Under the pieces are notes generated by a model. The model did no database searches, was not told the DNA's origin, and saw only the letters and a list, made by a program, of their open reading frames with translations. The position numbers were made by a program, and so were the translations under genes. Positions 1 through 64,000 of a stretch of DNA of 64,000 nucleotides are shown piece by piece. The stretch lies in contig CANQPB010000011.1 of NCBI GenBank assembly GCA_947625615.1, positions 1 through 64,000 on the forward strand, given 5' to 3'. Origin of the DNA: an uncultured Clostridia bacterium. Its GTDB lineage: Bacteria > Bacillota > Clostridia > Oscillospirales > Ruminococcaceae. Every line of letters starts with the position of its first letter. The first letter of the stretch is position 1.

Positions 1-584
1 GTAGTAATTGAATACTCAGATTCTTCAATTAAACGTTCATATAAAGCAGTGACCTGCTGAAGTAAATTATCGTTTATCACTTTATTAAGAGCAATTTTAT
101 CGTCAAGATTCATAAGAACACTTGCGATTTTTTCTTGCTCTTGCAAATCTGGAAATGCTATTTCAAGATTTTGTATCACGTCTGTTTGAACTCGTTGCCT
201 GCCAGAAGAACCAACCATAGATTTGATTGCAGGCTCTCTAATTAAGGGACTCCTAACAAGATAATACACAAAGTTGGGAACGGTATAACCGCTTTTAGCA
301 CGAAATACAATAAACTCTGTCGAGCCAAACCCTATCTCATCAGGATTTAAAACATTGACCATGGCGATTTTGCCATTTTCAAGGCAGGGAGTAATTCTCG
401 CCATAATAGTATCGCCGTTTCTAAACTTTGTCCCACCAAAGAATTTTGCCAACTCGTATTCAGGCACATCTCTAAAAAATGGTTGTAGCTTGTCCATTGA
501 TATCTTTTTGGCGATTGTTCCCTTTGAAAGGGTTTCCTTGGGATTTATATCAACATATTCAGATAGTCTTGCAACTGTAGTCAT
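1..584 (-). CDS. hsdS: Type I restriction enzyme specificity subunit HsdS (partial, runs off left edge)
   Basis: Reverse-strand reading starts MTTVARLSEYVDINPKETLSKGT...; contains IAFPDLQEQEKIASVLMNLDDKIALNKVINDNLLQQ, typical of the HsdS conserved helix; sits just downstream of hsdM. Confidence 0.85.
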   Translation of the reverse strand, partial: MTTVARLSEYVDINPKETLSKGTIAKKISMDKLQPFFRDVPEYELAKFFGGTKFRNGDTIMARITPCLENGKIAMVNVLNPDEIGFGSTEFIVFRAKSGYTVPNFVYYLVRSPLIREPAIKSMVGSSGRQRVQTDVIQNLEIAFPDLQEQEKIASVLMNLDDKIALNKVINDNLLQQVTALYERLIEESEYSIT

Positions 585-588
585 AAGC

Positions 589-1530
589 TTATTCTTCCTC
601 TTCCTCAACTGGCTCGCAAGAAGCTTCCAACAACTCACTTGCATTAATGTTATATGTAATATCAAATGCTTGCTTTGCTCCATTTATTAACGCGTTAAAA
701 CATATCCTTACATTATCTTCAACTGGAACGCAAGACAATATTTGCAAATTGGACACGTTAGCCTTTTCATCAATATAACACTCTGATAGTATACGTTGCA
801 TCAAATAATCATCAGTTTTTAAGATGCCGTCAATCATATTTGTTGTGATTACATTAAATTCACGAGACAAGACTATTTGTACATCTTTTGCAGTATTACA
901 AATTCTCAAGTTTCTGTTATTTGTTACATTAAAAAGCTCATAAAAATCGCCATCATTTGAAACCAATATACCAAGATGTTTACCGGTGTGCTTAAGCATA
1001 GTAATGAAAATCAATGCATCTTTAAATCCAGCATCAGTATATTCTTTGCCATTAGCTTTTGCAACTCTGAACGGCTTTGTGGAGCGAATTGCTTGATGCA
1101 TAATACATTTTAGTGTATCTTCATCTTTTGGACAAGGTATAATTCTTGCACTTACTCGTGGATTTTCTAAAAACCCATGGGCTATATTTGCAACATAATC
1201 TGCATACTCTGATTCAGAAATGCAATCTTTAAATTCACAGCTTACTTCTGCTAAATCTCCAAATGATTTTTTAAAAGAAGCTATCTTTGTCTCCATAGAA
1301 GTTTTTTCCGATCTATAGTGATTTATCAAGTGCTCTTGAAGTTCAAGCCACACAATTTCAGGAATACAAATTTCAACTTTTTCCGTTAGTCCCATAGCTC
1401 GTATTAAATCTTCGATTTCATAGTATAACAAACTTACAGTAAATTGAGAAAGAAATAATGATTTACCAGAATGGCGGCGTTCCAAAGCATTTGTGTCGAA
1501 ATATAGAAATGCTTTCTCATATTCTGCCAA
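589..1530 (-). CDS. PIN-domain (DUF4935-like) protein encoded between hsdM and hsdS
   Basis: LYFDTNALERRH N-terminus, IPEIVWLELQEHL, TDAGFKDALIF and SNDGDF acidic motifs fit a PIN-fold nuclease; 4 nt gap to the hsdS ATG. Confidence 0.7.
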   Translation of the reverse strand: MAEYEKAFLYFDTNALERRHSGKSLFLSQFTVSLLYYEIEDLIRAMGLTEKVEICIPEIVWLELQEHLINHYRSEKTSMETKIASFKKSFGDLAEVSCEFKDCISESEYADYVANIAHGFLENPRVSARIIPCPKDEDTLKCIMHQAIRSTKPFRVAKANGKEYTDAGFKDALIFITMLKHTGKHLGILVSNDGDFYELFNVTNNRNLRICNTAKDVQIVLSREFNVITTNMIDGILKTDDYLMQRILSECYIDEKANVSNLQILSCVPVEDNVRICFNALINGAKQAFDITYNINASELLEASCEPVEEEEE

Positions 1531-1537
1531 TTTTCAT

Positions 1538-3061
1538 TCACTTCCTTTGCTCTCTAATTTCAAACCCGATTGCAGACAGATTCTTACAGATTTCTATTTC
1601 CAGTTCGTGCGAGCGCTTGAACATCTCGGACAGCTCGGCGGTGAGCCTTGTCATTTTCTCCTCAAACGGCTCGCCGTCGTCCTCCTGCTCCTCAATGCCG
1701 ACATAACGTCCGGGCGTTAAGATATAATCCTGCTTCTCTATGTTCTGCGTCGTAACTGCCGCGCAGAAGCCCTTGACGTCCTCTAAAGTGCCGTTCTGGA
1801 AAGCCTCAAAGGTATCCGCTAACTTTTTAATATCCTCGTCCGAGAAGTCGCGGTGCTTGCGGTCAACCATATGCCCCATTTTTCGCGCGTCGATAAAGAG
1901 CGTTTTGCCTGCCTGCTTCTTGCCTTTGGTGATAAACCAGAGCGTAACCGGAATCGTAACGCTGTAAAAGAGCTGCGTCGGCAGGGCGACAATACCCTCG
2001 ATCAAATCGGCATTGATGATTCTTTTGCGGATCTCTCCCTCGCCGCTCGACTGCGTGGAGAGCGCACCGTTCGCAAGAACAAGCCCGATTTTTCCTCCCT
2101 CGGCAAGGTGATGGATCATGTGCTGAATCCATGCGTAGTTGGCGTTTCCCGCGGGCGGCAGACCGTATTTCCAACGAGGATCATCGGTCAGTTTTTCCTG
2201 ACCCCAAGGGTGATAGTTGAACGGCGGGTTGGCGAGTATGAAATCTGCCTTTAAAGTCGGGTGCAGGTCGTTTGTGAACGTGTCAGCCTGATACGGACCG
2301 AAGTCGGCGTTTATACCGCGAATAGCCATATTCATCTTCGCCATTTTCCAAGTGTCGGCGTTAGCCTCCTGACCGTAGACGGAAATGGCACCTCTTTTGT
2401 GACTGTGATTCAGAATGAATTTTGCACTCTGTACGAACATACCGCCCGAACCGCAGCATGGGTCATACACGCGGCAATTCTCATACGGCTTGATTATCTC
2501 GACAAGCGTTTTAACGATGCTTGCGGGAGTATAAAATTCGCCGCCGTTCACGCCTTCAACCTCGGCAAACTGCGCTATGCAGTATTCATATGTACGACCG
2601 AGCAAATCTTCGCTTTCCTCGGTGTTGCTCATGTCGATGTTGTTTGTAAAGATGTCCACAACGTCGCCCAAAACTCTTTTATCAAGGTCGGGGCTGGCGT
2701 AATTCTTCGGCAGAACATTTTTAAGAGTTTTATTTTCAGCCTCGATAGCGCGCATGGCGTTGTCAATGACCGTTCCGATTTCGGGGGTATGAGCGGCAGA
2801 AGAAATGGTGTTCCACCTTGCCTCCTCGGGAACAAAGAAAACGTTGTCCATCGTGTATGCGTCGCGGTCGTCCTCGAATCCCTCGCCCTCATCGACAAGC
2901 TCCTGATAACGCTTGTCAAAAGCCGCGGAAATGTATCTGAGGAAAATAAGACCGATGATAACCTTGCGGTATTCTGCGGCGGGGATATGTCCCCACAAAA
3001 CGCACGCCGCGTTCCAAAGCTGCTTTTCAAAACCTATATTTGCTTGTGTTTTGTCTGCCAT
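1538..3061 (-). CDS. hsdM: Type I restriction-modification system DNA methyltransferase subunit HsdM
   Basis: Contains VYDPCCGSGGMFVQ (SAM motif) and ILANPPFNY (NPPF motif) with HsdM N-terminal helices; likely start MADKTQANIGF. Confidence 0.95.
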   Translation of the reverse strand: MADKTQANIGFEKQLWNAACVLWGHIPAAEYRKVIIGLIFLRYISAAFDKRYQELVDEGEGFEDDRDAYTMDNVFFVPEEARWNTISSAAHTPEIGTVIDNAMRAIEAENKTLKNVLPKNYASPDLDKRVLGDVVDIFTNNIDMSNTEESEDLLGRTYEYCIAQFAEVEGVNGGEFYTPASIVKTLVEIIKPYENCRVYDPCCGSGGMFVQSAKFILNHSHKRGAISVYGQEANADTWKMAKMNMAIRGINADFGPYQADTFTNDLHPTLKADFILANPPFNYHPWGQEKLTDDPRWKYGLPPAGNANYAWIQHMIHHLAEGGKIGLVLANGALSTQSSGEGEIRKRIINADLIEGIVALPTQLFYSVTIPVTLWFITKGKKQAGKTLFIDARKMGHMVDRKHRDFSDEDIKKLADTFEAFQNGTLEDVKGFCAAVTTQNIEKQDYILTPGRYVGIEEQEDDGEPFEEKMTRLTAELSEMFKRSHELEIEICKNLSAIGFEIREQRK

Positions 3062-3271
3062 AATCAGTTCTCCGTTCAATAATGATAAATATACAAATGT
3101 AATATATTATAATACCATATTTTTGTCACTTTTACAATCGGCAGATTCAACATTTTATCGCATGAAAATTTGACACGCCGATTTGTCAAACGGTTTAATG
3201 CTTGATAACAATGCAGAAAATACGATGAGCATAATAGGTTTTAATTTATTTAGCAATATGCAAAAGGAATA

Positions 3272-4078
3272 TCAACTCTCGGCGTTTTTCTTATCTTCGC
3301 TCGGCAGACTTTTCAGCAGCTCCGTCCCGAATGTTTTGAAAATCTTCTGCACATTCTCATCAATATTGCCTGCGGATTTTACGACGTTCGCAATCGTCAC
3401 ACTTATCTGCTCGGGGGTGAGTTTCGTCACATCCTGAGGCTTAAAGGCTGCCAGTATCTTTTCTAAAAATTCTTTGTTTGCTCTGTTGCCTGCATTGGCG
3501 GCAGAGTTTTTCTTTATGTCCTTGACCGCCGTTATAAATTCATACTGTATGTTAATAAGCTGCTCTGCCTTAAAGTTAGGCTTGGACAATACGACCGCTT
3601 TCCTGACCTCTTTCGCTTTGGGATTGACCTTTCCTGCAAAATCCCTCATAGATTTTGTGAAATCGTTCTGCCCCTCAACAATTTGCGCGAAGTAGTCGCT
3701 CGTATAAAAATCAATCAAAAGCAGCGCCTTAATAAAGTGCGGGTCAACGAGCAACTCGTTCAGAATACCAATCGGAATAGTACGAGAAACGATGTTTGTC
3801 GCCGCGTTCTCGGTTAAACCCAACTCCTCCGCATCAATTATTTTGTGCCTCGGTATGTCAGTTACGCCCAACAGATAATCCGTCGAACAGCCGAAAATCT
3901 TGGCAAGCTTTACTATCTGTTCTATCCCGAGCGTATCCGTCTTTCCGCTCATAAAGCGGTTCAGTGTAGCTTCGGAGATGCCTATTTCCTTTGCAAGCTT
4001 CGCCTGAGACGACTTATTATCTCGAATCCAATCGGAAATCTGGTCGCGGATTGTAAATTTCAAATATTCTTTCGGCAT
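3272..4078 (-). CDS. XRE-family HTH transcriptional regulator
   Basis: SQAKLAKEIGISEATLNRFMSGKTDTLGIEQIVKLAKIFGCSTDYLLG is a classic HTH_3 domain. Confidence 0.85.
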   Translation of the reverse strand: MPKEYLKFTIRDQISDWIRDNKSSQAKLAKEIGISEATLNRFMSGKTDTLGIEQIVKLAKIFGCSTDYLLGVTDIPRHKIIDAEELGLTENAATNIVSRTIPIGILNELLVDPHFIKALLLIDFYTSDYFAQIVEGQNDFTKSMRDFAGKVNPKAKEVRKAVVLSKPNFKAEQLINIQYEFITAVKDIKKNSAANAGNRANKEFLEKILAAFKPQDVTKLTPEQISVTIANVVKSAGNIDENVQKIFKTFGTELLKSLPSEDKKNAES

Positions 4079-4601
4079 AAAATCGCCCCTCCAATAATTA
4101 TTTCTGAAATAATTATACACCACCATTTCGGGGAAATCAATACTTTTTAGAACATTTGTTCTTTATTTTTTTGCTCTCTTCTTGCATATCTGCAAGATTT
4201 GAGGGCAAATTTTTTGCTTTTCCTGCGGAAATGACGGTTTTGGAGGGCTATAGACGGATCTGTGCTATCATTGATTATGGAGGTGATGCACTTGAAATTC
4301 TTGTAGCAAGAATCAATCATATTAAAAACAGTGAAGTTTTTGACGGCTAAGCGAACATATTTAGCTGTTTAGCGGCACGTTGAGGGGCGAAAGAAATATG
4401 CCATAAAGCGCGTGTTTACGCAGTTTGGCGCAAACTCACATTAGACTGCGAAAACGCCTACCCCTGCCTGTGGATAACTGTTCATACCGTCAAAACGGGG
4501 CGGCTGAAAGGGAAAAGAAAAATGCGCTGCATAGCGTGTACAAATCGCTGTACGGCAAAAGTATTTCATTAACAAGCAAAAACAATTTTTAGGAGGAATT
4601 T

Positions 4602-4814
4602 ATGAGTATCAAGAACGAAATCAAGGCAAACATCGTCCGTGCGGGGTTCACTATGCAAGAGATTGTGGACAAGCTGTCAGTCGATTACGGTTGGAGCGAC
4701 AGCGTTTCCAACTTCTCGGGCAAGCTGAACCGCGAATCTCTGCGGTATAAAGAAGCCGTCGAGCTTGCCGACACGCTCGGGTATGAAATTGTCTGGCAAA
4801 AGCGGACGAGGTAA
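4602..4814 (+). CDS. Small DNA-binding-like protein (XRE/LLM-type, common on integrative elements)
   Basis: 70 aa ORF with AGGAGG-type RBS; HTH-like composition IVRAGFTMQEIVDKLSVDYGW...ELADTLGYEIVWQKR. Confidence 0.55.
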   Translation: MSIKNEIKANIVRAGFTMQEIVDKLSVDYGWSDSVSNFSGKLNRESLRYKEAVELADTLGYEIVWQKRTR

Positions 4815-4897
4815 TCAGAAATTTATCGAGGAAGTGATAAACCAAGTGAAATTTGAAGTCACGGCGAATTGCATCTTGTGAAGTCTTGGAGGTACTT

Positions 4898-5071
4898 TTG
4901 AGCAGACGAAAAAAGTTAGTCAACAACACTGCCATACCGCAGCACAAAATTGAGGCGATCGCTCGCTGCCTGTTACCCGACATCCTCGCATTTTATGAAA
5001 GCGAGGAGGGTCAGCGCGAGTTCGCCGAGTGGAAGCGGCAGCAGGAAGAAAACAAGATGCAGAAAAATTGA
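4898..5071 (+). CDS. Small hypothetical protein
   Basis: ORF 4853-5071; a TTG start after GGAGGTAC (LSRRKKLVNNTAIPQHKIEAIARCLLPDILAFYESEEG) is likelier than the upstream ATG; followed by a hairpin terminator. Confidence 0.45.
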   Translation: MSRRKKLVNNTAIPQHKIEAIARCLLPDILAFYESEEGQREFAEWKRQQEENKMQKN

Positions 5072-5080
5072 ATAAAAAGG

Positions 5081-5110
5081 ACAGGCGTACCGAGCGGTGC
5101 GCCTGTTTTT
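5081..5110 (+). terminator. Rho-independent terminator
   Basis: ACAGGCG-taccgagcggtg-CGCCTGT followed by TTTT. Confidence 0.7.
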
Positions 5111-5261
5111 ACTATTTCAGCTTTTTCTTTCGCGGACCCCGAGGTTTTGAGGTCGGCAAAATTTTCTTGCCATTTCTAAAGTGAGTTTCTTCATATCTGT
5201 CAAAGAAAAGCAATAATCCGAACGTGTCGCCGATTGGGAACAGGTTCGGATTATACTGGTT

Positions 5262-5345
5262 TGGTGCGGGTGACAGGACTTGAACCTGCACGGGGTGCCC
5301 ACCAGAACCTAAATCTGGCGCGTCTGCCAATTCCGCCACACCCGC
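5262..5345 (-). tRNA. tRNA-Leu (UAG anticodon)
   Basis: Reverse complement GCGGGTGTGGCGGAATTGGCAGACGCGCCAGATTTAGGTTCTGGTGGG...GGTTCAAGTCCTGTCACCCGCACCA; acceptor and T arms pair, encoded CCA, TAG in the anticodon loop, long variable arm. Confidence 0.95.
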
Positions 5346-5398
5346 GTGCTGTTATCATATCACTTTTTTCGGCGCTTGTCAATCGTTCGCCGGCCAAA

Positions 5399-5454
5399 GA
5401 TGTGGCCTTTGGGCCACATCAAGAAAACAGATATCGGAAATCAGATATCAGAAT
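5399..5454. repeat. Intergenic hairpin repeat family A, copy 1 (short form)
   Basis: GATGTGGCCTTTGGGCCACATC hairpin followed by AAGAAAACAGATATCGGAAATCAGATATCAGAAT. Confidence 0.75.
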
Positions 5455-5467
5455 GGCCTCGCCCGTC

Positions 5468-7033
5468 TCAGGGCGCGAGCCAGTATTCGCCTATGTCCGC
5501 CATGTCGCCGTCGGCGTTGCCCTCAAGCGCGAAGACAGAGGTTTTCAGGTCTTCAAGGTCGTGATCCGGCTCCTTGCCGTAGACATGGTAATCAAAATAG
5601 TCGGTGATATATTCAATGTCCTCGGGGATCACCGCGTGACCCTGCTGGTGAATGTTTATAGCGATGTTTTCGCCGAGATCAAGCGCGTCGAAGACTACCT
5701 TTGCGCCCTTGTAGGCATACCACATCGCCGGGGCGTTCACCCAGTCCTCATATATGCAGGAGCCTATTATAAAGAGATATCTGTACGGCTCGGCGACAAG
5801 GCTGCAAAGCAGATGCTGGTCAAGCGGAAGCGACTCGGCGGTCTTGAATTTCAGGAACATGTCGTTGAACCAACCCCTTTCGGCCGACGACTGCAAGCTG
5901 CCGAGCGGCTCGTTCTGACCGTAGGTGTAGGCGCTGTCGGCGCCCTTTGAGCTGAAATCGTAGGTCTTTCCCTCGGAGACATAGCGGTAAAGCGCAACTC
6001 CGCCCGCGCCGGAACAGGAGGGCGCCACCATTTTGAATCTGCGGTCAAAGGCGCCGCAGACTATCGCCGCCTTGCCCCAGCGGGAAACGCCTGTGACTAC
6101 CGTGTTCACCGGGCTGATGTTAAGCTCCTCGCCGAGGCCGGCCTCAAGCGCGTCGACTATCTTCGAGCAGCCCCAGCCCCACGCCATCAGAACGCCGGTC
6201 TGCTCCTCGGGCTCGGTGCCGTAGGGGTACAGATCGTAAAACGCACCGGTGTGCTTGGTGTCGTCCGAGGCGACGCCGTAGCCGAAAAAGTCGAGAGTAG
6301 CGGTGGCGTAGCCGTTTTTAAGGGCGACGTCCTCGCTTATGCCCTGGTGCATTCCCACGATGACGGGATATCCTCCCTCGGGGGCTTCTATTGAGGAATC
6401 GGGGACGTTCACCGTCGCGCTGACGGTTGTTGTTGCGCCGGTGGATATGCGGGTGATGTTCATTTTAAGGGAATAGGCGCTGCCCTCACCCTTTGTAAGC
6501 TCATATGTCAGCTCCTCGTCCGAGCCGTCCCGCCAGACGCCGTACATATAGTGCTGATACATCGCGCTGATCTCGGCGGCACGCTTCACCCACTCCTCCT
6601 TTGTCTTCACAAAGCTCCCGTCGGCATACTGAAACGGATCCATGAGCTCGTGGGTGGCGGTTATCTCGCCGGGATCCGGAAAATCTCCGTGATAAAACTG
6701 GCCTTCTTCGGCGGCCTTAAGCTTCTGCGTCATTTTGTCAACCTCCGTCTGTGAAACATTTTCCTTTGAAGCGAACGCCTTTGCCTCGGCCGTCGCCGAC
6801 AAAAGATATCCCCCGCTGAGACTTTCCGAAACGTCCATGGCCTCCGCGGCGGCAATTTCCGCCTCAAGGGCGGAAAGATCCGCGGGCTCCTCGGCCAGAT
6901 CTTCGGCCTCGGCGGGATTTTCGCCCTTTTCGGGGCCTTCGCCCGGCGCCGAACACGCAAACAGCGCCGTCATAAGCGCGCCGGCAATAATCAGGCAGAT
7001 TATACGCCTGAGCGTTCCTTTTTTGTCTGTCAT
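5468..7033 (-). CDS. Lipoprotein, CE15-like glucuronoyl esterase / alpha-beta hydrolase
   Basis: Signal with lipobox ALFAC at N-term; nucleophile-elbow VVTGVSRWGKAA and QGHAVIPEDIEY His region resemble CE15 4-O-methyl-glucuronoyl methylesterases. Confidence 0.7.
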   Translation of the reverse strand: MTDKKGTLRRIICLIIAGALMTALFACSAPGEGPEKGENPAEAEDLAEEPADLSALEAEIAAAEAMDVSESLSGGYLLSATAEAKAFASKENVSQTEVDKMTQKLKAAEEGQFYHGDFPDPGEITATHELMDPFQYADGSFVKTKEEWVKRAAEISAMYQHYMYGVWRDGSDEELTYELTKGEGSAYSLKMNITRISTGATTTVSATVNVPDSSIEAPEGGYPVIVGMHQGISEDVALKNGYATATLDFFGYGVASDDTKHTGAFYDLYPYGTEPEEQTGVLMAWGWGCSKIVDALEAGLGEELNISPVNTVVTGVSRWGKAAIVCGAFDRRFKMVAPSCSGAGGVALYRYVSEGKTYDFSSKGADSAYTYGQNEPLGSLQSSAERGWFNDMFLKFKTAESLPLDQHLLCSLVAEPYRYLFIIGSCIYEDWVNAPAMWYAYKGAKVVFDALDLGENIAINIHQQGHAVIPEDIEYITDYFDYHVYGKEPDHDLEDLKTSVFALEGNADGDMADIGEYWLAP

Positions 7034-7135
7034 GTTATCCGTCCTTTCGAAACTATCTTTCGCGGCATTATGCTCCGCCCGCTGATAACAGTATGACATA
7101 AATCTTAGAAAAAGTCAACCAAAACAGAGGATAAA

Positions 7136-7258
7136 GATGTGGCTCTGGCCACATCAAGAAAACAGATGTTAGAAGTCAGATATCAGAATTTCAAGGTGTC
7201 GCCTGCGGCGACATATATAAATTTTTCTAATAATACGTACGGAATGGACGCTCCCAGA
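7136..7258. repeat. Intergenic hairpin repeat family A, copy 2 (long form)
   Basis: GATGTGGCTCTGGCCACATC hairpin + AAGAAAACAGATGTTAGAAGTCAGATATCAGAAT + second hairpin GTCGCCTGCGGCGAC + TACGTACGGAATGGACGCTCCC; alignable to 17343-17467. Confidence 0.8.
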
Positions 7259-7288
7259 GGATAATAACGAAAAAATTTGCAAAACTCG

Positions 7289-7317
7289 TTGATTTTTTCC
7301 GGCGTTTGCGGTAAAAT
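7289..7317 (+). promoter_or_regulatory. Sigma-A-type promoter for the phosphomutase gene
   Basis: TTGATT - 17 nt - TAAAAT immediately upstream of the RBS/ATG at 7346. Confidence 0.6.
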
Positions 7318-7345
7318 GAAGTAAGCATATAAGGAGGAGACAAAA

Positions 7346-8860
7346 ATGAAGAAAAACTATTCGAAACTGAGAAACGAAAGCGATATCCGCGGCGTCGCGA
7401 TAGCGGGCGTGCCGGGGCAGGAGGTAAACCTCACCGAGGAGGCCTGCCGCGACATTGCGCGCGGATTTGCCCTGTGGCTGACAAGAAAAGAGGGAAAGAC
7501 AAACCTTCGGGTCGCCGTCGGGCGGGATTCCCGCCTTTCGGGCGAGACGCTTTCGGGCTGGCTCTGCGACGAGCTTTCTAAGGAGGGCGTTTCGGTCACC
7601 GACATGGGAATGGCGTCCACCCCGGCGATGTTCATGACAACGAAGACCGAGGGCTTTATGTTCGACGGCGCGGTGATGGTAACGGCGTCGCATCTGCCGT
7701 ATAACCGAAACGGGTATAAATTCTTCACCCCCGAGGGGGGCGTCGAGGCCTCGGACATAAACGAGATGATAGCCCTTGCCGAGGGCGAAAGTCACACCGG
7801 GCTGCCGCCGAAAAAGACGGAAAAGGCCGAATTCATGAGCGTTTATTCAAAGCGGCTCGCCGACATGATACGCGCCTCCTGCGGCTCGGAAAGGCCGCTC
7901 GAGGGACTTAGGATAGTCGTCGACGCGGGCAACGGCGCGGGCGGATTCTACGTTGAAAACGTCCTCAAGCCGCTCGGGGCAAACACCGAGGGCTCAAGAT
8001 ATCTCGAGCCGGACGGAAGATTCCCGAATCACATACCCAATCCCGAAAACGCCGAGGCCATGGCCTCGATAACCGAGGCGGTGGCGGAAGCTAACGCGGA
8101 TTTAGGCATAATCTTCGACACCGACGTAGACCGCGCCGGGGCGGTGCTCTCCGACGGCAGCGAGCTGAACCGCAACCGCCTTATAGCAATCCTCTCGGCC
8201 ATGCTTTTAAGAGATCACCCCGGCACGACGATAGTCACCGATTCCGTGACGTCGTCGGGGCTTGCCGAATTTATCGCTGCAAAGGGCGGGGTTCACCACC
8301 GCTTCCGCAGGGGCTACCGCAACGTAATAAACGAATCGATGAGGCTTAATTCCGAGGGGATCGACAGCCAGCTTGCGATAGAGACCTCGGGCCACGGCGC
8401 ATTCAAGGAAAATTACTTCTTGGACGACGGCGCGTATATCGTCACGAAGCTGATAATCGAGCTTTCACGCGCCCGCCGCGAGGGGTATACGCTCGCCTCG
8501 CTTATTGAGGATCTCAAAGAACCCGCCGAAAGCCGGGAATTCAGAATGGATCTCAATTTGGAGGACTTCAAGCCATACGGCCGCAGGATAATCGAGGAGC
8601 TTAAGGAATACGCCGAAAAGCAGGAGGGCTGGAGCCTTGCGCCGTCAAATTACGAGGGCGTGAGGGTGAACCTTGACGGCGCCCACGGCGACGGCTGGTT
8701 CCTTTTAAGGCTTTCGCTGCACGAGCCGCTCATGCCGCTCAACATAGAATCGGATTCCGAGGGCGGCGTGAAAAAGATCGCCGCCGAACTCTCCGGCTTC
8801 ATCGGAGAATACGAGCTTTTGGATTCTGAAAAGCTGAGGGAGTTTGCCGAGGGAAAATAG
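7346..8860 (+). CDS. Phosphomannomutase/phosphoglucomutase
   Basis: TASHLPYNRNGYKFF active-site serine motif, DTDVDRAGAVL metal-binding loop, ETSGHGAFKENYFLDDGAY; four-domain alpha-D-phosphohexomutase length. Confidence 0.92.
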   Translation: MKKNYSKLRNESDIRGVAIAGVPGQEVNLTEEACRDIARGFALWLTRKEGKTNLRVAVGRDSRLSGETLSGWLCDELSKEGVSVTDMGMASTPAMFMTTKTEGFMFDGAVMVTASHLPYNRNGYKFFTPEGGVEASDINEMIALAEGESHTGLPPKKTEKAEFMSVYSKRLADMIRASCGSERPLEGLRIVVDAGNGAGGFYVENVLKPLGANTEGSRYLEPDGRFPNHIPNPENAEAMASITEAVAEANADLGIIFDTDVDRAGAVLSDGSELNRNRLIAILSAMLLRDHPGTTIVTDSVTSSGLAEFIAAKGGVHHRFRRGYRNVINESMRLNSEGIDSQLAIETSGHGAFKENYFLDDGAYIVTKLIIELSRARREGYTLASLIEDLKEPAESREFRMDLNLEDFKPYGRRIIEELKEYAEKQEGWSLAPSNYEGVRVNLDGAHGDGWFLLRLSLHEPLMPLNIESDSEGGVKKIAAELSGFIGEYELLDSEKLREFAEGK

Positions 8861-8903
8861 AGAATATAAAAGTTTTCGCCGGCCTTTTTCAAATCTTCGC
8901 AGA

Positions 8904-8945
8904 AAAGTTCGGCAAAGCCGGTAGTCTGCGAAGCAGACCCGAGGC
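8904..8945. repeat. Small hairpin repeat, related to 9113-9154
   Basis: GTTCGGCAAAGCCGGTAGTCTGCGAAGCAGACCCGAGGC vs GTTTGGCAAAGCCGGTGTTTGCGTTAGCAAACCTGAGGC. Confidence 0.6.
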
Positions 8946-9040
8946 AGGCGACGCGATTAAAACTCTTTGAGCACGAGCAGTCTATCGTTTTTGACTGCGA
9001 AGTGCGAAAAGCAAGTTTTAACGCTTCGCGAATCGCCGAG

Positions 9041-9097
9041 GCGGCTTTGCAGCGCAACGCAAAACCAAAGTGCGATTTTACAGAATTCTTTCGCGTT
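9041..9097. repeat. 57-bp direct repeat, copy 1
   Basis: GCGGCTTTGCAGCGCAACGCAAAACCAAAGTGCGATTTTACAGAATTCTTTCGCGTT, identical to 9164-9220. Confidence 0.9.
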
Positions 9098-9163
9098 TGA
9101 CGGTTTGCAGGAAAGTTTGGCAAAGCCGGTGTTTGCGTTAGCAAACCTGAGGCGTGAGCCGAA

Positions 9164-9220
9164 GCGGCTTTGCAGCGCAACGCAAAACCAAAGTGCGATT
9201 TTACAGAATTCTTTCGCGTT
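9164..9220. repeat. 57-bp direct repeat, copy 2
   Basis: Same 57 bp as 9041-9097. Confidence 0.9.
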
Positions 9221-9225
9221 GCGTA

Positions 9226-9407
9226 CCTGTCTCACCCCCTGCCCCCTCTCCCTCGCGGAGCGTGGGGGTCTCCACCCCGTCACCCGGCCGTTCACCTTGC
9301 GGCGAACGGCGCGACCCCTCCCCTCGAGGGGAGGGGTGTGTTCCCAAAGGCTCGCTAAAAATCTACGCTGGGTTCGGCACTTTCGGTGCAGTGCTTGTCG
9401 TTTTCTG
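9226..9407. repeat. About 180-bp structured intergenic repeat family B, copy 1
   Basis: CCTGTCTCACCCCCTGCCCCCTCTCCCTCGCGGAG...CCGTCACCCGGCCGTTCACCTTGCGGCGAACGG...ACCCCTCCCCTCGAGGGGAGGGGT...; inverted copy at 17519-17700. Confidence 0.9.
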
Positions 9408-9480
9408 ACAGCCTGCGCTTATAATATCACTTACAGAGGGCAAAGCGAGGCAAACCCCTCTGAAAAAATTTTATATTTGC

Positions 9481-9513
9481 AAAACCCCGCTGCGGTTGCA
9501 GCGGGGGTTGTTT
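9481..9513 (-). terminator. Hairpin terminator downstream of prfB
   Basis: AACCCCGCTGCGGTTGCAGCGGGGGTT hairpin; AT-rich sequence follows on the minus strand. Confidence 0.55.
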
Positions 9514-9523
9514 ATCCCGAAAT

Positions 9524-10642
9524 CTACTTTTCAAGCTCGCCGTTTGAAAGCGCCTTTAAATAGGCGTTTATGAAGCCGTCGAGGTCGCCGTCCATGACCG
9601 CATGGACGTTGCCGTTTTCGTAGCCGGTGCGGTGATCCTTAACGAGCGTGTAGGGCATGAACACATAGGAGCGTATCTGCGAGCCCCAGGCTATCTCCTT
9701 CTGAACGCCCTTGATGTCCTCGATCTTCGAAAGATGCTCCCGCTCCTTTATCTCGACAAGCTTCGCCACAAGCATTTTCATGGCGTAGTCGCGGTTCTGC
9801 ACCTGCGAGCGCTGCGTCTGGCAGGAGGTGACGATTCCCGTCGGGATATGCGTCAGCCTTACCGCAGACGAGGTCTTGTTGATGTGCTGTCCGCCGGCGC
9901 CGGAGGAGCGGAAAACGTCCATTTTAATGTCCTCCGGGCGGATCTCTACGCTGAGATCCTCGTTTATCTCCGGCATTACCTCGACCGCGGAAAAAGACGT
10001 GTGCCGCGAGCCGGAGGCGTCGAACGGGGAAATTCTCACAAGCCGGTGGATCCCCGACTCGCTTTTAAGGTAGCCGTAGGCGTTCTCACCCTCGATTATC
10101 ATCGAGGCGCTTTTTATGCCCGCGTCGCCGCCGTCAAGGGTGTCGAGCACCGAGACCTTATAGCCGTGGCTCTCGCCCCATCTTATATACATGCGCAAAA
10201 GCATTTCAGTCCAGTCCTGGGCCTCGGTGCCTCCCGCCCCGGCGTGAAAATTCAGAATAGCGTTCGAGCTGTCATATTCGCCGGTCAGCAGGGTTTTCAG
10301 GGTGAGCGAATCGATCTTCTTTTCAAAGGCGTCGAGCTCGCTTCTTATCTCCTCAAGCATCTGCTCGTCGTTTTCCTCAAGATACATCTCGATCATCGTC
10401 TCGATGTCCTCGGCGGTTTGGTTAAGCCGCCTGTCGTCCTCGACGGTGTTTTCAAGACTTTTTGTGCGCTGCAAAATCTTCTGCGATTTCTCGGCGTCGT
10501 CCCAGAAGCCCGGCTCGGCGGCCTTAAGATGAAGCTGCTCTATCTCCTCCCGCGCGGCGTCGATATTCAGAACCGCGTGGAGCTCCTTAAGCTTCGGCAT
10601 GCTGTCGGAAAGCCGCTGTTTAAGTTCGTCAATAAGTAACAT
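9524..10642 (-). CDS. prfB: Peptide chain release factor 2
   Basis: GSGAGGQHINKTSSAVRLTHIPTGI-type GGQ motif (SSGAGGQHIN) and RF2 SPF tripeptide (RISPFDASGSRHTSF); full-length continuous ORF. Confidence 0.95.
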   Translation of the reverse strand: MLLIDELKQRLSDSMPKLKELHAVLNIDAAREEIEQLHLKAAEPGFWDDAEKSQKILQRTKSLENTVEDDRRLNQTAEDIETMIEMYLEENDEQMLEEIRSELDAFEKKIDSLTLKTLLTGEYDSSNAILNFHAGAGGTEAQDWTEMLLRMYIRWGESHGYKVSVLDTLDGGDAGIKSASMIIEGENAYGYLKSESGIHRLVRISPFDASGSRHTSFSAVEVMPEINEDLSVEIRPEDIKMDVFRSSGAGGQHINKTSSAVRLTHIPTGIVTSCQTQRSQVQNRDYAMKMLVAKLVEIKEREHLSKIEDIKGVQKEIAWGSQIRSYVFMPYTLVKDHRTGYENGNVHAVMDGDLDGFINAYLKALSNGELEK

Positions 10643-10801
10643 AAATCCTCCGCAAAATTTTATTCAGATATATTATAGCACCGTTCGGGCGCAAATGCAA
10701 GGAATAATTGCATTTGTTATTGACAATTTTCGCACGCCGTGGTAAAAATGTAGGCTTATCTTTCCTATGCATTTGTATGACTTGGGCAAAGAATCAGTTG
10801 T

Positions 10802-12100
10802 GTGGCAGCAATCGAGCCGAGCATTTTTCGGTGCGCGGTTTCGGCTGCGCACTTTTTAATTTATGCCGCAAAAAGCGGAAAGGAGAAATTTTATGAAAAA
10901 ATACAATGGATCAGTATCGTATTTCTTGTCTTTGTGTTTTTCATATTGATAACGCGTTCCTGCGGAAAATCAGAGACTTCGCAAAACGATCGGACGACTC
11001 ATTCCTACGGAGCTGCAGAAACAACGACCGCAAAAACGACGGCCGCGGAAGAGCCTGTCGGCGTTGCGATTGACGAACAGAATTTTCCCGACGAAAATTT
11101 CAGAGATTATGTTTCTCAGAATTTTGACAACAATAGCAACCAATTTTTAAGCGATAAAGAAATTTTAGCTGCAACTAAAATAGATGTAAGCGGAAAAGGA
11201 ATAACCTCTATGAAAGGGTTGGAATATTTTACAGAGCTGACAGAGCTTTACTGCCAAATTAACAATTTGACTGAGCTTGACGTAAGCAATTGCACAAAGT
11301 TGATAACTCTTTCCTGCTCCGACAACGGATTGACCGCGCTTGATGTAAGTAAGTGCACAGAGCTGACCCTGCTTTCTTGCTATGGTAATAATTTGACCGA
11401 ACTTGACGTACAAAATCTCACAGAGCTGAAATGGCTTTCTTGCTATGGTAATAATTTAACCGAGCTTAATGTGAGCAGCCTCGAAAAGCTGGAATTGCTT
11501 TACTGCTATAAAAACAATTTAACCGAGCTTGATGTAAGTAAGTGTACAGAGCTGACGGAACTTGACTGCTCAGAAAATAATTTGACCGAACTTGATGTTA
11601 GCAAATGCACAGAGCTGACATATCTTGACTGCTTTGGTAACAGTTTGTCCGTGCTTGATGTGCAAAATCTCACGCTTCTTACAGAGCTTCACTGCCAAAT
11701 TAACAATTTGACTGAGCTTGATGTAAGTAAGTGTACAAAGCTGACAGAGTTTACATGCTATAGCAACAATTTGACAGAGCTTAATGTAAGTAATTGCACA
11801 GAGCTGACGGGACTTGACTTCTCAGCAAATCATTTGACCGAACTTGATGTCAGCAAATGTACAGCGTTGACATATCTTGGCTGCTTTGGCAACAGTTTGT
11901 CCGAGCTTGATGTAAGTAAGTGCACAGAGCTGACGGGACTTGACTGCTCAGGAAATTATTTGACCGAACTTGATGTCAGCAAATGTACAGAGTTGACATA
12001 TCTTGGCTGCTTTAATAACAGTTTGTCCGAGATTGATTTAAGTAATTGCAGCGAGGACATCGAAGTAGATTGCGACGATGACACGGCTGTCATACGGTGA
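10802..12100 (+). CDS. Leucine-rich-repeat (internalin-like) surface lipoprotein; 5' end uncertain
   Basis: About 13 LRR units of about 21 aa (LTELDVSKCTELTELDCSENN); N-terminal hydrophobic segment ending ITRSCGKSE. The ATG with a good RBS (10893) is out of frame with this ORF. Confidence 0.85.
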   Translation: MAAIEPSIFRCAVSAAHFLIYAAKSGKEKFYEKIQWISIVFLVFVFFILITRSCGKSETSQNDRTTHSYGAAETTTAKTTAAEEPVGVAIDEQNFPDENFRDYVSQNFDNNSNQFLSDKEILAATKIDVSGKGITSMKGLEYFTELTELYCQINNLTELDVSNCTKLITLSCSDNGLTALDVSKCTELTLLSCYGNNLTELDVQNLTELKWLSCYGNNLTELNVSSLEKLELLYCYKNNLTELDVSKCTELTELDCSENNLTELDVSKCTELTYLDCFGNSLSVLDVQNLTLLTELHCQINNLTELDVSKCTKLTEFTCYSNNLTELNVSNCTELTGLDFSANHLTELDVSKCTALTYLGCFGNSLSELDVSKCTELTGLDCSGNYLTELDVSKCTELTYLGCFNNSLSEIDLSNCSEDIEVDCDDDTAVIR

Positions 12101-12110
12101 CAAAGCCGCG

Positions 12111-12140
12111 AAATAAGCCCCCTCTCGGGGGCTTATTTTA
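12111..12140. terminator. Bidirectional hairpin terminator
   Basis: AAATAAGCCCCCTCTCGGGGGCTTATTTTA between convergent genes. Confidence 0.85.
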
Positions 12141-13257
12141 TTATCCTCGCGCTCTTTTCGTACTCGGTAATCCTCTCGGTGCTTAGGCGGCAAAGGCTTT
12201 GCAGCCGCGAGGCGAGCTCAATAAGCTCCGCCTGGCGCTTTGCCTCGGGCGAGAGGCGCGAAAGCTCGGCGAGCGAGCTTGCAAGCGGAATCCGCGCCGT
12301 CTTTCGGCAGATTTTCAGCACCTCGGCGCCCCGCGCGTTCAGCGCGAGCGCCCTCGCGAACGGCTGCCCGAACATGTCCCTGCGGCTTATGCCGAGGGCC
12401 GCGCACATCACCGCCCGCCTTATCCGCGAATGGGTGACGCTGCGGCTTTTTACCGCCGAATATACCTCCTCAAGGGTGTTCGCCCGGCGGGCAGCTTCGT
12501 AAAGCCTGCCGGCGATATTTTCCGAATAGGGCAGATTTTCATAATCCTCCCGGCTCATCATGCTAAGCCGCCACAAAATCGCCCTCTCGCCGTATTTCAT
12601 AAACGACAGGCCGCCTTTGTCGGGGGAGTATCCCATATAGCCCTCAACGCCGCCCGCTTCGATCCGGCTTCTTATATACGAGGCCGAGGCGAAACCGCCC
12701 TGCGGCTCGGCGCCGTCGTGCTGCGCCGTTCTTTGCACCGCGAGGGGGGCTATCCCGCTGTTTTTGAGAGCGCGAAGATATTCCATGGCAAGAATGTTGT
12801 TTCGACCCGAGATTATTTCGGCGGCCTCCCCGCAGGCCCTTGCCGCCGCCTGGGGATAATTGAGCCCGCCGGACATCAGCTTTTTTATATTCAGCTCGTT
12901 TTTTTCGGTGGCCTCAAGAGCTTTTGAAAGCAGGCCGACGTCGGCGGTCTCGGCGCCGAAGGACAGGATATCCGCGCAGCCGAGGCGGGCTATCACGTCA
13001 ACGCCGGCGCGGGCGAAATCCCTTGCGGGCGAAAGCGCCCACTGCGGCGAAAGCTCCAGAACAAGATCGGCTCCGCCGAAAATTGCGGCCTCGGCGCGAT
13101 CATGCGAGGCCTGAACGGCTGCCTCTCCCCGCTGAACCACCGAGGGGCTCATCACCGCGACGACATGCGTTGCCCCCGCCTCGCGGGTCTTTTGAATGTG
13201 ATATCGGTGGCCGTTGTGAAACGGATTGTATTCGGCGATTATTCCCGCAATTTTCAT
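12133..13257 (-). CDS. tmcAL: tRNA(Met) cytidine acetate ligase (TmcAL/YlbM family nucleotidyltransferase)
   Basis: MKIAGIIAEYNPFHNGHRYHIQKTREAGATHVVAVMSPSVVQRGE, characteristic family N-terminus with HxGH-type motif. Confidence 0.88.
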   Translation of the reverse strand: MKIAGIIAEYNPFHNGHRYHIQKTREAGATHVVAVMSPSVVQRGEAAVQASHDRAEAAIFGGADLVLELSPQWALSPARDFARAGVDVIARLGCADILSFGAETADVGLLSKALEATEKNELNIKKLMSGGLNYPQAAARACGEAAEIISGRNNILAMEYLRALKNSGIAPLAVQRTAQHDGAEPQGGFASASYIRSRIEAGGVEGYMGYSPDKGGLSFMKYGERAILWRLSMMSREDYENLPYSENIAGRLYEAARRANTLEEVYSAVKSRSVTHSRIRRAVMCAALGISRRDMFGQPFARALALNARGAEVLKICRKTARIPLASSLAELSRLSPEAKRQAELIELASRLQSLCRLSTERITEYEKSARIIK

Positions 13258-13258
13258 A

Positions 13259-14068
13259 TCAGACCTCTTTTTGCTCCCGGCATTTTCTTATGTAGTTGAA
13301 CAGGTAAAGCTGGGCTATCCCGCGGGTGGGGTAAAATTCCTCCGGGAAGCCATCGGGATAATATTCCTCGAGCACCCGCTTTATCCAGACGTCGACGGGA
13401 AACGCCTCCGTTTTATACATTCCGCCCAGAAGAACGCAGTCGGCCACCTTCGGCCCCACGCCGCAGATCTTCATGAGCTCTCTTTTGCCCTCCTCGTAGT
13501 GCATTTTTTTTACGTTTTCAAGGCAGATCTCCCCCGAGGCGACCTTTTGCGCCGCGTCGAGGATATATTTTGCCCGAAAGCCCGCGCGAAGATACCCGAG
13601 GCTGTCGACAGTCTCGGAGGCGAGCTCGGCGGGCGTCGGAAAATGCCCGTAATGCTCATGCAGCCGCGCGATTATCCCCTTTATGCGGGTTATGTTGTTG
13701 TTTGAGGAAAACACGAAGCTGACGAGCGCCTCCCACGGGGGCTGCCGCAAAAGGCGTATCCCCCTCGAAAAGGCGCAGGCCTCCTTTAAGGCGGGATCGC
13801 GGGAATATTCCCGGCGGAGCGCCGCATAGTCGGTGCCGAGGTCGAAATAATCCGCCCAGACGTTCAAAAATGTCTCCTCGTCGGTATTTTTTAAGACGAA
13901 TCTCCCGCCGCTGCCCGAAATTTCCAACGGGGTGTCGAGGCAGTATCCGAAATAGGAATTTACGCCGGTCTTGTTCCAGCGAAACGCCTGCCCGGTGTCC
14001 AAAACGTCGTCAAGGACAAGATCGTCCTCGTATAAAATTATGTCTTTGCCCGAAACTTCGTAATTCAT
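13259..14068 (-). CDS. 8-oxoguanine DNA glycosylase (OGG1-like, HhH-GPD superfamily)
   Basis: ICGVGPKVADCVLLGGMYKTEAFPVDVWIKR (HhH + catalytic Asp), FVFSSNNNITRIKGI; likely start MNYEVSGKDIILYEDD. Confidence 0.88.
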   Translation of the reverse strand: MNYEVSGKDIILYEDDLVLDDVLDTGQAFRWNKTGVNSYFGYCLDTPLEISGSGGRFVLKNTDEETFLNVWADYFDLGTDYAALRREYSRDPALKEACAFSRGIRLLRQPPWEALVSFVFSSNNNITRIKGIIARLHEHYGHFPTPAELASETVDSLGYLRAGFRAKYILDAAQKVASGEICLENVKKMHYEEGKRELMKICGVGPKVADCVLLGGMYKTEAFPVDVWIKRVLEEYYPDGFPEEFYPTRGIAQLYLFNYIRKCREQKEV

Positions 14069-14196
14069 GTGATTATAAATTCCTCCGAAGGGTTGTAATT
14101 TTTGTCGGATTATATTATAATATATATTGAGAGGATTTTCAAGTGCCGGTTTTACGGCCGAAAAGGCTCCCAAAACGGTTACAGGAGGAATTAACC

Positions 14197-14889
14197 TTGA
14201 GAGAAAGCATTCTGACCATTCCGATAAACGAAATTTTCGAGCCGCGCGAGGGCTGCCCCATCTGCCGCATGAGAGATATGCTTGAGCAGCGCACGACCGA
14301 ATACATAATGGGCGCGGCGATGATGGAGCCGGACGTCAGGATTGAGACAAACCGCCTCGGCTTCTGCAAGACCCACTTCGACCAGATGCTCAAACAGAAA
14401 AACCGCCTTTCGCTCGCGCTGATGCTTCAGACCCGCCTTGAAACGCTAAAAAAAGACGTCTATTCAAAGCCGTCATTCTTTGAGAGCAAGCAAAAGAGGG
14501 TAAAATCGCTTTCGAAAAGCAATTCAACCTGCTTTGTCTGCTCAAAGGTAGACTGGGCGATGGAGCGCCTTTTGGTGACCGTCTTCGACATGTACAAAAA
14601 TTCCTCGGAATTCCGCTCGCTTTTCAAGGAGCAGGAGTTTATCTGCGCGCCGCACTGCGAAATGCTCTGCACAGCGGCGCCCGACGCCCTCGACCGGCGC
14701 ACCGCCCTCGATTTTCGGGACGACTGCTTCGCGCTCGCCCGAAAGCAGATCGAGCTGCTTTACAAGGACGTCTCCCACTTCTGCTCAATGTTCGACTACC
14801 GCAACAACGGCGAAAACGCCGACTGGGGCAACTCTCGCGACAGCGTGGAGCGCTCGGTGGAATTTCTGACCTCAAGAAAGGCGAAATAG
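14197..14889 (+). CDS. Cys-rich protein, DUF6062-like
   Basis: ORF 14143-14889; TTG start after AGGAGG favoured; CPICRMRDMLEQRTTEYIMGAAMMEPDVR and CFVCSKVD motifs. Confidence 0.55.
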   Translation: MRESILTIPINEIFEPREGCPICRMRDMLEQRTTEYIMGAAMMEPDVRIETNRLGFCKTHFDQMLKQKNRLSLALMLQTRLETLKKDVYSKPSFFESKQKRVKSLSKSNSTCFVCSKVDWAMERLLVTVFDMYKNSSEFRSLFKEQEFICAPHCEMLCTAAPDALDRRTALDFRDDCFALARKQIELLYKDVSHFCSMFDYRNNGENADWGNSRDSVERSVEFLTSRKAK

Positions 14890-14895
14890 GGCGCC

Positions 14896-15888
14896 ATGAG
14901 AAAATTTTTTGCCGCGGTTGCCGCGGCGGCTGTTGCGCTAACGCTGACGCCCTATAGGGCCGCGGCGGCAAAGACGGCGGGCATTGTTTCGGGCGGGGTG
15001 TATACGCTCTCCTGCGGGGGAAGAAATCTTTCCGTCCGCGAGGATAAAAACGGCGCCGCGGTTTTCGGCTCCTCGCCGGACGGCTCGTGGGGGCAGCGCT
15101 TCGTTCTGCGCTACGATCCCTCCGAGGACGCCTACCGGATCTACTCCATGATAAGCGAAAACGGGCGCAGGCGAGTTATAGACATCATCAAAAAGAGCAG
15201 AAAAGTTGTCGCGGGCTGTTCGGTGGAGATCTACAATCCCGTCGACCCGGCGGCGCAGCTCTTCAAAATAATCAGGCTGACTAACGGAAAATTCAAGATC
15301 TCCCCGAAATCCAACCCCGACGTGGCGCTGACATATTCCAAGGCCGGCGCTTCGGTTGAAAGCTGCGGCAAAAGCGTGCCGGCGGCGTTTCAGTGGGAGA
15401 TAAAATCGGTGACCGACTGGCAGTATATGTTCATAACCAATGGGCAGATCGCGACGGTTTTAAGCGACCCGTTCGGCGCGCCGAGGGTCGAAGGCTCCTC
15501 GCGGCACAAGGGACTCGACATCGTCGCCGAAAGGCGTGGAAAGATAAGGGGCTATACGCTGTCCTCCGTCGCCGACGGAAGGGTAATATACGAGGGCTAC
15601 AGCAAATCGGCGGGAAATTATATTGCGATAAAGCTCAACGACGGCTTTACCGTGAGATTTTTGCATATGATGAACCGAAGCCCGAAAAGGATAAACGACG
15701 CCGTGAAAAAGGGCGAGACAATAGGCTATGTCGGAACCTCCGGCAACTCGACGGGATATCATCTTCACTTTGACTGCAACACCGTGGGCGCCTATCGGGG
15801 CGGAGAAGGCCCTAAGACGGTGAACTATAACACCTGCGTCGACCCTGAGCCCTTCTTTACCGACGTAAAATTCACGCGCAGACGCTGA
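14896..15888 (+). CDS. M23-family peptidoglycan metallopeptidase with N-terminal ricin-type beta-trefoil-like domain
   Basis: RHKGLDIV...GNYIAIKLNDGFTVRFLHM...VGTSGNSTGYHLHFD (M23); GVYTLSCGGRNLSVREDKNGAAVFGSSPDGSWGQRF (ricin-like); signal peptide. Confidence 0.85.
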   Translation: MRKFFAAVAAAAVALTLTPYRAAAAKTAGIVSGGVYTLSCGGRNLSVREDKNGAAVFGSSPDGSWGQRFVLRYDPSEDAYRIYSMISENGRRRVIDIIKKSRKVVAGCSVEIYNPVDPAAQLFKIIRLTNGKFKISPKSNPDVALTYSKAGASVESCGKSVPAAFQWEIKSVTDWQYMFITNGQIATVLSDPFGAPRVEGSSRHKGLDIVAERRGKIRGYTLSSVADGRVIYEGYSKSAGNYIAIKLNDGFTVRFLHMMNRSPKRINDAVKKGETIGYVGTSGNSTGYHLHFDCNTVGAYRGGEGPKTVNYNTCVDPEPFFTDVKFTRRR

Positions 15889-15901
15889 GGGAGTGATCTT
15901 A

Positions 15902-16681
15902 ATGAAAAGACTGACCGTGCTTCTTGCCGCCGCTCTTCTGCTTTTTTCGGGCTGCGAAAGCGGCGCCGAAGTCTTTGAAGACGATAACGAGCACTGGGAA
16001 TTCTACCAGCCCTGCGTGCACGAGCTGGACAGCGTGCCCGGGTTTCTCATAAAAGAATACGCCTCGGAGGAAGAATGGGAGGCGTGGACGGAAAAATATG
16101 AAAGCATGACGGACTGCCGCAAGATGACCGACTACCCTAACGTCTACACGTTCATCACCGACTTTGGGGTGTCGGACGAGGATATAACCGAGCTTTACGA
16201 CGGCTACGACATCATGAGCGAGCGGGATATGGAAATACTCCTGACGCGGGATGAGGCGAAGATCGCCGAATATTTCGCCACGGAATACACCATAGTTGTC
16301 GGCAGCTGCGTTTACCCGCCGGAATGGGTTTATTCCCACTCGCCCAAGGACTACGCCGAGGCGGGGATAACTCCCGAAATGCTTGAGGAAAAGTCGGACG
16401 AATACGCCGCGCTGGGTCTTTCAGAGGAGGCAGACGAGATCCTCGGCGAAAAGCTCTCGGAATACGCCGGGGCGGATATCAGCCTGCCGAAAAGGCCCTG
16501 CTTAACCGTCGGGGAAAAAGAATTTGACGCCGGGTGGCTTTCCTCGCACGACATAACGGACTATGACGAGGCGGGAATAACTGCCGACGCCGCCGAAGCG
16601 TTTTTAAGCGAGCAGGGCGAAAGCCTCTCGGAGGACGAGCGCGAATGGATAGAAAGCTGCATTGAAAGAATGAGACAGTGA
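15902..16681 (+). CDS. Hypothetical lipoprotein
   Basis: MKRLTVLLAAALLLFSGCESG lipobox; no recognised domain. Confidence 0.65.
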   Translation: MKRLTVLLAAALLLFSGCESGAEVFEDDNEHWEFYQPCVHELDSVPGFLIKEYASEEEWEAWTEKYESMTDCRKMTDYPNVYTFITDFGVSDEDITELYDGYDIMSERDMEILLTRDEAKIAEYFATEYTIVVGSCVYPPEWVYSHSPKDYAEAGITPEMLEEKSDEYAALGLSEEADEILGEKLSEYAGADISLPKRPCLTVGEKEFDAGWLSSHDITDYDEAGITADAAEAFLSEQGESLSEDEREWIESCIERMRQ

Positions 16682-16684
16682 TAT

Positions 16685-16722
16685 AAACCCCCGCCCAAGC
16701 AAAGGCTCAGGCGGGGTTTTTC
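16685..16722. terminator. Hairpin terminator between convergent genes
   Basis: AACCCCCGCC...GGCGGGGTTTTTCG. Confidence 0.75.
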
Positions 16723-16751
16723 GTCAAACGTCAAACGTCAAACGCTGCGCG

Positions 16752-17270
16752 TCAGACAAAGCTCACGCTTTTTTCAAAGTCGAAGCCGTGCGGCGGTTTC
16801 ACCGCGTTTTTGCGGCCCACGGCTATCGCTATCTTGAATTCATAGCCCTCGGGGAATGCGAGCTTTTCGGCAAAATAAGCCTTTTTGGGGCCGTTCAGCG
16901 CGCCCTTTATGCAGCCGATGATGAGGCTTCCGAGGCCCATGCCCTCGGCGGCGAGGGAGATGTTTTCAACGGCTATTCCCGCGTCGACCTCAGACCAGCC
17001 GAATCCCGCCTCCGCGCTTAAAAGTATAACCGTAGGGGCGTCGTAGTAAAAGTTTACCGGCGAGGGCTTGCCGCCGGTTCTTTCGGCCTCGATCTCCTTG
17101 GCGATATCGCTGCCGCCGTCGATCACGGTGAAGTGGATCTCCTGCCTGTTGGTGGCCGTCGGGGCCTGAAGACCCGCTGTCAGAAGCGCTTCGATCTCCT
17201 TTTGGGTGAGCTTTTCGGCGGTGTATCCCCTGACCGAATATCTTTTGCTGATGGCTTCAAGAACTTCCAT
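16752..17270 (-). CDS. Nitroreductase-family protein
   Basis: MEVLEAISKRYSVRGYTAEKLTQKEIEALLTAGLQAPTATNRQEIHFTVI is the FMN-binding N-terminus; GMGLGSLIIGC. Confidence 0.88.
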   Translation of the reverse strand: MEVLEAISKRYSVRGYTAEKLTQKEIEALLTAGLQAPTATNRQEIHFTVIDGGSDIAKEIEAERTGGKPSPVNFYYDAPTVILLSAEAGFGWSEVDAGIAVENISLAAEGMGLGSLIIGCIKGALNGPKKAYFAEKLAFPEGYEFKIAIAVGRKNAVKPPHGFDFEKSVSFV

Positions 17271-17342
17271 AAAAATACCTCCTTAGGTTTTTAATATATT
17301 ATAAGAGGTTTTTAATGGATTGTCAAGCGCAAGGGGCGATGC

Positions 17343-17520
17343 GATGTGGCCGAAACGGCCACATCAGAAAACAGAAATTAGATGTCAGAGGTCAGAATTT
17401 CGAGGTGTCGCTTTCCAGCGACGTTTTTTAAGCATAGGATAATGCGTGCGGAATGGACACTTCCGGGTGATGTATCCGAAATGGATAAGAGAACAGAAAT
17501 CAGAGGGCAGATATCAGAAT
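17343..17520. repeat. Intergenic hairpin repeat family A, copy 3 (long form plus an extra hairpin-tail unit at 17468-17520)
   Basis: GATGTGGCCGAAACGGCCACATC + AGAAAACAGAAATTAGATGTCAGAGGTCAGAAT + GTCGCTTTCCAGCGAC + ...GTGCGGAATGGACACTTCC; then TATCCGAAATGGATA + AGAGAACAGAAATCAGAGGGCAGATATCAGAAT. Confidence 0.85.
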
Positions 17521-17700
17521 ACGACAACCGCCGCACCGAAAGTGCCGAGCCCAACGGCGATTTTGAAGTAAGCCTTTGGAAACACACCCCTCCCCTCGAG
17601 GGGAGGGGTCGCGCCGTTCGCCGCAAGGTGAACGGCCGGGTGACGGGGTGGAACCCCCCTCCCTCCGCGAGGGAGAGGGGGCAGGGGGTGAGACAGGCAA
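17519..17700. repeat. About 180-bp structured intergenic repeat family B, copy 2 (inverted)
   Basis: Reverse complement aligns throughout to 9226-9407, including the 24-bp palindrome ACCCCTCCCCTCGAGGGGAGGGGT (17586-17609). Confidence 0.9.
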
Positions 17701-17758
17701 AAAGCTCTAAAAACGTCCGAGGCAGTGTAGAAGTACACATCACGTTCTTTCGTATTGC

Positions 17759-17787
17759 TTGAATTTTCCGGCGCTATGTGATATAAT
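17759..17787 (+). promoter_or_regulatory. Sigma-A-type promoter of the VanX-like dipeptidase gene
   Basis: TTGAAT - 17 nt - TATAAT with TG-n extension. Confidence 0.65.
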
Positions 17788-17818
17788 ATAAAACAATAAA
17801 AACTTACAGGGTGATGTT

Positions 17819-18499
17819 ATGTTTATTCCTAAATGCGAGCTGCCGCAGGACTGCGCGGCTTTTGAGCCTAAAGACGAGCCGCTTATATCCCTCTCGGAAT
17901 ATTTTGGGGACAGGATCCTCGTCTCCCCGCAGTATTACGCAAACGGCGTGCCGGGGGCGATAAATTACTGCTCGCTGCGAAAATCCGCGGTCGCGCTTCT
18001 TGAAGACGCCCTGAACCGCCTACCGAAGGGGCTCACCTTCAAGATCTTCGACGCCTGGCGGCCGGTGAGCGTTCAGACCGCGCTCTTCAACCGTTTTTAC
18101 GACGAACTCAAATCGAAAAACCCCGGCTGGGACGAACCCCGCCTTATCGCCGAGACGAAAAAATTCGTCTCCCTGCCGTCTACGGATCCTCTGAGGCCGT
18201 CGGTGCACAATTCCGGCGGGGCGATAGACCTTACGATCATCGAGATCCACAACAAAAAGGAGCTCGACATGGGCACCGGCTTCGACGACTTCACCGTCAG
18301 ATCCCTCACTCTGCATTTTGAGGACACCGACTGCAGGATAAGGGACAACCGGCGCCTATTATACCGCGTGATGACCGAGGCGGGATTCACAAACTACCCG
18401 CTTGAATGGTGGCATTACGACTACGGAGACAGCTTCTGGAGCTTTTACACCGGCAAGCCGGCCATATACGGAGGAATTACAGAGGAGGATAAAAAATGA
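17819..18499 (+). CDS. D-alanyl-D-alanine dipeptidase (M15D, VanX/DdpX-like)
   Basis: FKIFDAWRPVSVQ, SVHNSGGAIDLTI, LEWWHYDYGD: VanX zinc/catalytic motifs. Confidence 0.88.
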   Translation: MFIPKCELPQDCAAFEPKDEPLISLSEYFGDRILVSPQYYANGVPGAINYCSLRKSAVALLEDALNRLPKGLTFKIFDAWRPVSVQTALFNRFYDELKSKNPGWDEPRLIAETKKFVSLPSTDPLRPSVHNSGGAIDLTIIEIHNKKELDMGTGFDDFTVRSLTLHFEDTDCRIRDNRRLLYRVMTEAGFTNYPLEWWHYDYGDSFWSFYTGKPAIYGGITEEDKK

Positions 18500-19578
18500 A
18501 CCGCAAGAACCGCAACGACATGAAAATAAAAACCTTCCTTCTTTTTGCGATAACGCTTCTGATATGGGCGCTGCTCTTTTTCGTGAAGCTTCATTTCTGG
18601 GGAGCGGAGGGCGAAAGCGTAATCGACGACATCGTATCAAATATGGTGGGAATTATCCCGCCGCTTCTGATATTCGATTTCGGGCTTGAATATCTCACCC
18701 GGGACAACATCGCCAGCGACATCAGCGAAAAGATCACCCAGACCCTCATGGGAGAATCGGAGGCAATAAGCGCCTTCAAGGACGACGACAAGATCCGCTT
18801 TGTTAAAAACACGGTAAAGCATCTCGTCGGAGAGGACGCCTACGACATGGTCTACGCGGTGATGGAGCCCTACATCACCGGCAAATATAACCGCCGGTCA
18901 ATGTTCAGGTATAAGATCACCTTAAGAAACGGCCAGAAAAGCGATCTTTTTGACGACAGGGATTATTTTAGGATCTACGAGAGCCTGAGATACCGCAAGA
19001 ATTATTCCGGCGACTGCACGCTGCCCCAAAAATTCAGCGTGGCTTTCATAATGAACGACAACGCCCTCGACGAGGCCCTTAGAAACCGTACATACATCTT
19101 CCAGGAAAACCTGCTGATAAACCCCGCGGAGCTTAAAAAGCTGCTTGAAATGCCGGCCGCCGAAAAACGGGACTTCATAGAAAAGGAGCTCCACCTTTCG
19201 GTATATGTGGACGGAAAGCTGTGCACACTTGAAGACGCAGATTTCGGCGAAAACATTATCCTTGCAAATTACGTCTCCGAGCACGACCCGGCGGCAAAGG
19301 TGCACGACATTGACCTGAACTTCTCCATGCCGCAAAAGCGGGGCGTGAACGACCTGATGATATCAATCTCGGAGCCCACATATTCGCCGGTGATAGAGCT
19401 TTCCTACCCCGAAACCGACATGGAAGTAAAGGCGTTTTCGTTTTTGAATGACGGCGAGGACAGCTCGCTTGACAGCGCCACCCACAACATAGACAGCTTT
19501 GAATTCAACATTCAGGACAAGTGGATCTACCCGATGAGCGGCGTGGTCTTTGCAATAAACACCACCCGTGAGGAATAA
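18496..19578 (+). CDS. Hypothetical membrane-anchored protein
   Basis: Two N-terminal TM segments (FLLFAITLLIWALLFFVKLHFW; MVGIIPPLLIFDFGLEYL), soluble C-terminus; ATG overlaps the stop of the preceding gene. Confidence 0.6.
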   Translation: MNRKNRNDMKIKTFLLFAITLLIWALLFFVKLHFWGAEGESVIDDIVSNMVGIIPPLLIFDFGLEYLTRDNIASDISEKITQTLMGESEAISAFKDDDKIRFVKNTVKHLVGEDAYDMVYAVMEPYITGKYNRRSMFRYKITLRNGQKSDLFDDRDYFRIYESLRYRKNYSGDCTLPQKFSVAFIMNDNALDEALRNRTYIFQENLLINPAELKKLLEMPAAEKRDFIEKELHLSVYVDGKLCTLEDADFGENIILANYVSEHDPAAKVHDIDLNFSMPQKRGVNDLMISISEPTYSPVIELSYPETDMEVKAFSFLNDGEDSSLDSATHNIDSFEFNIQDKWIYPMSGVVFAINTTREE

Positions 19579-19592
19579 AGCACAGCACGGCA

Positions 19593-19633
19593 TAAAAAAC
19601 CCATATCCCTAATAAGGGGTATGGGTATTTTTT
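19593..19633. terminator. Hairpin terminator between convergent genes
   Basis: AAAACCCATATCCCtaataaGGGGTATGGGTATTTTTT. Confidence 0.85.
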
Positions 19634-19636
19634 AAT

Positions 19637-20296
19637 TTACTCATTCGGCGGGGAAAGTTTCCACCTATCCGGGAGTATAAAGCGCATGCAGAGGTCGGTT
19701 ATAAAGTCCACGGGGTCGGCGCAGTCTCTTTTCACCCACTCCATCACAAGCGACGTAAGCCCACCGAGGTAAAAATGTACGACGTAGGATTTTTCCTCCT
19801 CCGTGATATGAAAGATATCCATGGCCGGGGAAAAGACCGCGTTGAAAATTTCGCTGAAGGTGTTTTGGGTGCGAAATATCTCCTGATGCAAAAGCACAAC
19901 CCGGTAAAGCCGCCTGTTCTGCCTGATGAATTCAAGGTAGGGTCGAAGATATTCCGGGGTGATGAACATTATATTCTCCGCCTTTTGAGATTTAAGGCGC
20001 TTTGCCACGTCGGTAAGATCCGAGGAATACATCTGAAAGCACCTGTTATTTGTATATTCGACGCATTCGTTCAAAAGATCGCCTATATTTTCATAGTGCA
20101 GATAAAAGGTGGAGCGGTTGACCCCGGCTTTTTCGCATATCTCCTTCACGGTGATGTATTCAAGATCCTTTTTCTCAAGACAGGCTATCAGCGCCTCGTC
20201 CATTCGGGCCGCCGTGCCGAAATATTTGCTCTTTGCCTTATCCAACCGCTTCGCCCCCCCTGACTCAGTTTTCCTCGCCCGCAATTTCCGAAGCAA
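19637..20296 (-). CDS. TetR/AcrR-family transcriptional regulator
   Basis: MDEALIACLEKKDLEYITVKEICEKAGVNRSTFYLHYENIGDLL is a TetR_N domain. Confidence 0.9.
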   Translation of the reverse strand: MLRKLRARKTESGGAKRLDKAKSKYFGTAARMDEALIACLEKKDLEYITVKEICEKAGVNRSTFYLHYENIGDLLNECVEYTNNRCFQMYSSDLTDVAKRLKSQKAENIMFITPEYLRPYLEFIRQNRRLYRVVLLHQEIFRTQNTFSEIFNAVFSPAMDIFHITEEEKSYVVHFYLGGLTSLVMEWVKRDCADPVDFITDLCMRFILPDRWKLSPPNE

Positions 20297-20624
20297 GGCT
20301 GATTATGTCGCCGGCGTATTTCTCCTTGCTGTTCTGCAAAATGCGCTTATATAAGGGGTAGTTCGCGGCGACGCCGGCAAAGCCGATTATCCCCAAAACA
20401 ATTCCCGCCGCCGTGAACAGCGCGCCGCCCGGGCCGATGACCCCCATCGAAAGGCACATGCCCGTTCCGACGACGAGGGCGCTTACAATCCCGAAGCAGT
20501 AGGTGAATATCTGGGCGGGCAGCTTTGCCTTTCTGTCCAGCTTGCGCAGCGCCACCACCTTTGAAGCGCTCTTTTTGGAATATTCGTTGACGATTGCTTC
20601 CGCGTAAATTTTGTCTGTGTTCAT
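20265..20624 (-). CDS. Small hypothetical membrane protein
   Basis: Two TM helices (YCFGIVSALVVGTGMCLSMGVIG; ALFTAAGIVLGIIGFAGVAANY); overlaps the start of the TetR ORF. Confidence 0.55.
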   Translation of the reverse strand: MNTDKIYAEAIVNEYSKKSASKVVALRKLDRKAKLPAQIFTYCFGIVSALVVGTGMCLSMGVIGPGGALFTAAGIVLGIIGFAGVAANYPLYKRILQNSKEKYAGDIISLASEIAGEEN

Positions 20625-20733
20625 TTAACACACCTCCGTTTGATTTTATGCCTTGATTATATCAAACGCGGTTCAAAAAATGAACGACAACCTCAGCGGC
20701 TTATGTCGATTAGACCGAAATTTCCGAAAAGGT

Positions 20734-23700
20734 TCAGTCCGTAACTATAAGCTTTAAAGCCTCTTTCTGGGCGGCCTCGCCCATCGATGTGTTATATGTC
20801 TGCCTCGGGCCGATGAGCGAGGGCTTTAAGGTCTCCTCGGGCGAAAGAATCACAAACTTTTGCAGCACAAGGTTCTGATCCATGCCCCAGACGCGCAGGG
20901 TGTGCTCGCCCTTTTTAAGGCTGAGGGAAAGCTCTGCGGTTCTGCCGCCCTGCTCTATGGTGGAATACCAGCCGCCGCTCACGAACGAAACATAGCCTTC
21001 GCCCTGGACGTTGACGACGTTTATATCCTCCGAATCTATCTGGAAGCCGGCGTTAAGGTGTGTGCCGTCGTCGAAGGAGACGTTGTTACCCTGCCCGGCG
21101 TAGATGACGAGCTTATATTCGCCGTCCTCGGGGACGCAGAAGTTGTAATCCACCCAAGGGCCCTGCCCCTCCTTAAAGGGCTTCGAATAGCTCTCCAGCA
21201 TTTTTATCGAGGTCTTCTGCTTGCCGTAGCCCTCCAAAACAGTCCAGCTTATGCCGTCGGAAGATCCCCTGTCGGCGTATTGGTCGGCATTCATGGCGAT
21301 TACGCCGTTAGAGGGATAATGCGTTGCCGCAAGCTTTGAATCGGTATTAACGACCTTTGCGTTTACGGTTATGTTGACGCTTCTGTCGCCGGCGGAAACC
21401 ACGATCGTCCCCGTCGCGTCGCCGCTCACCTTGTCCCAGTCGACCGAAACGGCAAAGCTCTCGCTTATAAGATACTCCCCCCTCATTTCGCCGTCGATTC
21501 TGATAAAATCGCTGTCGCAGGAGATTTTGTACTCAACTGGCTGATTTCCGCCGTTTGTGAGATTGACGGTATATGCCTGCTTTTCGGTGGATTCAAAGTC
21601 GGGCAGGACTGCGGTTCCCGCCTTATAGCCTCTTCTCTCGGTGGGAATGTCGACTATCAGCAGCGCGCCCTCCTCCGGCTCTATCCTCTGCGGGACTATT
21701 CTTGCGGCAGATTCTCCGTTCCAGCTCTGATAGTTCATATGCGCCTGTGCGGTGACGTTGCCCAAAACGGGATCGTTATAGCTCTTGCAGTAGTCGGGCG
21801 AAGCGATCATCATGCCGTACCACTTGTTGAGGCCGTTCAAGTCCTCGCCGAGCGAGCAGTAGGTTTCGGAAAGCTCCTCGTCATACTTTAAATACTCCTC
21901 CACAAGATCGGCATAGGTGTTCGTTATAGTCGACTTTCTTGCGGCGTATACCGAATTTATGCCGCTCATTATCTGTATCCTTGCGACGTTCGCCGAGGCG
22001 ACCGCGGGGTAATAGACGAGCTGGTAATAGGGAACGCAGCAGACGGAATCTTCGCCGATCTTGTCCTTTAAACTCTCGGCGCGCTCTATAACGCTGTCGA
22101 TAAGCTTAAGCATCTCTGCGGCGTCGTTATAGTGCAGAACGCTGTAGCTGCAATCGCCGGTGCTCTTTAAGGTCTCGGGCTTGCAGTTGCCGTTGATCCA
22201 GGTGTAGTCGTAAAGTAAATCGGCAATCGTCTGAATGTCGCCTTCGTCGAGAACCGGCTCGGCGGCAAACTGCTCGCCCGCCCACTTTACAAGGTAGTCG
22301 TCGCAGTTGTTGGGGTTAGAGGTGCCGTACTTTTCAAAGTCGTAGGCGAGATCCATGAAGTAGCTTATCGGAAGCTCCATCGGCCGCAGATCGCCGACGT
22401 TTACTATCCACGCGTCGTCGACGCCGTATTCATAGGCGGTCGTGAGGTTTTCCCACGTCCTCTGAAGCGGCATTGTGTTTATCCACATCGAGGTCTTCGG
22501 GCTTCCGACATAGTCGAAGTGGTAGTAAAGTCCCCAGTTGAATTTTTCCTTTTCGTCCAGCTCGGGGAGGGTTCTCAAATAGCCGTTGTTGTCCTCGCAG
22601 AGCATGACTATGCGGTTGGTGTCGGCGCCCAAAAGCTCCTTGACGTCGGGGTCGTCCCGAAGGCCCTTTCCGAGGGCGGCCTTGGGGTCGTCCCGCGAGC
22701 CGCCGTACCAGCAGTTTTCCACCTCTTTATATATGGCTATCAGCGAGGGCGCGTCTTCAAGGCCGTGGTCTTTTAAGATCCTTTCCTGCGCCCTTAAAAC
22801 CTCTTTCAGAAGCTTTATGTTTTCCTTGGTGCTGAGGGTGTTTCCCGAGGCGTCTACGAGCGCCGTGTCGTTTTCGCCGCGCATTCCTATAGTAAACAGG
22901 TTGTCGAAGCTGCCGTTGCGGTATATGGCGTCGCTCCAGAAAGCCTCAAGGTTGTTCGGGTTCAGAAGATAGTTCCACACCTTCTGGTCGGCCGAGGTGG
23001 CAAGCTCGGGGTCTCTGTAGGTGACGTCCGAGCCCCAGTATGCCTGAAGCCTTCCCCATTCGCCGCCGCTTCTCGCCATGGGCTCGTGGTGCGAAGCGCC
23101 GACTACTACGCCGTATCTGTCCGCCAAAACCGCGTTGGCAAGGGTCATCGGGTATTCCCCGGGGCCTAAGACAAGGCTGCGGTCGGCGTTTATATCCGTC
23201 GCGGGCTCGTCTATCGGAGCGTTCTCCCTGCCGGGCTGATCGCAGAACATCACCCCGCCGAGCTTGTGGTGATATTCCTTTTCAAGCTCGGCGAATTTTC
23301 CGCTGACGCCCTCCATGCCGTCGGTGGAGAAATTGTTAGACCACATCGCGGGCCACATATAGTTGCCCTTTAACCTGAGTATAAGCTCGAAGAGCTCGTC
23401 GTAGAACATATAGTTGAGGCCGCCGAAGTGGCTGTCTGCAAAGCCGTTTAAGCAGGGGTTCTCGTCGTTCATGAAGATTCCGCGGAAGTTTACCGACGGC
23501 CTTTTCGACACCGTTTCAAGCTGCATAGCCGTTGCGGTGAGGCTGCTTTTCGGCTCGGGCTTGACGTCGCCCCACCATATCCAGGGGCTGACGCCGAAGA
23601 TATCCTGCGTTATGTGGAAAAGCCCGTAGATGGCCCCGCGCTTGTCCGCGCCGGCGACAACCACCTTTGTCTTCTCCCCCTCTGAGATTACCTTTATCTC

Positions 23701-24591
23701 ATATCTCTCCCAATCGGGCGACTTAAAGCTGTTGCCGCTCGGGGAAATTGCCCAGTCGAGGCCCAAAGAGGATATCATTTCGTCGTCTACAAGACCGGCC
23801 ATTATGTAAACGCCGCTCTGCGGCTCGGCCTCGGTCACCTCGGGGCGGGAGCCGGTGAGCGCCTCGAAGTCGTCGGCTACGGCCTCGGCCACAAGGGAAA
23901 GCCCGTCGTATGCCCCGCCGTCGGAATCGATGTATATAGGCGCCGCTTCGGACGACGTCGCCAAAACCACCTCGGGTGAATTGTCAACAGGCTGCATATA
24001 TGTCGCCTCCGCCTTAAAAGTGATATCCTGCCCGTCAAAGCTTACGGTGCAGCTGAGCTGCTCGCTGACGCTTTCCTCGGCAAAAACGCTGAGCGACGGC
24101 GCCAAAGACGTCAGCAAAACCGCAAGGCACAAAGCGGACGCCGCGGCGCCTTTCCCCTTTTTCCCGTTTTTCCCGATCTTAATCACAACCGCAGCTATCG
24201 CTAAGACCCCTACGATTGATACCGTAACAATAATAATCGGCCGGGACGCCAGCGATTTTGAATAGACCGCCTTGAGGGACGTCCTCTCGCCGCGCCTAAG
24301 ATCTGCGGTGACGGTCTCGGAATCCTTATCCGCGAGCTTATAGCCCTTAGGCAGGTTTTCGGGCGCTATATGGGTGAGCGTGAGGCCCTTTATGTCCATA
24401 TACCCGGTATTTTCGGCGGTCAGGGTCAAAATAATGTCCTCGCCGCCGGAATATGACTGCTTGTCCGGCTCTAAGGCGAGCTCAAGGCCCTCGTAGCCCG
24501 AAGCGTATGCCGTGAGCGTCAGCGAAACCGCCAGCGCAAGCGCCGCAAGCGCGCAAAACAGCTTTTTCATGATTTTCCTCCTTGAAAGCAT
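20734..24591 (-). CDS. Glycoside hydrolase family 115 (xylan alpha-1,2-glucuronidase-like), membrane-tethered
   Basis: RGIFMNDENPCLNGFADSHFGGLNYMFYDELFELILRLKGNYMWPAMWSNNF is diagnostic of GH115; signal peptide and internal TM segments in the first 200 aa. Confidence 0.85.
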   Translation of the reverse strand: MLSRRKIMKKLFCALAALALAVSLTLTAYASGYEGLELALEPDKQSYSGGEDIILTLTAENTGYMDIKGLTLTHIAPENLPKGYKLADKDSETVTADLRRGERTSLKAVYSKSLASRPIIIVTVSIVGVLAIAAVVIKIGKNGKKGKGAAASALCLAVLLTSLAPSLSVFAEESVSEQLSCTVSFDGQDITFKAEATYMQPVDNSPEVVLATSSEAAPIYIDSDGGAYDGLSLVAEAVADDFEALTGSRPEVTEAEPQSGVYIMAGLVDDEMISSLGLDWAISPSGNSFKSPDWERYEIKVISEGEKTKVVVAGADKRGAIYGLFHITQDIFGVSPWIWWGDVKPEPKSSLTATAMQLETVSKRPSVNFRGIFMNDENPCLNGFADSHFGGLNYMFYDELFELILRLKGNYMWPAMWSNNFSTDGMEGVSGKFAELEKEYHHKLGGVMFCDQPGRENAPIDEPATDINADRSLVLGPGEYPMTLANAVLADRYGVVVGASHHEPMARSGGEWGRLQAYWGSDVTYRDPELATSADQKVWNYLLNPNNLEAFWSDAIYRNGSFDNLFTIGMRGENDTALVDASGNTLSTKENIKLLKEVLRAQERILKDHGLEDAPSLIAIYKEVENCWYGGSRDDPKAALGKGLRDDPDVKELLGADTNRIVMLCEDNNGYLRTLPELDEKEKFNWGLYYHFDYVGSPKTSMWINTMPLQRTWENLTTAYEYGVDDAWIVNVGDLRPMELPISYFMDLAYDFEKYGTSNPNNCDDYLVKWAGEQFAAEPVLDEGDIQTIADLLYDYTWINGNCKPETLKSTGDCSYSVLHYNDAAEMLKLIDSVIERAESLKDKIGEDSVCCVPYYQLVYYPAVASANVARIQIMSGINSVYAARKSTITNTYADLVEEYLKYDEELSETYCSLGEDLNGLNKWYGMMIASPDYCKSYNDPVLGNVTAQAHMNYQSWNGESAARIVPQRIEPEEGALLIVDIPTERRGYKAGTAVLPDFESTEKQAYTVNLTNGGNQPVEYKISCDSDFIRIDGEMRGEYLISESFAVSVDWDKVSGDATGTIVVSAGDRSVNITVNAKVVNTDSKLAATHYPSNGVIAMNADQYADRGSSDGISWTVLEGYGKQKTSIKMLESYSKPFKEGQGPWVDYNFCVPEDGEYKLVIYAGQGNNVSFDDGTHLNAGFQIDSEDINVVNVQGEGYVSFVSGGWYSTIEQGGRTAELSLSLKKGEHTLRVWGMDQNLVLQKFVILSPEETLKPSLIGPRQTYNTSMGEAAQKEALKLIVTD

Positions 24592-24738
24592 ATTAAAAAA
24601 ATAAGCGTGATTTTATAAAATTATACACTATGGCGGCGTGGTTTTCAATGTGATAATTTAACTGAAAACTGGCAAAAAGGCAGGAAATGAAAAACAGGTC
24701 GGTTAAAATCCCGCGCCGACTCCCGTTCGGAAAGAAGA

Positions 24739-24767
24739 TTGACTTTTTCCGAGGCATATGATATAAT
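24739..24767 (+). promoter_or_regulatory. Sigma-A-type promoter of the HIT-protein gene
   Basis: TTGACT - 17 nt - TATAAT with TG-n extension. Confidence 0.65.
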
Positions 24768-24818
24768 TTTCCGCAGATATAATTAACTAAAAAATCAAAA
24801 CGGAAGCGGGACGTCGAA

Positions 24819-25280
24819 ATGTGCATGATATGCGAACGGATACAAATGATAAAATCGGGGACAAATCCGTATTTTGTCAAGGAGCTTGACACGGGTTATG
24901 TCGTGATCGGCGACAACCAGCATTTTAAGGGCTACACTTTATTTCTTCTGAAAGAGCATGCGACCGAGCTTTATGAATTGAGCGACGGTATAAAAGAAAA
25001 ATTCCTTCTTGAAATGACCTTAACAGCGGAAGCGGCCGCCAAGGCGTTCGGCGCAGAAAAGATGAATTATGAATGTCTGGGAAACGGCGAAACGCATCTG
25101 CACTGGCATCTTTTTCCGAGGGTGGAGGGCGACCTCGAAGGCTTCGGAGCGAACGGCAAGGGGCCGGTCTGGTGGTATCCGAGAGAAAAAATGTACTCCG
25201 ACGACACCAAGCCGAGCGCCGCCGAGCTGGAGAAAATGAAGCAGTCCCTGCGCCTTGAGCTTGAAAAGCTGATTAAATAA
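24819..25280 (+). CDS. HIT-family protein
   Basis: HLHWHLFPR histidine-triad motif; CMICERI N-terminus. Confidence 0.9.
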   Translation: MCMICERIQMIKSGTNPYFVKELDTGYVVIGDNQHFKGYTLFLLKEHATELYELSDGIKEKFLLEMTLTAEAAAKAFGAEKMNYECLGNGETHLHWHLFPRVEGDLEGFGANGKGPVWWYPREKMYSDDTKPSAAELEKMKQSLRLELEKLIK

Positions 25281-25317
25281 ATACCCCGGCACAGCCGGAG
25301 GGATTCCGAGGCACAAA

Positions 25318-25370
25318 AATCCGCCGGCGTTTTCCGAATATTCGGCGCGCCGGCGGTTTGTGTTTTTATT
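25318..25370. terminator. Hairpin terminator between convergent genes
   Basis: CCGCCGGCGTTTTCCGAATATTCGGCGCGCCGGCGGTTTGTGTTTTT. Confidence 0.65.
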
Positions 25371-25388
25371 CGGTTTTTGCCCGGGGTG

Positions 25389-27836
25389 TCACTCGCTTTT
25401 ATCCTTAACGCCTATCCTGTCGAGATCGGGCGCATAGCCCTCATCGGAGGTGAGCCGGATAATATTTTCACCCTTTTCAAGGCTGAGCGTAACCTTAGCC
25501 TCCGCCGGAATGTCAAAACCGGGGCTGGTGAGGTTTTTAAGCGTTTGGCTCTTTCCGTTCGCGGTTATGTCAAGCTGTCTCGCCTCGCCGGAGCAGAAAT
25601 AGATGAGCACCTCGTAGTCCCCGCTTTCGGGCACGGTAACGGTAAGCTCAACCGCGTTGAAGCCGCCGTTGCCTACATACCCCGCCTTTTTGCCGCCCGA
25701 GCACATCTGCCCGTCCGAAACCACCGCGGCGCCGGACATCTTTCCGTCCTCGCACTCGTAATAGGTATATCCCTCTTTATCGGCGCCTATGGCGCCCTCG
25801 ACCTCGGTGTCTGCCTTATCCTTCGTTATCATCACTGCGGCGCCGCCGATATCCGGCATCTCAAGCTTTAACGCGTCCTTCGACGTGACCGTCTTTTCCT
25901 CGAGGGCGAGCTTTCCGCCGTCGTCGTAATAAATGTATGCGTTATACGTCCCATCGCCGAGAAAATCGAGGTTGACTGAGACAGTTCGCTTTTTAAGCGT
26001 CATGGAGCCGATGTAATAGTCGTCGCCCGACTGTCTGAGATAGGTGATGTAATCGCCGGGGTAGCCCTCTATGACGGTCGAAGAATCCCACGCGCAGGGT
26101 ATCCTGTTCAGAAGCGGCAGCCCCAAGAAGCTCGGGAAGGCGTAGGCCGAGCTTGCGAAATGCTGAAGCGCCGATTCATAGACTATCGCCTTTGCAAGGC
26201 TGAAGCCGGGGGTTTCGCCGGTTTTCGAAATGGCTATGCAGGCGGGGGTATAGTCCATCGAGCCGACTACGTTGCGGGTAAAGGTATACATCAGGCAGTT
26301 TTTGGGCGACGGCGCGTCGCTCCACTTTCTGAACTCCTCGCCCAAAACCGCTTCGGTAGTCATTATGTTCGGGTAGGTTCTCGTCTCGCCGCAGGGGTGT
26401 ATGCAGCCATGGTAGTAGATCATAAGCTTATGCTTTGCGCCTATTTCGGCGCAGTTTTTCATGACCTCCAAAACGTCTGTGTCGTCGCTTTCAAAGTAGT
26501 CGGTCTTGACCCCCGCGACGCCCCATTTCTCCCACTGCGAGAAGGTCTTCTCAATCTCCTCCGGCGTCTTAAGGTGCAGATAATTCACCCAAAGAATTAT
26601 CCCGACGCCCTTCTTTTCGGCGTAGTCGCATAGCTCATTTATCCTGTCCTCAAAGACGGGCCAGCCCGCGTCGAGGCAGCAGTATTCCCAGCCGTTTTCG
26701 GCGGCGAAATCGACATGCTGAACCTGAACGTCGTAGTTGTGCTGATCGCAGCCCGACCACCACGACCAGGACACCTTGCCCGGCTTTATCCAGTCGGTAT
26801 TTTTAAACAGCTTTCCGTCCGCTGCGGGGCAGAGGGAATCTATCATATCCGAACCCAAAAGGCCGTCGAGGCTGTCGGCAATAATTACGGCGCGCCAGGG
26901 CGTTTCAAAGCCGTTAGGGGCGGAAAAATCGGTTATTCTTATATGGCCGGGACTTAAAAGATCGTCGGTGACCTCGTTAAAGGGGTCTCGCTTGAAGCCG
27001 AAGCCGAATTTTAGCGCCGCGCTGCCGCCCGAGGTCTCCAAAACGCTCTTGACATAGCTTATGTCGCCGGCAAATACGTCCGCTTCGGAGACGAGCGCCC
27101 ACCTGTCGCCGATCTTCGCGGTCAGCGGGGTGTTGAAAATACCCTCGTGGTTTTTAAGATCGTCATATTTTCTCTCGGTGTAGTCAAATTCGTAGGTCGC
27201 GCTGTAGCCGCCCGCAAAGGTGACAGTCCCCTTCGGGAAATTCACCTCGGTCTGCTCGGAATTGACATAAACATTCTTTCCGTCGCCCGACGTCACGTCG
27301 GAATAGCGAAGCGCGAAGCCGTCGTCGTAAAGGCGGATCTTAAGCGTGCAGCTGCCGCCCTTTTTCTTTAAAAAGATCTCCCGCTCCATGCAGTGATCCG
27401 AAAGCTCCTTTTTAAGGCTGACAGTCAGCGCGGTCTCATAGCCTTCGTCGATCTCGTCGGCGCGGTCGTATGATGTGATCTCCTCTATCCCGTAGGAAAA
27501 TTCGCAGCCCGACACCGAAAGCCCGAGCTTTGAAATTTCAATCACGCCGTCTTTGCCGCTGTCGACGCTGTAATAAAGGCCCCCGCCGTCGTCCTCCCAA
27601 AAATATGCGGTGATTTTGCCGGAGGGCGAGGAGGTGGTAAGCTCGCTTAAAGGATATACCTTTTTGCCGTCCGAAGAGGTCTTTTTCCCGCTCTCGCTTT
27701 TTACAACCGTGATGAGCTCCTTCGGCTCGCTCTGCGGCTTGCCCTTAGGCGTATCGGCCCCGCAGCCGGACAGGCAGGAGGTTACTGCCGCGAGCAGCAG
27801 GACAATTGCGATAAACGCTGCTGTTTTCTTTTTCAT
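25389..27836 (-). CDS. Glycoside hydrolase family 97 (alpha-glucosidase/alpha-galactosidase-like) lipoprotein with C-terminal CBM-like domain
   Basis: WSWWSGCDQHNYDVQVQHVDFAAENGWEYCCLDAGW, GVAGVKTDYFESDDTDVLE, YHGCIHPCGETRTYPNIMTTEAVLGEE: GH97 motifs; start MKKKTAAFIAIVLLLAAVTSCLSGC. Confidence 0.88.
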   Translation of the reverse strand: MKKKTAAFIAIVLLLAAVTSCLSGCGADTPKGKPQSEPKELITVVKSESGKKTSSDGKKVYPLSELTTSSPSGKITAYFWEDDGGGLYYSVDSGKDGVIEISKLGLSVSGCEFSYGIEEITSYDRADEIDEGYETALTVSLKKELSDHCMEREIFLKKKGGSCTLKIRLYDDGFALRYSDVTSGDGKNVYVNSEQTEVNFPKGTVTFAGGYSATYEFDYTERKYDDLKNHEGIFNTPLTAKIGDRWALVSEADVFAGDISYVKSVLETSGGSAALKFGFGFKRDPFNEVTDDLLSPGHIRITDFSAPNGFETPWRAVIIADSLDGLLGSDMIDSLCPAADGKLFKNTDWIKPGKVSWSWWSGCDQHNYDVQVQHVDFAAENGWEYCCLDAGWPVFEDRINELCDYAEKKGVGIILWVNYLHLKTPEEIEKTFSQWEKWGVAGVKTDYFESDDTDVLEVMKNCAEIGAKHKLMIYYHGCIHPCGETRTYPNIMTTEAVLGEEFRKWSDAPSPKNCLMYTFTRNVVGSMDYTPACIAISKTGETPGFSLAKAIVYESALQHFASSAYAFPSFLGLPLLNRIPCAWDSSTVIEGYPGDYITYLRQSGDDYYIGSMTLKKRTVSVNLDFLGDGTYNAYIYYDDGGKLALEEKTVTSKDALKLEMPDIGGAAVMITKDKADTEVEGAIGADKEGYTYYECEDGKMSGAAVVSDGQMCSGGKKAGYVGNGGFNAVELTVTVPESGDYEVLIYFCSGEARQLDITANGKSQTLKNLTSPGFDIPAEAKVTLSLEKGENIIRLTSDEGYAPDLDRIGVKDKSE

Positions 27837-27882
27837 AACCGTTCTCCTTAATAATGTTCCGAAGTAAATGATATAACTTAAA

Positions 27883-29838
27883 TTATTCCGCTTCCTTAAG
27901 CCTCCAATAGATCCCGTAGCGGGTATTGTAGAGGCTGTAATAGGGTACAAATTCCATAGGTTCGGACACGGCTTCGAATTCAAAGCTCAGGCTCTCTCCC
28001 TTTTTGAAATATTTTGCCGGCTCCGCCTTAACGTCCTTGGGGAGGATACCCTCGTTGAGAATCAGGGTATCGTTTTGCACCGTTGTTTTTTCCGGGATAA
28101 TAACGCTCATGCCGGTATAGGTGGTGCTCATGTTTTCGTCCGAAAGCTTTGCCGCCAAAAGCACCGGCCCGTATTTGAAGCAAAGGGTATATACCCCGTC
28201 CTGCAGATTCAGCGCCTTTAACGCAAGTGGGATCTTCACCTCGACGGCGTCGCCGTCCTTCCATTTTCTTTCGATCACGGCATATCCCGCTTCCTCGGCA
28301 AATTCGCAGCTCTCGCCGTTTACCGTCAGCGAAATATCTCCCGCCGCCCAATCGGGAATGCGAAGCCTCAGGGCGAATTCCTTGGATTCCTTGAGGCTCA
28401 GCTCAAACTTTGCAACGTCGCTTTCGGGGATATCGGAGGTCTGGGTTATCTTTAGGCCGAGGGTGGGATCCTCAAGAACGGAACTCAGATACATATTCAC
28501 GATGATGTCCCCGCCGCGGTTGAAGTATATGCCGTCCCCGAGCTTTGTCATGTTCTCCATTCCGCTGCCGGTGCAGCACCAGAAGCTGTCGGTGGGGGTG
28601 GAATACGTCCTGAAATAGCCGGTCGCCATGGCCTGGAAATAGGTGGTCATGCCGGTTTCGGGATTCTGAGAGGCCATTATGTGGTTTATGAACGCGTTTT
28701 CGTAGTAGTCGGCGTATTTTTTATCCCCGGTGGCGTCGAAGAGATACTTTGTCAGCTTAAGCATGTTGTAGACGTTGCAAGTCTCGCAGTTGCAGTTTGT
28801 CCTCTCGCGGTTTAAAACGTCGTCCTCGCCGAAGTGCTCCCACTCGGAATTGCCGCCGGTGGCGTAAGTGTGATGGTCTATTACCGTCTGCCAGAAGATC
28901 TCGGCGGTCTCAAGATATTCGTCCCCCGCGCTTTCGCCCAAAACGAGCCAGCGCTTCATAGCGCCGATAACCTTGGGTATCGTGGTGTTTGCGTGTAAAT
29001 TGTTCAGAACATTCAGCCCGCCCGAGCGTATCCGCTCAAAGAGGGCGTCCTCGTCGAATACATGGGCGGCGTCGGCGTATTTTTTCTCACCCGTCAGGGC
29101 GTAAAGATCGTACATCGCGTCGTTCATGCCGCCGTACTCAATGCTCAAAACCGTGCGGCGGGTGTCGTCGTTCCATTTTTTCGTCCTGTCGCACACCCAG
29201 TCGCCGAGCCTGCAAGCGATATCCAAAGACGGCTTATAGCCCGTCTCGGCGTATACGCTGATAAGCCCCTCCAAAATTTTGTGCATGGTATACCACGGCA
29301 CCCACGCCTCTTTGAAGATGTCGCACCGGCCCTTTTCGACGTTGTCAAACTGCTCCTCTACGTTTACGCTCAAAAACGAAGCTCCCCATAAAAAGCCGTT
29401 TTTGCGCTGACATTCCGCAAGGCCGTCGATAAGCTCGGTTATCCGCCCGTATATCTTTTTTCTGTCCGACGAGGGCGTGGCGGCGTTCACATAGGCCTGA
29501 GAGAGCGCGGTGAGATAGTGGCCCATAGTGTGCCCGCCTATTAAAGAATTCTCCCAGCCGCCGTAGGGCTCAAGATCGGTAAGTATCCCGGCGTTCTTTC
29601 GAAAATTCACCAAAAGCCGCTCGGGATCCAATGACATAAGATAGTCTATCTCCTTTTCAAGGGCGTTTTCAAAGAAATCCCCCTCGGCGCTCACCGACGA
29701 AACGGTGTAGTCTGATATCGGAGTGTCAAACGAAAGCTTGGCCTCCTCGCCGCCCGCAGAGGGCTTTTGCGCGCACCCCGCAAGCGCAGCCGCGGCGAGC
29801 GCTATACAGATGAGATTTTTAAAGTGTTTTTTCGGCAT
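27883..29838 (-). CDS. Glycoside hydrolase family 127-like (beta-L-arabinofuranosidase) lipoprotein
   Basis: MYDLYALTGEKKYADAAHVFD, NCNCETCNVYNMLKLTKYLF (Glu/Cys motif), GHTMGHYLTALSQ; lipobox ALAGC. Confidence 0.88.
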   Translation of the reverse strand: MPKKHFKNLICIALAAAALAGCAQKPSAGGEEAKLSFDTPISDYTVSSVSAEGDFFENALEKEIDYLMSLDPERLLVNFRKNAGILTDLEPYGGWENSLIGGHTMGHYLTALSQAYVNAATPSSDRKKIYGRITELIDGLAECQRKNGFLWGASFLSVNVEEQFDNVEKGRCDIFKEAWVPWYTMHKILEGLISVYAETGYKPSLDIACRLGDWVCDRTKKWNDDTRRTVLSIEYGGMNDAMYDLYALTGEKKYADAAHVFDEDALFERIRSGGLNVLNNLHANTTIPKVIGAMKRWLVLGESAGDEYLETAEIFWQTVIDHHTYATGGNSEWEHFGEDDVLNRERTNCNCETCNVYNMLKLTKYLFDATGDKKYADYYENAFINHIMASQNPETGMTTYFQAMATGYFRTYSTPTDSFWCCTGSGMENMTKLGDGIYFNRGGDIIVNMYLSSVLEDPTLGLKITQTSDIPESDVAKFELSLKESKEFALRLRIPDWAAGDISLTVNGESCEFAEEAGYAVIERKWKDGDAVEVKIPLALKALNLQDGVYTLCFKYGPVLLAAKLSDENMSTTYTGMSVIIPEKTTVQNDTLILNEGILPKDVKAEPAKYFKKGESLSFEFEAVSEPMEFVPYYSLYNTRYGIYWRLKEAE

Positions 29839-29925
29839 ACTGTCAACCCCGCAAAAATTTATTAAATTTATTGTAATACTCCCGCGGCCGGTTGTCAAGT
29901 GCTCAACGGCCTGACGGCAGTGTCA

Positions 29926-29960
29926 AGAGAATAGAAGTTAGAAATTAGAGGTTAGAATAT
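29926..29960. repeat. Degenerate family A tail sequence
   Basis: GAGAATAGAAGTTAGAAATTAGAGGTTAGAATATC resembles the AGAAAACAGAAATTAGATGTCAGAGGTCAGAAT tail. Confidence 0.4.
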
Positions 29961-30009
29961 CAACCTATTTTATAAATCCCCGCCCGAAGCTTTTCGCCTC
30001 GGGCGTTTG

Positions 30010-30513
30010 TCATTTTACCGTCTTCACATTCGGCCTTGCGGGCAGGGGCTCGTCCGAGCCGAGATAAAAGCTCGGGTGGGGCGGCTGGTTATAGCAGTTG
30101 TTCTGCCCCGCCACTTGCGCGCGGTACTGAATATCATGCATAAGCGTCGTCAGCCTTATGTCCGTCGGACGGTTTGTCTCAAAAATCCTCAGCGAGCGGT
30201 TGTCGTTTGAGCGCACTACCAGCTCCTCGCGCCAGTCGCCGAAGATGTCCGCCGAAAGGCAGGGCGTTGCTTTGGTGGAGTTGCAGCTTAGGCACCTCGA
30301 GGTCGTCTTCAGCGTTTCAAGCTCGCCGTCGGCGTTCGGCTTTGAGACCGTCATCGGCGAGGAATCGCCGCCGTCGGCGGCAAGGGCGCATATGCCGCGG
30401 TCGAGTTTTTCAACATATGCCTCGCCGGTGCCGTATTTTTCCGGGGCGGCGCCCTGCGAACAGCCGCAGAGCGCCAGCGTTAAGATAAGAATAAATAATA
30501 TCAGCTTTTTCAT
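30010..30513 (-). pseudogene. Internally deleted PL11 rhamnogalacturonan lyase-like lipoprotein remnant
   Basis: Signal/lipobox LCGCSQG, then VEKLDRGICALAADGG (PL11 N-term-like) followed shortly by CLSADIFGDWREELVVRSNDNRSLRIFETNRPTDIRLTTLMHDIQYRAQVAGQNNCYNQPPHPSFYLG (PL11 C-term). Confidence 0.65.
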
Positions 30514-30529
30514 GTCGCCGCGCTCGGGT

Positions 30530-32314
30530 TCAGCGGTAGAGGGGGCCGTAGCTGTGGCATGCGGCGTAGTCGGCCGCCTGGGCGTCGACAGTCCCGAAAG
30601 CAGACCATGCGTGCGGGCGGTAGACCTTTTCTGACGGGACGTTATGCATCGCCACGGGAATCCTCAGCATTGAAGCGAGGGTTATCAGCTCTGCCCCGAC
30701 ATGGCCGTAAACCGTTACGCCGTGGTTGGCGCCCCAGTTCGCCATAACGCTGTAGACGTCCTTGAAGGCTCCCTCGCCGGTGAGGCGGGGGCAGAACCAG
30801 GTAGTCGGCCAGGTGGGGTCGGTTCTTAGATCGACGGTTTTATGTATTTCGTCGGGGAGATCGGCAGTCCAGCCCTCCGCAAGCTGGATCACCGGGCCAA
30901 CTCCCTGGACGATATTGAACCTAAGCATAGTAACCGGCATTTCGGTGCGGCAGCGGAAGTGGCTTGAAAATCCTCCGCCCCTGAAATATTCGTAATTCGC
31001 GCGGCACCAGTCGGTGGCCTCAAGGCAGGCCTTGATGTCCGCCTCGGTCATCTCGGTGAACGGCTTCATGCAGCCCTTGCCCTCGGCGTTTTTGCTCGCC
31101 CCCGAGCCGTCAAGAGCGGTGGCGCCGGAATTTATCAGGTGGATAAACCCGTTTGCGGCAACCCCCTCGGGCTTACGGCCGGTGACGCGCTCGCAGGCCT
31201 CGGGGCTCCAGTAGGTTCTTACGTCGTGGAAGCAGGGCGCGCTGCCCGAAACGAGGGTACCCAAAAGCATTGAAATGCCGTTGCAGGTGTCGTTTTCGGT
31301 GGCGAACGGGGTGGGCATCTTGGGGCCGTTCCAGTCGAAGGTCGAGGCGAGGAGCGCCTCGGTGAAATCGGCGTTGGGCAGCCAGTCAGTCCACTGTCTC
31401 TGCCCCTGGAAGCCCCCCGCGACGGCGTTGCGGCCGAGAGCCTCCTCGTGCCAGCCCATTTCGTCGAGCTTCGGGTTGCCGAAGAGGATATCCCGCATGA
31501 CAATCGTCATTTTAACGATGAATTCCCAATCTCTGTCGGCGGGAACTATCTTCGAGCGGGTTATCACCTCGGGCAGATTTTTGCCGGCGTTGCAGTCAAA
31601 GTCCTCACGGCAGTTTTCCTTTGCCCATTTAAGGGCCTTTTCGTATTCCTCGTGATCGTATATTCCTATGGCTATGCGGCGGAGGATCTCAACCTCGTCC
31701 ACCCATTCGGCGCGAATCCCGAAATATTTCTGCATGACGTCGGCGTCGCAGTAGCTTCCGGCAATTCCCATGGCCACCGCGCCGATATTCACATAGGCCT
31801 TGTTGCGGATCCACCCGACGGCGACCGCTCCCTTTGCAAACAACAGAATCTTTTCCGCGACGTCCTCGGGTATAGATGTGTCGCCCGCGTCCTGAACGTC
31901 GTGGCCGTAGATCGCAAACGCGGGAAGACCGCGCTGCGCGTGGGCAGCCATAACCGCCGCGAGATATACCGCGCCGGGGCGCTCGGTGCCGTTAAAGCCC
32001 CAGACCGCCTTTACGGTGTTCGGATCCATGTCAAATGTCTCGGTGCCGTAGCACCAGCAGGGCGTGACCGAGAGGGTGCCGACCACATTTTGGGTTGAAA
32101 ACTGCTCGGCGACCTTTGCCGCCTCGGCTCCTCCGCCTATGGTGGTGCAGCCGATTACGCACTGCACGGGCGTGCCGTCGGGGTATCTCAGCTTTTCGGA
32201 GATCAGCTCCGCCGCAGCCTTCGCCATAGACATCGTCTGGTTTTCAAGGCTTTCGCGCACACCGCCCCAGCGTCCGTCGATGACGGGGCGTATACCTATT
32301 TTCGGATAGATCAT
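30530..32314 (-). CDS. fucI: L-fucose isomerase
   Basis: [38 protein letters not shown]...[27 protein letters not shown]; full-length FucI. Confidence 0.93.
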
Positions 32315-32346
32315 AGTAATTCCTCCTTAATTTTATCACATGCCCG

Positions 32347-33828
32347 TTAAGGGCGGCTGTTCGTTTCAATAAGCCTGCGGTAGCGCTCATAGCTTTTGGC
32401 GAGGGCGCTTTCGGGGTCGGGCTCATAGCGGGTCACGGTCTGAGTGCGGCTGATAAGCTTTCGCCCCTCCGAGATGTCTTTAAGGCACCCCAGCGTGCAG
32501 AGCTGGATTATAATATTTCCGAGAGCGGTCGCCTCGGCCGGCCCCGCGACGACGGGAATTTTGCAGGCGTCGGCGGTCATGCGGCATAAAAGCGAGGCGT
32601 TAGAGCCGCCGCCCAAAATGTGAAGCACCGAAAAGTCCTTTTTCGTCACGTCGCGCAGCTGATCGAGGGCAAAGCGGTATTTCAGCGCGAGGCTCTCGTA
32701 TATGCAGCGGCTTATTTCGCCGACCGTCCGGGGGACGTGCTGACCCGTTTTTGCGCAGTACCGCTTTATCCTCTCCGGCATATCCCCCGGGGCCGAAAAT
32801 CCCTCCGCGTCGGGATCGATAAACGAGCGCAGCGAGGACGATCTTTCCGCCTCCTTGGCGATGTCTTCAAAGCTAAGATCAAGCCCCTGCTCGCGCCAGC
32901 AGCGACGGCATTCCTGAATAAGCCACAGGCCGATTATATTCTTGAGGTAATTTGTCCTTCCGTCGGCGCCGGTCTCGTTCGAAAGCCCGAGCTCCATGCT
33001 CTTTTCGGTCAATACCGGCGAATCGAGCTCGGTGCCGAAAAGGCTCCAGGTGCCGCAGGACAAAAACGCCGCGTTTTCGCTCTGCGACGGCATCGCCGCG
33101 ACGGCGCACTGAGTGTCGTGCCCCGCGACCGCTATCACCTTTGCCGCCGAGCCGTCTTTGAGCTTTATGCTTCCCACGGCCGTCCCGCTTTGCACGGTGG
33201 GCAAAAGAAGCCTTACTGGCAGCCCAAGCTTTTCAAGGAGGCCTCTGTTCCAGCATTTTGATACGGGGTCGAGCATCTGGCTCGTCGAAGCTATGGTCTG
33301 CTCGCACACGGCGCTGCCGCAGAGGGCGTAGGCGAAGAGATCCGGCATAAACAGCAGGCGGTCGGCTTTTTCAAGAAGCTCCGGCTGCTCGCTTTTTAGC
33401 GCCATAAGCTGAAAGAGCGTGTTTATCGGCATTATCTGGCTGCCGGTTCCGGCGTAAAGCTCCGCCCGCGGGACGGTCTCGGACACCTTTTCGCACATTC
33501 CGGCGGTGCGCCCGTCGCGGTAGTTGACGGGGTCTTCCAACAGCTCCCCGTTTTTGTCAAGGAGGCCGAAATCCACGCCCCAGGTGTCGAATCCCACGCT
33601 GTCAAAGGCTCCCGCCTCATCTATTCCCTTTTTTATCTCGGAAAGAAGCTCCCCGAAGTTCCAGCGCAGATGACCCCCGGCATAAACAGGCTCGTTTTTG
33701 AACCGGCATACCTCCTCGGCGGTAAGTGTGCCGTTTTTATATGTACCCAATATCGCGCGCCCGCTCGAAGCGCCGAGGTCGAATGCGAGAACGCGCGCCT
33801 CGCGTTTATTATTCATGATCCCGCTCAT
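32347..33828 (-). CDS. FGGY-family sugar kinase, RhaB-like (rhamnulokinase/fuculokinase)
   Basis: VLAFDLGASSGRAILGTY, VGFDTWGVDFGLLD, AGHDTQCAVAAMPSQSENAAFLSCGTWSLFG, HILGGGSNASLLCRMTADA. Confidence 0.88.
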   Translation of the reverse strand: MSGIMNNKREARVLAFDLGASSGRAILGTYKNGTLTAEEVCRFKNEPVYAGGHLRWNFGELLSEIKKGIDEAGAFDSVGFDTWGVDFGLLDKNGELLEDPVNYRDGRTAGMCEKVSETVPRAELYAGTGSQIMPINTLFQLMALKSEQPELLEKADRLLFMPDLFAYALCGSAVCEQTIASTSQMLDPVSKCWNRGLLEKLGLPVRLLLPTVQSGTAVGSIKLKDGSAAKVIAVAGHDTQCAVAAMPSQSENAAFLSCGTWSLFGTELDSPVLTEKSMELGLSNETGADGRTNYLKNIIGLWLIQECRRCWREQGLDLSFEDIAKEAERSSSLRSFIDPDAEGFSAPGDMPERIKRYCAKTGQHVPRTVGEISRCIYESLALKYRFALDQLRDVTKKDFSVLHILGGGSNASLLCRMTADACKIPVVAGPAEATALGNIIIQLCTLGCLKDISEGRKLISRTQTVTRYEPDPESALAKSYERYRRLIETNSRP

Positions 33829-34532
33829 TTGTCGGTCGGCTCCCCGCCGTTATTGTGGGGATATTTTTTATATCCCGGGTGCCTGCCGGTGATTTTGTAA
33901 TTCGACCTCAGGGCAATAAGCTTGTCGATATTCTCGCGGCTGATGTCGTAGCTGCCGCCCAAAAGTATCGCATTGAGGGTTATCTTTGCCCAAAGCTCCA
34001 AACTCTCCATTCGGTAATACGCTGTCAAAAGGTCGCTGCCCACGGTGAGCGCCCCGTGGTTTTCAAGGAGCATTACGTCGTGATCGTTGAGGTAGGGCTC
34101 TATGGCGTCGGGCACCTCAGAGGTCGAGGGGGTGCCGTAGGGCGTGAGCGGCACCGAGCCTATCGCCGCGACGTCTTCTATCATGTTGTACATATCCATC
34201 GGGCGGTGGGCGACCGCAAAGCCGGTAGCCGTAGGCGGGTGGGCGTGAACCACGGCGCCGACGTCGCTTCGCTTTTCATAGCAGCGCAGATGCATTTTTA
34301 TCTCGCTCGAGGGGCGGTAATCCCCGCTGCTCTCAAGAATTTCGCAGGAGGAATTTATCCTGATAAGCTTTTCGGGCGTGATAAAGCTCTTGCTTATCCC
34401 CGTCGGCGTGACGATAAAGCTGCCGTCCTCAAGCTTTACCGAGACGTTTCCGTCGTTTGCCGCCACCCAGCCGAGCTGCCACATTTTGTGGCACACGTCG
34501 CAGATCTGTTCTTTTACCGCTGTCAGCTCCAT
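33825..34532 (-). CDS. fucA: Class II aldolase (L-fuculose-1-phosphate aldolase-like)
   Basis: VGAVVHAHPPTATGFAVA (zinc His), VMLLENHGALTVGSDLLTAYYRMESLE; 4 nt overlap with the kinase gene. Confidence 0.85.
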   Translation of the reverse strand: MELTAVKEQICDVCHKMWQLGWVAANDGNVSVKLEDGSFIVTPTGISKSFITPEKLIRINSSCEILESSGDYRPSSEIKMHLRCYEKRSDVGAVVHAHPPTATGFAVAHRPMDMYNMIEDVAAIGSVPLTPYGTPSTSEVPDAIEPYLNDHDVMLLENHGALTVGSDLLTAYYRMESLELWAKITLNAILLGGSYDISRENIDKLIALRSNYKITGRHPGYKKYPHNNGGEPTDK

Positions 34533-34669
34533 TTTAAAAATCTCCTCCGTATATTTTTTGTGAGTTTGCTCTATATATAGTAGCATATTTGCACTATAAA
34601 GTCAACAAAATGTTAAAATTATTGTAAGGATAATGCATAAAGAGAAACTTGCATTTTTCAAAATTACAA

Positions 34670-34700
34670 ATAAAACAGACGGCTATTCGGCCGCCTGTAA
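34670..34700 (-). terminator. Hairpin terminator
   Basis: Minus strand ACAGGCGGCCGAATAGCCGTCTGTTTTATTT. Confidence 0.75.
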
Positions 34701-34737
34701 AATTGTATTTATTATATACTTTCGTCTTTTCTGAGGT

Positions 34738-35390
34738 TCACCCAAACATTTCATTTTCCCCGACGGCGGTATAGTGCGTCTCCTGCTTATCGACGTCGAA
34801 ATACCTGATTACATATTTCCCGCCGAGGTATCCCGCAACATAGCCCCCGCTCACGCCCTCCTGCGGGCGGTGTTGTCACCGGTGGCGAGGCTGTCGAAAA
34901 TATATCCGTTCGCAACGGCCATGTCGTTGCAGTTTACTTCCTTCAAAAAGACCTCCTTGCCGCCGGGGTTCACAATAAGCGTGTCTGTGCCGTCGGAGTA
35001 AATTGCCGCGCCCTCTTTTATCTGCGCATATATCGGGAAGGGCACGATGCCGTCGGCGTCGCGTTTTTCATGCGTTCTGACTATTTTTTTGGGGAGCTCC
35101 CACTCCGAGATCTCAAGGGTGTCAAGGTCGAGGCGCTTATATTCGGCGACGGTCACCCTTTTCAGCTCGCTGCCGTTGTGCTCGTTTACCTCGTCGGAAT
35201 CCCCCTTCTGCCAGTCGGCCTTTTCGCTCTGGTAGTTCACGATGAAATAAAGCCCGTCGTCAAGCTCTCCGCCGCTTGAGCATAAGACACACTCCGGCTC
35301 CGGCTGCCCGATAACTTTAAAATATTCCAGCACCATTTTATGGAGCGAGGACATGACTTCAATGTCGTCATCGCAAAACAAAATCCGCAT
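34738..35390 (-). pseudogene. Decayed chimeric ORF: response-regulator N-terminus joined to an unrelated hypothetical domain, frameshifted near its 3' end
   Basis: MRILFCDDDIEVMSSLHKMVLEYFKV (REC beta1/acidic pocket) runs into LDDGLYFIVNYQ...; ORF stops at TARRRA* (34851) while another frame continues QEGVSGGYVAGYLGGKYVIRYFDVDKQETHYTAVGENEMFG*. Confidence 0.6.
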
Positions 35391-35669
35391 TATAGACGCC
35401 CCCAAAAGGTAATGTCCGTATTATAACATACCTCGCTGAAAAAATCACGGTTTGTTAATCATGATTTTCAACCGCCGGGCGAGAACATTTCTGCATAATC
35501 TCTCAAAATCGGCAAATAATACAAGCACCGATAAACCGCGGGGCATAAGTAGACAGACTGACGGCAGAAAAGGTCTTGGGTAAGGAATTGTAAATGCGGT
35601 TCGGTATCATGCTGTTTCGCGTACATATAAGATACGGACGACTACAATAACTCTCAGACATCACCCTGC

Positions 35670-36044
35670 TTAATCATCTCTCGACATCAACTCCACGCGA
35701 ATTCTGTTTGAAATAGTCGCGATAAACATGGCGTTAGTCGGCTTGCCGGTAGATGGTCTAATAGCGTTGCCGAAATACTTTTCGAATGTCCCGAGAGGGC
35801 TTCTGATACACGCCGCTTCAATAGCGGAACGCATGGAGCGCTCGACCCGCTGCGAGGTAGAGGTATTCAATTCAGCAACTTCGGGATAAAGACGTTTAGT
35901 TACCTTCTGTAAGTATGAGGCGTCGTTTACGGCGAGTTTCAGGGCTGATGTGAGGTATGCAAAGCCGTTCATGTGCTGGGGAATTGCCAGATCGGTGAGG
36001 GTGATGTAGATTTCGCGGGAAAGAATTGAATCAGAAAATTTCAT
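35670..36044 (-). CDS. Stand-alone Spo0A C-terminal DNA-binding-domain protein (no receiver domain)
   Basis: LAIPQHMNGFAYLTSALKLAV...VTKRLYPEVAELNTSTSQRVERSMRSAIEAAC...GKPTNAMFIATISNRIRVEL matches the Spo0A_C fold. Confidence 0.85.
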   Translation of the reverse strand: MKFSDSILSREIYITLTDLAIPQHMNGFAYLTSALKLAVNDASYLQKVTKRLYPEVAELNTSTSQRVERSMRSAIEAACIRSPLGTFEKYFGNAIRPSTGKPTNAMFIATISNRIRVELMSRDD

Positions 36045-36075
36045 AATTTTTCCTCCGTCTAATAAAATATATCCG

Positions 36076-36119
36076 ATTATATCATAGAATTTGTCGGGTT
36101 AATGTCGAAAAATGTCACT
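36076..36119 (-). promoter_or_regulatory. Promoter (-10 TATAAT at 36076-36081) overlapped by 0A-box-like sites
   Basis: Plus strand TGTCGGG (36092), TGTCGAA (36103), TGTCACT (36113); TGTCGAA equals the 0A-box consensus. Confidence 0.6.
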
Positions 36120-36412
36120 CTTTGCTGATTTCTGCGGATTTTACAATTTTTCGGGGTCATGCCGTCGCCTATTTAGCAAATTTGACGTAGAATGATTGAC
36201 AACCTGATACATATTTAGCATTTTCAGGAGTGGCATGTTGCATTAATTCACAATCAACAGAAATCTTTGTGCTCACGATATATAGTCATCACAGCTTAAT
36301 TATTTAGAAAGGCCTTAGTTTCTCAAAAATGCAAGACTTATAGCATTTCTCATTTGTTCTGCAAATTTCACCTCGATTTTTGTGGATTTGTTGGGATTTG
36401 GAATATATTGCG

Positions 36413-36489
36413 TTGTTGACAACATTGACAGTATGAAAGAGGGCGTGCGGAGCGATTATAGGCGTTGCGGGGAGAGTGGTAGGTACATA
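36413..36489. repeat. Diverged 77-bp direct repeat, copy 1
   Basis: TTGTTGACAACATTGACAGTATG...GTTGC..GGAGAG..GTAGGTACATA aligns without gaps to 38917-38993. Confidence 0.8.
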
Positions 36490-36494
36490 GAAAC

Positions 36495-36530
36495 AGCCTA
36501 TCATCTTTGTTATGATAGGCAGATCTTTTA
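36495..36530. terminator. Hairpin, terminator-like
   Basis: GCCTATCATctttgttATGATAGGC followed by agatCTTTT. Confidence 0.45.
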
Positions 36531-36618
36531 AAAATACTTGAAATCATGTTTTCCTTATGCTATAATAATTGAAATTACAGTTTATTTTAGTTTTTGTTTT
36601 AATTTTCAGGAGGATATT

Positions 36619-37122
36619 ATGGATATACCTATTAAGGAAACACTGACAGTCGAGTTTAAAAGCGATAGGCATTGTTATCCGTTGTCAAAACTTTACGAGG
36701 ACATAGTTGGTCTTGCAAATACTGATGGCGGTGTTCTTTACCTTGGTGTAGAGAACAACGGAAGCCCGACAGGGGTTGACAGTCAGCATCGGAATACGCA
36801 GAATATTGAAGCCGGCATACAGGATAATACAGAGCCGTCATTATTTACTGTTGCAACTATTGAAAATTGGGACGGATATGACGTTCTGAGTATAAAGGTT
36901 CCTGTTGCCAGACAGTTGACTATGACATCTGAAGGTAAATATCTGCGGCGGCGTCTTAAGCAGGACGGCACTCCGGAAAGCATTGCAATGAAGCCTTACG
37001 AAATAATGCAGCGGTTATCATACATTCAGGCAATAGATCCATCAGCTCAGGTGATAGAGGATTTACCTGCCAACACAGCGCTGAGTTCTCTTGAAAGAGA
37101 GCGTCTGCGCAATATGATTTAG
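36619..37122 (+). pseudogene. AlbA_2/Schlafen-type domain protein, 5' part (interrupted by in-frame TAG)
   Basis: MDIPIKETLTVEFKSDRHCYPLSKLYEDIVGLANTDGGVLYLGVENNG is AlbA_2; stop at 37120-37122, same frame continues at 37138. Confidence 0.75.
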
Positions 37123-37137
37123 ATATATCACGGAGAT

Positions 37138-38268
37138 ATGTCGCTTTTAGAGCTTTCCGATTCTGAGTTAGACAGCGCGCTTGGATTTGCAAGAGAACGG
37201 CAGGGCAAGTTGTATCCTACGGTTGCCGGTCTTTTGATGATAGGCCATGAAAACTATATTCGTCAGTACGTCCCGAGTCATGAAGTTATTTTTCAGGTTC
37301 TTGATGGAGTAAATGTTTTGGCAAATCCTCCGTCAATGAAATGCTCTTTGCTGCAGACCTTTGAAAAAGTGGACTTGCTGTTCCAGTCAAGAATAACTGA
37401 GCAGGAGCTGCAAATCGGACTGTTCAGAGTTCCGATACCCAACTATGAGAAAGAAGCCTTCCGCGAAGGCTTTGTCAACGCTTTGGTGCATCGGGATTAC
37501 TACAGAACCGGAGCTGTTCAGGTGCAGCTTCAGACGTCGTCTATGACCATTTCAAGCCCCGGAGGATTTTTGGAAGGGATAACTCCCGACAATATTCTCA
37601 CCGTAGCTCCCACTCCCAGAAACGTTCTTCTTGCCGAAGCCGCCAAAAGAATAGGTCTGGCAGAACGAACCGGCAGAGGAATAGACAAAATCTATACGTC
37701 AATGCTCAGAAGCGGTCACAATATTCCCGACTATTCCTCTTCAACGGTTGCGTCGGTAGTTTTAAGGCTTAATAGCGCCGACTTGGATAAAGAATATATC
37801 AAAATGATTGTAAATGAAGAAGATCGCTTACAAAAGGCAATGCCAGTTGATGCCTTGATAGCATTATCCGTCTTAAAAACTGAACGCCGCGCAACGTCGG
37901 AGATGTTAAGCAAGAAGATTCAGAAGTCCGATTACGAAACAAGGGGCATAATAGAATGGCTTATAGAATTGGGTATGGTCGAAGGCGTTGGAAATGGCAG
38001 AGCAAGACGGTATATGCTCAGTTCAAAAGTTTACTCTATATCCGATAATAAGGCAGGATATACCCGTCAGCGCGGCTGGGACACCTTGCAAGAACAGGAA
38101 CTCATTCTCTCGCACTTGTCCAAATACAGAACTATCACGAGAGAAGGCGCCGCAGAATTGTGCAGATGCACTCCAAATCATGCAACATGGCTGCTGCGAC
38201 AGCTGACGAGTCAGAACAAAATCAAGCTCTGCGGAAGCGGTCGCGGAGCTCACTATGAAAAACTCTAA
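37138..38268 (+). pseudogene. RecG-like/HATPase_c_4 + HTH C-terminal part of the same gene
   Basis: IPNYEKEAFREGFVNALVHRDYYRTGAVQVQL...SSPGGFLEGITPDNIL..RIGLAERTGRGIDKIY; in frame with 36619-37122. Confidence 0.75.
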
Positions 38269-38269
38269 A

Positions 38270-38309
38270 TTATAGTTTATTACAGTTTATTATAGTTTGT
38301 TATAGTTTA
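38270..38309. repeat. Four tandem 10-bp units TTAYAGTTTR
   Basis: TTATAGTTTA TTACAGTTTA TTATAGTTTG TTATAGTTTA directly after the stop codon region; a related TTACAGTTTA TTTTAGTTTT lies at 36575-36594. Confidence 0.9.
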
Positions 38310-38375
38310 CTGTGCGGGAGTAATTGTTCCAGCCTGAATTTCTGACGATGTTCTGATTGCAAAAAGGAGAATCGA

Positions 38376-38729
38376 ATGATAAAACCAAGTGACTTTTTAG
38401 AAGCCTTTGACAAGACTGCCGATATAATAAATCTCTGGACAGATTTTCGCAGGCAGGAAATTATCGACGATATTTTATGGCTCGATCAAAATTACGAAAA
38501 TATCGACGCTCTGCGCGGGTATATTCTTAATCACGTTGACTTTAAAAATAAAATAGCGAATATGGATTATGCGCGGAAAGTGCTTGGATATTCCGATACG
38601 AAGATACAGCAATTAGCCGAGCTTTGGGCAAACTGTTTGTACGCGGAGCTTCGGAATGTTCAAAGCGGGAGAATTGAAAACAAGCCGCTTAAGATAATTG
38701 TTCATGAGCTGAAAGCGCAGGGGAGATAG
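38376..38729 (+). CDS. Hypothetical protein
   Basis: 117 aa ORF with AAAGGAG RBS; no recognised domain. Confidence 0.5.
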   Translation: MIKPSDFLEAFDKTADIINLWTDFRRQEIIDDILWLDQNYENIDALRGYILNHVDFKNKIANMDYARKVLGYSDTKIQQLAELWANCLYAELRNVQSGRIENKPLKIIVHELKAQGR

Positions 38730-38916
38730 GAGAAGAATCAATTATTCACGCATTCGGATATAATGTCAATGCACAGTATGTTTCTGGTAGTACTTTGATT
38801 CCAATCGCCTTAGTGTGACGACGTTTTTTGTATTATAATTTTTTTGATATCTAAAATTCTGTGTCGAAATCTACATATTATTCGCATTTTGTAGTATATA
38901 TATGTATTTATACCCA

Positions 38917-38993
38917 TTGTTGACAACATTGACAGTATGGGAGAAGGCGTGTGGGGCGGTGGTTGGAGTTGCAGGAAGAGCGGGAGGTACATA
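38917..38993. repeat. Diverged 77-bp direct repeat, copy 2
   Basis: Gap-free alignment with 36413-36489; a weaker third trace ACATTGACAAAGTAAGAAAGAACGTGCG is at about 39849-39876. Confidence 0.8.
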
Positions 38994-39146
38994 AATTTGC
39001 AAAAAGGAAGCCCTTCAAAGAGGGTCTCCTTTTAAAGTTGTCCTATAATAGGATTGGAGTTTTTTATGAGCTAATGTTAGCATGCAGTATATGGTGTCTT
39101 TTGGAATTCATTCCAGATCAAAAAATTAAAAAAACGCAAAAAAGTA

Positions 39147-39175
39147 TTGCTATCAGCGATACAATGTGGTATAAT
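39147..39175 (+). promoter_or_regulatory. Promoter of the relBE-like operon with embedded palindrome
   Basis: TTGCTA - 17 nt - TATAAT; TATCAGCGATA palindrome in the spacer. Confidence 0.6.
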
Positions 39176-39202
39176 ATAAGAAAAACTTATGAGGTGATTA
39201 TT

Positions 39203-39526
39203 ATGGCATCAAAAACAGCAAACGTTTTGGCGCGTGTGGAACCCGAGGTCAAAATTCAGGCAGAGGCAATCATGGCGCAGCTTGGCATACCCACATCTGT
39301 CGTCATCAATATGCTCTACAAGCAGATCATTATGACACGCGGCATACCTTTTCCGATGACCGTTCCGAAAGTCGAAGTCCCGAAAGCAAGAGATGAAATG
39401 ACTGATGAGGAGTTTAATGAGAGGATCAGACACAGTTTGGCTCAGGCAAAAGCGGGGCTTGGCAGACCTGCTGACGAAGTGTTTGCAGATATTATGAGGA
39501 TGATTGATGAACATGGAAAAATATGA
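39203..39526 (+). CDS. RelB/DinJ-family antitoxin
   Basis: KTANVLARVEPEVKIQAEAIMAQLGIPTSVVINMLYKQIIMTRGIPFPM is the RelB/DinJ RHH signature. Confidence 0.9.
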   Translation: MASKTANVLARVEPEVKIQAEAIMAQLGIPTSVVINMLYKQIIMTRGIPFPMTVPKVEVPKARDEMTDEEFNERIRHSLAQAKAGLGRPADEVFADIMRMIDEHGKI

Positions 39527-39839
39527 GATTATTGTTGATCCCGATGCAGAGAAGTCATTAAATGATATTTTCCAGTATATTTTAAACGACTTAAAATCTC
39601 CGGAATCTGCCAAAAGCACATCATATGCTCTATTAAAAGCTATACACGGTCTTGATTTTATGCCCCAAAGATATGCCGTTCTGCCTGAAGATTTTTTCGA
39701 AAAAAAGGGCGTTCGGCGTATGCAGGTTTGGAATTACTTTGTGTATTTCAACGTTGACGAATCTAATGAGCGTGTCAATATCCTTGATGTTCTGTATGTC
39801 GGCAGGGAGCAAAGAGAACAGCTATGTGATAAAAAATAA
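39504..39839 (+). CDS. RelE/ParE-family toxin
   Basis: YEIIVDPDAEKSLNDIFQYILNDLKSPESA...RRMQVWNYFVYFNVDESNERVNILDVLYVGRE; overlaps the antitoxin 3' end. Confidence 0.88.
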   Translation: MMNMEKYEIIVDPDAEKSLNDIFQYILNDLKSPESAKSTSYALLKAIHGLDFMPQRYAVLPEDFFEKKGVRRMQVWNYFVYFNVDESNERVNILDVLYVGREQREQLCDKK

Positions 39840-40290
39840 GCATTGAAAACATTGACAAAGTAAGAAAGAACGTGCGAGTCTACGCTATGTTGCCGACAAG
39901 AACTGGTGGTGCAAGAGATATTTGTGCATGAAATATCTTGAAAAAGCCGCAGAATAATTTGCAAAGTATTGCTTCAAATCGTTAAACTATCCCTCGGCAT
40001 GTTGAGGGATATAGCACAAAAATATTACTTCGTTCTATATGAAAAGGGTTGGCATTGCCGAATATCAATACCCATATAATCATACAATTGTTCCGAGTAT
40101 TAGAACGCATTTTGAGATTCAATCCCATTTTGATGAAAAAACAGCACCACCACAGACTGTATAAGACCACAGCGGTAGAGAAAACAGTCTTTAAGAAAAT
40201 GAATCGGATTGAGCAAACAAGAAAAAACACATCTGATAATGTGAAATAACGTAGGTGTAACTACATATGTACTGTTAATAATATAAATAT

Positions 40291-41217
40291 TTATATTATC
40301 TTTCCGCGATTCCATACTTTAAATTCAACCTCACCGCTTCCTATAAATACAGTTCTAACAAAACTATCAAACGTGTCGCCATGGAAATGCGTATAGTCAG
40401 AAAAATCATCATACCTGTCGCTTAACTCGCATTCAGGATATTCAAAATCATATACCTCTGCATGATATGACAGTTCTTCTTTATATTCATCTATTATTGT
40501 CATCAACTGATATTCATCTAAAAGGCTGTAATACTCCTTCCACCATGGCGGAAGAACTATTTTGACAGATATATCTTTATCATGACATAAATCACACATT
40601 TTCCCGAGGCGATTTATCACATCACGGTCATATGTATATCCCGCAAGATAATATTTCATCTGCTCTGCGCTTATTTTAAAATGCTCCTGCTTAATTTCCG
40701 ACGTTATTTTCTGACTTTGAGAACTTACTTCCGGAGTGCTTTTGAGCAATTTTAGCATTGCTCCTGCATTTTCAAGGCTGAAAGCGTATGTCAATGGACT
40801 TTTTATGTTTTTTTCAGTTGAATTAACTCGATCCTGCTGCAGGAGCGTGTTCATATTATAAAAGCTTGTAATTATAGTTATCTCTTTCAGAGAATTTGAT
40901 TCATCATTATCTATACACCACTGGAGCAAGCTGACCATTTCTTCAGTCATACAGCCTCCATAGGCCATATTAACATAATTCAGTCCGGTCTGTTCTGACA
41001 GCTCCCCGACATCATAGTGCGCAATCCGACTATCCCCTATTATAACCGCCTCATAATCATTGTTACGAAAATCAATCATTTTAGCAATCAATGGTGAGTT
41101 ATCACTGTTTTCCTTGCTGGTTCCGAAATAATTGTATGGATCATTCATGAAAAATACCAAGATGTAAATCAGCGCCGGGGTCATCACCGCAAATATCCAT
41201 AAATATAATTTTCGCAT
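40291..41217 (-). CDS. SGNH/DltD-like secreted protein, partner of MBOAT
   Basis: N-terminal TM; EAVIIGDSRIAHYDV (GDS motif) ...YVNMAYGGCMTEE; adjacent to the MBOAT gene. Confidence 0.6.
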   Translation of the reverse strand: MRKLYLWIFAVMTPALIYILVFFMNDPYNYFGTSKENSDNSPLIAKMIDFRNNDYEAVIIGDSRIAHYDVGELSEQTGLNYVNMAYGGCMTEEMVSLLQWCIDNDESNSLKEITIITSFYNMNTLLQQDRVNSTEKNIKSPLTYAFSLENAGAMLKLLKSTPEVSSQSQKITSEIKQEHFKISAEQMKYYLAGYTYDRDVINRLGKMCDLCHDKDISVKIVLPPWWKEYYSLLDEYQLMTIIDEYKEELSYHAEVYDFEYPECELSDRYDDFSDYTHFHGDTFDSFVRTVFIGSGEVEFKVWNRGKII

Positions 41218-41242
41218 AATAAACTTCCTTTTTATTTATATA

Positions 41243-42736
41243 TCAGAACTGCATGTATGTAAAATCTCCTGATGAACGGTTCATCATAAAGAGAAGCAAC
41301 ATTACAGTCAAAACCGACAAGATGTACTTAATGACAATATTTCGCCTTTTTATCCACGTCAAAATGTCAATTCCGTATTCTTCCAAAATATCATGCAGGA
41401 ACAAAATACAAGTGGATAAGATGGTAATAGCAAAATAAACGATTGCTCCAACTTGTTTGTAGAATGACACTCCCACCTGAAGAATTTTGGATACTTGAAT
41501 CAGCTGCGTAAAATCAAGCATATTTACAATCATATGCCACGCATCTGATAAATTCGCCGAGTTAAAAATAATATATCCTATACACACTACAAAAAAAGTT
41601 GATAATATTCTTAGGAATTTATTAACCGCATGTTTTTTCTTTAAGAAAACATTTTTAAAAACTCCGATTGTCATAAAAACGCCGTAGTACAGCCCCCATA
41701 TAATAAAAGTCATATTTGCACCATGCCATAGTCCTGTAGTTATCCATACTATCAAAGTAGCAATAACCGTTGGTATGGCGCGAGCTGCTTTTTTATGACC
41801 TTTTTCTTTAAGCCGCTGTCCCATTTTTCTAAGCAATGATGTCCTTTGTAAAGGATAGAAGAGATAATCTCTGAACCATGAAGACAAGGTAATATGCCAC
41901 TTTCTCCAGAAATCTTCAACTGATGTTGCAAAATAAGGACGTTCAAAATTGTTTTTTAATTCAATTCCGAAATATGACGACATTCCCCGCACCATATCTA
42001 TACACCCGGAAAAATCGGCATATAGGTATATTGCGTAAGCAATCCCTCCGGATAATATCAGAATACCCTTATATTCCTGATAGTTGTTGAAAATTAAATC
42101 AACATACACTTTTATATTGTCGGCAACACAAATCTTTTTAAAAAGTCCCCATGCAAACAGTATCAGCGCATCTCTGCACCTTTCATATTCTATATCTTTA
42201 GGCTGATACAACATTGAAGCTACATCTGCATATCGGCTTATAGGACCATCTATCATCTGAGGAAAATATGACGCAAAGAGCAACAGTTTTAAAAAATTCT
42301 GCTGTGGCTCTATAATTCCGTTATATACATCAATCATATATCCCATCATCTGGAATGTGTAAAACGATATTCCCAAAGGAATTATCATTTGAAGTGGCTC
42401 AAAGCTTTTGCCTGCCAACGAAGTCGCACTTGATGCAAAAAAATTGAAATATTTCAGAACGACAAGAATTCCGAAATTTGAGAGAAGTCCAATTGCAAGC
42501 AAAGCTTTTTTGTACTTTTTTCTTCCGTTCCTTTCAGATTTCGACATTCCGAGCGTGCAGAAAAATGTGCTGGCAGTTGTAAAGAGCAAAAAGACAAGCC
42601 CTTTAATTCCAAATGAAGCAAAAAACGCCATGCTAAACGCCAGCAGCAACTGCCATCTCCATTTTGCATTTACAAAGCCGTAAATCAACATTAACAAGGC
42701 TAAAAATGCAAAAAACTCAAATGAATTGAATACCAT
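41243..42736 (-). CDS. MBOAT-family O-acyltransferase (AlgI-like)
   Basis: GISFYTFQMMGYMIDVYNG, SYFPQMIDGPISRY, FWRKWHITLSSWFRDYLFYPL, LWHGANMTFIIWGLYYG. Confidence 0.93.
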   Translation of the reverse strand: MVFNSFEFFAFLALLMLIYGFVNAKWRWQLLLAFSMAFFASFGIKGLVFLLFTTASTFFCTLGMSKSERNGRKKYKKALLAIGLLSNFGILVVLKYFNFFASSATSLAGKSFEPLQMIIPLGISFYTFQMMGYMIDVYNGIIEPQQNFLKLLLFASYFPQMIDGPISRYADVASMLYQPKDIEYERCRDALILFAWGLFKKICVADNIKVYVDLIFNNYQEYKGILILSGGIAYAIYLYADFSGCIDMVRGMSSYFGIELKNNFERPYFATSVEDFWRKWHITLSSWFRDYLFYPLQRTSLLRKMGQRLKEKGHKKAARAIPTVIATLIVWITTGLWHGANMTFIIWGLYYGVFMTIGVFKNVFLKKKHAVNKFLRILSTFFVVCIGYIIFNSANLSDAWHMIVNMLDFTQLIQVSKILQVGVSFYKQVGAIVYFAITILSTCILFLHDILEEYGIDILTWIKRRNIVIKYILSVLTVMLLLFMMNRSSGDFTYMQF

Positions 42737-42753
42737 TTATACTTCCTCCAGCT

Positions 42754-43169
42754 TTACTCTTCAACAATTTCAAAAATCCCGGAATTTTTACCCATCAGGA
42801 ATGCAACCTGTTTATATCCACCCCTGTGGGAAAATGCAGTCGCAAACGCAGTCGGAATTATGACCCCCTGAAGCCTTGCCTTTCAAGCTCAGATATATCT
42901 CCCTCAAGGTCACTCGACTTATAGCATATATGGTATGCCGTCGGGCCGACTTTTGAAAGATATGTATCGACGGGAGAGAGCTTTTCTTTATCTATTGGTG
43001 AAACAAGCTCGATACGGTATGAGTCATTGTTTCCGAAACAAATAAAAATATTTCGGTCTTCATCGTCAATTACATCTTCAAATTCAAAACCGAGCTTTTC
43101 AAATTCGCTGATGGCTTTGCTTATATTTTTAACAGCATAACCAATATGATCAACCGTCAAATCCTTCAC
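42754..43169 (-). CDS. VOC-family (glyoxalase/methylmalonyl-CoA-epimerase-like) protein, apparently frameshifted at a G5/C5 run
   Basis: HIGYAVKNISKAISEFEKLGFEFE...; ORF 42858-43169 ends GFRGS*, but another frame continues VIIPTAFATAFSHRGGYKQVAFLMGKNSGIFEIVEE*. Confidence 0.75.
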
Positions 43170-43173
43170 CCAC

Positions 43174-43422
43174 TTATTTATTTTCTAAATGCTTGATTAT
43201 TGCGTCAACCAATTCCCCCACATTCTTTGACCCTGAAACCTCGGCGAGGGTAAACCTGATTCCGAACTCGTCCTCAATGTCGCTGACAAGGCTTAAATGC
43301 GAGAGGCTGTCCCACTCCTCAACATCGGCGGCGGTGGTCTGCTCGGTGAGCTCGACCTCGTCGTTGTCAAAGACGTCGCGCGCGATTTCCGTGATTTTCT
43401 TAAGTATTTCGTTTCTTTCCAT
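43174..43422 (-). CDS. Acyl carrier protein
   Basis: AADVEEWDSLSHLSLVSDIEDEFGIRFTLAEVSGSKNVGELVDAI; DSL phosphopantetheine site. Confidence 0.93.
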   Translation of the reverse strand: MERNEILKKITEIARDVFDNDEVELTEQTTAADVEEWDSLSHLSLVSDIEDEFGIRFTLAEVSGSKNVGELVDAIIKHLENK

Positions 43423-43427
43423 TTTAA

Positions 43428-45158
43428 TTACTCCTTTATATAAATTTTCTTTTCTTCGTATTTGCTTACGTCCATAACGTAATTGTTTTCGGATATTTCC
43501 TCAAAGCCCATAGTCTTATAAATATCCTTTACCATTGCGTTTTTCGGGGTCGGGATATATTCGCCGTAAACGCGCTTATATCCGCGGTTTTTTGCCTCAC
43601 GCATAAAGCAGTTGACGATATATTCCTCCATTCCCCGTTTCAGAACGCGGCAGCTCATCAGCCAGGTGTCGATGAAAAGCTCGTCCCCGTTTTTCTTTTT
43701 CATAATAACTACTCCGACTAAGCCGTGGTCGCCGAATTTATCGCGGAGGGTGTAGTAAAGGGTCACATAATTCGGGTCGTTTGCGATGCTTTGGATATCC
43801 GCATCGGTATAACGAACGGTTCGCAGGTTAAACTGGTTCGAGCGTTGGGTTAGCTGGGCAATACGCGAAAACTTAGACTCCTCAAACGGCTTCGCCTCGC
43901 CTATCATCTTGAGGCTTTCAAGGTAGCCGTCGATGGATTCAAAGGACATCATCAGCTTGGTGCGCTCAAATTCCGCCTGATAAAGCTTTGTGCGATCAGA
44001 GCCTGCGCCTGTGAACGAAGCCGTTTCAAAGTAATTCTGCTCCTGCAAATATCCAAGATAAAGCGCGGGGTCCTCGGGGAGCTCGGGAACTTCGATTTCG
44101 GGTATCATCTGCCGAACGAGATTTCGCTCGAACGGGTTGTCGTCGATAAATACCATTGAGTCCATACCGATATTCAGCGTCTTCTGAATAAGGCGAATAT
44201 TCGAGGCTTTGTCCTCCCAGTTCGCGACGAAAAGAGCTATATCCGAAAGCCTGAGAATCATCTCGTCGTGCTCCTCGAAAGGCTTTTTCGCGATGTCCTC
44301 GTTGTTTTTGCTGCATACGCAGAGGATTATGCCGCATTCTTTAAGCTGTTTAAGCCAGCGCTGGAAGTCGGTGAAAACGTGTCCCCTGCCGAGCTCGCCG
44401 ATTTCGATGTTATCCATGCCGTCGTCGCCTATAACGCCGCCCCAAAGGGTGTTGTCAAGGTCCAAAACGACGCATTTTTTGATTCTTCCGGCAAGCGCTT
44501 TCTGAACGTCTATAACCGCCTTTGCGACATAGGGAAGGGCGTCGGTAGATACTGTCATCTTTGCATTGTAGTAGAGCGGAGCATCGTAAAACGCAGATGT
44601 TCCGAGATGAATCTGAACCGACAAAAGATCAATCGGGTAAACGTTTTTGCGCTGCTCCATCGCTTCCGAGAGCATAAAATTCAGCTTACGAATTTGGTAA
44701 ACGAACGCGGAATTTACTTTGCAGGAGTAGTTGCCGAGCGCCTTGTCGTCGATTTCGGTGAAGTTCATTTGCAGGATATTTGCCTTGCTGTTCTTGGAGA
44801 TGAGGTCCCAGTACATCGTGATTTTTTGCATCACTGACACGGCAAAACCCGAACGTGCCTCAAGCGGCAAATCCAGAAATTCCTCGTAGAGCTTGTCCGT
44901 CGCGAGCCACAAAAGTATGCTGTCAGGCTCGAAGTTGTAGACTTCGGAGGCAGGGTCTAAAAGCTGAGCCTCAATTTGGTTGTAGTCGGCGTCGTAGACA
45001 GTCAGCGGGAGATTTTCGAGGGTTGCGTAACCACAGATTGCTACGGCTAAAAACTGGGTGGATACGTTGCCCAAAATTGCGAGGCGGCGAGGGGTGCCGG
45101 GAGCTATTTGTTTTGAGGTTTTTCTCAATTCTTTGAATGTGTGCATATCATTTACCAA
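43428..45158 (-). CDS. HAD-IIIC family phosphatase (FkbH-like)
   Basis: KCVVLDLDNTLWGGVIGDDGMDNIEIG and MVFIDDNPFERNLVRQMIPEIEVPELP are FkbH hallmarks. Confidence 0.93.
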   Translation of the reverse strand: MVNDMHTFKELRKTSKQIAPGTPRRLAILGNVSTQFLAVAICGYATLENLPLTVYDADYNQIEAQLLDPASEVYNFEPDSILLWLATDKLYEEFLDLPLEARSGFAVSVMQKITMYWDLISKNSKANILQMNFTEIDDKALGNYSCKVNSAFVYQIRKLNFMLSEAMEQRKNVYPIDLLSVQIHLGTSAFYDAPLYYNAKMTVSTDALPYVAKAVIDVQKALAGRIKKCVVLDLDNTLWGGVIGDDGMDNIEIGELGRGHVFTDFQRWLKQLKECGIILCVCSKNNEDIAKKPFEEHDEMILRLSDIALFVANWEDKASNIRLIQKTLNIGMDSMVFIDDNPFERNLVRQMIPEIEVPELPEDPALYLGYLQEQNYFETASFTGAGSDRTKLYQAEFERTKLMMSFESIDGYLESLKMIGEAKPFEESKFSRIAQLTQRSNQFNLRTVRYTDADIQSIANDPNYVTLYYTLRDKFGDHGLVGVVIMKKKNGDELFIDTWLMSCRVLKRGMEEYIVNCFMREAKNRGYKRVYGEYIPTPKNAMVKDIYKTMGFEEISENNYVMDVSKYEEKKIYIKE

Positions 45159-46332
45159 TTATATTCTTTATAAATTTTTTGGCTGAACTCTTAACAGACG
45201 CATATATCCTCTTGGCTTTATTCGAGCCTTCAATACTCCATACGACTTGGCTGAAAGGCTCTTTGCTCAATCTTTCAAAAAATTCTGCCCTTCTGGGATT
45301 AAGCTTTACGCAGTTTAATATTCTCGGGTTACCTCTCGTCGCCTCTTGGATAGTTCGTGTTTCTATGATTAAGTTTTCAGACGCATTTTTCAGCAGCAGG
45401 TCGCCTTTTGGGGAATTTACCATTGCAACTGACACTCCGTATTTTTCCTCTTCCTTAGTGAAATTCAGCCCCCAAAAATCGCCCATTGAAATATCTGCAA
45501 TTCTCGGAAACGTTTTGTATTTGCAGTTTTCACATGATTGCCGGATATGAATTCTCAATGAAACAAACGAATTGACCCATGAGTCTGTTATTCTGTTTCC
45601 ATAATATACTTTACCGTTTTTAAATCTGACCATAGTTCCGAGGTTTGTCCAACCTCTTGACTTATTTTTCAGATGGACCTCCTGAACTTCGGACTTATAT
45701 GTTTTCTCAAGTTCCTCAATAAAACTTCTGAACGCCAAGGGAGAATTTATCCCCAAACATATAAAATCCGCAGAATAAAGATTAGGATATTCTTTTCCGA
45801 CATATCCATATAAAGCACTCACCTGACAAGGCGTGCCACAGAATAATACCTTTTTGCCATTATCCAGAAGCTTTTTTACCTGCTTATATATACCCTCCGT
45901 GTCGCTTTGAAAATATTTGGTGCGCATTATCTTTTTTAAACCATCATGATTATTTGAAATAAAGTGATGTGCGCCTTTCCAGTCGTCATCATATACGCAG
46001 CCAACTATATACCCGCTATCTTTCAAAAAAGCGTCTGCAAGGCCGTAATACAATGCTCCCGATGTGCTGTTATATCTTATATCCTTATCTTTGTTATATA
46101 CTTTATAAACTTTGGGTTCTTCATAGTTTTCATGAGATGCATAATGGCATTCCAATGCAGGGCAAGTTTTCTCACACAAACCGCACCTTACACATATATC
46201 TCCATTTATTCTCGGAAACCAAAAGCCCTCTTTATCAAGTTCGTATGTTATTGCATTAACGGGACATATGTCGCCGCAAGCCTTGCAGCCTACGCAATCA
46301 AGTTTTGAAACTTTATCAATCATGCCTTCCAC
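45148..46332 (-). CDS. FrhB-type (coenzyme F420 hydrogenase/dehydrogenase beta-subunit-like) protein with two 4Fe-4S clusters
   Basis: CVGCKACGDICPVNAI...CVRCGLCEKTCPAL; VLFCGTPCQVSALYGYVGKEYPNLYSADFICLGINSP. Confidence 0.9.
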   Translation of the reverse strand: MEGMIDKVSKLDCVGCKACGDICPVNAITYELDKEGFWFPRINGDICVRCGLCEKTCPALECHYASHENYEEPKVYKVYNKDKDIRYNSTSGALYYGLADAFLKDSGYIVGCVYDDDWKGAHHFISNNHDGLKKIMRTKYFQSDTEGIYKQVKKLLDNGKKVLFCGTPCQVSALYGYVGKEYPNLYSADFICLGINSPLAFRSFIEELEKTYKSEVQEVHLKNKSRGWTNLGTMVRFKNGKVYYGNRITDSWVNSFVSLRIHIRQSCENCKYKTFPRIADISMGDFWGLNFTKEEEKYGVSVAMVNSPKGDLLLKNASENLIIETRTIQEATRGNPRILNCVKLNPRRAEFFERLSKEPFSQVVWSIEGSNKAKRIYASVKSSAKKFIKNIIGK

Positions 46333-46892
46333 TTAACCTCCAATGCCGATCTTGCCGGACTTCCAACTGCCATTGTTCCCGAGCGAATTTTACCCGCTAC
46401 CAAAGAACCAGCAGAAATAACAGCACCATCGCCTATCTTACTTCCGCGGATTACCGTACACTTAAGACCTATCCAAACATGGTCACCTATTGTAACAGGA
46501 CGCGGCGGGTTTGTCTGGTTGCCGTTGTCATCCAAAAGCGGGTGATGATCGGAATCGTATATAAATACTTCACGAGAAATCAGTACTTCTTTCCCTATGT
46601 TGATTTCTTTTGCAGCCAATATGACTGCACCCGTATTTATGTATGCCGAACCAATAGTAACTGTTGCATCTTTCTTTATTTCAATCGTGGCTTTATAGCA
46701 AAGACTTGTATCGCCCAATATCTCAAGCCGCGCTCCTTTCGACATTCTCACATAAGCCTCTGCTTTAGAATGCTTAGGAAGATAGTAGTTAACACGAAAA
46801 TACCCATCATGTAAAATAATTTTTGCACCTTTTTCTATGTCCAAAGAAGCGTGCTTATACGGCATCAGAAAACCTTTGCCCTGTCTTTCCAC
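46320..46892 (-). CDS. Left-handed beta-helix (hexapeptide) acyltransferase
   Basis: TIGDHVWIGLKCTVIRGSKIGDGAVISAGSLVAGKIRSGTMAVGSPARSAL. Confidence 0.88.
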   Translation of the reverse strand: MERQGKGFLMPYKHASLDIEKGAKIILHDGYFRVNYYLPKHSKAEAYVRMSKGARLEILGDTSLCYKATIEIKKDATVTIGSAYINTGAVILAAKEINIGKEVLISREVFIYDSDHHPLLDDNGNQTNPPRPVTIGDHVWIGLKCTVIRGSKIGDGAVISAGSLVAGKIRSGTMAVGSPARSALEVKWKA

Positions 46893-46985
46893 TTTTTTGC
46901 TGAAAAAGTTATACCAAATAAATTTTTGAAGGCTGATTTTTGAAGCAGAATTATTTTACTTTTCAGTCCCATCGTTTCACCTCAT

Positions 46986-47942
46986 TCAATCGTTATAAAT
47001 ATATTTAGAATCATCTATCCCATTTGAGTCAAGCAGGGCATAATCTTTATTAAGTGATTCTATCTCAGCCATTTCTTCCCTTGTCAATTCAAAGTCAAAA
47101 ATATTAAGATTCTCAGTCATATGCTCCTTGCTGAATGTGCTCACAACCGGGATTACTCCGTTTTGATAATGCCAACGCAGTGTAATCTGAACAGATGTCT
47201 TGTTATATTTAGCAATCATTTTTTTCATGATGTCCGTATCTGCAAGTTCCTTTGAGCCTCTTGCAGTCGGGGTATGCGCTTCGAGCAAGATATTATGCTC
47301 TTTGCAGTATTCGCGAAGCTCGCGCTTTGAATTCAGCGGATGCAATTCCGTCTGAACTATCATCGGCGGCCCAAGTCCGGCCTCTTCGATTTGTTTTAGA
47401 TGGCTGACATGAAGATTGCAGGCACCGTACGCTTTGCATTTTCCCATTTTATACTGTTCAATTATCTGAGCATAGTAATTCAGCCAATCGCCCTCAGGCC
47501 AGTGGAGCAAATATACATCGACGCAGTTAACTCCGAGATTAGCAAGAGAGATTTCGAGATTACCCTTTACTGTATTAGGAGAGCAACTCCTGGTAACGTC
47601 CATTGCGCTGCATTTTGTAACAAGAACAGTGCCTTCTTTTTGAGCAACTGTTTTCCCAATATACTTTTCAGAATAACCATAAATTCTGCCCGTATCAAAC
47701 ATTCTGTATCCGACGTCATACGCTTGTTCGAGATATTTTTTGCAAAACAGGTTTCCTTTAAGCTCTCTGTTCAATTTTAAGTGCTTTACAGATGACAGGA
47801 TTTCACGAAGATTAATCTTTAAAAACAGCTTTTTGTTTCTGCTGTATTTCCATATAACCCCGGTTCCGAAAGAAATCCAAGGGAGCGTCAGCCCGTTGTC
47901 CAACACATACGACTTATCCTGTCTTTCCATATTTGCCTCCAA
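46986..47942 (-). CDS. Aldo/keto reductase
   Basis: GLTLPWISFGTGVIW...YRMFDTGRIYGYSEKYIGK...DVYLLHWPEGDWLNYYAQIIEQYKMGKCKAYGACN. Confidence 0.9.
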   Translation of the reverse strand: MEANMERQDKSYVLDNGLTLPWISFGTGVIWKYSRNKKLFLKINLREILSSVKHLKLNRELKGNLFCKKYLEQAYDVGYRMFDTGRIYGYSEKYIGKTVAQKEGTVLVTKCSAMDVTRSCSPNTVKGNLEISLANLGVNCVDVYLLHWPEGDWLNYYAQIIEQYKMGKCKAYGACNLHVSHLKQIEEAGLGPPMIVQTELHPLNSKRELREYCKEHNILLEAHTPTARGSKELADTDIMKKMIAKYNKTSVQITLRWHYQNGVIPVVSTFSKEHMTENLNIFDFELTREEMAEIESLNKDYALLDSNGIDDSKYIYND

Positions 47943-47951
47943 ATCATAATT

Positions 47952-48794
47952 TTATAATACCTTTTTAATATCTTCCCATACTGTTTTTGTAAAATCCTTT
48001 TGATTTTCAGGGGTGAGGAACAATCCGTTTGTATAAAAGCTTTCATCTTTAAATCGCTTGTCGTCTATGTAATTCAGAAGCGGAGTACTATCATCTGTTG
48101 CCGACCGCAAATTATCATAAACAAAGCTCTGTATGAAATCATCCGATATATTATTGCGAAGCTCTCCACTCATCGGAGGAATAAGGATTACAGGTCTAAG
48201 TCCATGTAAACGACAGTTATCTATGACTTTTTTCAAATCGTTTTCCTTTTCTTTGAACACGTCACGGTAATATTCCGCCTGAGCAGAATCCGTCAGATTG
48301 TTTAAATATTTATTGTCCGATACCCACCCTTTGACCATAGCATCTATTGGACTCAAAGCGCCGGCTTTTTTACATGAAAAAAGCTTTTTCAGCCTACGGC
48401 AAAGTCCACTTAATACTCTTAGAATGAAATTTTTGCACTTAAGGGAAATAGGGAGTTTTTTATATAGCGAATACTTCCATTTCGGCAAGTCCACATCTGA
48501 CGCCGGAAGAATTGAAACATATTTTTCGGAAAAACTATCTTTATAGAGATAATCATTTTTTGCAAACGAAAGAGGGCATACAACTACTATTACAACTCCA
48601 CCCATCTTAACATGATTGCCGTAGCACTTTATTATCCGCGCGTCGTAACGAAAGTCCTCAGGGACTATTGCCATATTACAGCCTGATATTTCAGGTATGG
48701 CAGACCAGTCAAAATCATAATAGCTCGGACCTGATCCTATATTTACCGCGTCCAAATTGTAAGGAATATTTGAAAACCGTTCTTTTAAATTCAT
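47952..48794 (-). CDS. Hypothetical polysaccharide-cluster protein, possibly SGNH-like
   Basis: VNIGSGPSYYDFDWS start and C-terminal YTNGLFLTPENQKDFTKTVWEDI; no confident family. Confidence 0.5.
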   Translation of the reverse strand: MNLKERFSNIPYNLDAVNIGSGPSYYDFDWSAIPEISGCNMAIVPEDFRYDARIIKCYGNHVKMGGVVIVVVCPLSFAKNDYLYKDSFSEKYVSILPASDVDLPKWKYSLYKKLPISLKCKNFILRVLSGLCRRLKKLFSCKKAGALSPIDAMVKGWVSDNKYLNNLTDSAQAEYYRDVFKEKENDLKKVIDNCRLHGLRPVILIPPMSGELRNNISDDFIQSFVYDNLRSATDDSTPLLNYIDDKRFKDESFYTNGLFLTPENQKDFTKTVWEDIKKVL

Positions 48795-48810
48795 ATGCCC
48801 TCTCCAAATA

Positions 48811-50328
48811 CTATTTAACCAATTTTGCAATAGCACTTTTTACATAGCCCTTTTCGCTGTCGGAAAGCGAGATGCACCATACCGATGCTGCATAAATAAC
48901 AGTATATAATACCGCATACAAGAATATCGAACCGTATATAGAGTGTACAAGATTAAAAATCATTAACACTGTGCCGGCGGCAAAAGGTATTAACCAGCCG
49001 GGAATAAGCTTCAGCATTTCTATATAATGCTCTTTCATGTTGATTTTTACTATTTTTTGGAAGTATAACGTCTGAACAAAAATACAGATAACAACTTCAC
49101 AGCCGAATGTGCCGAGCGCGCTGCCAATCGCTCCAAATCTTTGGGCGAGCGGTATGCTGACAATAAAATTTAAAAAAGCAACGGAAGCATTTATAAGTAT
49201 CTGGATTTTATGTAAATTTTTTGCGCGAGCAATATCCTGCCCGAGCCCTTGACACAGCGATACCGTCACCGGAAGCATAATCAGAACTCCAACATAATAT
49301 GACTGCGTATACTCGGAACCTGACCATCTTTCTATAAACGGCTTGCCGAAAAAGATAAATCCGGACATTATAAAAACTGCGACCTGTGCAAATATTCTTG
49401 ATGTTCTGACAAATAAATCCGAAAGCTGCTTGCTGCTTTCTCTTGCGGCAAGTCTATTGATCTCGGCTATAAATACTCCGGATACCGCACTTGCGATAGT
49501 AATAAAATATGTATTAAATGTGCTTCCGACAGAATAAACTGCAACCTCGTCAGCACCTTTAACTCTTGCCAAAATAAATTTGTCCACCTGCCAATTCAAC
49601 TGATCCATTATCGACTGAATTGCGATAAAACCTGCAAATGCGGCGACAGATTTCAAAAAGACATAATCCGTATGCTTAAGGTCAAATCGCATTTTAAGTC
49701 TGCAAACAGCATACAAGCCGTTAGCAAGAAGCATAAATAACGTAAGCGTCAAATTGATTGCCACAACCGTAATCGACCCAAATCCGCAAAGCAAAAACGG
49801 AATTGTTACCAAAGGTACCAAAATCGTATGCAACAAATCAACAAGTTTACCTATAACGAACTTTTCATGAGCGATTATGCAAGAAGAAAAAACGCCGTTC
49901 AAAGAAGCTGTAAAAACAGTAACCGATAAAATCGATAAAGATTTCTTGAAGATTTCATATTCATTTGGAAGAATTTTGCTTCCGAACAGCATCTCAGCAT
50001 TTGCTGAAATCAAAAACCCTGCAAGCATGCCGACAATACCCAGAGTTAAAAATATCTTCAGGAAAATCCCGTTTATACTCTTGGCATTGTGATCGCCTTT
50101 TTCCTTTGACTGAACATAAAATCTCACATACGCCGCATTCATGCCGCCATTAAGGATGGTAAGATATCCGATAAAAGATGTGCAAAGAGAATATACGCCG
50201 TATTCGCTCTGCCCCAAGGAGTGCAGAATAATCGGAGTATAGATAATCCCGGAAATTATCTTGAATGCTATCGAAAGGTATGAGAGCACTACTCCGGCAG
50301 TCATCTGCTTCTTTCTATCGGAATTCAT
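48811..50328 (-). CDS. Polysaccharide flippase (Wzx/PST family)
   Basis: GVVLSYLSIAFKIISGIIYTPIILHSLGQSEYGVYSLCTSFIGYLTIL; about 12-14 TM. Confidence 0.9.
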   Translation of the reverse strand: MNSDRKKQMTAGVVLSYLSIAFKIISGIIYTPIILHSLGQSEYGVYSLCTSFIGYLTILNGGMNAAYVRFYVQSKEKGDHNAKSINGIFLKIFLTLGIVGMLAGFLISANAEMLFGSKILPNEYEIFKKSLSILSVTVFTASLNGVFSSCIIAHEKFVIGKLVDLLHTILVPLVTIPFLLCGFGSITVVAINLTLTLFMLLANGLYAVCRLKMRFDLKHTDYVFLKSVAAFAGFIAIQSIMDQLNWQVDKFILARVKGADEVAVYSVGSTFNTYFITIASAVSGVFIAEINRLAARESSKQLSDLFVRTSRIFAQVAVFIMSGFIFFGKPFIERWSGSEYTQSYYVGVLIMLPVTVSLCQGLGQDIARAKNLHKIQILINASVAFLNFIVSIPLAQRFGAIGSALGTFGCEVVICIFVQTLYFQKIVKINMKEHYIEMLKLIPGWLIPFAAGTVLMIFNLVHSIYGSIFLYAVLYTVIYAASVWCISLSDSEKGYVKSAIAKLVK

Positions 50329-50352
50329 CTATACCCTCCTTTTGAGATAAAA

Positions 50353-51480
50353 TTATTCTTCGTGAAAACATTTTTTATAAAACTCCGCTGCCTTTTTGCG
50401 CTCTGCTTTCAAAACCTCCGGCACACCGGAATAATCCACCGTAAACAGCGCGTCACGGACAGCCCCGGCAGTGTCAAATCCGTCCTTAAGCTCGTCAAAA
50501 TGCCTGCCGGAGATTCCAAACTTATTAAAGAGCGTGTCAAGCCTGCTACCCATGCCTTTGATGTCCGAACGCTCAGTCACGACAAACGGCCTGTTAAACA
50601 GGATGGAGAAAACCGACGCGTGGAAGCTGTCCGTCACGACGAGTTTCGCGTTATGTATCCAGTATAGAAACTCATCGGGGCGGGTGTGAATATAATAGTC
50701 GCTGTCAATGTCCATGATGTCTATAACCTGCAATCCGAGGTCATCGGCAAGCGTGCAGATTTTTTCTTTGACCTTCCCATTAAAACCACCCAAGGCATAA
50801 ACAAAAATGTAGTTGTCATTAACGTACTGCGAAGGCTTTTTTAGGATTTTCAACCATTCCGAAGTGTCAATGAGCATGGTCGGGTCAAGCAGTACCGTTG
50901 CGTATTTGCCAGTAAGCTCCTTTATAAGTTCAGCACCGCGTTCCTCGCGGACAGATAAGTATTCAAAGCCTTCGAGACCTTTTTTGTAGGTTTTGAGATA
51001 CTTTTTCGGAAACTCGTCAAAGCCGAAGCTCGGGGCGATAGTCAGGCGCTGGGATGGAGTGGCAAACATCAGGAGGAAGTATTCGAGAGTCTTTATCCCC
51101 CTCTTCATATAGTGCCAAACCTGGTCGCTGCCCGCGACAAAATACTTGACTTCAAATTTCCCTTTGATGTTAGTATAACCGCAATCGGCTCCGATTTTAA
51201 TATATTCATCGGAAAAAGCCTTTATATTTTCTCTTCTCTTACTTAATGCTTCGACATATTTTCTCTTTTCTTTTTCAAAACCATTAGCCTGTAAAATGCG
51301 ATGAACAAGACGTTTTATGAATATCTTAACGCCACGTCTCGGCAAAAGCTGCCGTGAACATGGTAAAGTTTCTACATCAAAACCCATCAATTCAAAGCAC
51401 CTTTGTACCGCATAGTTTTGAAGCTTATTACCAAAATTTACGTTATCATATAATGTTACAATTGCAATTTTTTCTTTCAT
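50353..51480 (-). CDS. Polysaccharide pyruvyl transferase family protein
   Basis: KIAIVTLYDNVNFGNKLQNYAVQRCFELMGF...FVAGSDQVWH...VVTDSFHASVFSILFNRPFVV. Confidence 0.92.
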   Translation of the reverse strand: MKEKIAIVTLYDNVNFGNKLQNYAVQRCFELMGFDVETLPCSRQLLPRRGVKIFIKRLVHRILQANGFEKEKRKYVEALSKRRENIKAFSDEYIKIGADCGYTNIKGKFEVKYFVAGSDQVWHYMKRGIKTLEYFLLMFATPSQRLTIAPSFGFDEFPKKYLKTYKKGLEGFEYLSVREERGAELIKELTGKYATVLLDPTMLIDTSEWLKILKKPSQYVNDNYIFVYALGGFNGKVKEKICTLADDLGLQVIDIMDIDSDYYIHTRPDEFLYWIHNAKLVVTDSFHASVFSILFNRPFVVTERSDIKGMGSRLDTLFNKFGISGRHFDELKDGFDTAGAVRDALFTVDYSGVPEVLKAERKKAAEFYKKCFHEE

Positions 51481-51817
51481 ATAACACACCGTCGCATAAA
51501 AAGTAGACACAAAAATGATGAATTGATCAATATTGCAAATCTATCCGAATAAAAATAGGATTATTTACCTGTCACCAATTCTCTCTGCAAATCTCTATTC
51601 AGCTATATTTATTTATCTACACTATATTTTACCGCGTACGTGCTCTGACATGACCTGCTAACTTAACTATTTCTGTTGAATTTCGCAACAGTATTTAGAT
51701 TTTATCAGACTCATTTTTCATAAAAATAACAAAGCTTTGCTCTCTTGACATCACTTATTTTCTCATATTTGGACCTCATGTTCCCGGCATCTTTGCTATA
51801 TTGACTTACAATCTTTT

Positions 51818-53017
51818 TTAATTATCAAGAATTTTCTCAAAAAAACTACAAAGTGCCTTTTGGGCAACAGCAAAATTATGCTTTTTTTGAGACATTATTT
51901 TGTTATTAAAAGCCAACTCGGTATTTTTACTAGGGTTTGATGCTAAATACTTTATTTTATCAGCTAGATCATTCGGATCTTTAGGTTTAAATGTTAACGC
52001 ATTGTATCCATTTATAAAATATTCTCGTGTAGCATCATAGTCTGAAATGATGCACGACCTTTCATAATTGCCCGCTTCAATGCAGGGCCGTGGCTGGTGA
52101 GCGGCTGTTGATGGAAAAACAACCGCATCACAAATAGACATATAGGGAGAAATATCCGTTACGTAACCTATCTGTATGACCTTCCCGCACTCTTCCATTT
52201 TTTTTAAGTGCTTTTTTACAGCTATCAAGAAACGAATATATCGAATATGATAAAAGTGGGATAATATGTATTTATTTTCAAAGGCGGCGTCATTTATCTC
52301 CCCGGCAACAATGAACTTATAATTATCCCCCAATTTTTCCGCAGCTTTCAGCAATACATCAAGCCCTTTGATCTGAATAAGTCCCCCCATGAATAAAGAA
52401 CAAAAACAATCTTCCGGAATGCCGTGCTGCTTCCTTACAGAATACTTATCATATGAAAAAATAGAATTGGGCTCCAGGCAATCTGGAATAACGATCTGGA
52501 GAGGTTTTTTCAGATTGATATAGTTCAATTCATGCTTCGCAAGATATGCAACACCGTCAAATCGTTTTTCAAAATTTCTCTTAATAATCCAATTGAAAGG
52601 CGATTTAATAAACGTTTCTCGCACGATGCATATCTTTTTTACTCTCGAAGGCAAATCTTTCGCAATCAAAGCGGTAACGGAAGTGTTGAAAATTACGGCA
52701 TCCGGCTTGAGGTTCATTAGTTCTGATACAAGTTCTTTATTTTTACGAAAGCGAAATAACGTTGCCCAAAAATATCGAGTAAAATATCCGGGCATACCTG
52801 AATATAGATTCAGAGACGGAATAGGCGTCTTTGTCTCATATGTCTCAATATTGTTCGCATCTGCAATATTGCGGATCTTATCACTTCCAGAGGGGACACA
52901 GAGAACGACTCTATAATTGTTCTTCAACATGATGGCAATATCTATCAGACTCTTTGTACCACCTCCCATTGAAGAGACATGGTGCAGGACCAGGACTTTT
53001 TTCATTTTCTCTGACAT
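51818..53017 (-). CDS. Glycosyltransferase (GT4-like)
   Basis: VLVLHHVSSMGGGTKSLIDIAIML; GLIQIKGLDVLLKAAEKLGDNYKFIVAGE; AVVFPSTAAHQPRPCIEAGNYERSCIISDYDATREYFINGYNAL. Confidence 0.88.
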   Translation of the reverse strand: MSEKMKKVLVLHHVSSMGGGTKSLIDIAIMLKNNYRVVLCVPSGSDKIRNIADANNIETYETKTPIPSLNLYSGMPGYFTRYFWATLFRFRKNKELVSELMNLKPDAVIFNTSVTALIAKDLPSRVKKICIVRETFIKSPFNWIIKRNFEKRFDGVAYLAKHELNYINLKKPLQIVIPDCLEPNSIFSYDKYSVRKQHGIPEDCFCSLFMGGLIQIKGLDVLLKAAEKLGDNYKFIVAGEINDAAFENKYILSHFYHIRYIRFLIAVKKHLKKMEECGKVIQIGYVTDISPYMSICDAVVFPSTAAHQPRPCIEAGNYERSCIISDYDATREYFINGYNALTFKPKDPNDLADKIKYLASNPSKNTELAFNNKIMSQKKHNFAVAQKALCSFFEKILDN

Positions 53018-53065
53018 ATGATCACCTCAAGACAAGATCCTTCATTCTTTCTATTGTGTATATCT

Positions 53066-54214
53066 TCACATAACAACCTCGTTTTTTAAGAGATCACCCA
53101 ATTCCCTTACAAATTTGGCATCCAGCTCGGCAATCGCCGCTCGGCTATCATACGCATTATCCATATCAATTTCAACGATAGCTTTCGCAAAGTCCTCTGC
53201 GGAATCCGATGATGTATAATAAATCATGTCCCCAATTTCACTGCTTCTAATGGCTGTAAGATCAACAGAAACAACTCGTAATCCATTCGACATATACGAC
53301 AGTATCTTAGAAGGAAAAGCAGATTCATTGTACGTTGCATTTAAATCCTGGGAACATAGGCCGATGTCACATTTTTGAAGGTATCTATTATATTTCTCTC
53401 CACGTAAAACGCCATCGTATGAGATTTTGCACGCATTCACCTCGTTTGCTCTCTGAATGTCCCTTTTCAATTCCTCTATGTCATCTTTTTCTCCATAGCC
53501 AATTATATTAATGTGATAATTAGAAGATAGATGTGCAGCAATTTCGACAGCCTTTTTAGATCCTTTGTTTGAGTTAATAACTCCCGAATAGACGACGTGT
53601 ATCAACCTGTCCGTATATTTATTTTCAAATCTCGGAATAGAACGATACGTGCCATGTAAAACGATGGACTTTTTCCCAGTACGATTAATTTTTGCGTCTA
53701 ATAGCTTTGTAGATACAAGTAACATATCTGCATCATTGAATAATTTACGTTCCATCTTGCATTTTAATTTTCCCAAAGGGATTACATATTGATATAATTC
53801 GGATGCGAAATAAAGAATTTTCACGTCTTTTTTATCAAACATTCGAAAAAGTATCAAAGGCTCATATAAAACAGGGCTATCCCAGAAAAATATCACCTCA
53901 TTCTTCTTTGATTTCTTCAGCAGATAATAGACAAGCCATAATCTTGACTTGCATTTTGATAAAAGCCTGAGGCTCTTGCTTTTATACCCATTGGAAGCAC
54001 ATTGGGTCAAGACAACCCCATTACGAATAGTTTCGGTTCGTTTGGGAAACTTTCCGTCTGTTTTTCTGGTCTCTGCAGGTGAAATAATTTCTACAGGTAT
54101 GTTAAGTTTATATAACGAGTCAGCAATATAATCAATAACCGTCGCTGTAGATGGGGAGAACACGCGGTCCTGGTTTTTGTATTTTTCAATGTCATAGAAA
54201 GCTACAAGCTTCAT
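53066..54214 (-). CDS. Glycosyltransferase
   Basis: GT-B features: VVYSGVINSNKGSKKAVEIAAHLSSNYHINIIGYGEKDDIEEL; DIGLCSQDLNATYNESAFPSKILSYMSNGLRVVSV. Confidence 0.82.
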   Translation of the reverse strand: MKLVAFYDIEKYKNQDRVFSPSTATVIDYIADSLYKLNIPVEIISPAETRKTDGKFPKRTETIRNGVVLTQCASNGYKSKSLRLLSKCKSRLWLVYYLLKKSKKNEVIFFWDSPVLYEPLILFRMFDKKDVKILYFASELYQYVIPLGKLKCKMERKLFNDADMLLVSTKLLDAKINRTGKKSIVLHGTYRSIPRFENKYTDRLIHVVYSGVINSNKGSKKAVEIAAHLSSNYHINIIGYGEKDDIEELKRDIQRANEVNACKISYDGVLRGEKYNRYLQKCDIGLCSQDLNATYNESAFPSKILSYMSNGLRVVSVDLTAIRSSEIGDMIYYTSSDSAEDFAKAIVEIDMDNAYDSRAAIAELDAKFVRELGDLLKNEVVM

Positions 54215-54246
54215 TATACATCATCTCCTTGACATGAAATAACTTA

Positions 54247-55488
54247 TTATGATAGATGATATTCCAAATAATCAATAAATAGAAGAACGATAAAAACCGC
54301 CATTCCTATTTCTTTCGAAGATAACACCGGATTGAGGAATATTAGCATTAGCATTGCCAACAACATCAATTTGATTATCCTTTTATTTCGGGCTTCAAGT
54401 TCGGAATAATATGGGTTAATTCCACATTTGATTGTCCAAAGGATTATTAATAAAAACAAAATCCCAAATAAACCCATACTCCCCATTAAATCCAAAATTT
54501 CGGAGTGACCACCTATATTTGAATTAAACCATCCTCCGATTAGTGGATTATCAAGAAATAATATCCAGCTTTTCCTGTAGACTTCCTGTCGTAAATAAAC
54601 ATCAGAAAATGTAGAGGTTGAGTTCATTTTCGTAACATAATATATTTCTTGTATTCTTCTCTGTAGCGTTTCTTGATTTCGAGTTGTTGATATGAGCCAT
54701 ATAAAAACATTATCAAGATTTAACGCAGCAAATGAAAAAATGACAATAATACCTAAAATAAACAGTATTTTCTTTTTGATATCCATTTTTTCAAAAGCTA
54801 CTAAAACTGTCATTATTCCCAGGATCAATATTAAAATGAGATACTGAGAACAAAACACACATATATAAGACAAGAGCATTGGAATAGCTAAAATTCTCCT
54901 CTTAGTCTGTTTATATAAACATATCAATAGTGGTGTAACAAACAAAGATATGTAACAGAATCCGAATCCCCCTATATTTTCACTCCTATACTTATATGCC
55001 AAAGTTGCTTCAATATCTGATGTTGCAAGATACCTGGATGGAATACTATATTTTATATTTCCAATAATCGTAGTGATACATGTAATTGAATACACAATTA
55101 AGAATATTCTAAGAAGTATTTTCAAATTATCATGATTATATACACTTTTATTGGGAAACAATTCTAAACTAAAAAATACCGGAAACCAAAACTCATACAA
55201 TAAAAGCATTTTATTTATTAATGTTGTATAATGCATCCACTGTGTTTTGTAAATTAAATAGTCGAACAATGTAATCAATGCAATGGTAGCAATAGTGTAT
55301 ATTGATATTGTTTTTTTAAACAATATCCCAATAAAATAACAAGAAAAGCTTGCAAAAATAATAATATTAAATACTTTGCCCTGCGCTTGCAAAACAGGTA
55401 AAAACATTGCTAAAATATATAAAACAATTGATACATATATTAAGCTTGCTACCTTATTTTTTTTAAATGCCTTCAATGGATCACCCAC
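54247..55488 (-). CDS. O-antigen ligase/polymerase-like (Wzy) membrane protein
   Basis: Multi-TM; SWILFLDNPLIGGWFNSNIGGHSEILDLMGSMGLFG resembles the Wzy_C/O-antigen-ligase loop. Confidence 0.8.
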   Translation of the reverse strand: MGDPLKAFKKNKVASLIYVSIVLYILAMFLPVLQAQGKVFNIIIFASFSCYFIGILFKKTISIYTIATIALITLFDYLIYKTQWMHYTTLINKMLLLYEFWFPVFFSLELFPNKSVYNHDNLKILLRIFLIVYSITCITTIIGNIKYSIPSRYLATSDIEATLAYKYRSENIGGFGFCYISLFVTPLLICLYKQTKRRILAIPMLLSYICVFCSQYLILILILGIMTVLVAFEKMDIKKKILFILGIIVIFSFAALNLDNVFIWLISTTRNQETLQRRIQEIYYVTKMNSTSTFSDVYLRQEVYRKSWILFLDNPLIGGWFNSNIGGHSEILDLMGSMGLFGILFLLIILWTIKCGINPYYSELEARNKRIIKLMLLAMLMLIFLNPVLSSKEIGMAVFIVLLFIDYLEYHLS

Positions 55489-56487
55489 CTATATCTCAAA
55501 TGATGATTTTTCATGCAATATACTATCAAAAGCTCGATTTAATAGTTTAACGCGATTTGTAAATTCTCTTTGGCTCATTTTCGTATCATTAAGACACATC
55601 ATTTTAGTTTTTTGATTTTTAATGCAATCAACTGCAGCATCTATATTATATGCCGGAATATTTCTCCCAACTTTTGTAGAACGAGGATAAAAATTACCGC
55701 TTGCAATCTGCCATTCCTTAAAAACCCACTGATTCACATCAGTCATTTCTCTGTACTTATGGAGGCAGGTTTCGTTCAGAATGTCGTAATACTTATCCCA
55801 AACCTCATTAAAAGTTGACTTACAAAATGACGTGGGGAGATGCTGCTGAAGCATTCCGGGAAAACGAGGGCATGAAAGCAGAATTAAATTTCTTAGGATA
55901 TTGATTCCGTACTTCATGTTAAACCATCCACTGATATTCTTTTTAATAACTTCACGCATTCTAAATTCATGATTTATTACGCCAATATCACGGAATGGCG
56001 CCATGATCACCATATCTTCCATATTATAGCAATGCACGTTCAATATTGCAGAGTCGCAGGGTTTTCCTTCCCTAAAAAAATCATTTTCTGTAGTAGGCTT
56101 AATGATGAACATATCATCGTTGAAATATACAAAGAGGTCTGAAAGTCCTTCTATTCTGTGCAAGTTCAGTTCAATTGTATGGCTGCTAAAAGTTGGCAGA
56201 TATTGTTCGGGTATGTAATCTCTGTGATTTACTATGTTAAGCCTTGGATTCTCCGTGTTCAACCATTTGGGGAGATGTCCCCATGTAACAAAATGGATAG
56301 TACGTACCCATGGGCAGAACTTTTCAACCCCTCTGAACCAATACTGAAGATTATTCCAGTCGCGATACCTATGTTCGCTGTCATCCTCTTCTTTAGTCAG
56401 AACGCCTTTATATTCATTTTTTTCTTTTTTCCATTCAGGGTCGTTCCCATCGACCCAAATGATCACGAAATCAATGTCGCTCTGCAT
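55489..56487 (-). CDS. Stealth-family hexose-1-phosphate phosphotransferase
   Basis: IDFVIIWVDGNDPEWKKEKNEY (CR1) and VRTIHFVTWGHLPKWLN...YIPEQYLPTFSSHTIELNLHRIEGLSDLFVYFNDDMFI (CR2). Confidence 0.92.
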   Translation of the reverse strand: MQSDIDFVIIWVDGNDPEWKKEKNEYKGVLTKEEDDSEHRYRDWNNLQYWFRGVEKFCPWVRTIHFVTWGHLPKWLNTENPRLNIVNHRDYIPEQYLPTFSSHTIELNLHRIEGLSDLFVYFNDDMFIIKPTTENDFFREGKPCDSAILNVHCYNMEDMVIMAPFRDIGVINHEFRMREVIKKNISGWFNMKYGINILRNLILLSCPRFPGMLQQHLPTSFCKSTFNEVWDKYYDILNETCLHKYREMTDVNQWVFKEWQIASGNFYPRSTKVGRNIPAYNIDAAVDCIKNQKTKMMCLNDTKMSQREFTNRVKLLNRAFDSILHEKSSFEI

Positions 56488-57571
56488 TGCCAGCCATCCT
56501 TGTCTTATTCAATAATCTGTTTTCAATTTTTTTCGTAAGGCTTCCTACTATATATCTGTGGGACAATACCGCCAAAACGCCAATTACTATAAAGGAAGCT
56601 ATAAACGTAATTGCAAATTGCCTTACCGAGGTAAACTCGCGGCAAATATTGTTTATAATAAAATTGATCACTACCATGTGATAAAGGTAAAAACTATAAG
56701 AATAATCTTGTTTTAATCTTTTTTTGAAAGAAAATCCGATTCCCGTCAGCATTAAAAGCATTATCAGAGTTGTGATCAGATTATAACGTATCCCACTGAA
56801 TATTTTCACGAGTGAACTCGGCGTAAGATATTCCCAAATCAGGTACGCTGCCGCAAAAATCCACTTCCATTTTACGAGGATAGGTATTAACGTATTTCGA
56901 TTGTAATATACACACATTCCGATAAGGAATATCCACAGAAAAGAGACCAGATTGCACTGCAATAATTTATATACAATCTCGGGATAAAGCCCTTTTCCCT
57001 TTTCAAGCGCCCAGTCAAGAATCATTCCAAATGCAATTACAACACTCCATGCTTTTATTCCCTTTCTCTTCAGCCACTTTGCAAGGAAAATGGCAGCTAT
57101 GTAAAACTGTATATCAACAGTAATAGTCCATAATGCCCCGTTCGGCACACCAACGCCGTAATCTCTTAGCCATTCATCGGTATAAAATTGGAAAACAGTC
57201 ATTTGTGTACCAATATACACTGCTATATCTTTACAGCTGTACCCCCCCCCGCGTGAAATTAAGATGAGCGCAAGGTTAAGAAGTACATCCGCCCAAAGTT
57301 CTGGGAAAATTCTGATTGCGCGCCGTTTAAGAAATTCGCTTGTTTTATATCGTTCAAGAGATTTTGCTATAAAGAGCCCACTCAGGAAAAAGAATACAGG
57401 AACTCCTCTCACAAAATATGCAACGCCATGAAGCAAATCACTATCAAATGAAAAATGAGTAATAAAATGTCCAAGAAAGACTGTAAAGGCGCAGATCAGC
57501 CTTATTATGTCAAAACAGTTATCATTTATGTTGACCTTAGCTGCGTTATCGTCCACGTTCATTTCCTCCAC
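56471..57571 (-). CDS. Acyltransferase family 3 (OafA-like) membrane protein
   Basis: CFDIIRLICAFTVFLGHFITHF; VRGVPVFFFLSGLFIAKSLERY; ALWTITVDIQFYI. Confidence 0.9.
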   Translation of the reverse strand: MEEMNVDDNAAKVNINDNCFDIIRLICAFTVFLGHFITHFSFDSDLLHGVAYFVRGVPVFFFLSGLFIAKSLERYKTSEFLKRRAIRIFPELWADVLLNLALILISRGGGYSCKDIAVYIGTQMTVFQFYTDEWLRDYGVGVPNGALWTITVDIQFYIAAIFLAKWLKRKGIKAWSVVIAFGMILDWALEKGKGLYPEIVYKLLQCNLVSFLWIFLIGMCVYYNRNTLIPILVKWKWIFAAAYLIWEYLTPSSLVKIFSGIRYNLITTLIMLLMLTGIGFSFKKRLKQDYSYSFYLYHMVVINFIINNICREFTSVRQFAITFIASFIVIGVLAVLSHRYIVGSLTKKIENRLLNKTRMAGNAERH

Positions 57572-58683
57572 ACCATCTTATTAACAACGCCTGTATAGCT
57601 CTGAATAATTTTAACAACCTTAGTGCTCACATTAACATCTGTATACGCCGGAACCTCAATACCAAAATCGCCGTTTCTGTTCATCTTTACGGCAAGATCG
57701 ACGGCTTGAAGCACCCTGTCGCCGGTTATAGAGCCTATGATAAATACTCCTTTGTCTAAAGCCTCCGGACGTTCTGTAGATGTCCTTATAGATACAGCCG
57801 GGAATTTGAAATACGCGCTTTCCTCTGGCAATGTTCCGCTGTCGGAAACCACGCAGAATGCATTTTTCTGAAGCTTGTTATAGTCAAAGAATCCAAGCGG
57901 TTTATGCTGCATAACTCTTTTGTCAAACTCAAATCCACGAGCCTCGATGTACTTTTTTGAACGCGGGTGACAGCTGTAAAGTATCGGCATGTCATACTTT
58001 TTTGCCATTTCATTCACAGCATTCATCAGGCTGAAAAAGTTGCTTTCAATATCGATATTCTCTTCGCGGTGAGCGGAAAGAAGTATATATATTCCCTTTT
58101 CAAGTCCTAACTGTTCAAGCACGTTGCTGCTATCTATTCTTTCCTCGTATTCGCTGAGTACTTCCGCCATCGGCGAGCCTACAACATAGGTATACTCTGG
58201 CTTGACACCCGTATCAAGAATATACCGTCTTGCGTGTTCCGAATAGCAAAGGTTCACATCGCTCGTCACATCGACAATACGTCTGATAACCTCTTCGGGA
58301 AGATTTTCGTCCTTGCAACGGTTGCCTGCTTCCATATGAAATACCGGTATTTTAAGCCTTTTTGCAGAAATAACGCACAGACAAGAATTTGTATCTCCCA
58401 AAACTATGATTGCATCGGGCTTGACCTCGGACATCAGCTCATACGATTTTGAAATAACATTGCCCATCGTCTGGCCGAGATTGTCGCCTACAACTCCAAG
58501 ATAATAATCAGGTTCTCTGAGCCCCAGATCTTCAAAGAAAACTTTGTTCAACTCATAATCATAGTTCTGCCCTGTATGCACCAAAACATGGTTAAAGTAT
58601 TTGTCGGCTTTTTTGATTATTGCCGACATTTTTATTATCTCGGGACGAGTGCCGACTATCGTCATAAGTTTAAGCTTGCTCAT
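57559..58683 (-). CDS. Non-hydrolysing UDP-N-acetylglucosamine 2-epimerase family (WecB/FnlC/WbvD-like)
   Basis: LMTIVGTRPEIIKMSAIIKKADKYFNHVLVHTGQNYDYELNKVFF; VLGDTNSCLCVISAKRLKIPVFHMEAGNRC; DSGTLPEESAYFKFPAVSIR. Confidence 0.93.
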   Translation of the reverse strand: MSKLKLMTIVGTRPEIIKMSAIIKKADKYFNHVLVHTGQNYDYELNKVFFEDLGLREPDYYLGVVGDNLGQTMGNVISKSYELMSEVKPDAIIVLGDTNSCLCVISAKRLKIPVFHMEAGNRCKDENLPEEVIRRIVDVTSDVNLCYSEHARRYILDTGVKPEYTYVVGSPMAEVLSEYEERIDSSNVLEQLGLEKGIYILLSAHREENIDIESNFFSLMNAVNEMAKKYDMPILYSCHPRSKKYIEARGFEFDKRVMQHKPLGFFDYNKLQKNAFCVVSDSGTLPEESAYFKFPAVSIRTSTERPEALDKGVFIIGSITGDRVLQAVDLAVKMNRNGDFGIEVPAYTDVNVSTKVVKIIQSYTGVVNKMVWRK

Positions 58684-58695
58684 ATTAAATATCCT

Positions 58696-59556
58696 TTACA
58701 GATTATAGTGCTTGTAGAGTTCCTTGTGATTTCTCATCCACTCCGCCATCTCTTTGACCATCGTTTCATAGTCGGGAACAAGATACCTGCCGTCGATCTT
58801 CGATGCAACAAGGGATTTGTCCAAAGATACGCCTTCAACCGGAGTTATAGTAAGCTCATCATTTCTGATATAGTGATTAAACAGCTTCAAAAGTTCATAT
58901 TTTGTAATGCTCGTTTGCGGAACGGAATTATAAATCCCAGTTATCTCATGCTCCATTACATATTCCATAGTTTTTGCAAGCTGCAGAGTTGTCTGACCCG
59001 TCCACACAGCACCGGTATAACCGTTTATGCTACCGCTTTGTTTCATAAACCAGTTGAGCAGTCCAATGCCGTTTTCATTGATGTCCGGACCAACAATGGA
59101 ATTTCGAAGCGTTGTGTTTTTATCGTCATCAAGCTCGCCTAAAGCCTTTGTGCGATCATAGAAGGTTTCGCCGTCGCGAAAATCGTCGACATTATATGAA
59201 CCTTTCTTCCCGGAAAAAACGCAGTCGGTGCTCATATGTATAATTCGTGCGTTCATGTCCTTTGTAACCTGCGCAAGAAAATGCGGAAAATAAGAATTCA
59301 AAAGCACCGCACCCGCATGATTGTTTTCGGCAAACTGATTCAGAACGCCTATGCAGTTAATCACATAGTCATATTTGCCATCTGAAATTATCTTTTTAAC
59401 ATTTTCAAAATCCGTCGCGTCACCGACTATCCCCTCAACAAGAGGGTTGGGCTCTAAAGAAAAGCCGGTGACGTCGTGTCCTCTTTCAATCAAATATAGA
59501 GCTATCTGATGCCCCGCCATTCCGGCAGAGCCCATTACCAAAACTTTTTTACCCAT
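58696..59556 (-). CDS. RmlD-like sugar-nucleotide reductase (WbvR-like; lacks the CapF cupin extension)
   Basis: KKVLVMGSAGMAGHQIALYLIERGHDVTG; DYVINCIGVLNQFAENN; HMSTDCVFSGKKGSYNVDD; 286 aa only. Confidence 0.85.
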   Translation of the reverse strand: MGKKVLVMGSAGMAGHQIALYLIERGHDVTGFSLEPNPLVEGIVGDATDFENVKKIISDGKYDYVINCIGVLNQFAENNHAGAVLLNSYFPHFLAQVTKDMNARIIHMSTDCVFSGKKGSYNVDDFRDGETFYDRTKALGELDDDKNTTLRNSIVGPDINENGIGLLNWFMKQSGSINGYTGAVWTGQTTLQLAKTMEYVMEHEITGIYNSVPQTSITKYELLKLFNHYIRNDELTITPVEGVSLDKSLVASKIDGRYLVPDYETMVKEMAEWMRNHKELYKHYNL

Positions 59557-59568
59557 GACCCACCTCCA

Positions 59569-60603
59569 CTACATATTCAAACAATTTCTAACGTAGTCGG
59601 TCGTCATAAGCTTGTCCACAACGCCGTTGACGTCGAGACGATTGGTATTGTGACTTGTGTATGCTTCGTCCGCCATCGTGTGAACCTCTCCCTTGACAAA
59701 GAATTTATCATAGTTCAGATCTCTACTGTCTGCTGCTACGCGATAGTACCCGCCCATATCCTCGGAGCGAAGCCGCTCCTCTCGGGTCATAAGCGTTTCA
59801 TAGAGCTTCTCACCGTGTCGTGTACCGATAATATTCGTACCTGTATCCCCGAACAGCTTCTGAACTGCCTTTGCAAGGTCGCCAATGGTAGAGGCATCGG
59901 CTTTCTGAATGAACAAATCTCCGGGGTTGGCATGCTCAAAGGCAAATTTTACAAGGTCAACCGCTTCATCTAAATTCATCAGGAAGCGGGTCATGTTCGG
60001 GTCGGTAATAGTGATGGGATTGCCGGCTTTTATCTGATCAATAAACAGCGGTATAACGCTGCCGCGGCTGCACATGACGTTGCCGTAGCGGGTGCAGCAG
60101 ATGACAGTCCCGCCCCGTTCTGCGGCCACTCGCGCATTAGCGAAGATGACGTGCTCCATCATCGCCTTCGAGATTCCCATCGCATTGATTGGGTATGCTG
60201 CCTTGTCCGTCGAAAGACACACAATGCGCTTAACGCCCTCGTCGATTGCGGCATGAAGGACATTGTCAGTGCCGATGACGTTTGTGCGGACAGCCTCCAT
60301 CGGGAAGAATTCACAGGAGGGAACCTGCTTCAGCGCGGCCGCATGGAATATGTAATCAACGCCGTGCATCGCATCGCGAACCGACTGCAGGTTGCGCACG
60401 TCGCCGATGAAGAACTTGACTTTTTTCGCCTGCTCGGGACACTTTGCCTGAAGCTCGTGGCGCATATCGTCCTGCTTTTTTTCGTCGCGGGAAAAGATTC
60501 GTATCTCGGCGATGTCGGTGTTAAGAAAGTGCTTGAGGACTGTGTTGCCGAACGAACCTGTGCCGCCGGTGATCATTAAGGTTGAATTGGAAAAGTTAAG
60601 CAT
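59569..60603 (-). CDS. UDP-GlcNAc 4,6-dehydratase/epimerase (CapE/FnlA/WbvB-like)
   Basis: TLMITGGTGSFGNTVLKHFL; FHAAALKQVPSCEFFPMEAVRTNVIGTDNVLHAAI; CLSTDKAAYPINAMGISKAMMEHV. Confidence 0.92.
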   Translation of the reverse strand: MLNFSNSTLMITGGTGSFGNTVLKHFLNTDIAEIRIFSRDEKKQDDMRHELQAKCPEQAKKVKFFIGDVRNLQSVRDAMHGVDYIFHAAALKQVPSCEFFPMEAVRTNVIGTDNVLHAAIDEGVKRIVCLSTDKAAYPINAMGISKAMMEHVIFANARVAAERGGTVICCTRYGNVMCSRGSVIPLFIDQIKAGNPITITDPNMTRFLMNLDEAVDLVKFAFEHANPGDLFIQKADASTIGDLAKAVQKLFGDTGTNIIGTRHGEKLYETLMTREERLRSEDMGGYYRVAADSRDLNYDKFFVKGEVHTMADEAYTSHNTNRLDVNGVVDKLMTTDYVRNCLNM

Positions 60604-60643
60604 ATAATCTACCTACTTTATTGTAATTTACGAATAAACAACA

Positions 60644-61876
60644 TTATTTAAGCCAGAACATCATTTTTTCAACACGATCAAGCAACATTTTTTTGTTAAA
60701 ATTTAAATTTGAATAACTCAAAGCGTTCTGGCTAATTTTTGTTCTTTCTGCCGGAGTCATATTCATCAGGTTTATAATGTTTTCGGTCAATCCTTCTGCG
60801 TCTTCGGCATTGCTGACCAAACCTGAGCCGGAATCCCTGATAATCTCCTGCACCTCACCGTCAGCAGAAACAAGAATAGGTTTCCCGCACGCCATACAAG
60901 ACTGAGTCTTAGCAGGTATAGTCATTGAAAATACTTCGCTTTTGGACAGACAAATCAGCAGAGCATCAGCAAAGAAAAAGTATTCTGGGATTTCTTCAGC
61001 AGGCTTACGATCTATAAAATTAAAGTATCGCTCTATTCCGACATTTTTAATTCTGCCTACTAACTCACTTTTAAATCTGCCATCACCGATTATATTAAAC
61101 CTTACCAGCAAATCTTTCTCTTGCAGTTGTTTTGCAACATCAACCAATATTCCGAGCCCCTGTGCATAGCCTATGTTGCCGGCAAAAACGATGTTGAATG
61201 CTCCGTCCCGCGGGATCTCTTTTTGGGGCGCATCGGATAACGGCTTGTAAAAATCTTCGGCATACTGCGGCCAGTAAATTATCTTTTCGTCTGCCGATCC
61301 GTTACCGCATTCGATACGGCTGCTTATATCTTTTTTAAAGCTTTTTGATGAAATCAAAATTTTGTCGCAATGTTTATAGATGTAATTCACCATTTTGCTG
61401 ATCGGTCCGATAATGAGTTTACTGTGTATACCGGTTATTATCTCAACGTTTTGAGGCCACAGGTCTGTAACATAAAGAACGTTCGGTATCTTCTGCTTCT
61501 TTGAAAACCAAACTCCGATAAGAGCCTGGGTCATCGGGGAAACCTCATAGGTAAAAATCGTATCAGGTTTAAGCTTTGTGAATACTTTCCAAAAATATCC
61601 GGAAACAACAAATGATAAATAGTTGCAAATAAGTCCGACCGACGAGTGCCCTCTTGCTATAATCGGCAGACGGATAATATCTACACCGTTCCAAGTTTCA
61701 CGGCGCTTTTTTCTCCATCCGTATCCTTCGAAGAATTTTCCCTGAGGATAATTCGGTATTCCGGTCAGAACAGTAACTTTATAGCCTCGTCTGATCCACT
61801 CTAAAGCAATATCGTTTATTCGGAATTGTTCCGGATAAAAGTATTGAGAGATAATAAGAATGTGTTTTTGTTCCAT
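60644..61876 (-). CDS. Glycosyltransferase, WbuB-like GT4
   Basis: ILIISQYFYPEQFRINDIALEWIRRGYKVTVLTGIPNYPQGKFFEGYGW; IVFAGNIGYAQGLGILVDVAKQLQEK. Confidence 0.9.
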   Translation of the reverse strand: MEQKHILIISQYFYPEQFRINDIALEWIRRGYKVTVLTGIPNYPQGKFFEGYGWRKKRRETWNGVDIIRLPIIARGHSSVGLICNYLSFVVSGYFWKVFTKLKPDTIFTYEVSPMTQALIGVWFSKKQKIPNVLYVTDLWPQNVEIITGIHSKLIIGPISKMVNYIYKHCDKILISSKSFKKDISSRIECGNGSADEKIIYWPQYAEDFYKPLSDAPQKEIPRDGAFNIVFAGNIGYAQGLGILVDVAKQLQEKDLLVRFNIIGDGRFKSELVGRIKNVGIERYFNFIDRKPAEEIPEYFFFADALLICLSKSEVFSMTIPAKTQSCMACGKPILVSADGEVQEIIRDSGSGLVSNAEDAEGLTENIINLMNMTPAERTKISQNALSYSNLNFNKKMLLDRVEKMMFWLK

Positions 61877-62754
61877 TAGAACTGTGACTCCGTTTTTTCT
61901 ATGGACTTACGCAAGGAAATCAAATTGAACTCGTCGTATCTACTCATTTCCCTCTCATACCTCAAACTCCCGAACGCCTTATTGACAACCGGCGTCACAT
62001 GGCTGAGTAGTTTCAGTGCCCAACCAAACCCTTTCACCAGCCACACCCGTTTTCCGTGAGCCTCTGCAATCATCTTCACCAACTCGCTTGTGTTGCTGTA
62101 CTCCTCATTCTGCGGCCAGAAAGTGCCGCTTTCTTCGTTTTCTATCATCAGCCGCACAAACTCGCACAAGTTTTCAATATACAGCATCGACCGCTGGTTT
62201 TTCACATATGGGAATATCGGCGTTTTCTGCGCTATCTTCGAGAGCAAAGGATAGTTTCCTTTGCTGCCTTTTCCGTATATCATCGGCGGACGAAGGATTA
62301 CGACCTTGAAATTTTCGTCATTCAGCGGTCTGATTCCGTTTTCAGCCTGAACCTTGCTGTCGCCGTAGCAATTTGTAGGGGAAACAGGCGTATCTTTCGT
62401 GATCAGCTTGTCTTTTCCAATGGGTGCGCTGTCGCCGTAAACGATTGCGCTGCTCATAAAGATAAACTGTTTGACACCGTCTGTCTTTGCTTTCTTGGCA
62501 GTTTCTATAGTCAAATCGGTATTGACCGAGTAGTAAAGCTTTTCTTTCTCCGCGCTTATCTTTCCGCTGTCGGAATGTGCGATCCCCGCGACATGAAACA
62601 CGCTGTCATATCCCGAAAAGCTTTTTTCTCTCCAGCTTCCGTCGATCATATCAACGGTATCTATCTCATACCATTCGGGATAATTTTCTTTTATATACTT
62701 TTCAAAAGACGTGCCTATGTAGCTGTTTACGCCAGTTATCAGTATCTTCTTCAT
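61876..62754 (-). CDS. NAD-dependent epimerase/dehydratase (SDR)
   Basis: KILITGVNSYIGTSFEKYI; VFHVAGIAHSDSGKISAEKEKLYYSVN; FIFMSSAIVYGDS; CYGDSKVQAENGI. Confidence 0.9.
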   Translation of the reverse strand: MKKILITGVNSYIGTSFEKYIKENYPEWYEIDTVDMIDGSWREKSFSGYDSVFHVAGIAHSDSGKISAEKEKLYYSVNTDLTIETAKKAKTDGVKQFIFMSSAIVYGDSAPIGKDKLITKDTPVSPTNCYGDSKVQAENGIRPLNDENFKVVILRPPMIYGKGSKGNYPLLSKIAQKTPIFPYVKNQRSMLYIENLCEFVRLMIENEESGTFWPQNEEYSNTSELVKMIAEAHGKRVWLVKGFGWALKLLSHVTPVVNKAFGSLRYEREMSRYDEFNLISLRKSIEKTESQF

Positions 62755-63422
62755 TTAATAACCGTTTCCTTCGCAGTTTCTTCTGTCTTAATGCTTCCCG
62801 TTCCGCCCTCGACCACTCCGTCGTGCCTGAGAACGGAAATAAACGTCCCGAAGAAGCATCTCAGATCCATCATAAAGCCCTTGAATTTTCCTTCATTCAG
62901 CACTTTGACATAATCGCCGTCGAGCTTTGCCTTAACAGGTATTTCAAGCTCATCTCTGCCGTTTATCTGCGCCCAGCCCGTAAGCCCTGGGCGCACGTCG
63001 TTTGCGCCGTATTTATCTCGCTCGTCGGCTAAATCGTCCTGGTTCCAAAGAGCGGGGCGAGGACCGACTATCGCCATATCGCCTTTGACTATGTTGAATA
63101 TCTGGGGCAGCTCGTCTATGCTCATCTTCCGCATAAACTTTCCCCACCTCGTTATGTACTGCTCGGGATTTTCAAGCATATGGGTCGGAACGTCGTGCGG
63201 CGTGGACATCTTCATACTCCTGAATTTGTAGCAGTTGAAAAACGTCCGCTTGATTCCAATTCGCTTCTGCTTGAAAATTACAGGTCCCGGGTCATCAATA
63301 AATATAATCAGCGAAACTATAAGCATAGGTATCGCGAGAATTATCAAGCCGACTAAAGAAAGTATTAAATCAATAAACCTTTTAATACAGTTTTTGTACA
63401 TTTTCTCAGCCTCATATATCAA
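62751..63422 (-). CDS. Initiating phosphoglycosyl transferase (sugar transferase, PglC/WcaJ C-domain type)
   Basis: CIKRFIDLILSLVGLIILAIPMLIVSLIIFIDDPGPVIFKQKRIG; MRKMSIDELPQIFNIVKGDMAIVGPRPAL. Confidence 0.94.
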   Translation of the reverse strand: MIYEAEKMYKNCIKRFIDLILSLVGLIILAIPMLIVSLIIFIDDPGPVIFKQKRIGIKRTFFNCYKFRSMKMSTPHDVPTHMLENPEQYITRWGKFMRKMSIDELPQIFNIVKGDMAIVGPRPALWNQDDLADERDKYGANDVRPGLTGWAQINGRDELEIPVKAKLDGDYVKVLNEGKFKGFMMDLRCFFGTFISVLRHDGVVEGGTGSIKTEETAKETVIK

Positions 63423-64000
63423 TTAAATTCCTCATCAAGAACGGATTTTTCAACAACTTTTGCATATTCCTCCGCGCTGAACTTTTCAACAATTCTGCCC
63501 GCGTCAAGCTTTGTTCCGCTCTCGACGACCGCGCCGCTCATTATGATTGCACCGCAGTTTATGTGGCAGTAGTTCATAACCATGCTGTTGTGATTCACCA
63601 CCGCGCCCATCGAAACTATCGTCCCCGCGCTTATAACGGCGTTCGCGTGGATTCCCGCCAGAGGCTCTACAATACAGCCCTTTGCAAGCTGCGCCGACGG
63701 TGAAACGTAGGCTCTCGGCGAAACCAGAATCGGCACGGTATAGCCGTATTCTTCAAGCTTTTTTGTGAGATTTCGTCTTATCTTCGGATTTCCTATCGCG
63801 ACGATTGCGTATGAATAATCCGCTGAAAACCGCTCGGCATCATCGAACTTTCCTATGGATTCCTCATGATAGTTCGGATTATCCTTGCCGAAACTGTCAT
63901 CAAGAAAACTAATTTTTTCAAAGAAATTCATCGACTGCGCTATCTCTTTTGCGACCGTCCCGTACTGCCCCGCGCCGAGAATCAAAAGATTTTTGTTCAT
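63419..64000 (-). CDS. NeuD/PglD-like sugar O-/N-acetyltransferase
   Basis: NLLILGAGQYGTVAKEIA; AIVAIGNPKIRRNLTKKLEEYGY; SAQLAKGCIVEPLAGIHANAVISAGTIVSMGAVVNHNSMV; ATG lies exactly at the window edge. Confidence 0.85.
   Translation of the reverse strand: MNKNLLILGAGQYGTVAKEIAQSMNFFEKISFLDDSFGKDNPNYHEESIGKFDDAERFSADYSYAIVAIGNPKIRRNLTKKLEEYGYTVPILVSPRAYVSPSAQLAKGCIVEPLAGIHANAVISAGTIVSMGAVVNHNSMVMNYCHINCGAIIMSGAVVESGTKLDAGRIVEKFSAEEYAKVVEKSVLDEEFN

Follow-up and report, generated by a model that had tools for sequence, protein, structure and literature searches.

The Dlt pathway, which D-alanylates teichoic acids, combines an adenylating enzyme (DltA), a small carrier protein (DltC), an MBOAT acyltransferase (DltB), an SGNH protein (DltD) and a separate shuttle peptide, DltX. 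The tyrosine of the FXYXXF peptide takes the acyl group and then hands it to the SGNH protein (PMC12148441), and contacts between DltB and DltC have been described (PMC11035591). In the MBOAT–SGNH O-acetylation systems PatA–PatB, AlgI–AlgJ–AlgX and PatA1–PatB1, the FXYXXF motif lies at the C-terminus of the MBOAT and an SGNH protein is encoded beside it. Their donor is taken to be an acyl-CoA, and a 2025 mechanism study states that MBOAT–SGNH pathways other than Dlt have no carrier protein (PMC12148441). FkbH produces glyceryl-ACP, with a C3 unit derived from 1,3-bisphosphoglycerate, on a free-standing ACP in tetronate and methoxymalonyl-ACP pathways (PMC7489565), where it goes into polyketide. 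Native gellan is an exopolysaccharide that bears L-glyceryl (L-glycerate) esters (PMC9104527); glyceryl-transfer genes for gellan were not found in the literature searched. Similarly, no description of a system of the FkbH–ACP–MBOAT type was found in the openly accessible papers searched.

The window, the whole 64,000-nucleotide stretch analysed, comes from a gut bacterium and contains an operon (40291–45158, minus strand) whose genes encode an FkbH-like enzyme, an ACP, a VOC protein, an MBOAT and an SGNH protein. The genes are tightly packed, with intergenic gaps of 5, 4, 17 and 25 bases when the VOC frame is counted to its original end. A sequence-only reading had listed five contiguous co-directional genes; strand and span hold, but the VOC open reading frame is truncated. 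The FkbH, ACP, MBOAT and SGNH genes are intact and full-length, with their motifs preserved. The gaps of 4–25 bases leave no room for a DltX gene, and a scan of the cluster genes between 40291 and 64000 found no DltA or other adenylating enzyme; FkbH occupies the place of DltA.

This operon is likely to direct the transfer of a C3 acyl group, loaded by FkbH and delivered by a carrier protein, onto a surface glycan. The pathway would acylate an envelope glycan by pairing a carrier-protein front end like that of Dlt with an MBOAT that bears its own shuttle tail, like those of the Pat and Alg systems. By analogy with its family, FkbH would take the C3 unit from 1,3-bisphosphoglycerate to give D-glyceryl-ACP, and in many relatives a cassette would then modify the ACP-bound acyl group. 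The MBOAT would move the acyl group from ACP to Tyr494 of its tail, from which the SGNH protein, judging by PatAB and Dlt, would pass it to a hydroxyl group on the polysaccharide exported by Wzx. In contrast with tetronate and methoxymalonyl-ACP pathways, FkbH and ACP here adjoin MBOAT and SGNH genes and a polysaccharide cluster; neither FabH nor a ketosynthase is encoded there.

The FkbH-like gene (43428..45158, minus strand; likely start ATG at 45146) encodes the proposed loader of the glycerate-derived C3 unit and is the single FkbH in the whole genome. Its product scores 296.8 bits against TIGR01686 as a full-protein profile (cut-off 146.65) and 225.5 bits against the FkbH_N domain (PF21211; E 7e-67), and carries DLDNT, the HAD DxDxT motif, at residue 233 and CSKNN at residue 282. 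Its nearest solved structure is 3slr (E 7e-115). The free-standing ACP (43174..43422, minus strand) matches PF00550 with 31.8 bits (cut-off 20.8), its putative phosphopantetheine site is Ser39 within EWDSL, and a PPTase gene is found in the genome. Both earlier assignments, an FkbH-like HAD-IIIC enzyme and a free-standing ACP with an intact DSL site, are borne out. Against the DltC equivalog the ACP scores 16.6 bits, under the cut-off of 68.

The MBOAT gene (41243..42736, minus strand) matches PF03062 with 49.4 bits (cut-off 27), and the predicted catalytic residue of its product is His338 (WHG). Its best structure matches are DltB (6bug and 8jem, E 5e-19), yet it scores 152.5 bits against the DltB equivalog TIGR04091, under the cut-off of 375. 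The donor-side loop, residues 290–337 (41726..41869, minus strand), has 48 residues and a net charge of +7, aligns to the DltC-binding region of DltB and lacks the motif GG[NST]R. This motif is found in none of 100 carrier-linked MBOATs (0/86 FkbH-linked and 0/14 DltA–DltC-linked), that of the window among them, and in 42 of 48 carrier-unlinked MBOATs, which include this genome's remaining three. It could serve as a simple predictor of carrier-fed MBOATs, read as a correlate of the carrier-unlinked group and not as a proven donor site. By this motif the window MBOAT falls outside the acyl-CoA donor type of Pat and Alg, and its description as AlgI-like does not hold on the donor side. Furthermore, it sits in a 52-row clade (SH-aLRT 96) of FkbH- and DltA-linked MBOATs that holds no row from the carrier-unlinked group. 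At the C-terminus lies the predicted acyl-shuttle motif FTYMQF (41246..41263, minus strand), which has the form FXYXXF with Tyr494 as its tyrosine and is fused to the MBOAT where Dlt has the separate DltX. Together with the gene linkage, these sequence features support the prediction that the MBOAT receives its acyl group from ACP.

Operons with the order DltA–DltC–MBOAT–SGNH and a fused shuttle (L231, L233, L236 and L240) share gene order, carrier, MBOAT clade and donor-loop length with the window. They differ in their loader, which adenylates amino acids, so the acyl group there is probably an amino acid. A large set of loci here would couple a carrier with a shuttle-fused MBOAT, with chemistry based on a central metabolite, 1,3-bisphosphoglycerate, substituting for the adenylating enzyme.

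The SGNH gene (40291..41217, minus strand) encodes a membrane-anchored, acyltransferase-like protein with one N-terminal TM segment. A candidate Ser-Asp-His set is formed by Ser63 of GDSR and by D274 with H277 or H279. Its AlphaFold model, of medium confidence (mean pLDDT 67), matches SGNH/GDSL hydrolases and PatB; the match to DUF1574 is under cut-off (E 3e-5), and profile search found no match to DltD models. Of the earlier label, DltD/SGNH-like with a GDS motif and a membrane anchor, the anchor, the motif and, in the model, the SGNH fold survive, but the DltD likeness does not. Homologues in L194–L196 each lie directly 3' of an MBOAT. The SGNH partner is only distant kin of known acyltransferases, which, like the frameshift in the VOC gene, counts against the proposed pathway.

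Linkage was assessed across 54 FkbH loci that had 6 kb of sequence to either side, the sequence samples being phylogenetically correlated: ACP lies within 6 kb of FkbH in 51/54, MBOAT in 36/54, and either MBOAT or DHHW-SGNH in 44/54. With four MBOATs in 2.17 Mb, about 1–2% would be expected to have an MBOAT near FkbH by chance. The FkbH–MBOAT linkage recurs across families, so the arrangement is not explained by chance. The order FkbH–ACP–VOC–MBOAT recurs in other families and in one Bacteroidota genome; loci with this order are L073, L104, L107 and L190, and FkbH–VOC–MBOAT with no labelled ACP is found in L103, L146 and L177. VOC also adjoins FkbH–ACP in L027, L123 and L126, for which no nearby MBOAT was found, and many relatives lack VOC altogether. 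ACP and MBOAT remain linked as other genes vary. The modules on whose co-occurrence the sequence-only reading had staked its proposal are thus co-conserved. Its central claim, that FkbH-loaded ACP feeds the MBOAT–SGNH pair, gains from this, from the carrier-linked MBOAT clade lacking the donor motif and from FTYMQF. Two parts of that reading are unsupported as worded: the VOC gene is frameshifted here, and the SGNH protein is not DltD.

FkbH–ACP forms a constant front end: DNA homology with near relatives runs only as far as the stop codon of ACP, and the genes beyond it are exchangeable: VOC, MaoC with SDR, a 2-hydroxyacyl-dehydratase set, or nothing. There is an even chance that these loci form a widespread, undescribed class of envelope acylation systems in anaerobic gut Clostridia, in which a fixed FkbH–ACP loader and a fixed MBOAT–SGNH transfer pair flank a swappable cassette (VOC, MaoC with SDR, or 2-hydroxyacyl dehydratase with lipoyl proteins) that sets the surface C3 ester. 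If so, cassette exchange would alter surface chemistry, as glycosyltransferase exchange does. It also predicts new ester groups on gut bacterial capsules, with possible consequences for immune recognition, phage adsorption and glycan degradation. Six FkbH–ACP loci have MaoC/SDR and no MBOAT, so FkbH–ACP serves other ends too.

The cassette of this lineage is the VOC gene (42754..43169, minus strand), which is glyoxalase I/methylmalonyl-CoA epimerase-like and matches PF13669 with 64.1 bits. Its leading candidate role is D-to-L epimerisation at C2 of glyceryl-ACP, an assignment that is tentative and held at somewhat under an even chance. The product expected of such an epimerase has the L-glycerate stereochemistry of gellan, and the FkbH–ACP–MBOAT pathway would offer a testable route to glyceryl esters such as gellan's. 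Alternatively, the acyl group may be another C3 unit (lactyl, 3-oxopropionyl or hydroxymalonyl) made by FkbH or by the cassette, with VOC acting like glyoxalase I to convert a hemithioacetal into an alpha-hydroxyacyl thioester on ACP. The structures nearest to an intact VOC relative, 3hdp and 2qh0, are named glyoxalase I/lactoylglutathione lyase (a C. acetobutylicum VOC enzyme is discussed in PMC5412262), the VOC ligands are H/E/H/E, and MaoC with SDR and the dehydratase set occur among the other cassettes. This alternative is nonetheless rather unlikely, since FkbH–ACP, up to 95% identical, serves every cassette type, which points to a single starting acyl group, and since the presence of FkbH makes the hemithioacetal route unneeded.

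The earlier placement of the operon, distal in a Wzx/Wzy cluster, is confirmed. Upstream lie Wzx (48811–50328), a 9-TM protein that may be Wzy (54247–55488), glycosyltransferases, Stealth and an initiating sugar transferase. The FrhB/FdhB_C Fe-S protein (45148..46332, minus strand; PF04432) is the last gene of an upstream block common to L115, L117 and L119. The remainder of this collinear block (46320..51144, minus strand) encodes a hexapeptide acyltransferase, an aldo/keto reductase, an SGNH-like protein (47952–48836), Wzx and the start of a pyruvyl transferase. The hexapeptide (46320–46892), AT3 (56471–57571) and PglD-like (63419–64000) acyltransferases of the cluster could also use acyl-ACP. 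With two hexapeptide acyltransferases and AT3 encoded here, and with some FkbH–ACP loci lacking an MBOAT, FkbH–ACP might instead feed a cytosolic hexapeptide/PglD-like enzyme that acylates (N- or O-) a nucleotide sugar, the adjoining MBOAT–SGNH being an ordinary acetyl-CoA O-acetylation pair. This is improbable: the ACP–MBOAT association persists while other genes change, the MBOAT has neither the donor-loop motif nor a place outside the carrier-linked clade, and hexapeptide genes of the window type lie beside FkbH almost only in near relatives.

The VOC gene itself looks disrupted in the current assembly. Its in-frame ORF (43169–42858, 103 codons) holds three of four metal ligands; the fourth lies past the shift, where the remainder of the fold (VIIPTAFATAFSHRGGYKQVAFLMGKNSGIFEIVEE) is encoded in another frame that runs to a TAA at 42756–42754. 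Sequence reading and alignment with relatives place the loss of frame, a one-base shift, at a G5 run (42864..42868, minus strand). The truncated ORF scores 46.5 bits against TIGR03081, the methylmalonyl-CoA epimerase equivalog (cut-off 114.95). The VOC/epimerase-like label is thus right as to family, but the frame is broken and the fourth ligand lost. No second VOC copy was found in the genome, nor did searching the genus at DNA level reveal another VOC–MBOAT–SGNH set. Because of the frameshift, VOC may be inactive in this strain, and the earlier claim that it modifies or isomerises the ACP-bound acyl group is unsupported as written. That the operon is decaying, the frameshift marking a loss of function and the locus acylating nothing in this strain, is highly doubtful: the G5 frameshift and the lack of another VOC gene speak for it, whereas the other four genes are full-length with intact motifs, VOC is absent from many relatives and the shift may be a single-base error of the draft assembly.

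Some candidates were rejected. Conserved genes of ~445 aa 5' of DHHW–FkbH–ACP (L066, L069 and L072) lack MBOAT features, and in L140 the genes of ~590 and ~500 aa that follow ACP encode an M24 peptidase and a class I (E/Q) tRNA synthetase and are not a cassette. Programmed frameshifting at VOC was also set aside: there is no canonical slippery site, and in the alignment the VOC genes of eight other such loci are in a single frame and keep all four H/E/H/E ligands.

The FkbH, ACP, VOC, MBOAT and SGNH genes form a five-gene run at 45158-40291 on the minus strand, and the FkbH, ACP and MBOAT products pass curated family cut-offs. Gene content, order, motifs, linkage and cassette exchange can be read directly from sequence, and as a gene module the operon has good support; it would be a previously undescribed form of MBOAT-SGNH acylation that depends on a carrier, with putative chemistry. 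FkbH and ACP generate glyceryl-ACP from 1,3-BPG (PMC7489565), and an MBOAT-Tyr-SGNH acyl relay is established elsewhere (PMC12148441). In the window, the starting acyl on ACP would be glyceryl, which would pass from ACP to MBOAT and finally to a glycan. The sequence-only reading had proposed this route, with VOC altering the ACP-bound acyl; co-conservation and the carrier-linked type of the MBOAT uphold its main idea, and the VOC step, its gene being frameshifted, is probably inoperative in this assembly.

FkbH searches gave matches in 22 of 99 relatives and, at E 1e-20, in 81 of 394 genomes of the order. The co-occurrence check suggested by that reading was run on same-strand genes within 6 kb either side of FkbH at 54 loci: ACP was present at 51, MBOAT at 36, and MBOAT or a DHHW-type SGNH gene at 44. 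The gene orders found were FkbH-ACP-MBOAT-SGNH, FkbH-ACP-VOC-MBOAT-SGNH, MBOAT-DHHW-FkbH-ACP and FkbH-ACP-MBOAT-DHHW. Scanning a single genome for each species returned 80 named loci, almost all from Clostridia; a Bacteroidota example, Mariniphaga sediminis, carries FkbH-ACP-VOC-MBOAT and an AlgX-like SGNH gene adjoining Wzx. Six loci (L032, L033, L038, L041, L042 and L056) combine FkbH-ACP with MaoC-like and SDR genes, with no MBOAT within reach; in these members of the order FkbH-ACP probably serves another purpose.

In Dlt systems, MBOAT receives the acyl group from a carrier and hands it to DltX; in PatAB, the acyl source is acetyl-CoA, the tyrosine belongs to an FXYXXF tail of the MBOAT itself, and PatAB-like systems are said to have no carrier (PMC12148441). 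The window MBOAT has both a fused FTYMQF tail, as in PatAB, and an adjoining carrier gene, which PatAB lacks; Dlt shares the carrier gene but relays through the tyrosine of DltX. Five loci (L231, L233, L236, L240 and L243) have DltA-like and DltC-like genes adjoining MBOATs with their own FXYXXF-like tail, and appear to be Dlt-like operons with a fused shuttle. The donor-side loop of the window MBOAT (residues 290-337; 41726-41869) has 48 residues and a net charge of +7, and aligns with the part of DltB in contact with DltC (PMC11035591).

Across the window and loci L231-L287, the motif GG[NST]R in this loop divides carrier-unlinked from carrier-linked bacterial MBOATs. It was not found in the window MBOAT, nor in any of the 86 FkbH-linked and 14 DltA-DltC-linked MBOATs examined. 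It is present in 7/9 and 38/42 unlinked MBOATs of two samples (three shared loci; 42 of 48 distinct). All these counts, linked and unlinked, come from related rows and are not independent tests. This genome's other three MBOATs carry the motif, with no carrier gene nearby. In the tree, the window MBOAT falls in a 52-row clade (SH-aLRT 96) of FkbH- and DltA-linked rows with zero unlinked rows, its position inside being unsure on a long branch. In the other clade, two of this genome's unlinked paralogues, L199 and L200, are placed amid FkbH-linked rows and nevertheless retain GG[NST]R; shared ancestry does not account for this contrast. The motif correlates with the donor type of MBOATs and may serve to predict it, without being an established site of donor binding.

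The window SGNH protein has no firm match to any named family. Its AlphaFold model (mean pLDDT 67) has one N-terminal helix, and its matches among PDB structures are SGNH/GDSL hydrolases and PatB. Homologues are few among the 394 genomes; those at L194-L196 each lie directly 3' of a shuttle-tailed MBOAT, which identifies the window protein as the predicted MBOAT partner. A separate SGNH-like protein (47952-48836), between Wzx and an aldo/keto reductase, has no Pfam match or predicted TM helix and is homologous to the MBOAT-accompanying SGNH protein of L025 and L118.

The window FkbH shares 95% identity with that of L119, 94% with one in genome G018 and 92% with that of L115. Collinearity between the window and L115, L117 and L119 extends from ~51 kb to 43174-43190, homology ending past the ACP stop codon (at 43174). 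Beyond ACP, the L119 locus (L119:7001-14184, FkbH-ACP included) encodes GcvH, dihydrolipoyl dehydrogenase, lipoate ligase, two HgdD-like subunits and a BcrAD ATPase; the start of this set is also seen in L117 before its contig ends, L115 has MaoC-like and SDR genes, and L120 proceeds directly to MBOAT and SGNH with no cassette between. The four cassette classes require 20 changes on the FkbH tree, and all four occur in the eight-row clade containing the window (support 98). G018 has two copies of the dehydratase set, each followed by MBOAT and one by an SGNH gene. At L025 (L025:9211-18865) and L026, FkbH-ACP is followed by the set seen in L119, from GcvH through to the BcrAD activator, and then by MBOAT. 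A 2-hydroxyacyl dehydratase working on an ACP-bound acyl would, if true, be unusual.

In this assembly VOC is disrupted: its ORF stops after LERQGFRGS, and the rest of the fold lies in a different frame past a G5 run (42868-42864). In an alignment, eight VOC genes that lie in FkbH loci and have an unbroken frame keep H5, E52, H75 and a C-terminal E; the position of this last ligand is missing from the window ORF. No second VOC gene of the same kind was found in a search of the window's genome. The frameshift may be a real mutation, phase variation or a sequencing error. At L107, an FkbH-ACP-VOC-MBOAT locus from another family, VOC is also frameshifted, at a G7 run (L107:5380-5800), possibly by phase variation or assembly error. 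VOC adjoins FkbH-ACP even with no MBOAT in sight (L027, L123 and L126), an association that connects it with the acyl carried on ACP. The favoured candidate role is C2 epimerase of that acyl, because a proton shift next to a thioester is typical of glyoxalase I/methylmalonyl-CoA epimerase-type enzymes and the substrate here would be an α-hydroxy thioester. The L-glycerate esters present in gellan also favour this role (PMC9104527).

The surrounding cluster contains an FnlA/B/C-like set (Polysacc_synt_2, RmlD-type and UDP-GlcNAc 2-epimerase), a Stealth phosphotransferase, a pyruvyl transferase, glycosyltransferases, Wzx, an initiating sugar transferase and a 9-TM protein that is a possible Wzy; this content makes a capsule or exopolysaccharide the likely acceptor. 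Downstream of the polysaccharide cluster, on the opposite strand, lies a RelB-like antitoxin and ParE-like toxin pair (38951-39839). At 36538-38268, AlbA_2 and HATPase_c_4 parts, normally one protein, are split over adjacent ORFs (36538-37122 and 37138-38268), and the gene may be interrupted. The window also encodes a glycosyl hydrolase family 115 protein of 1285 aa (20734-24591).
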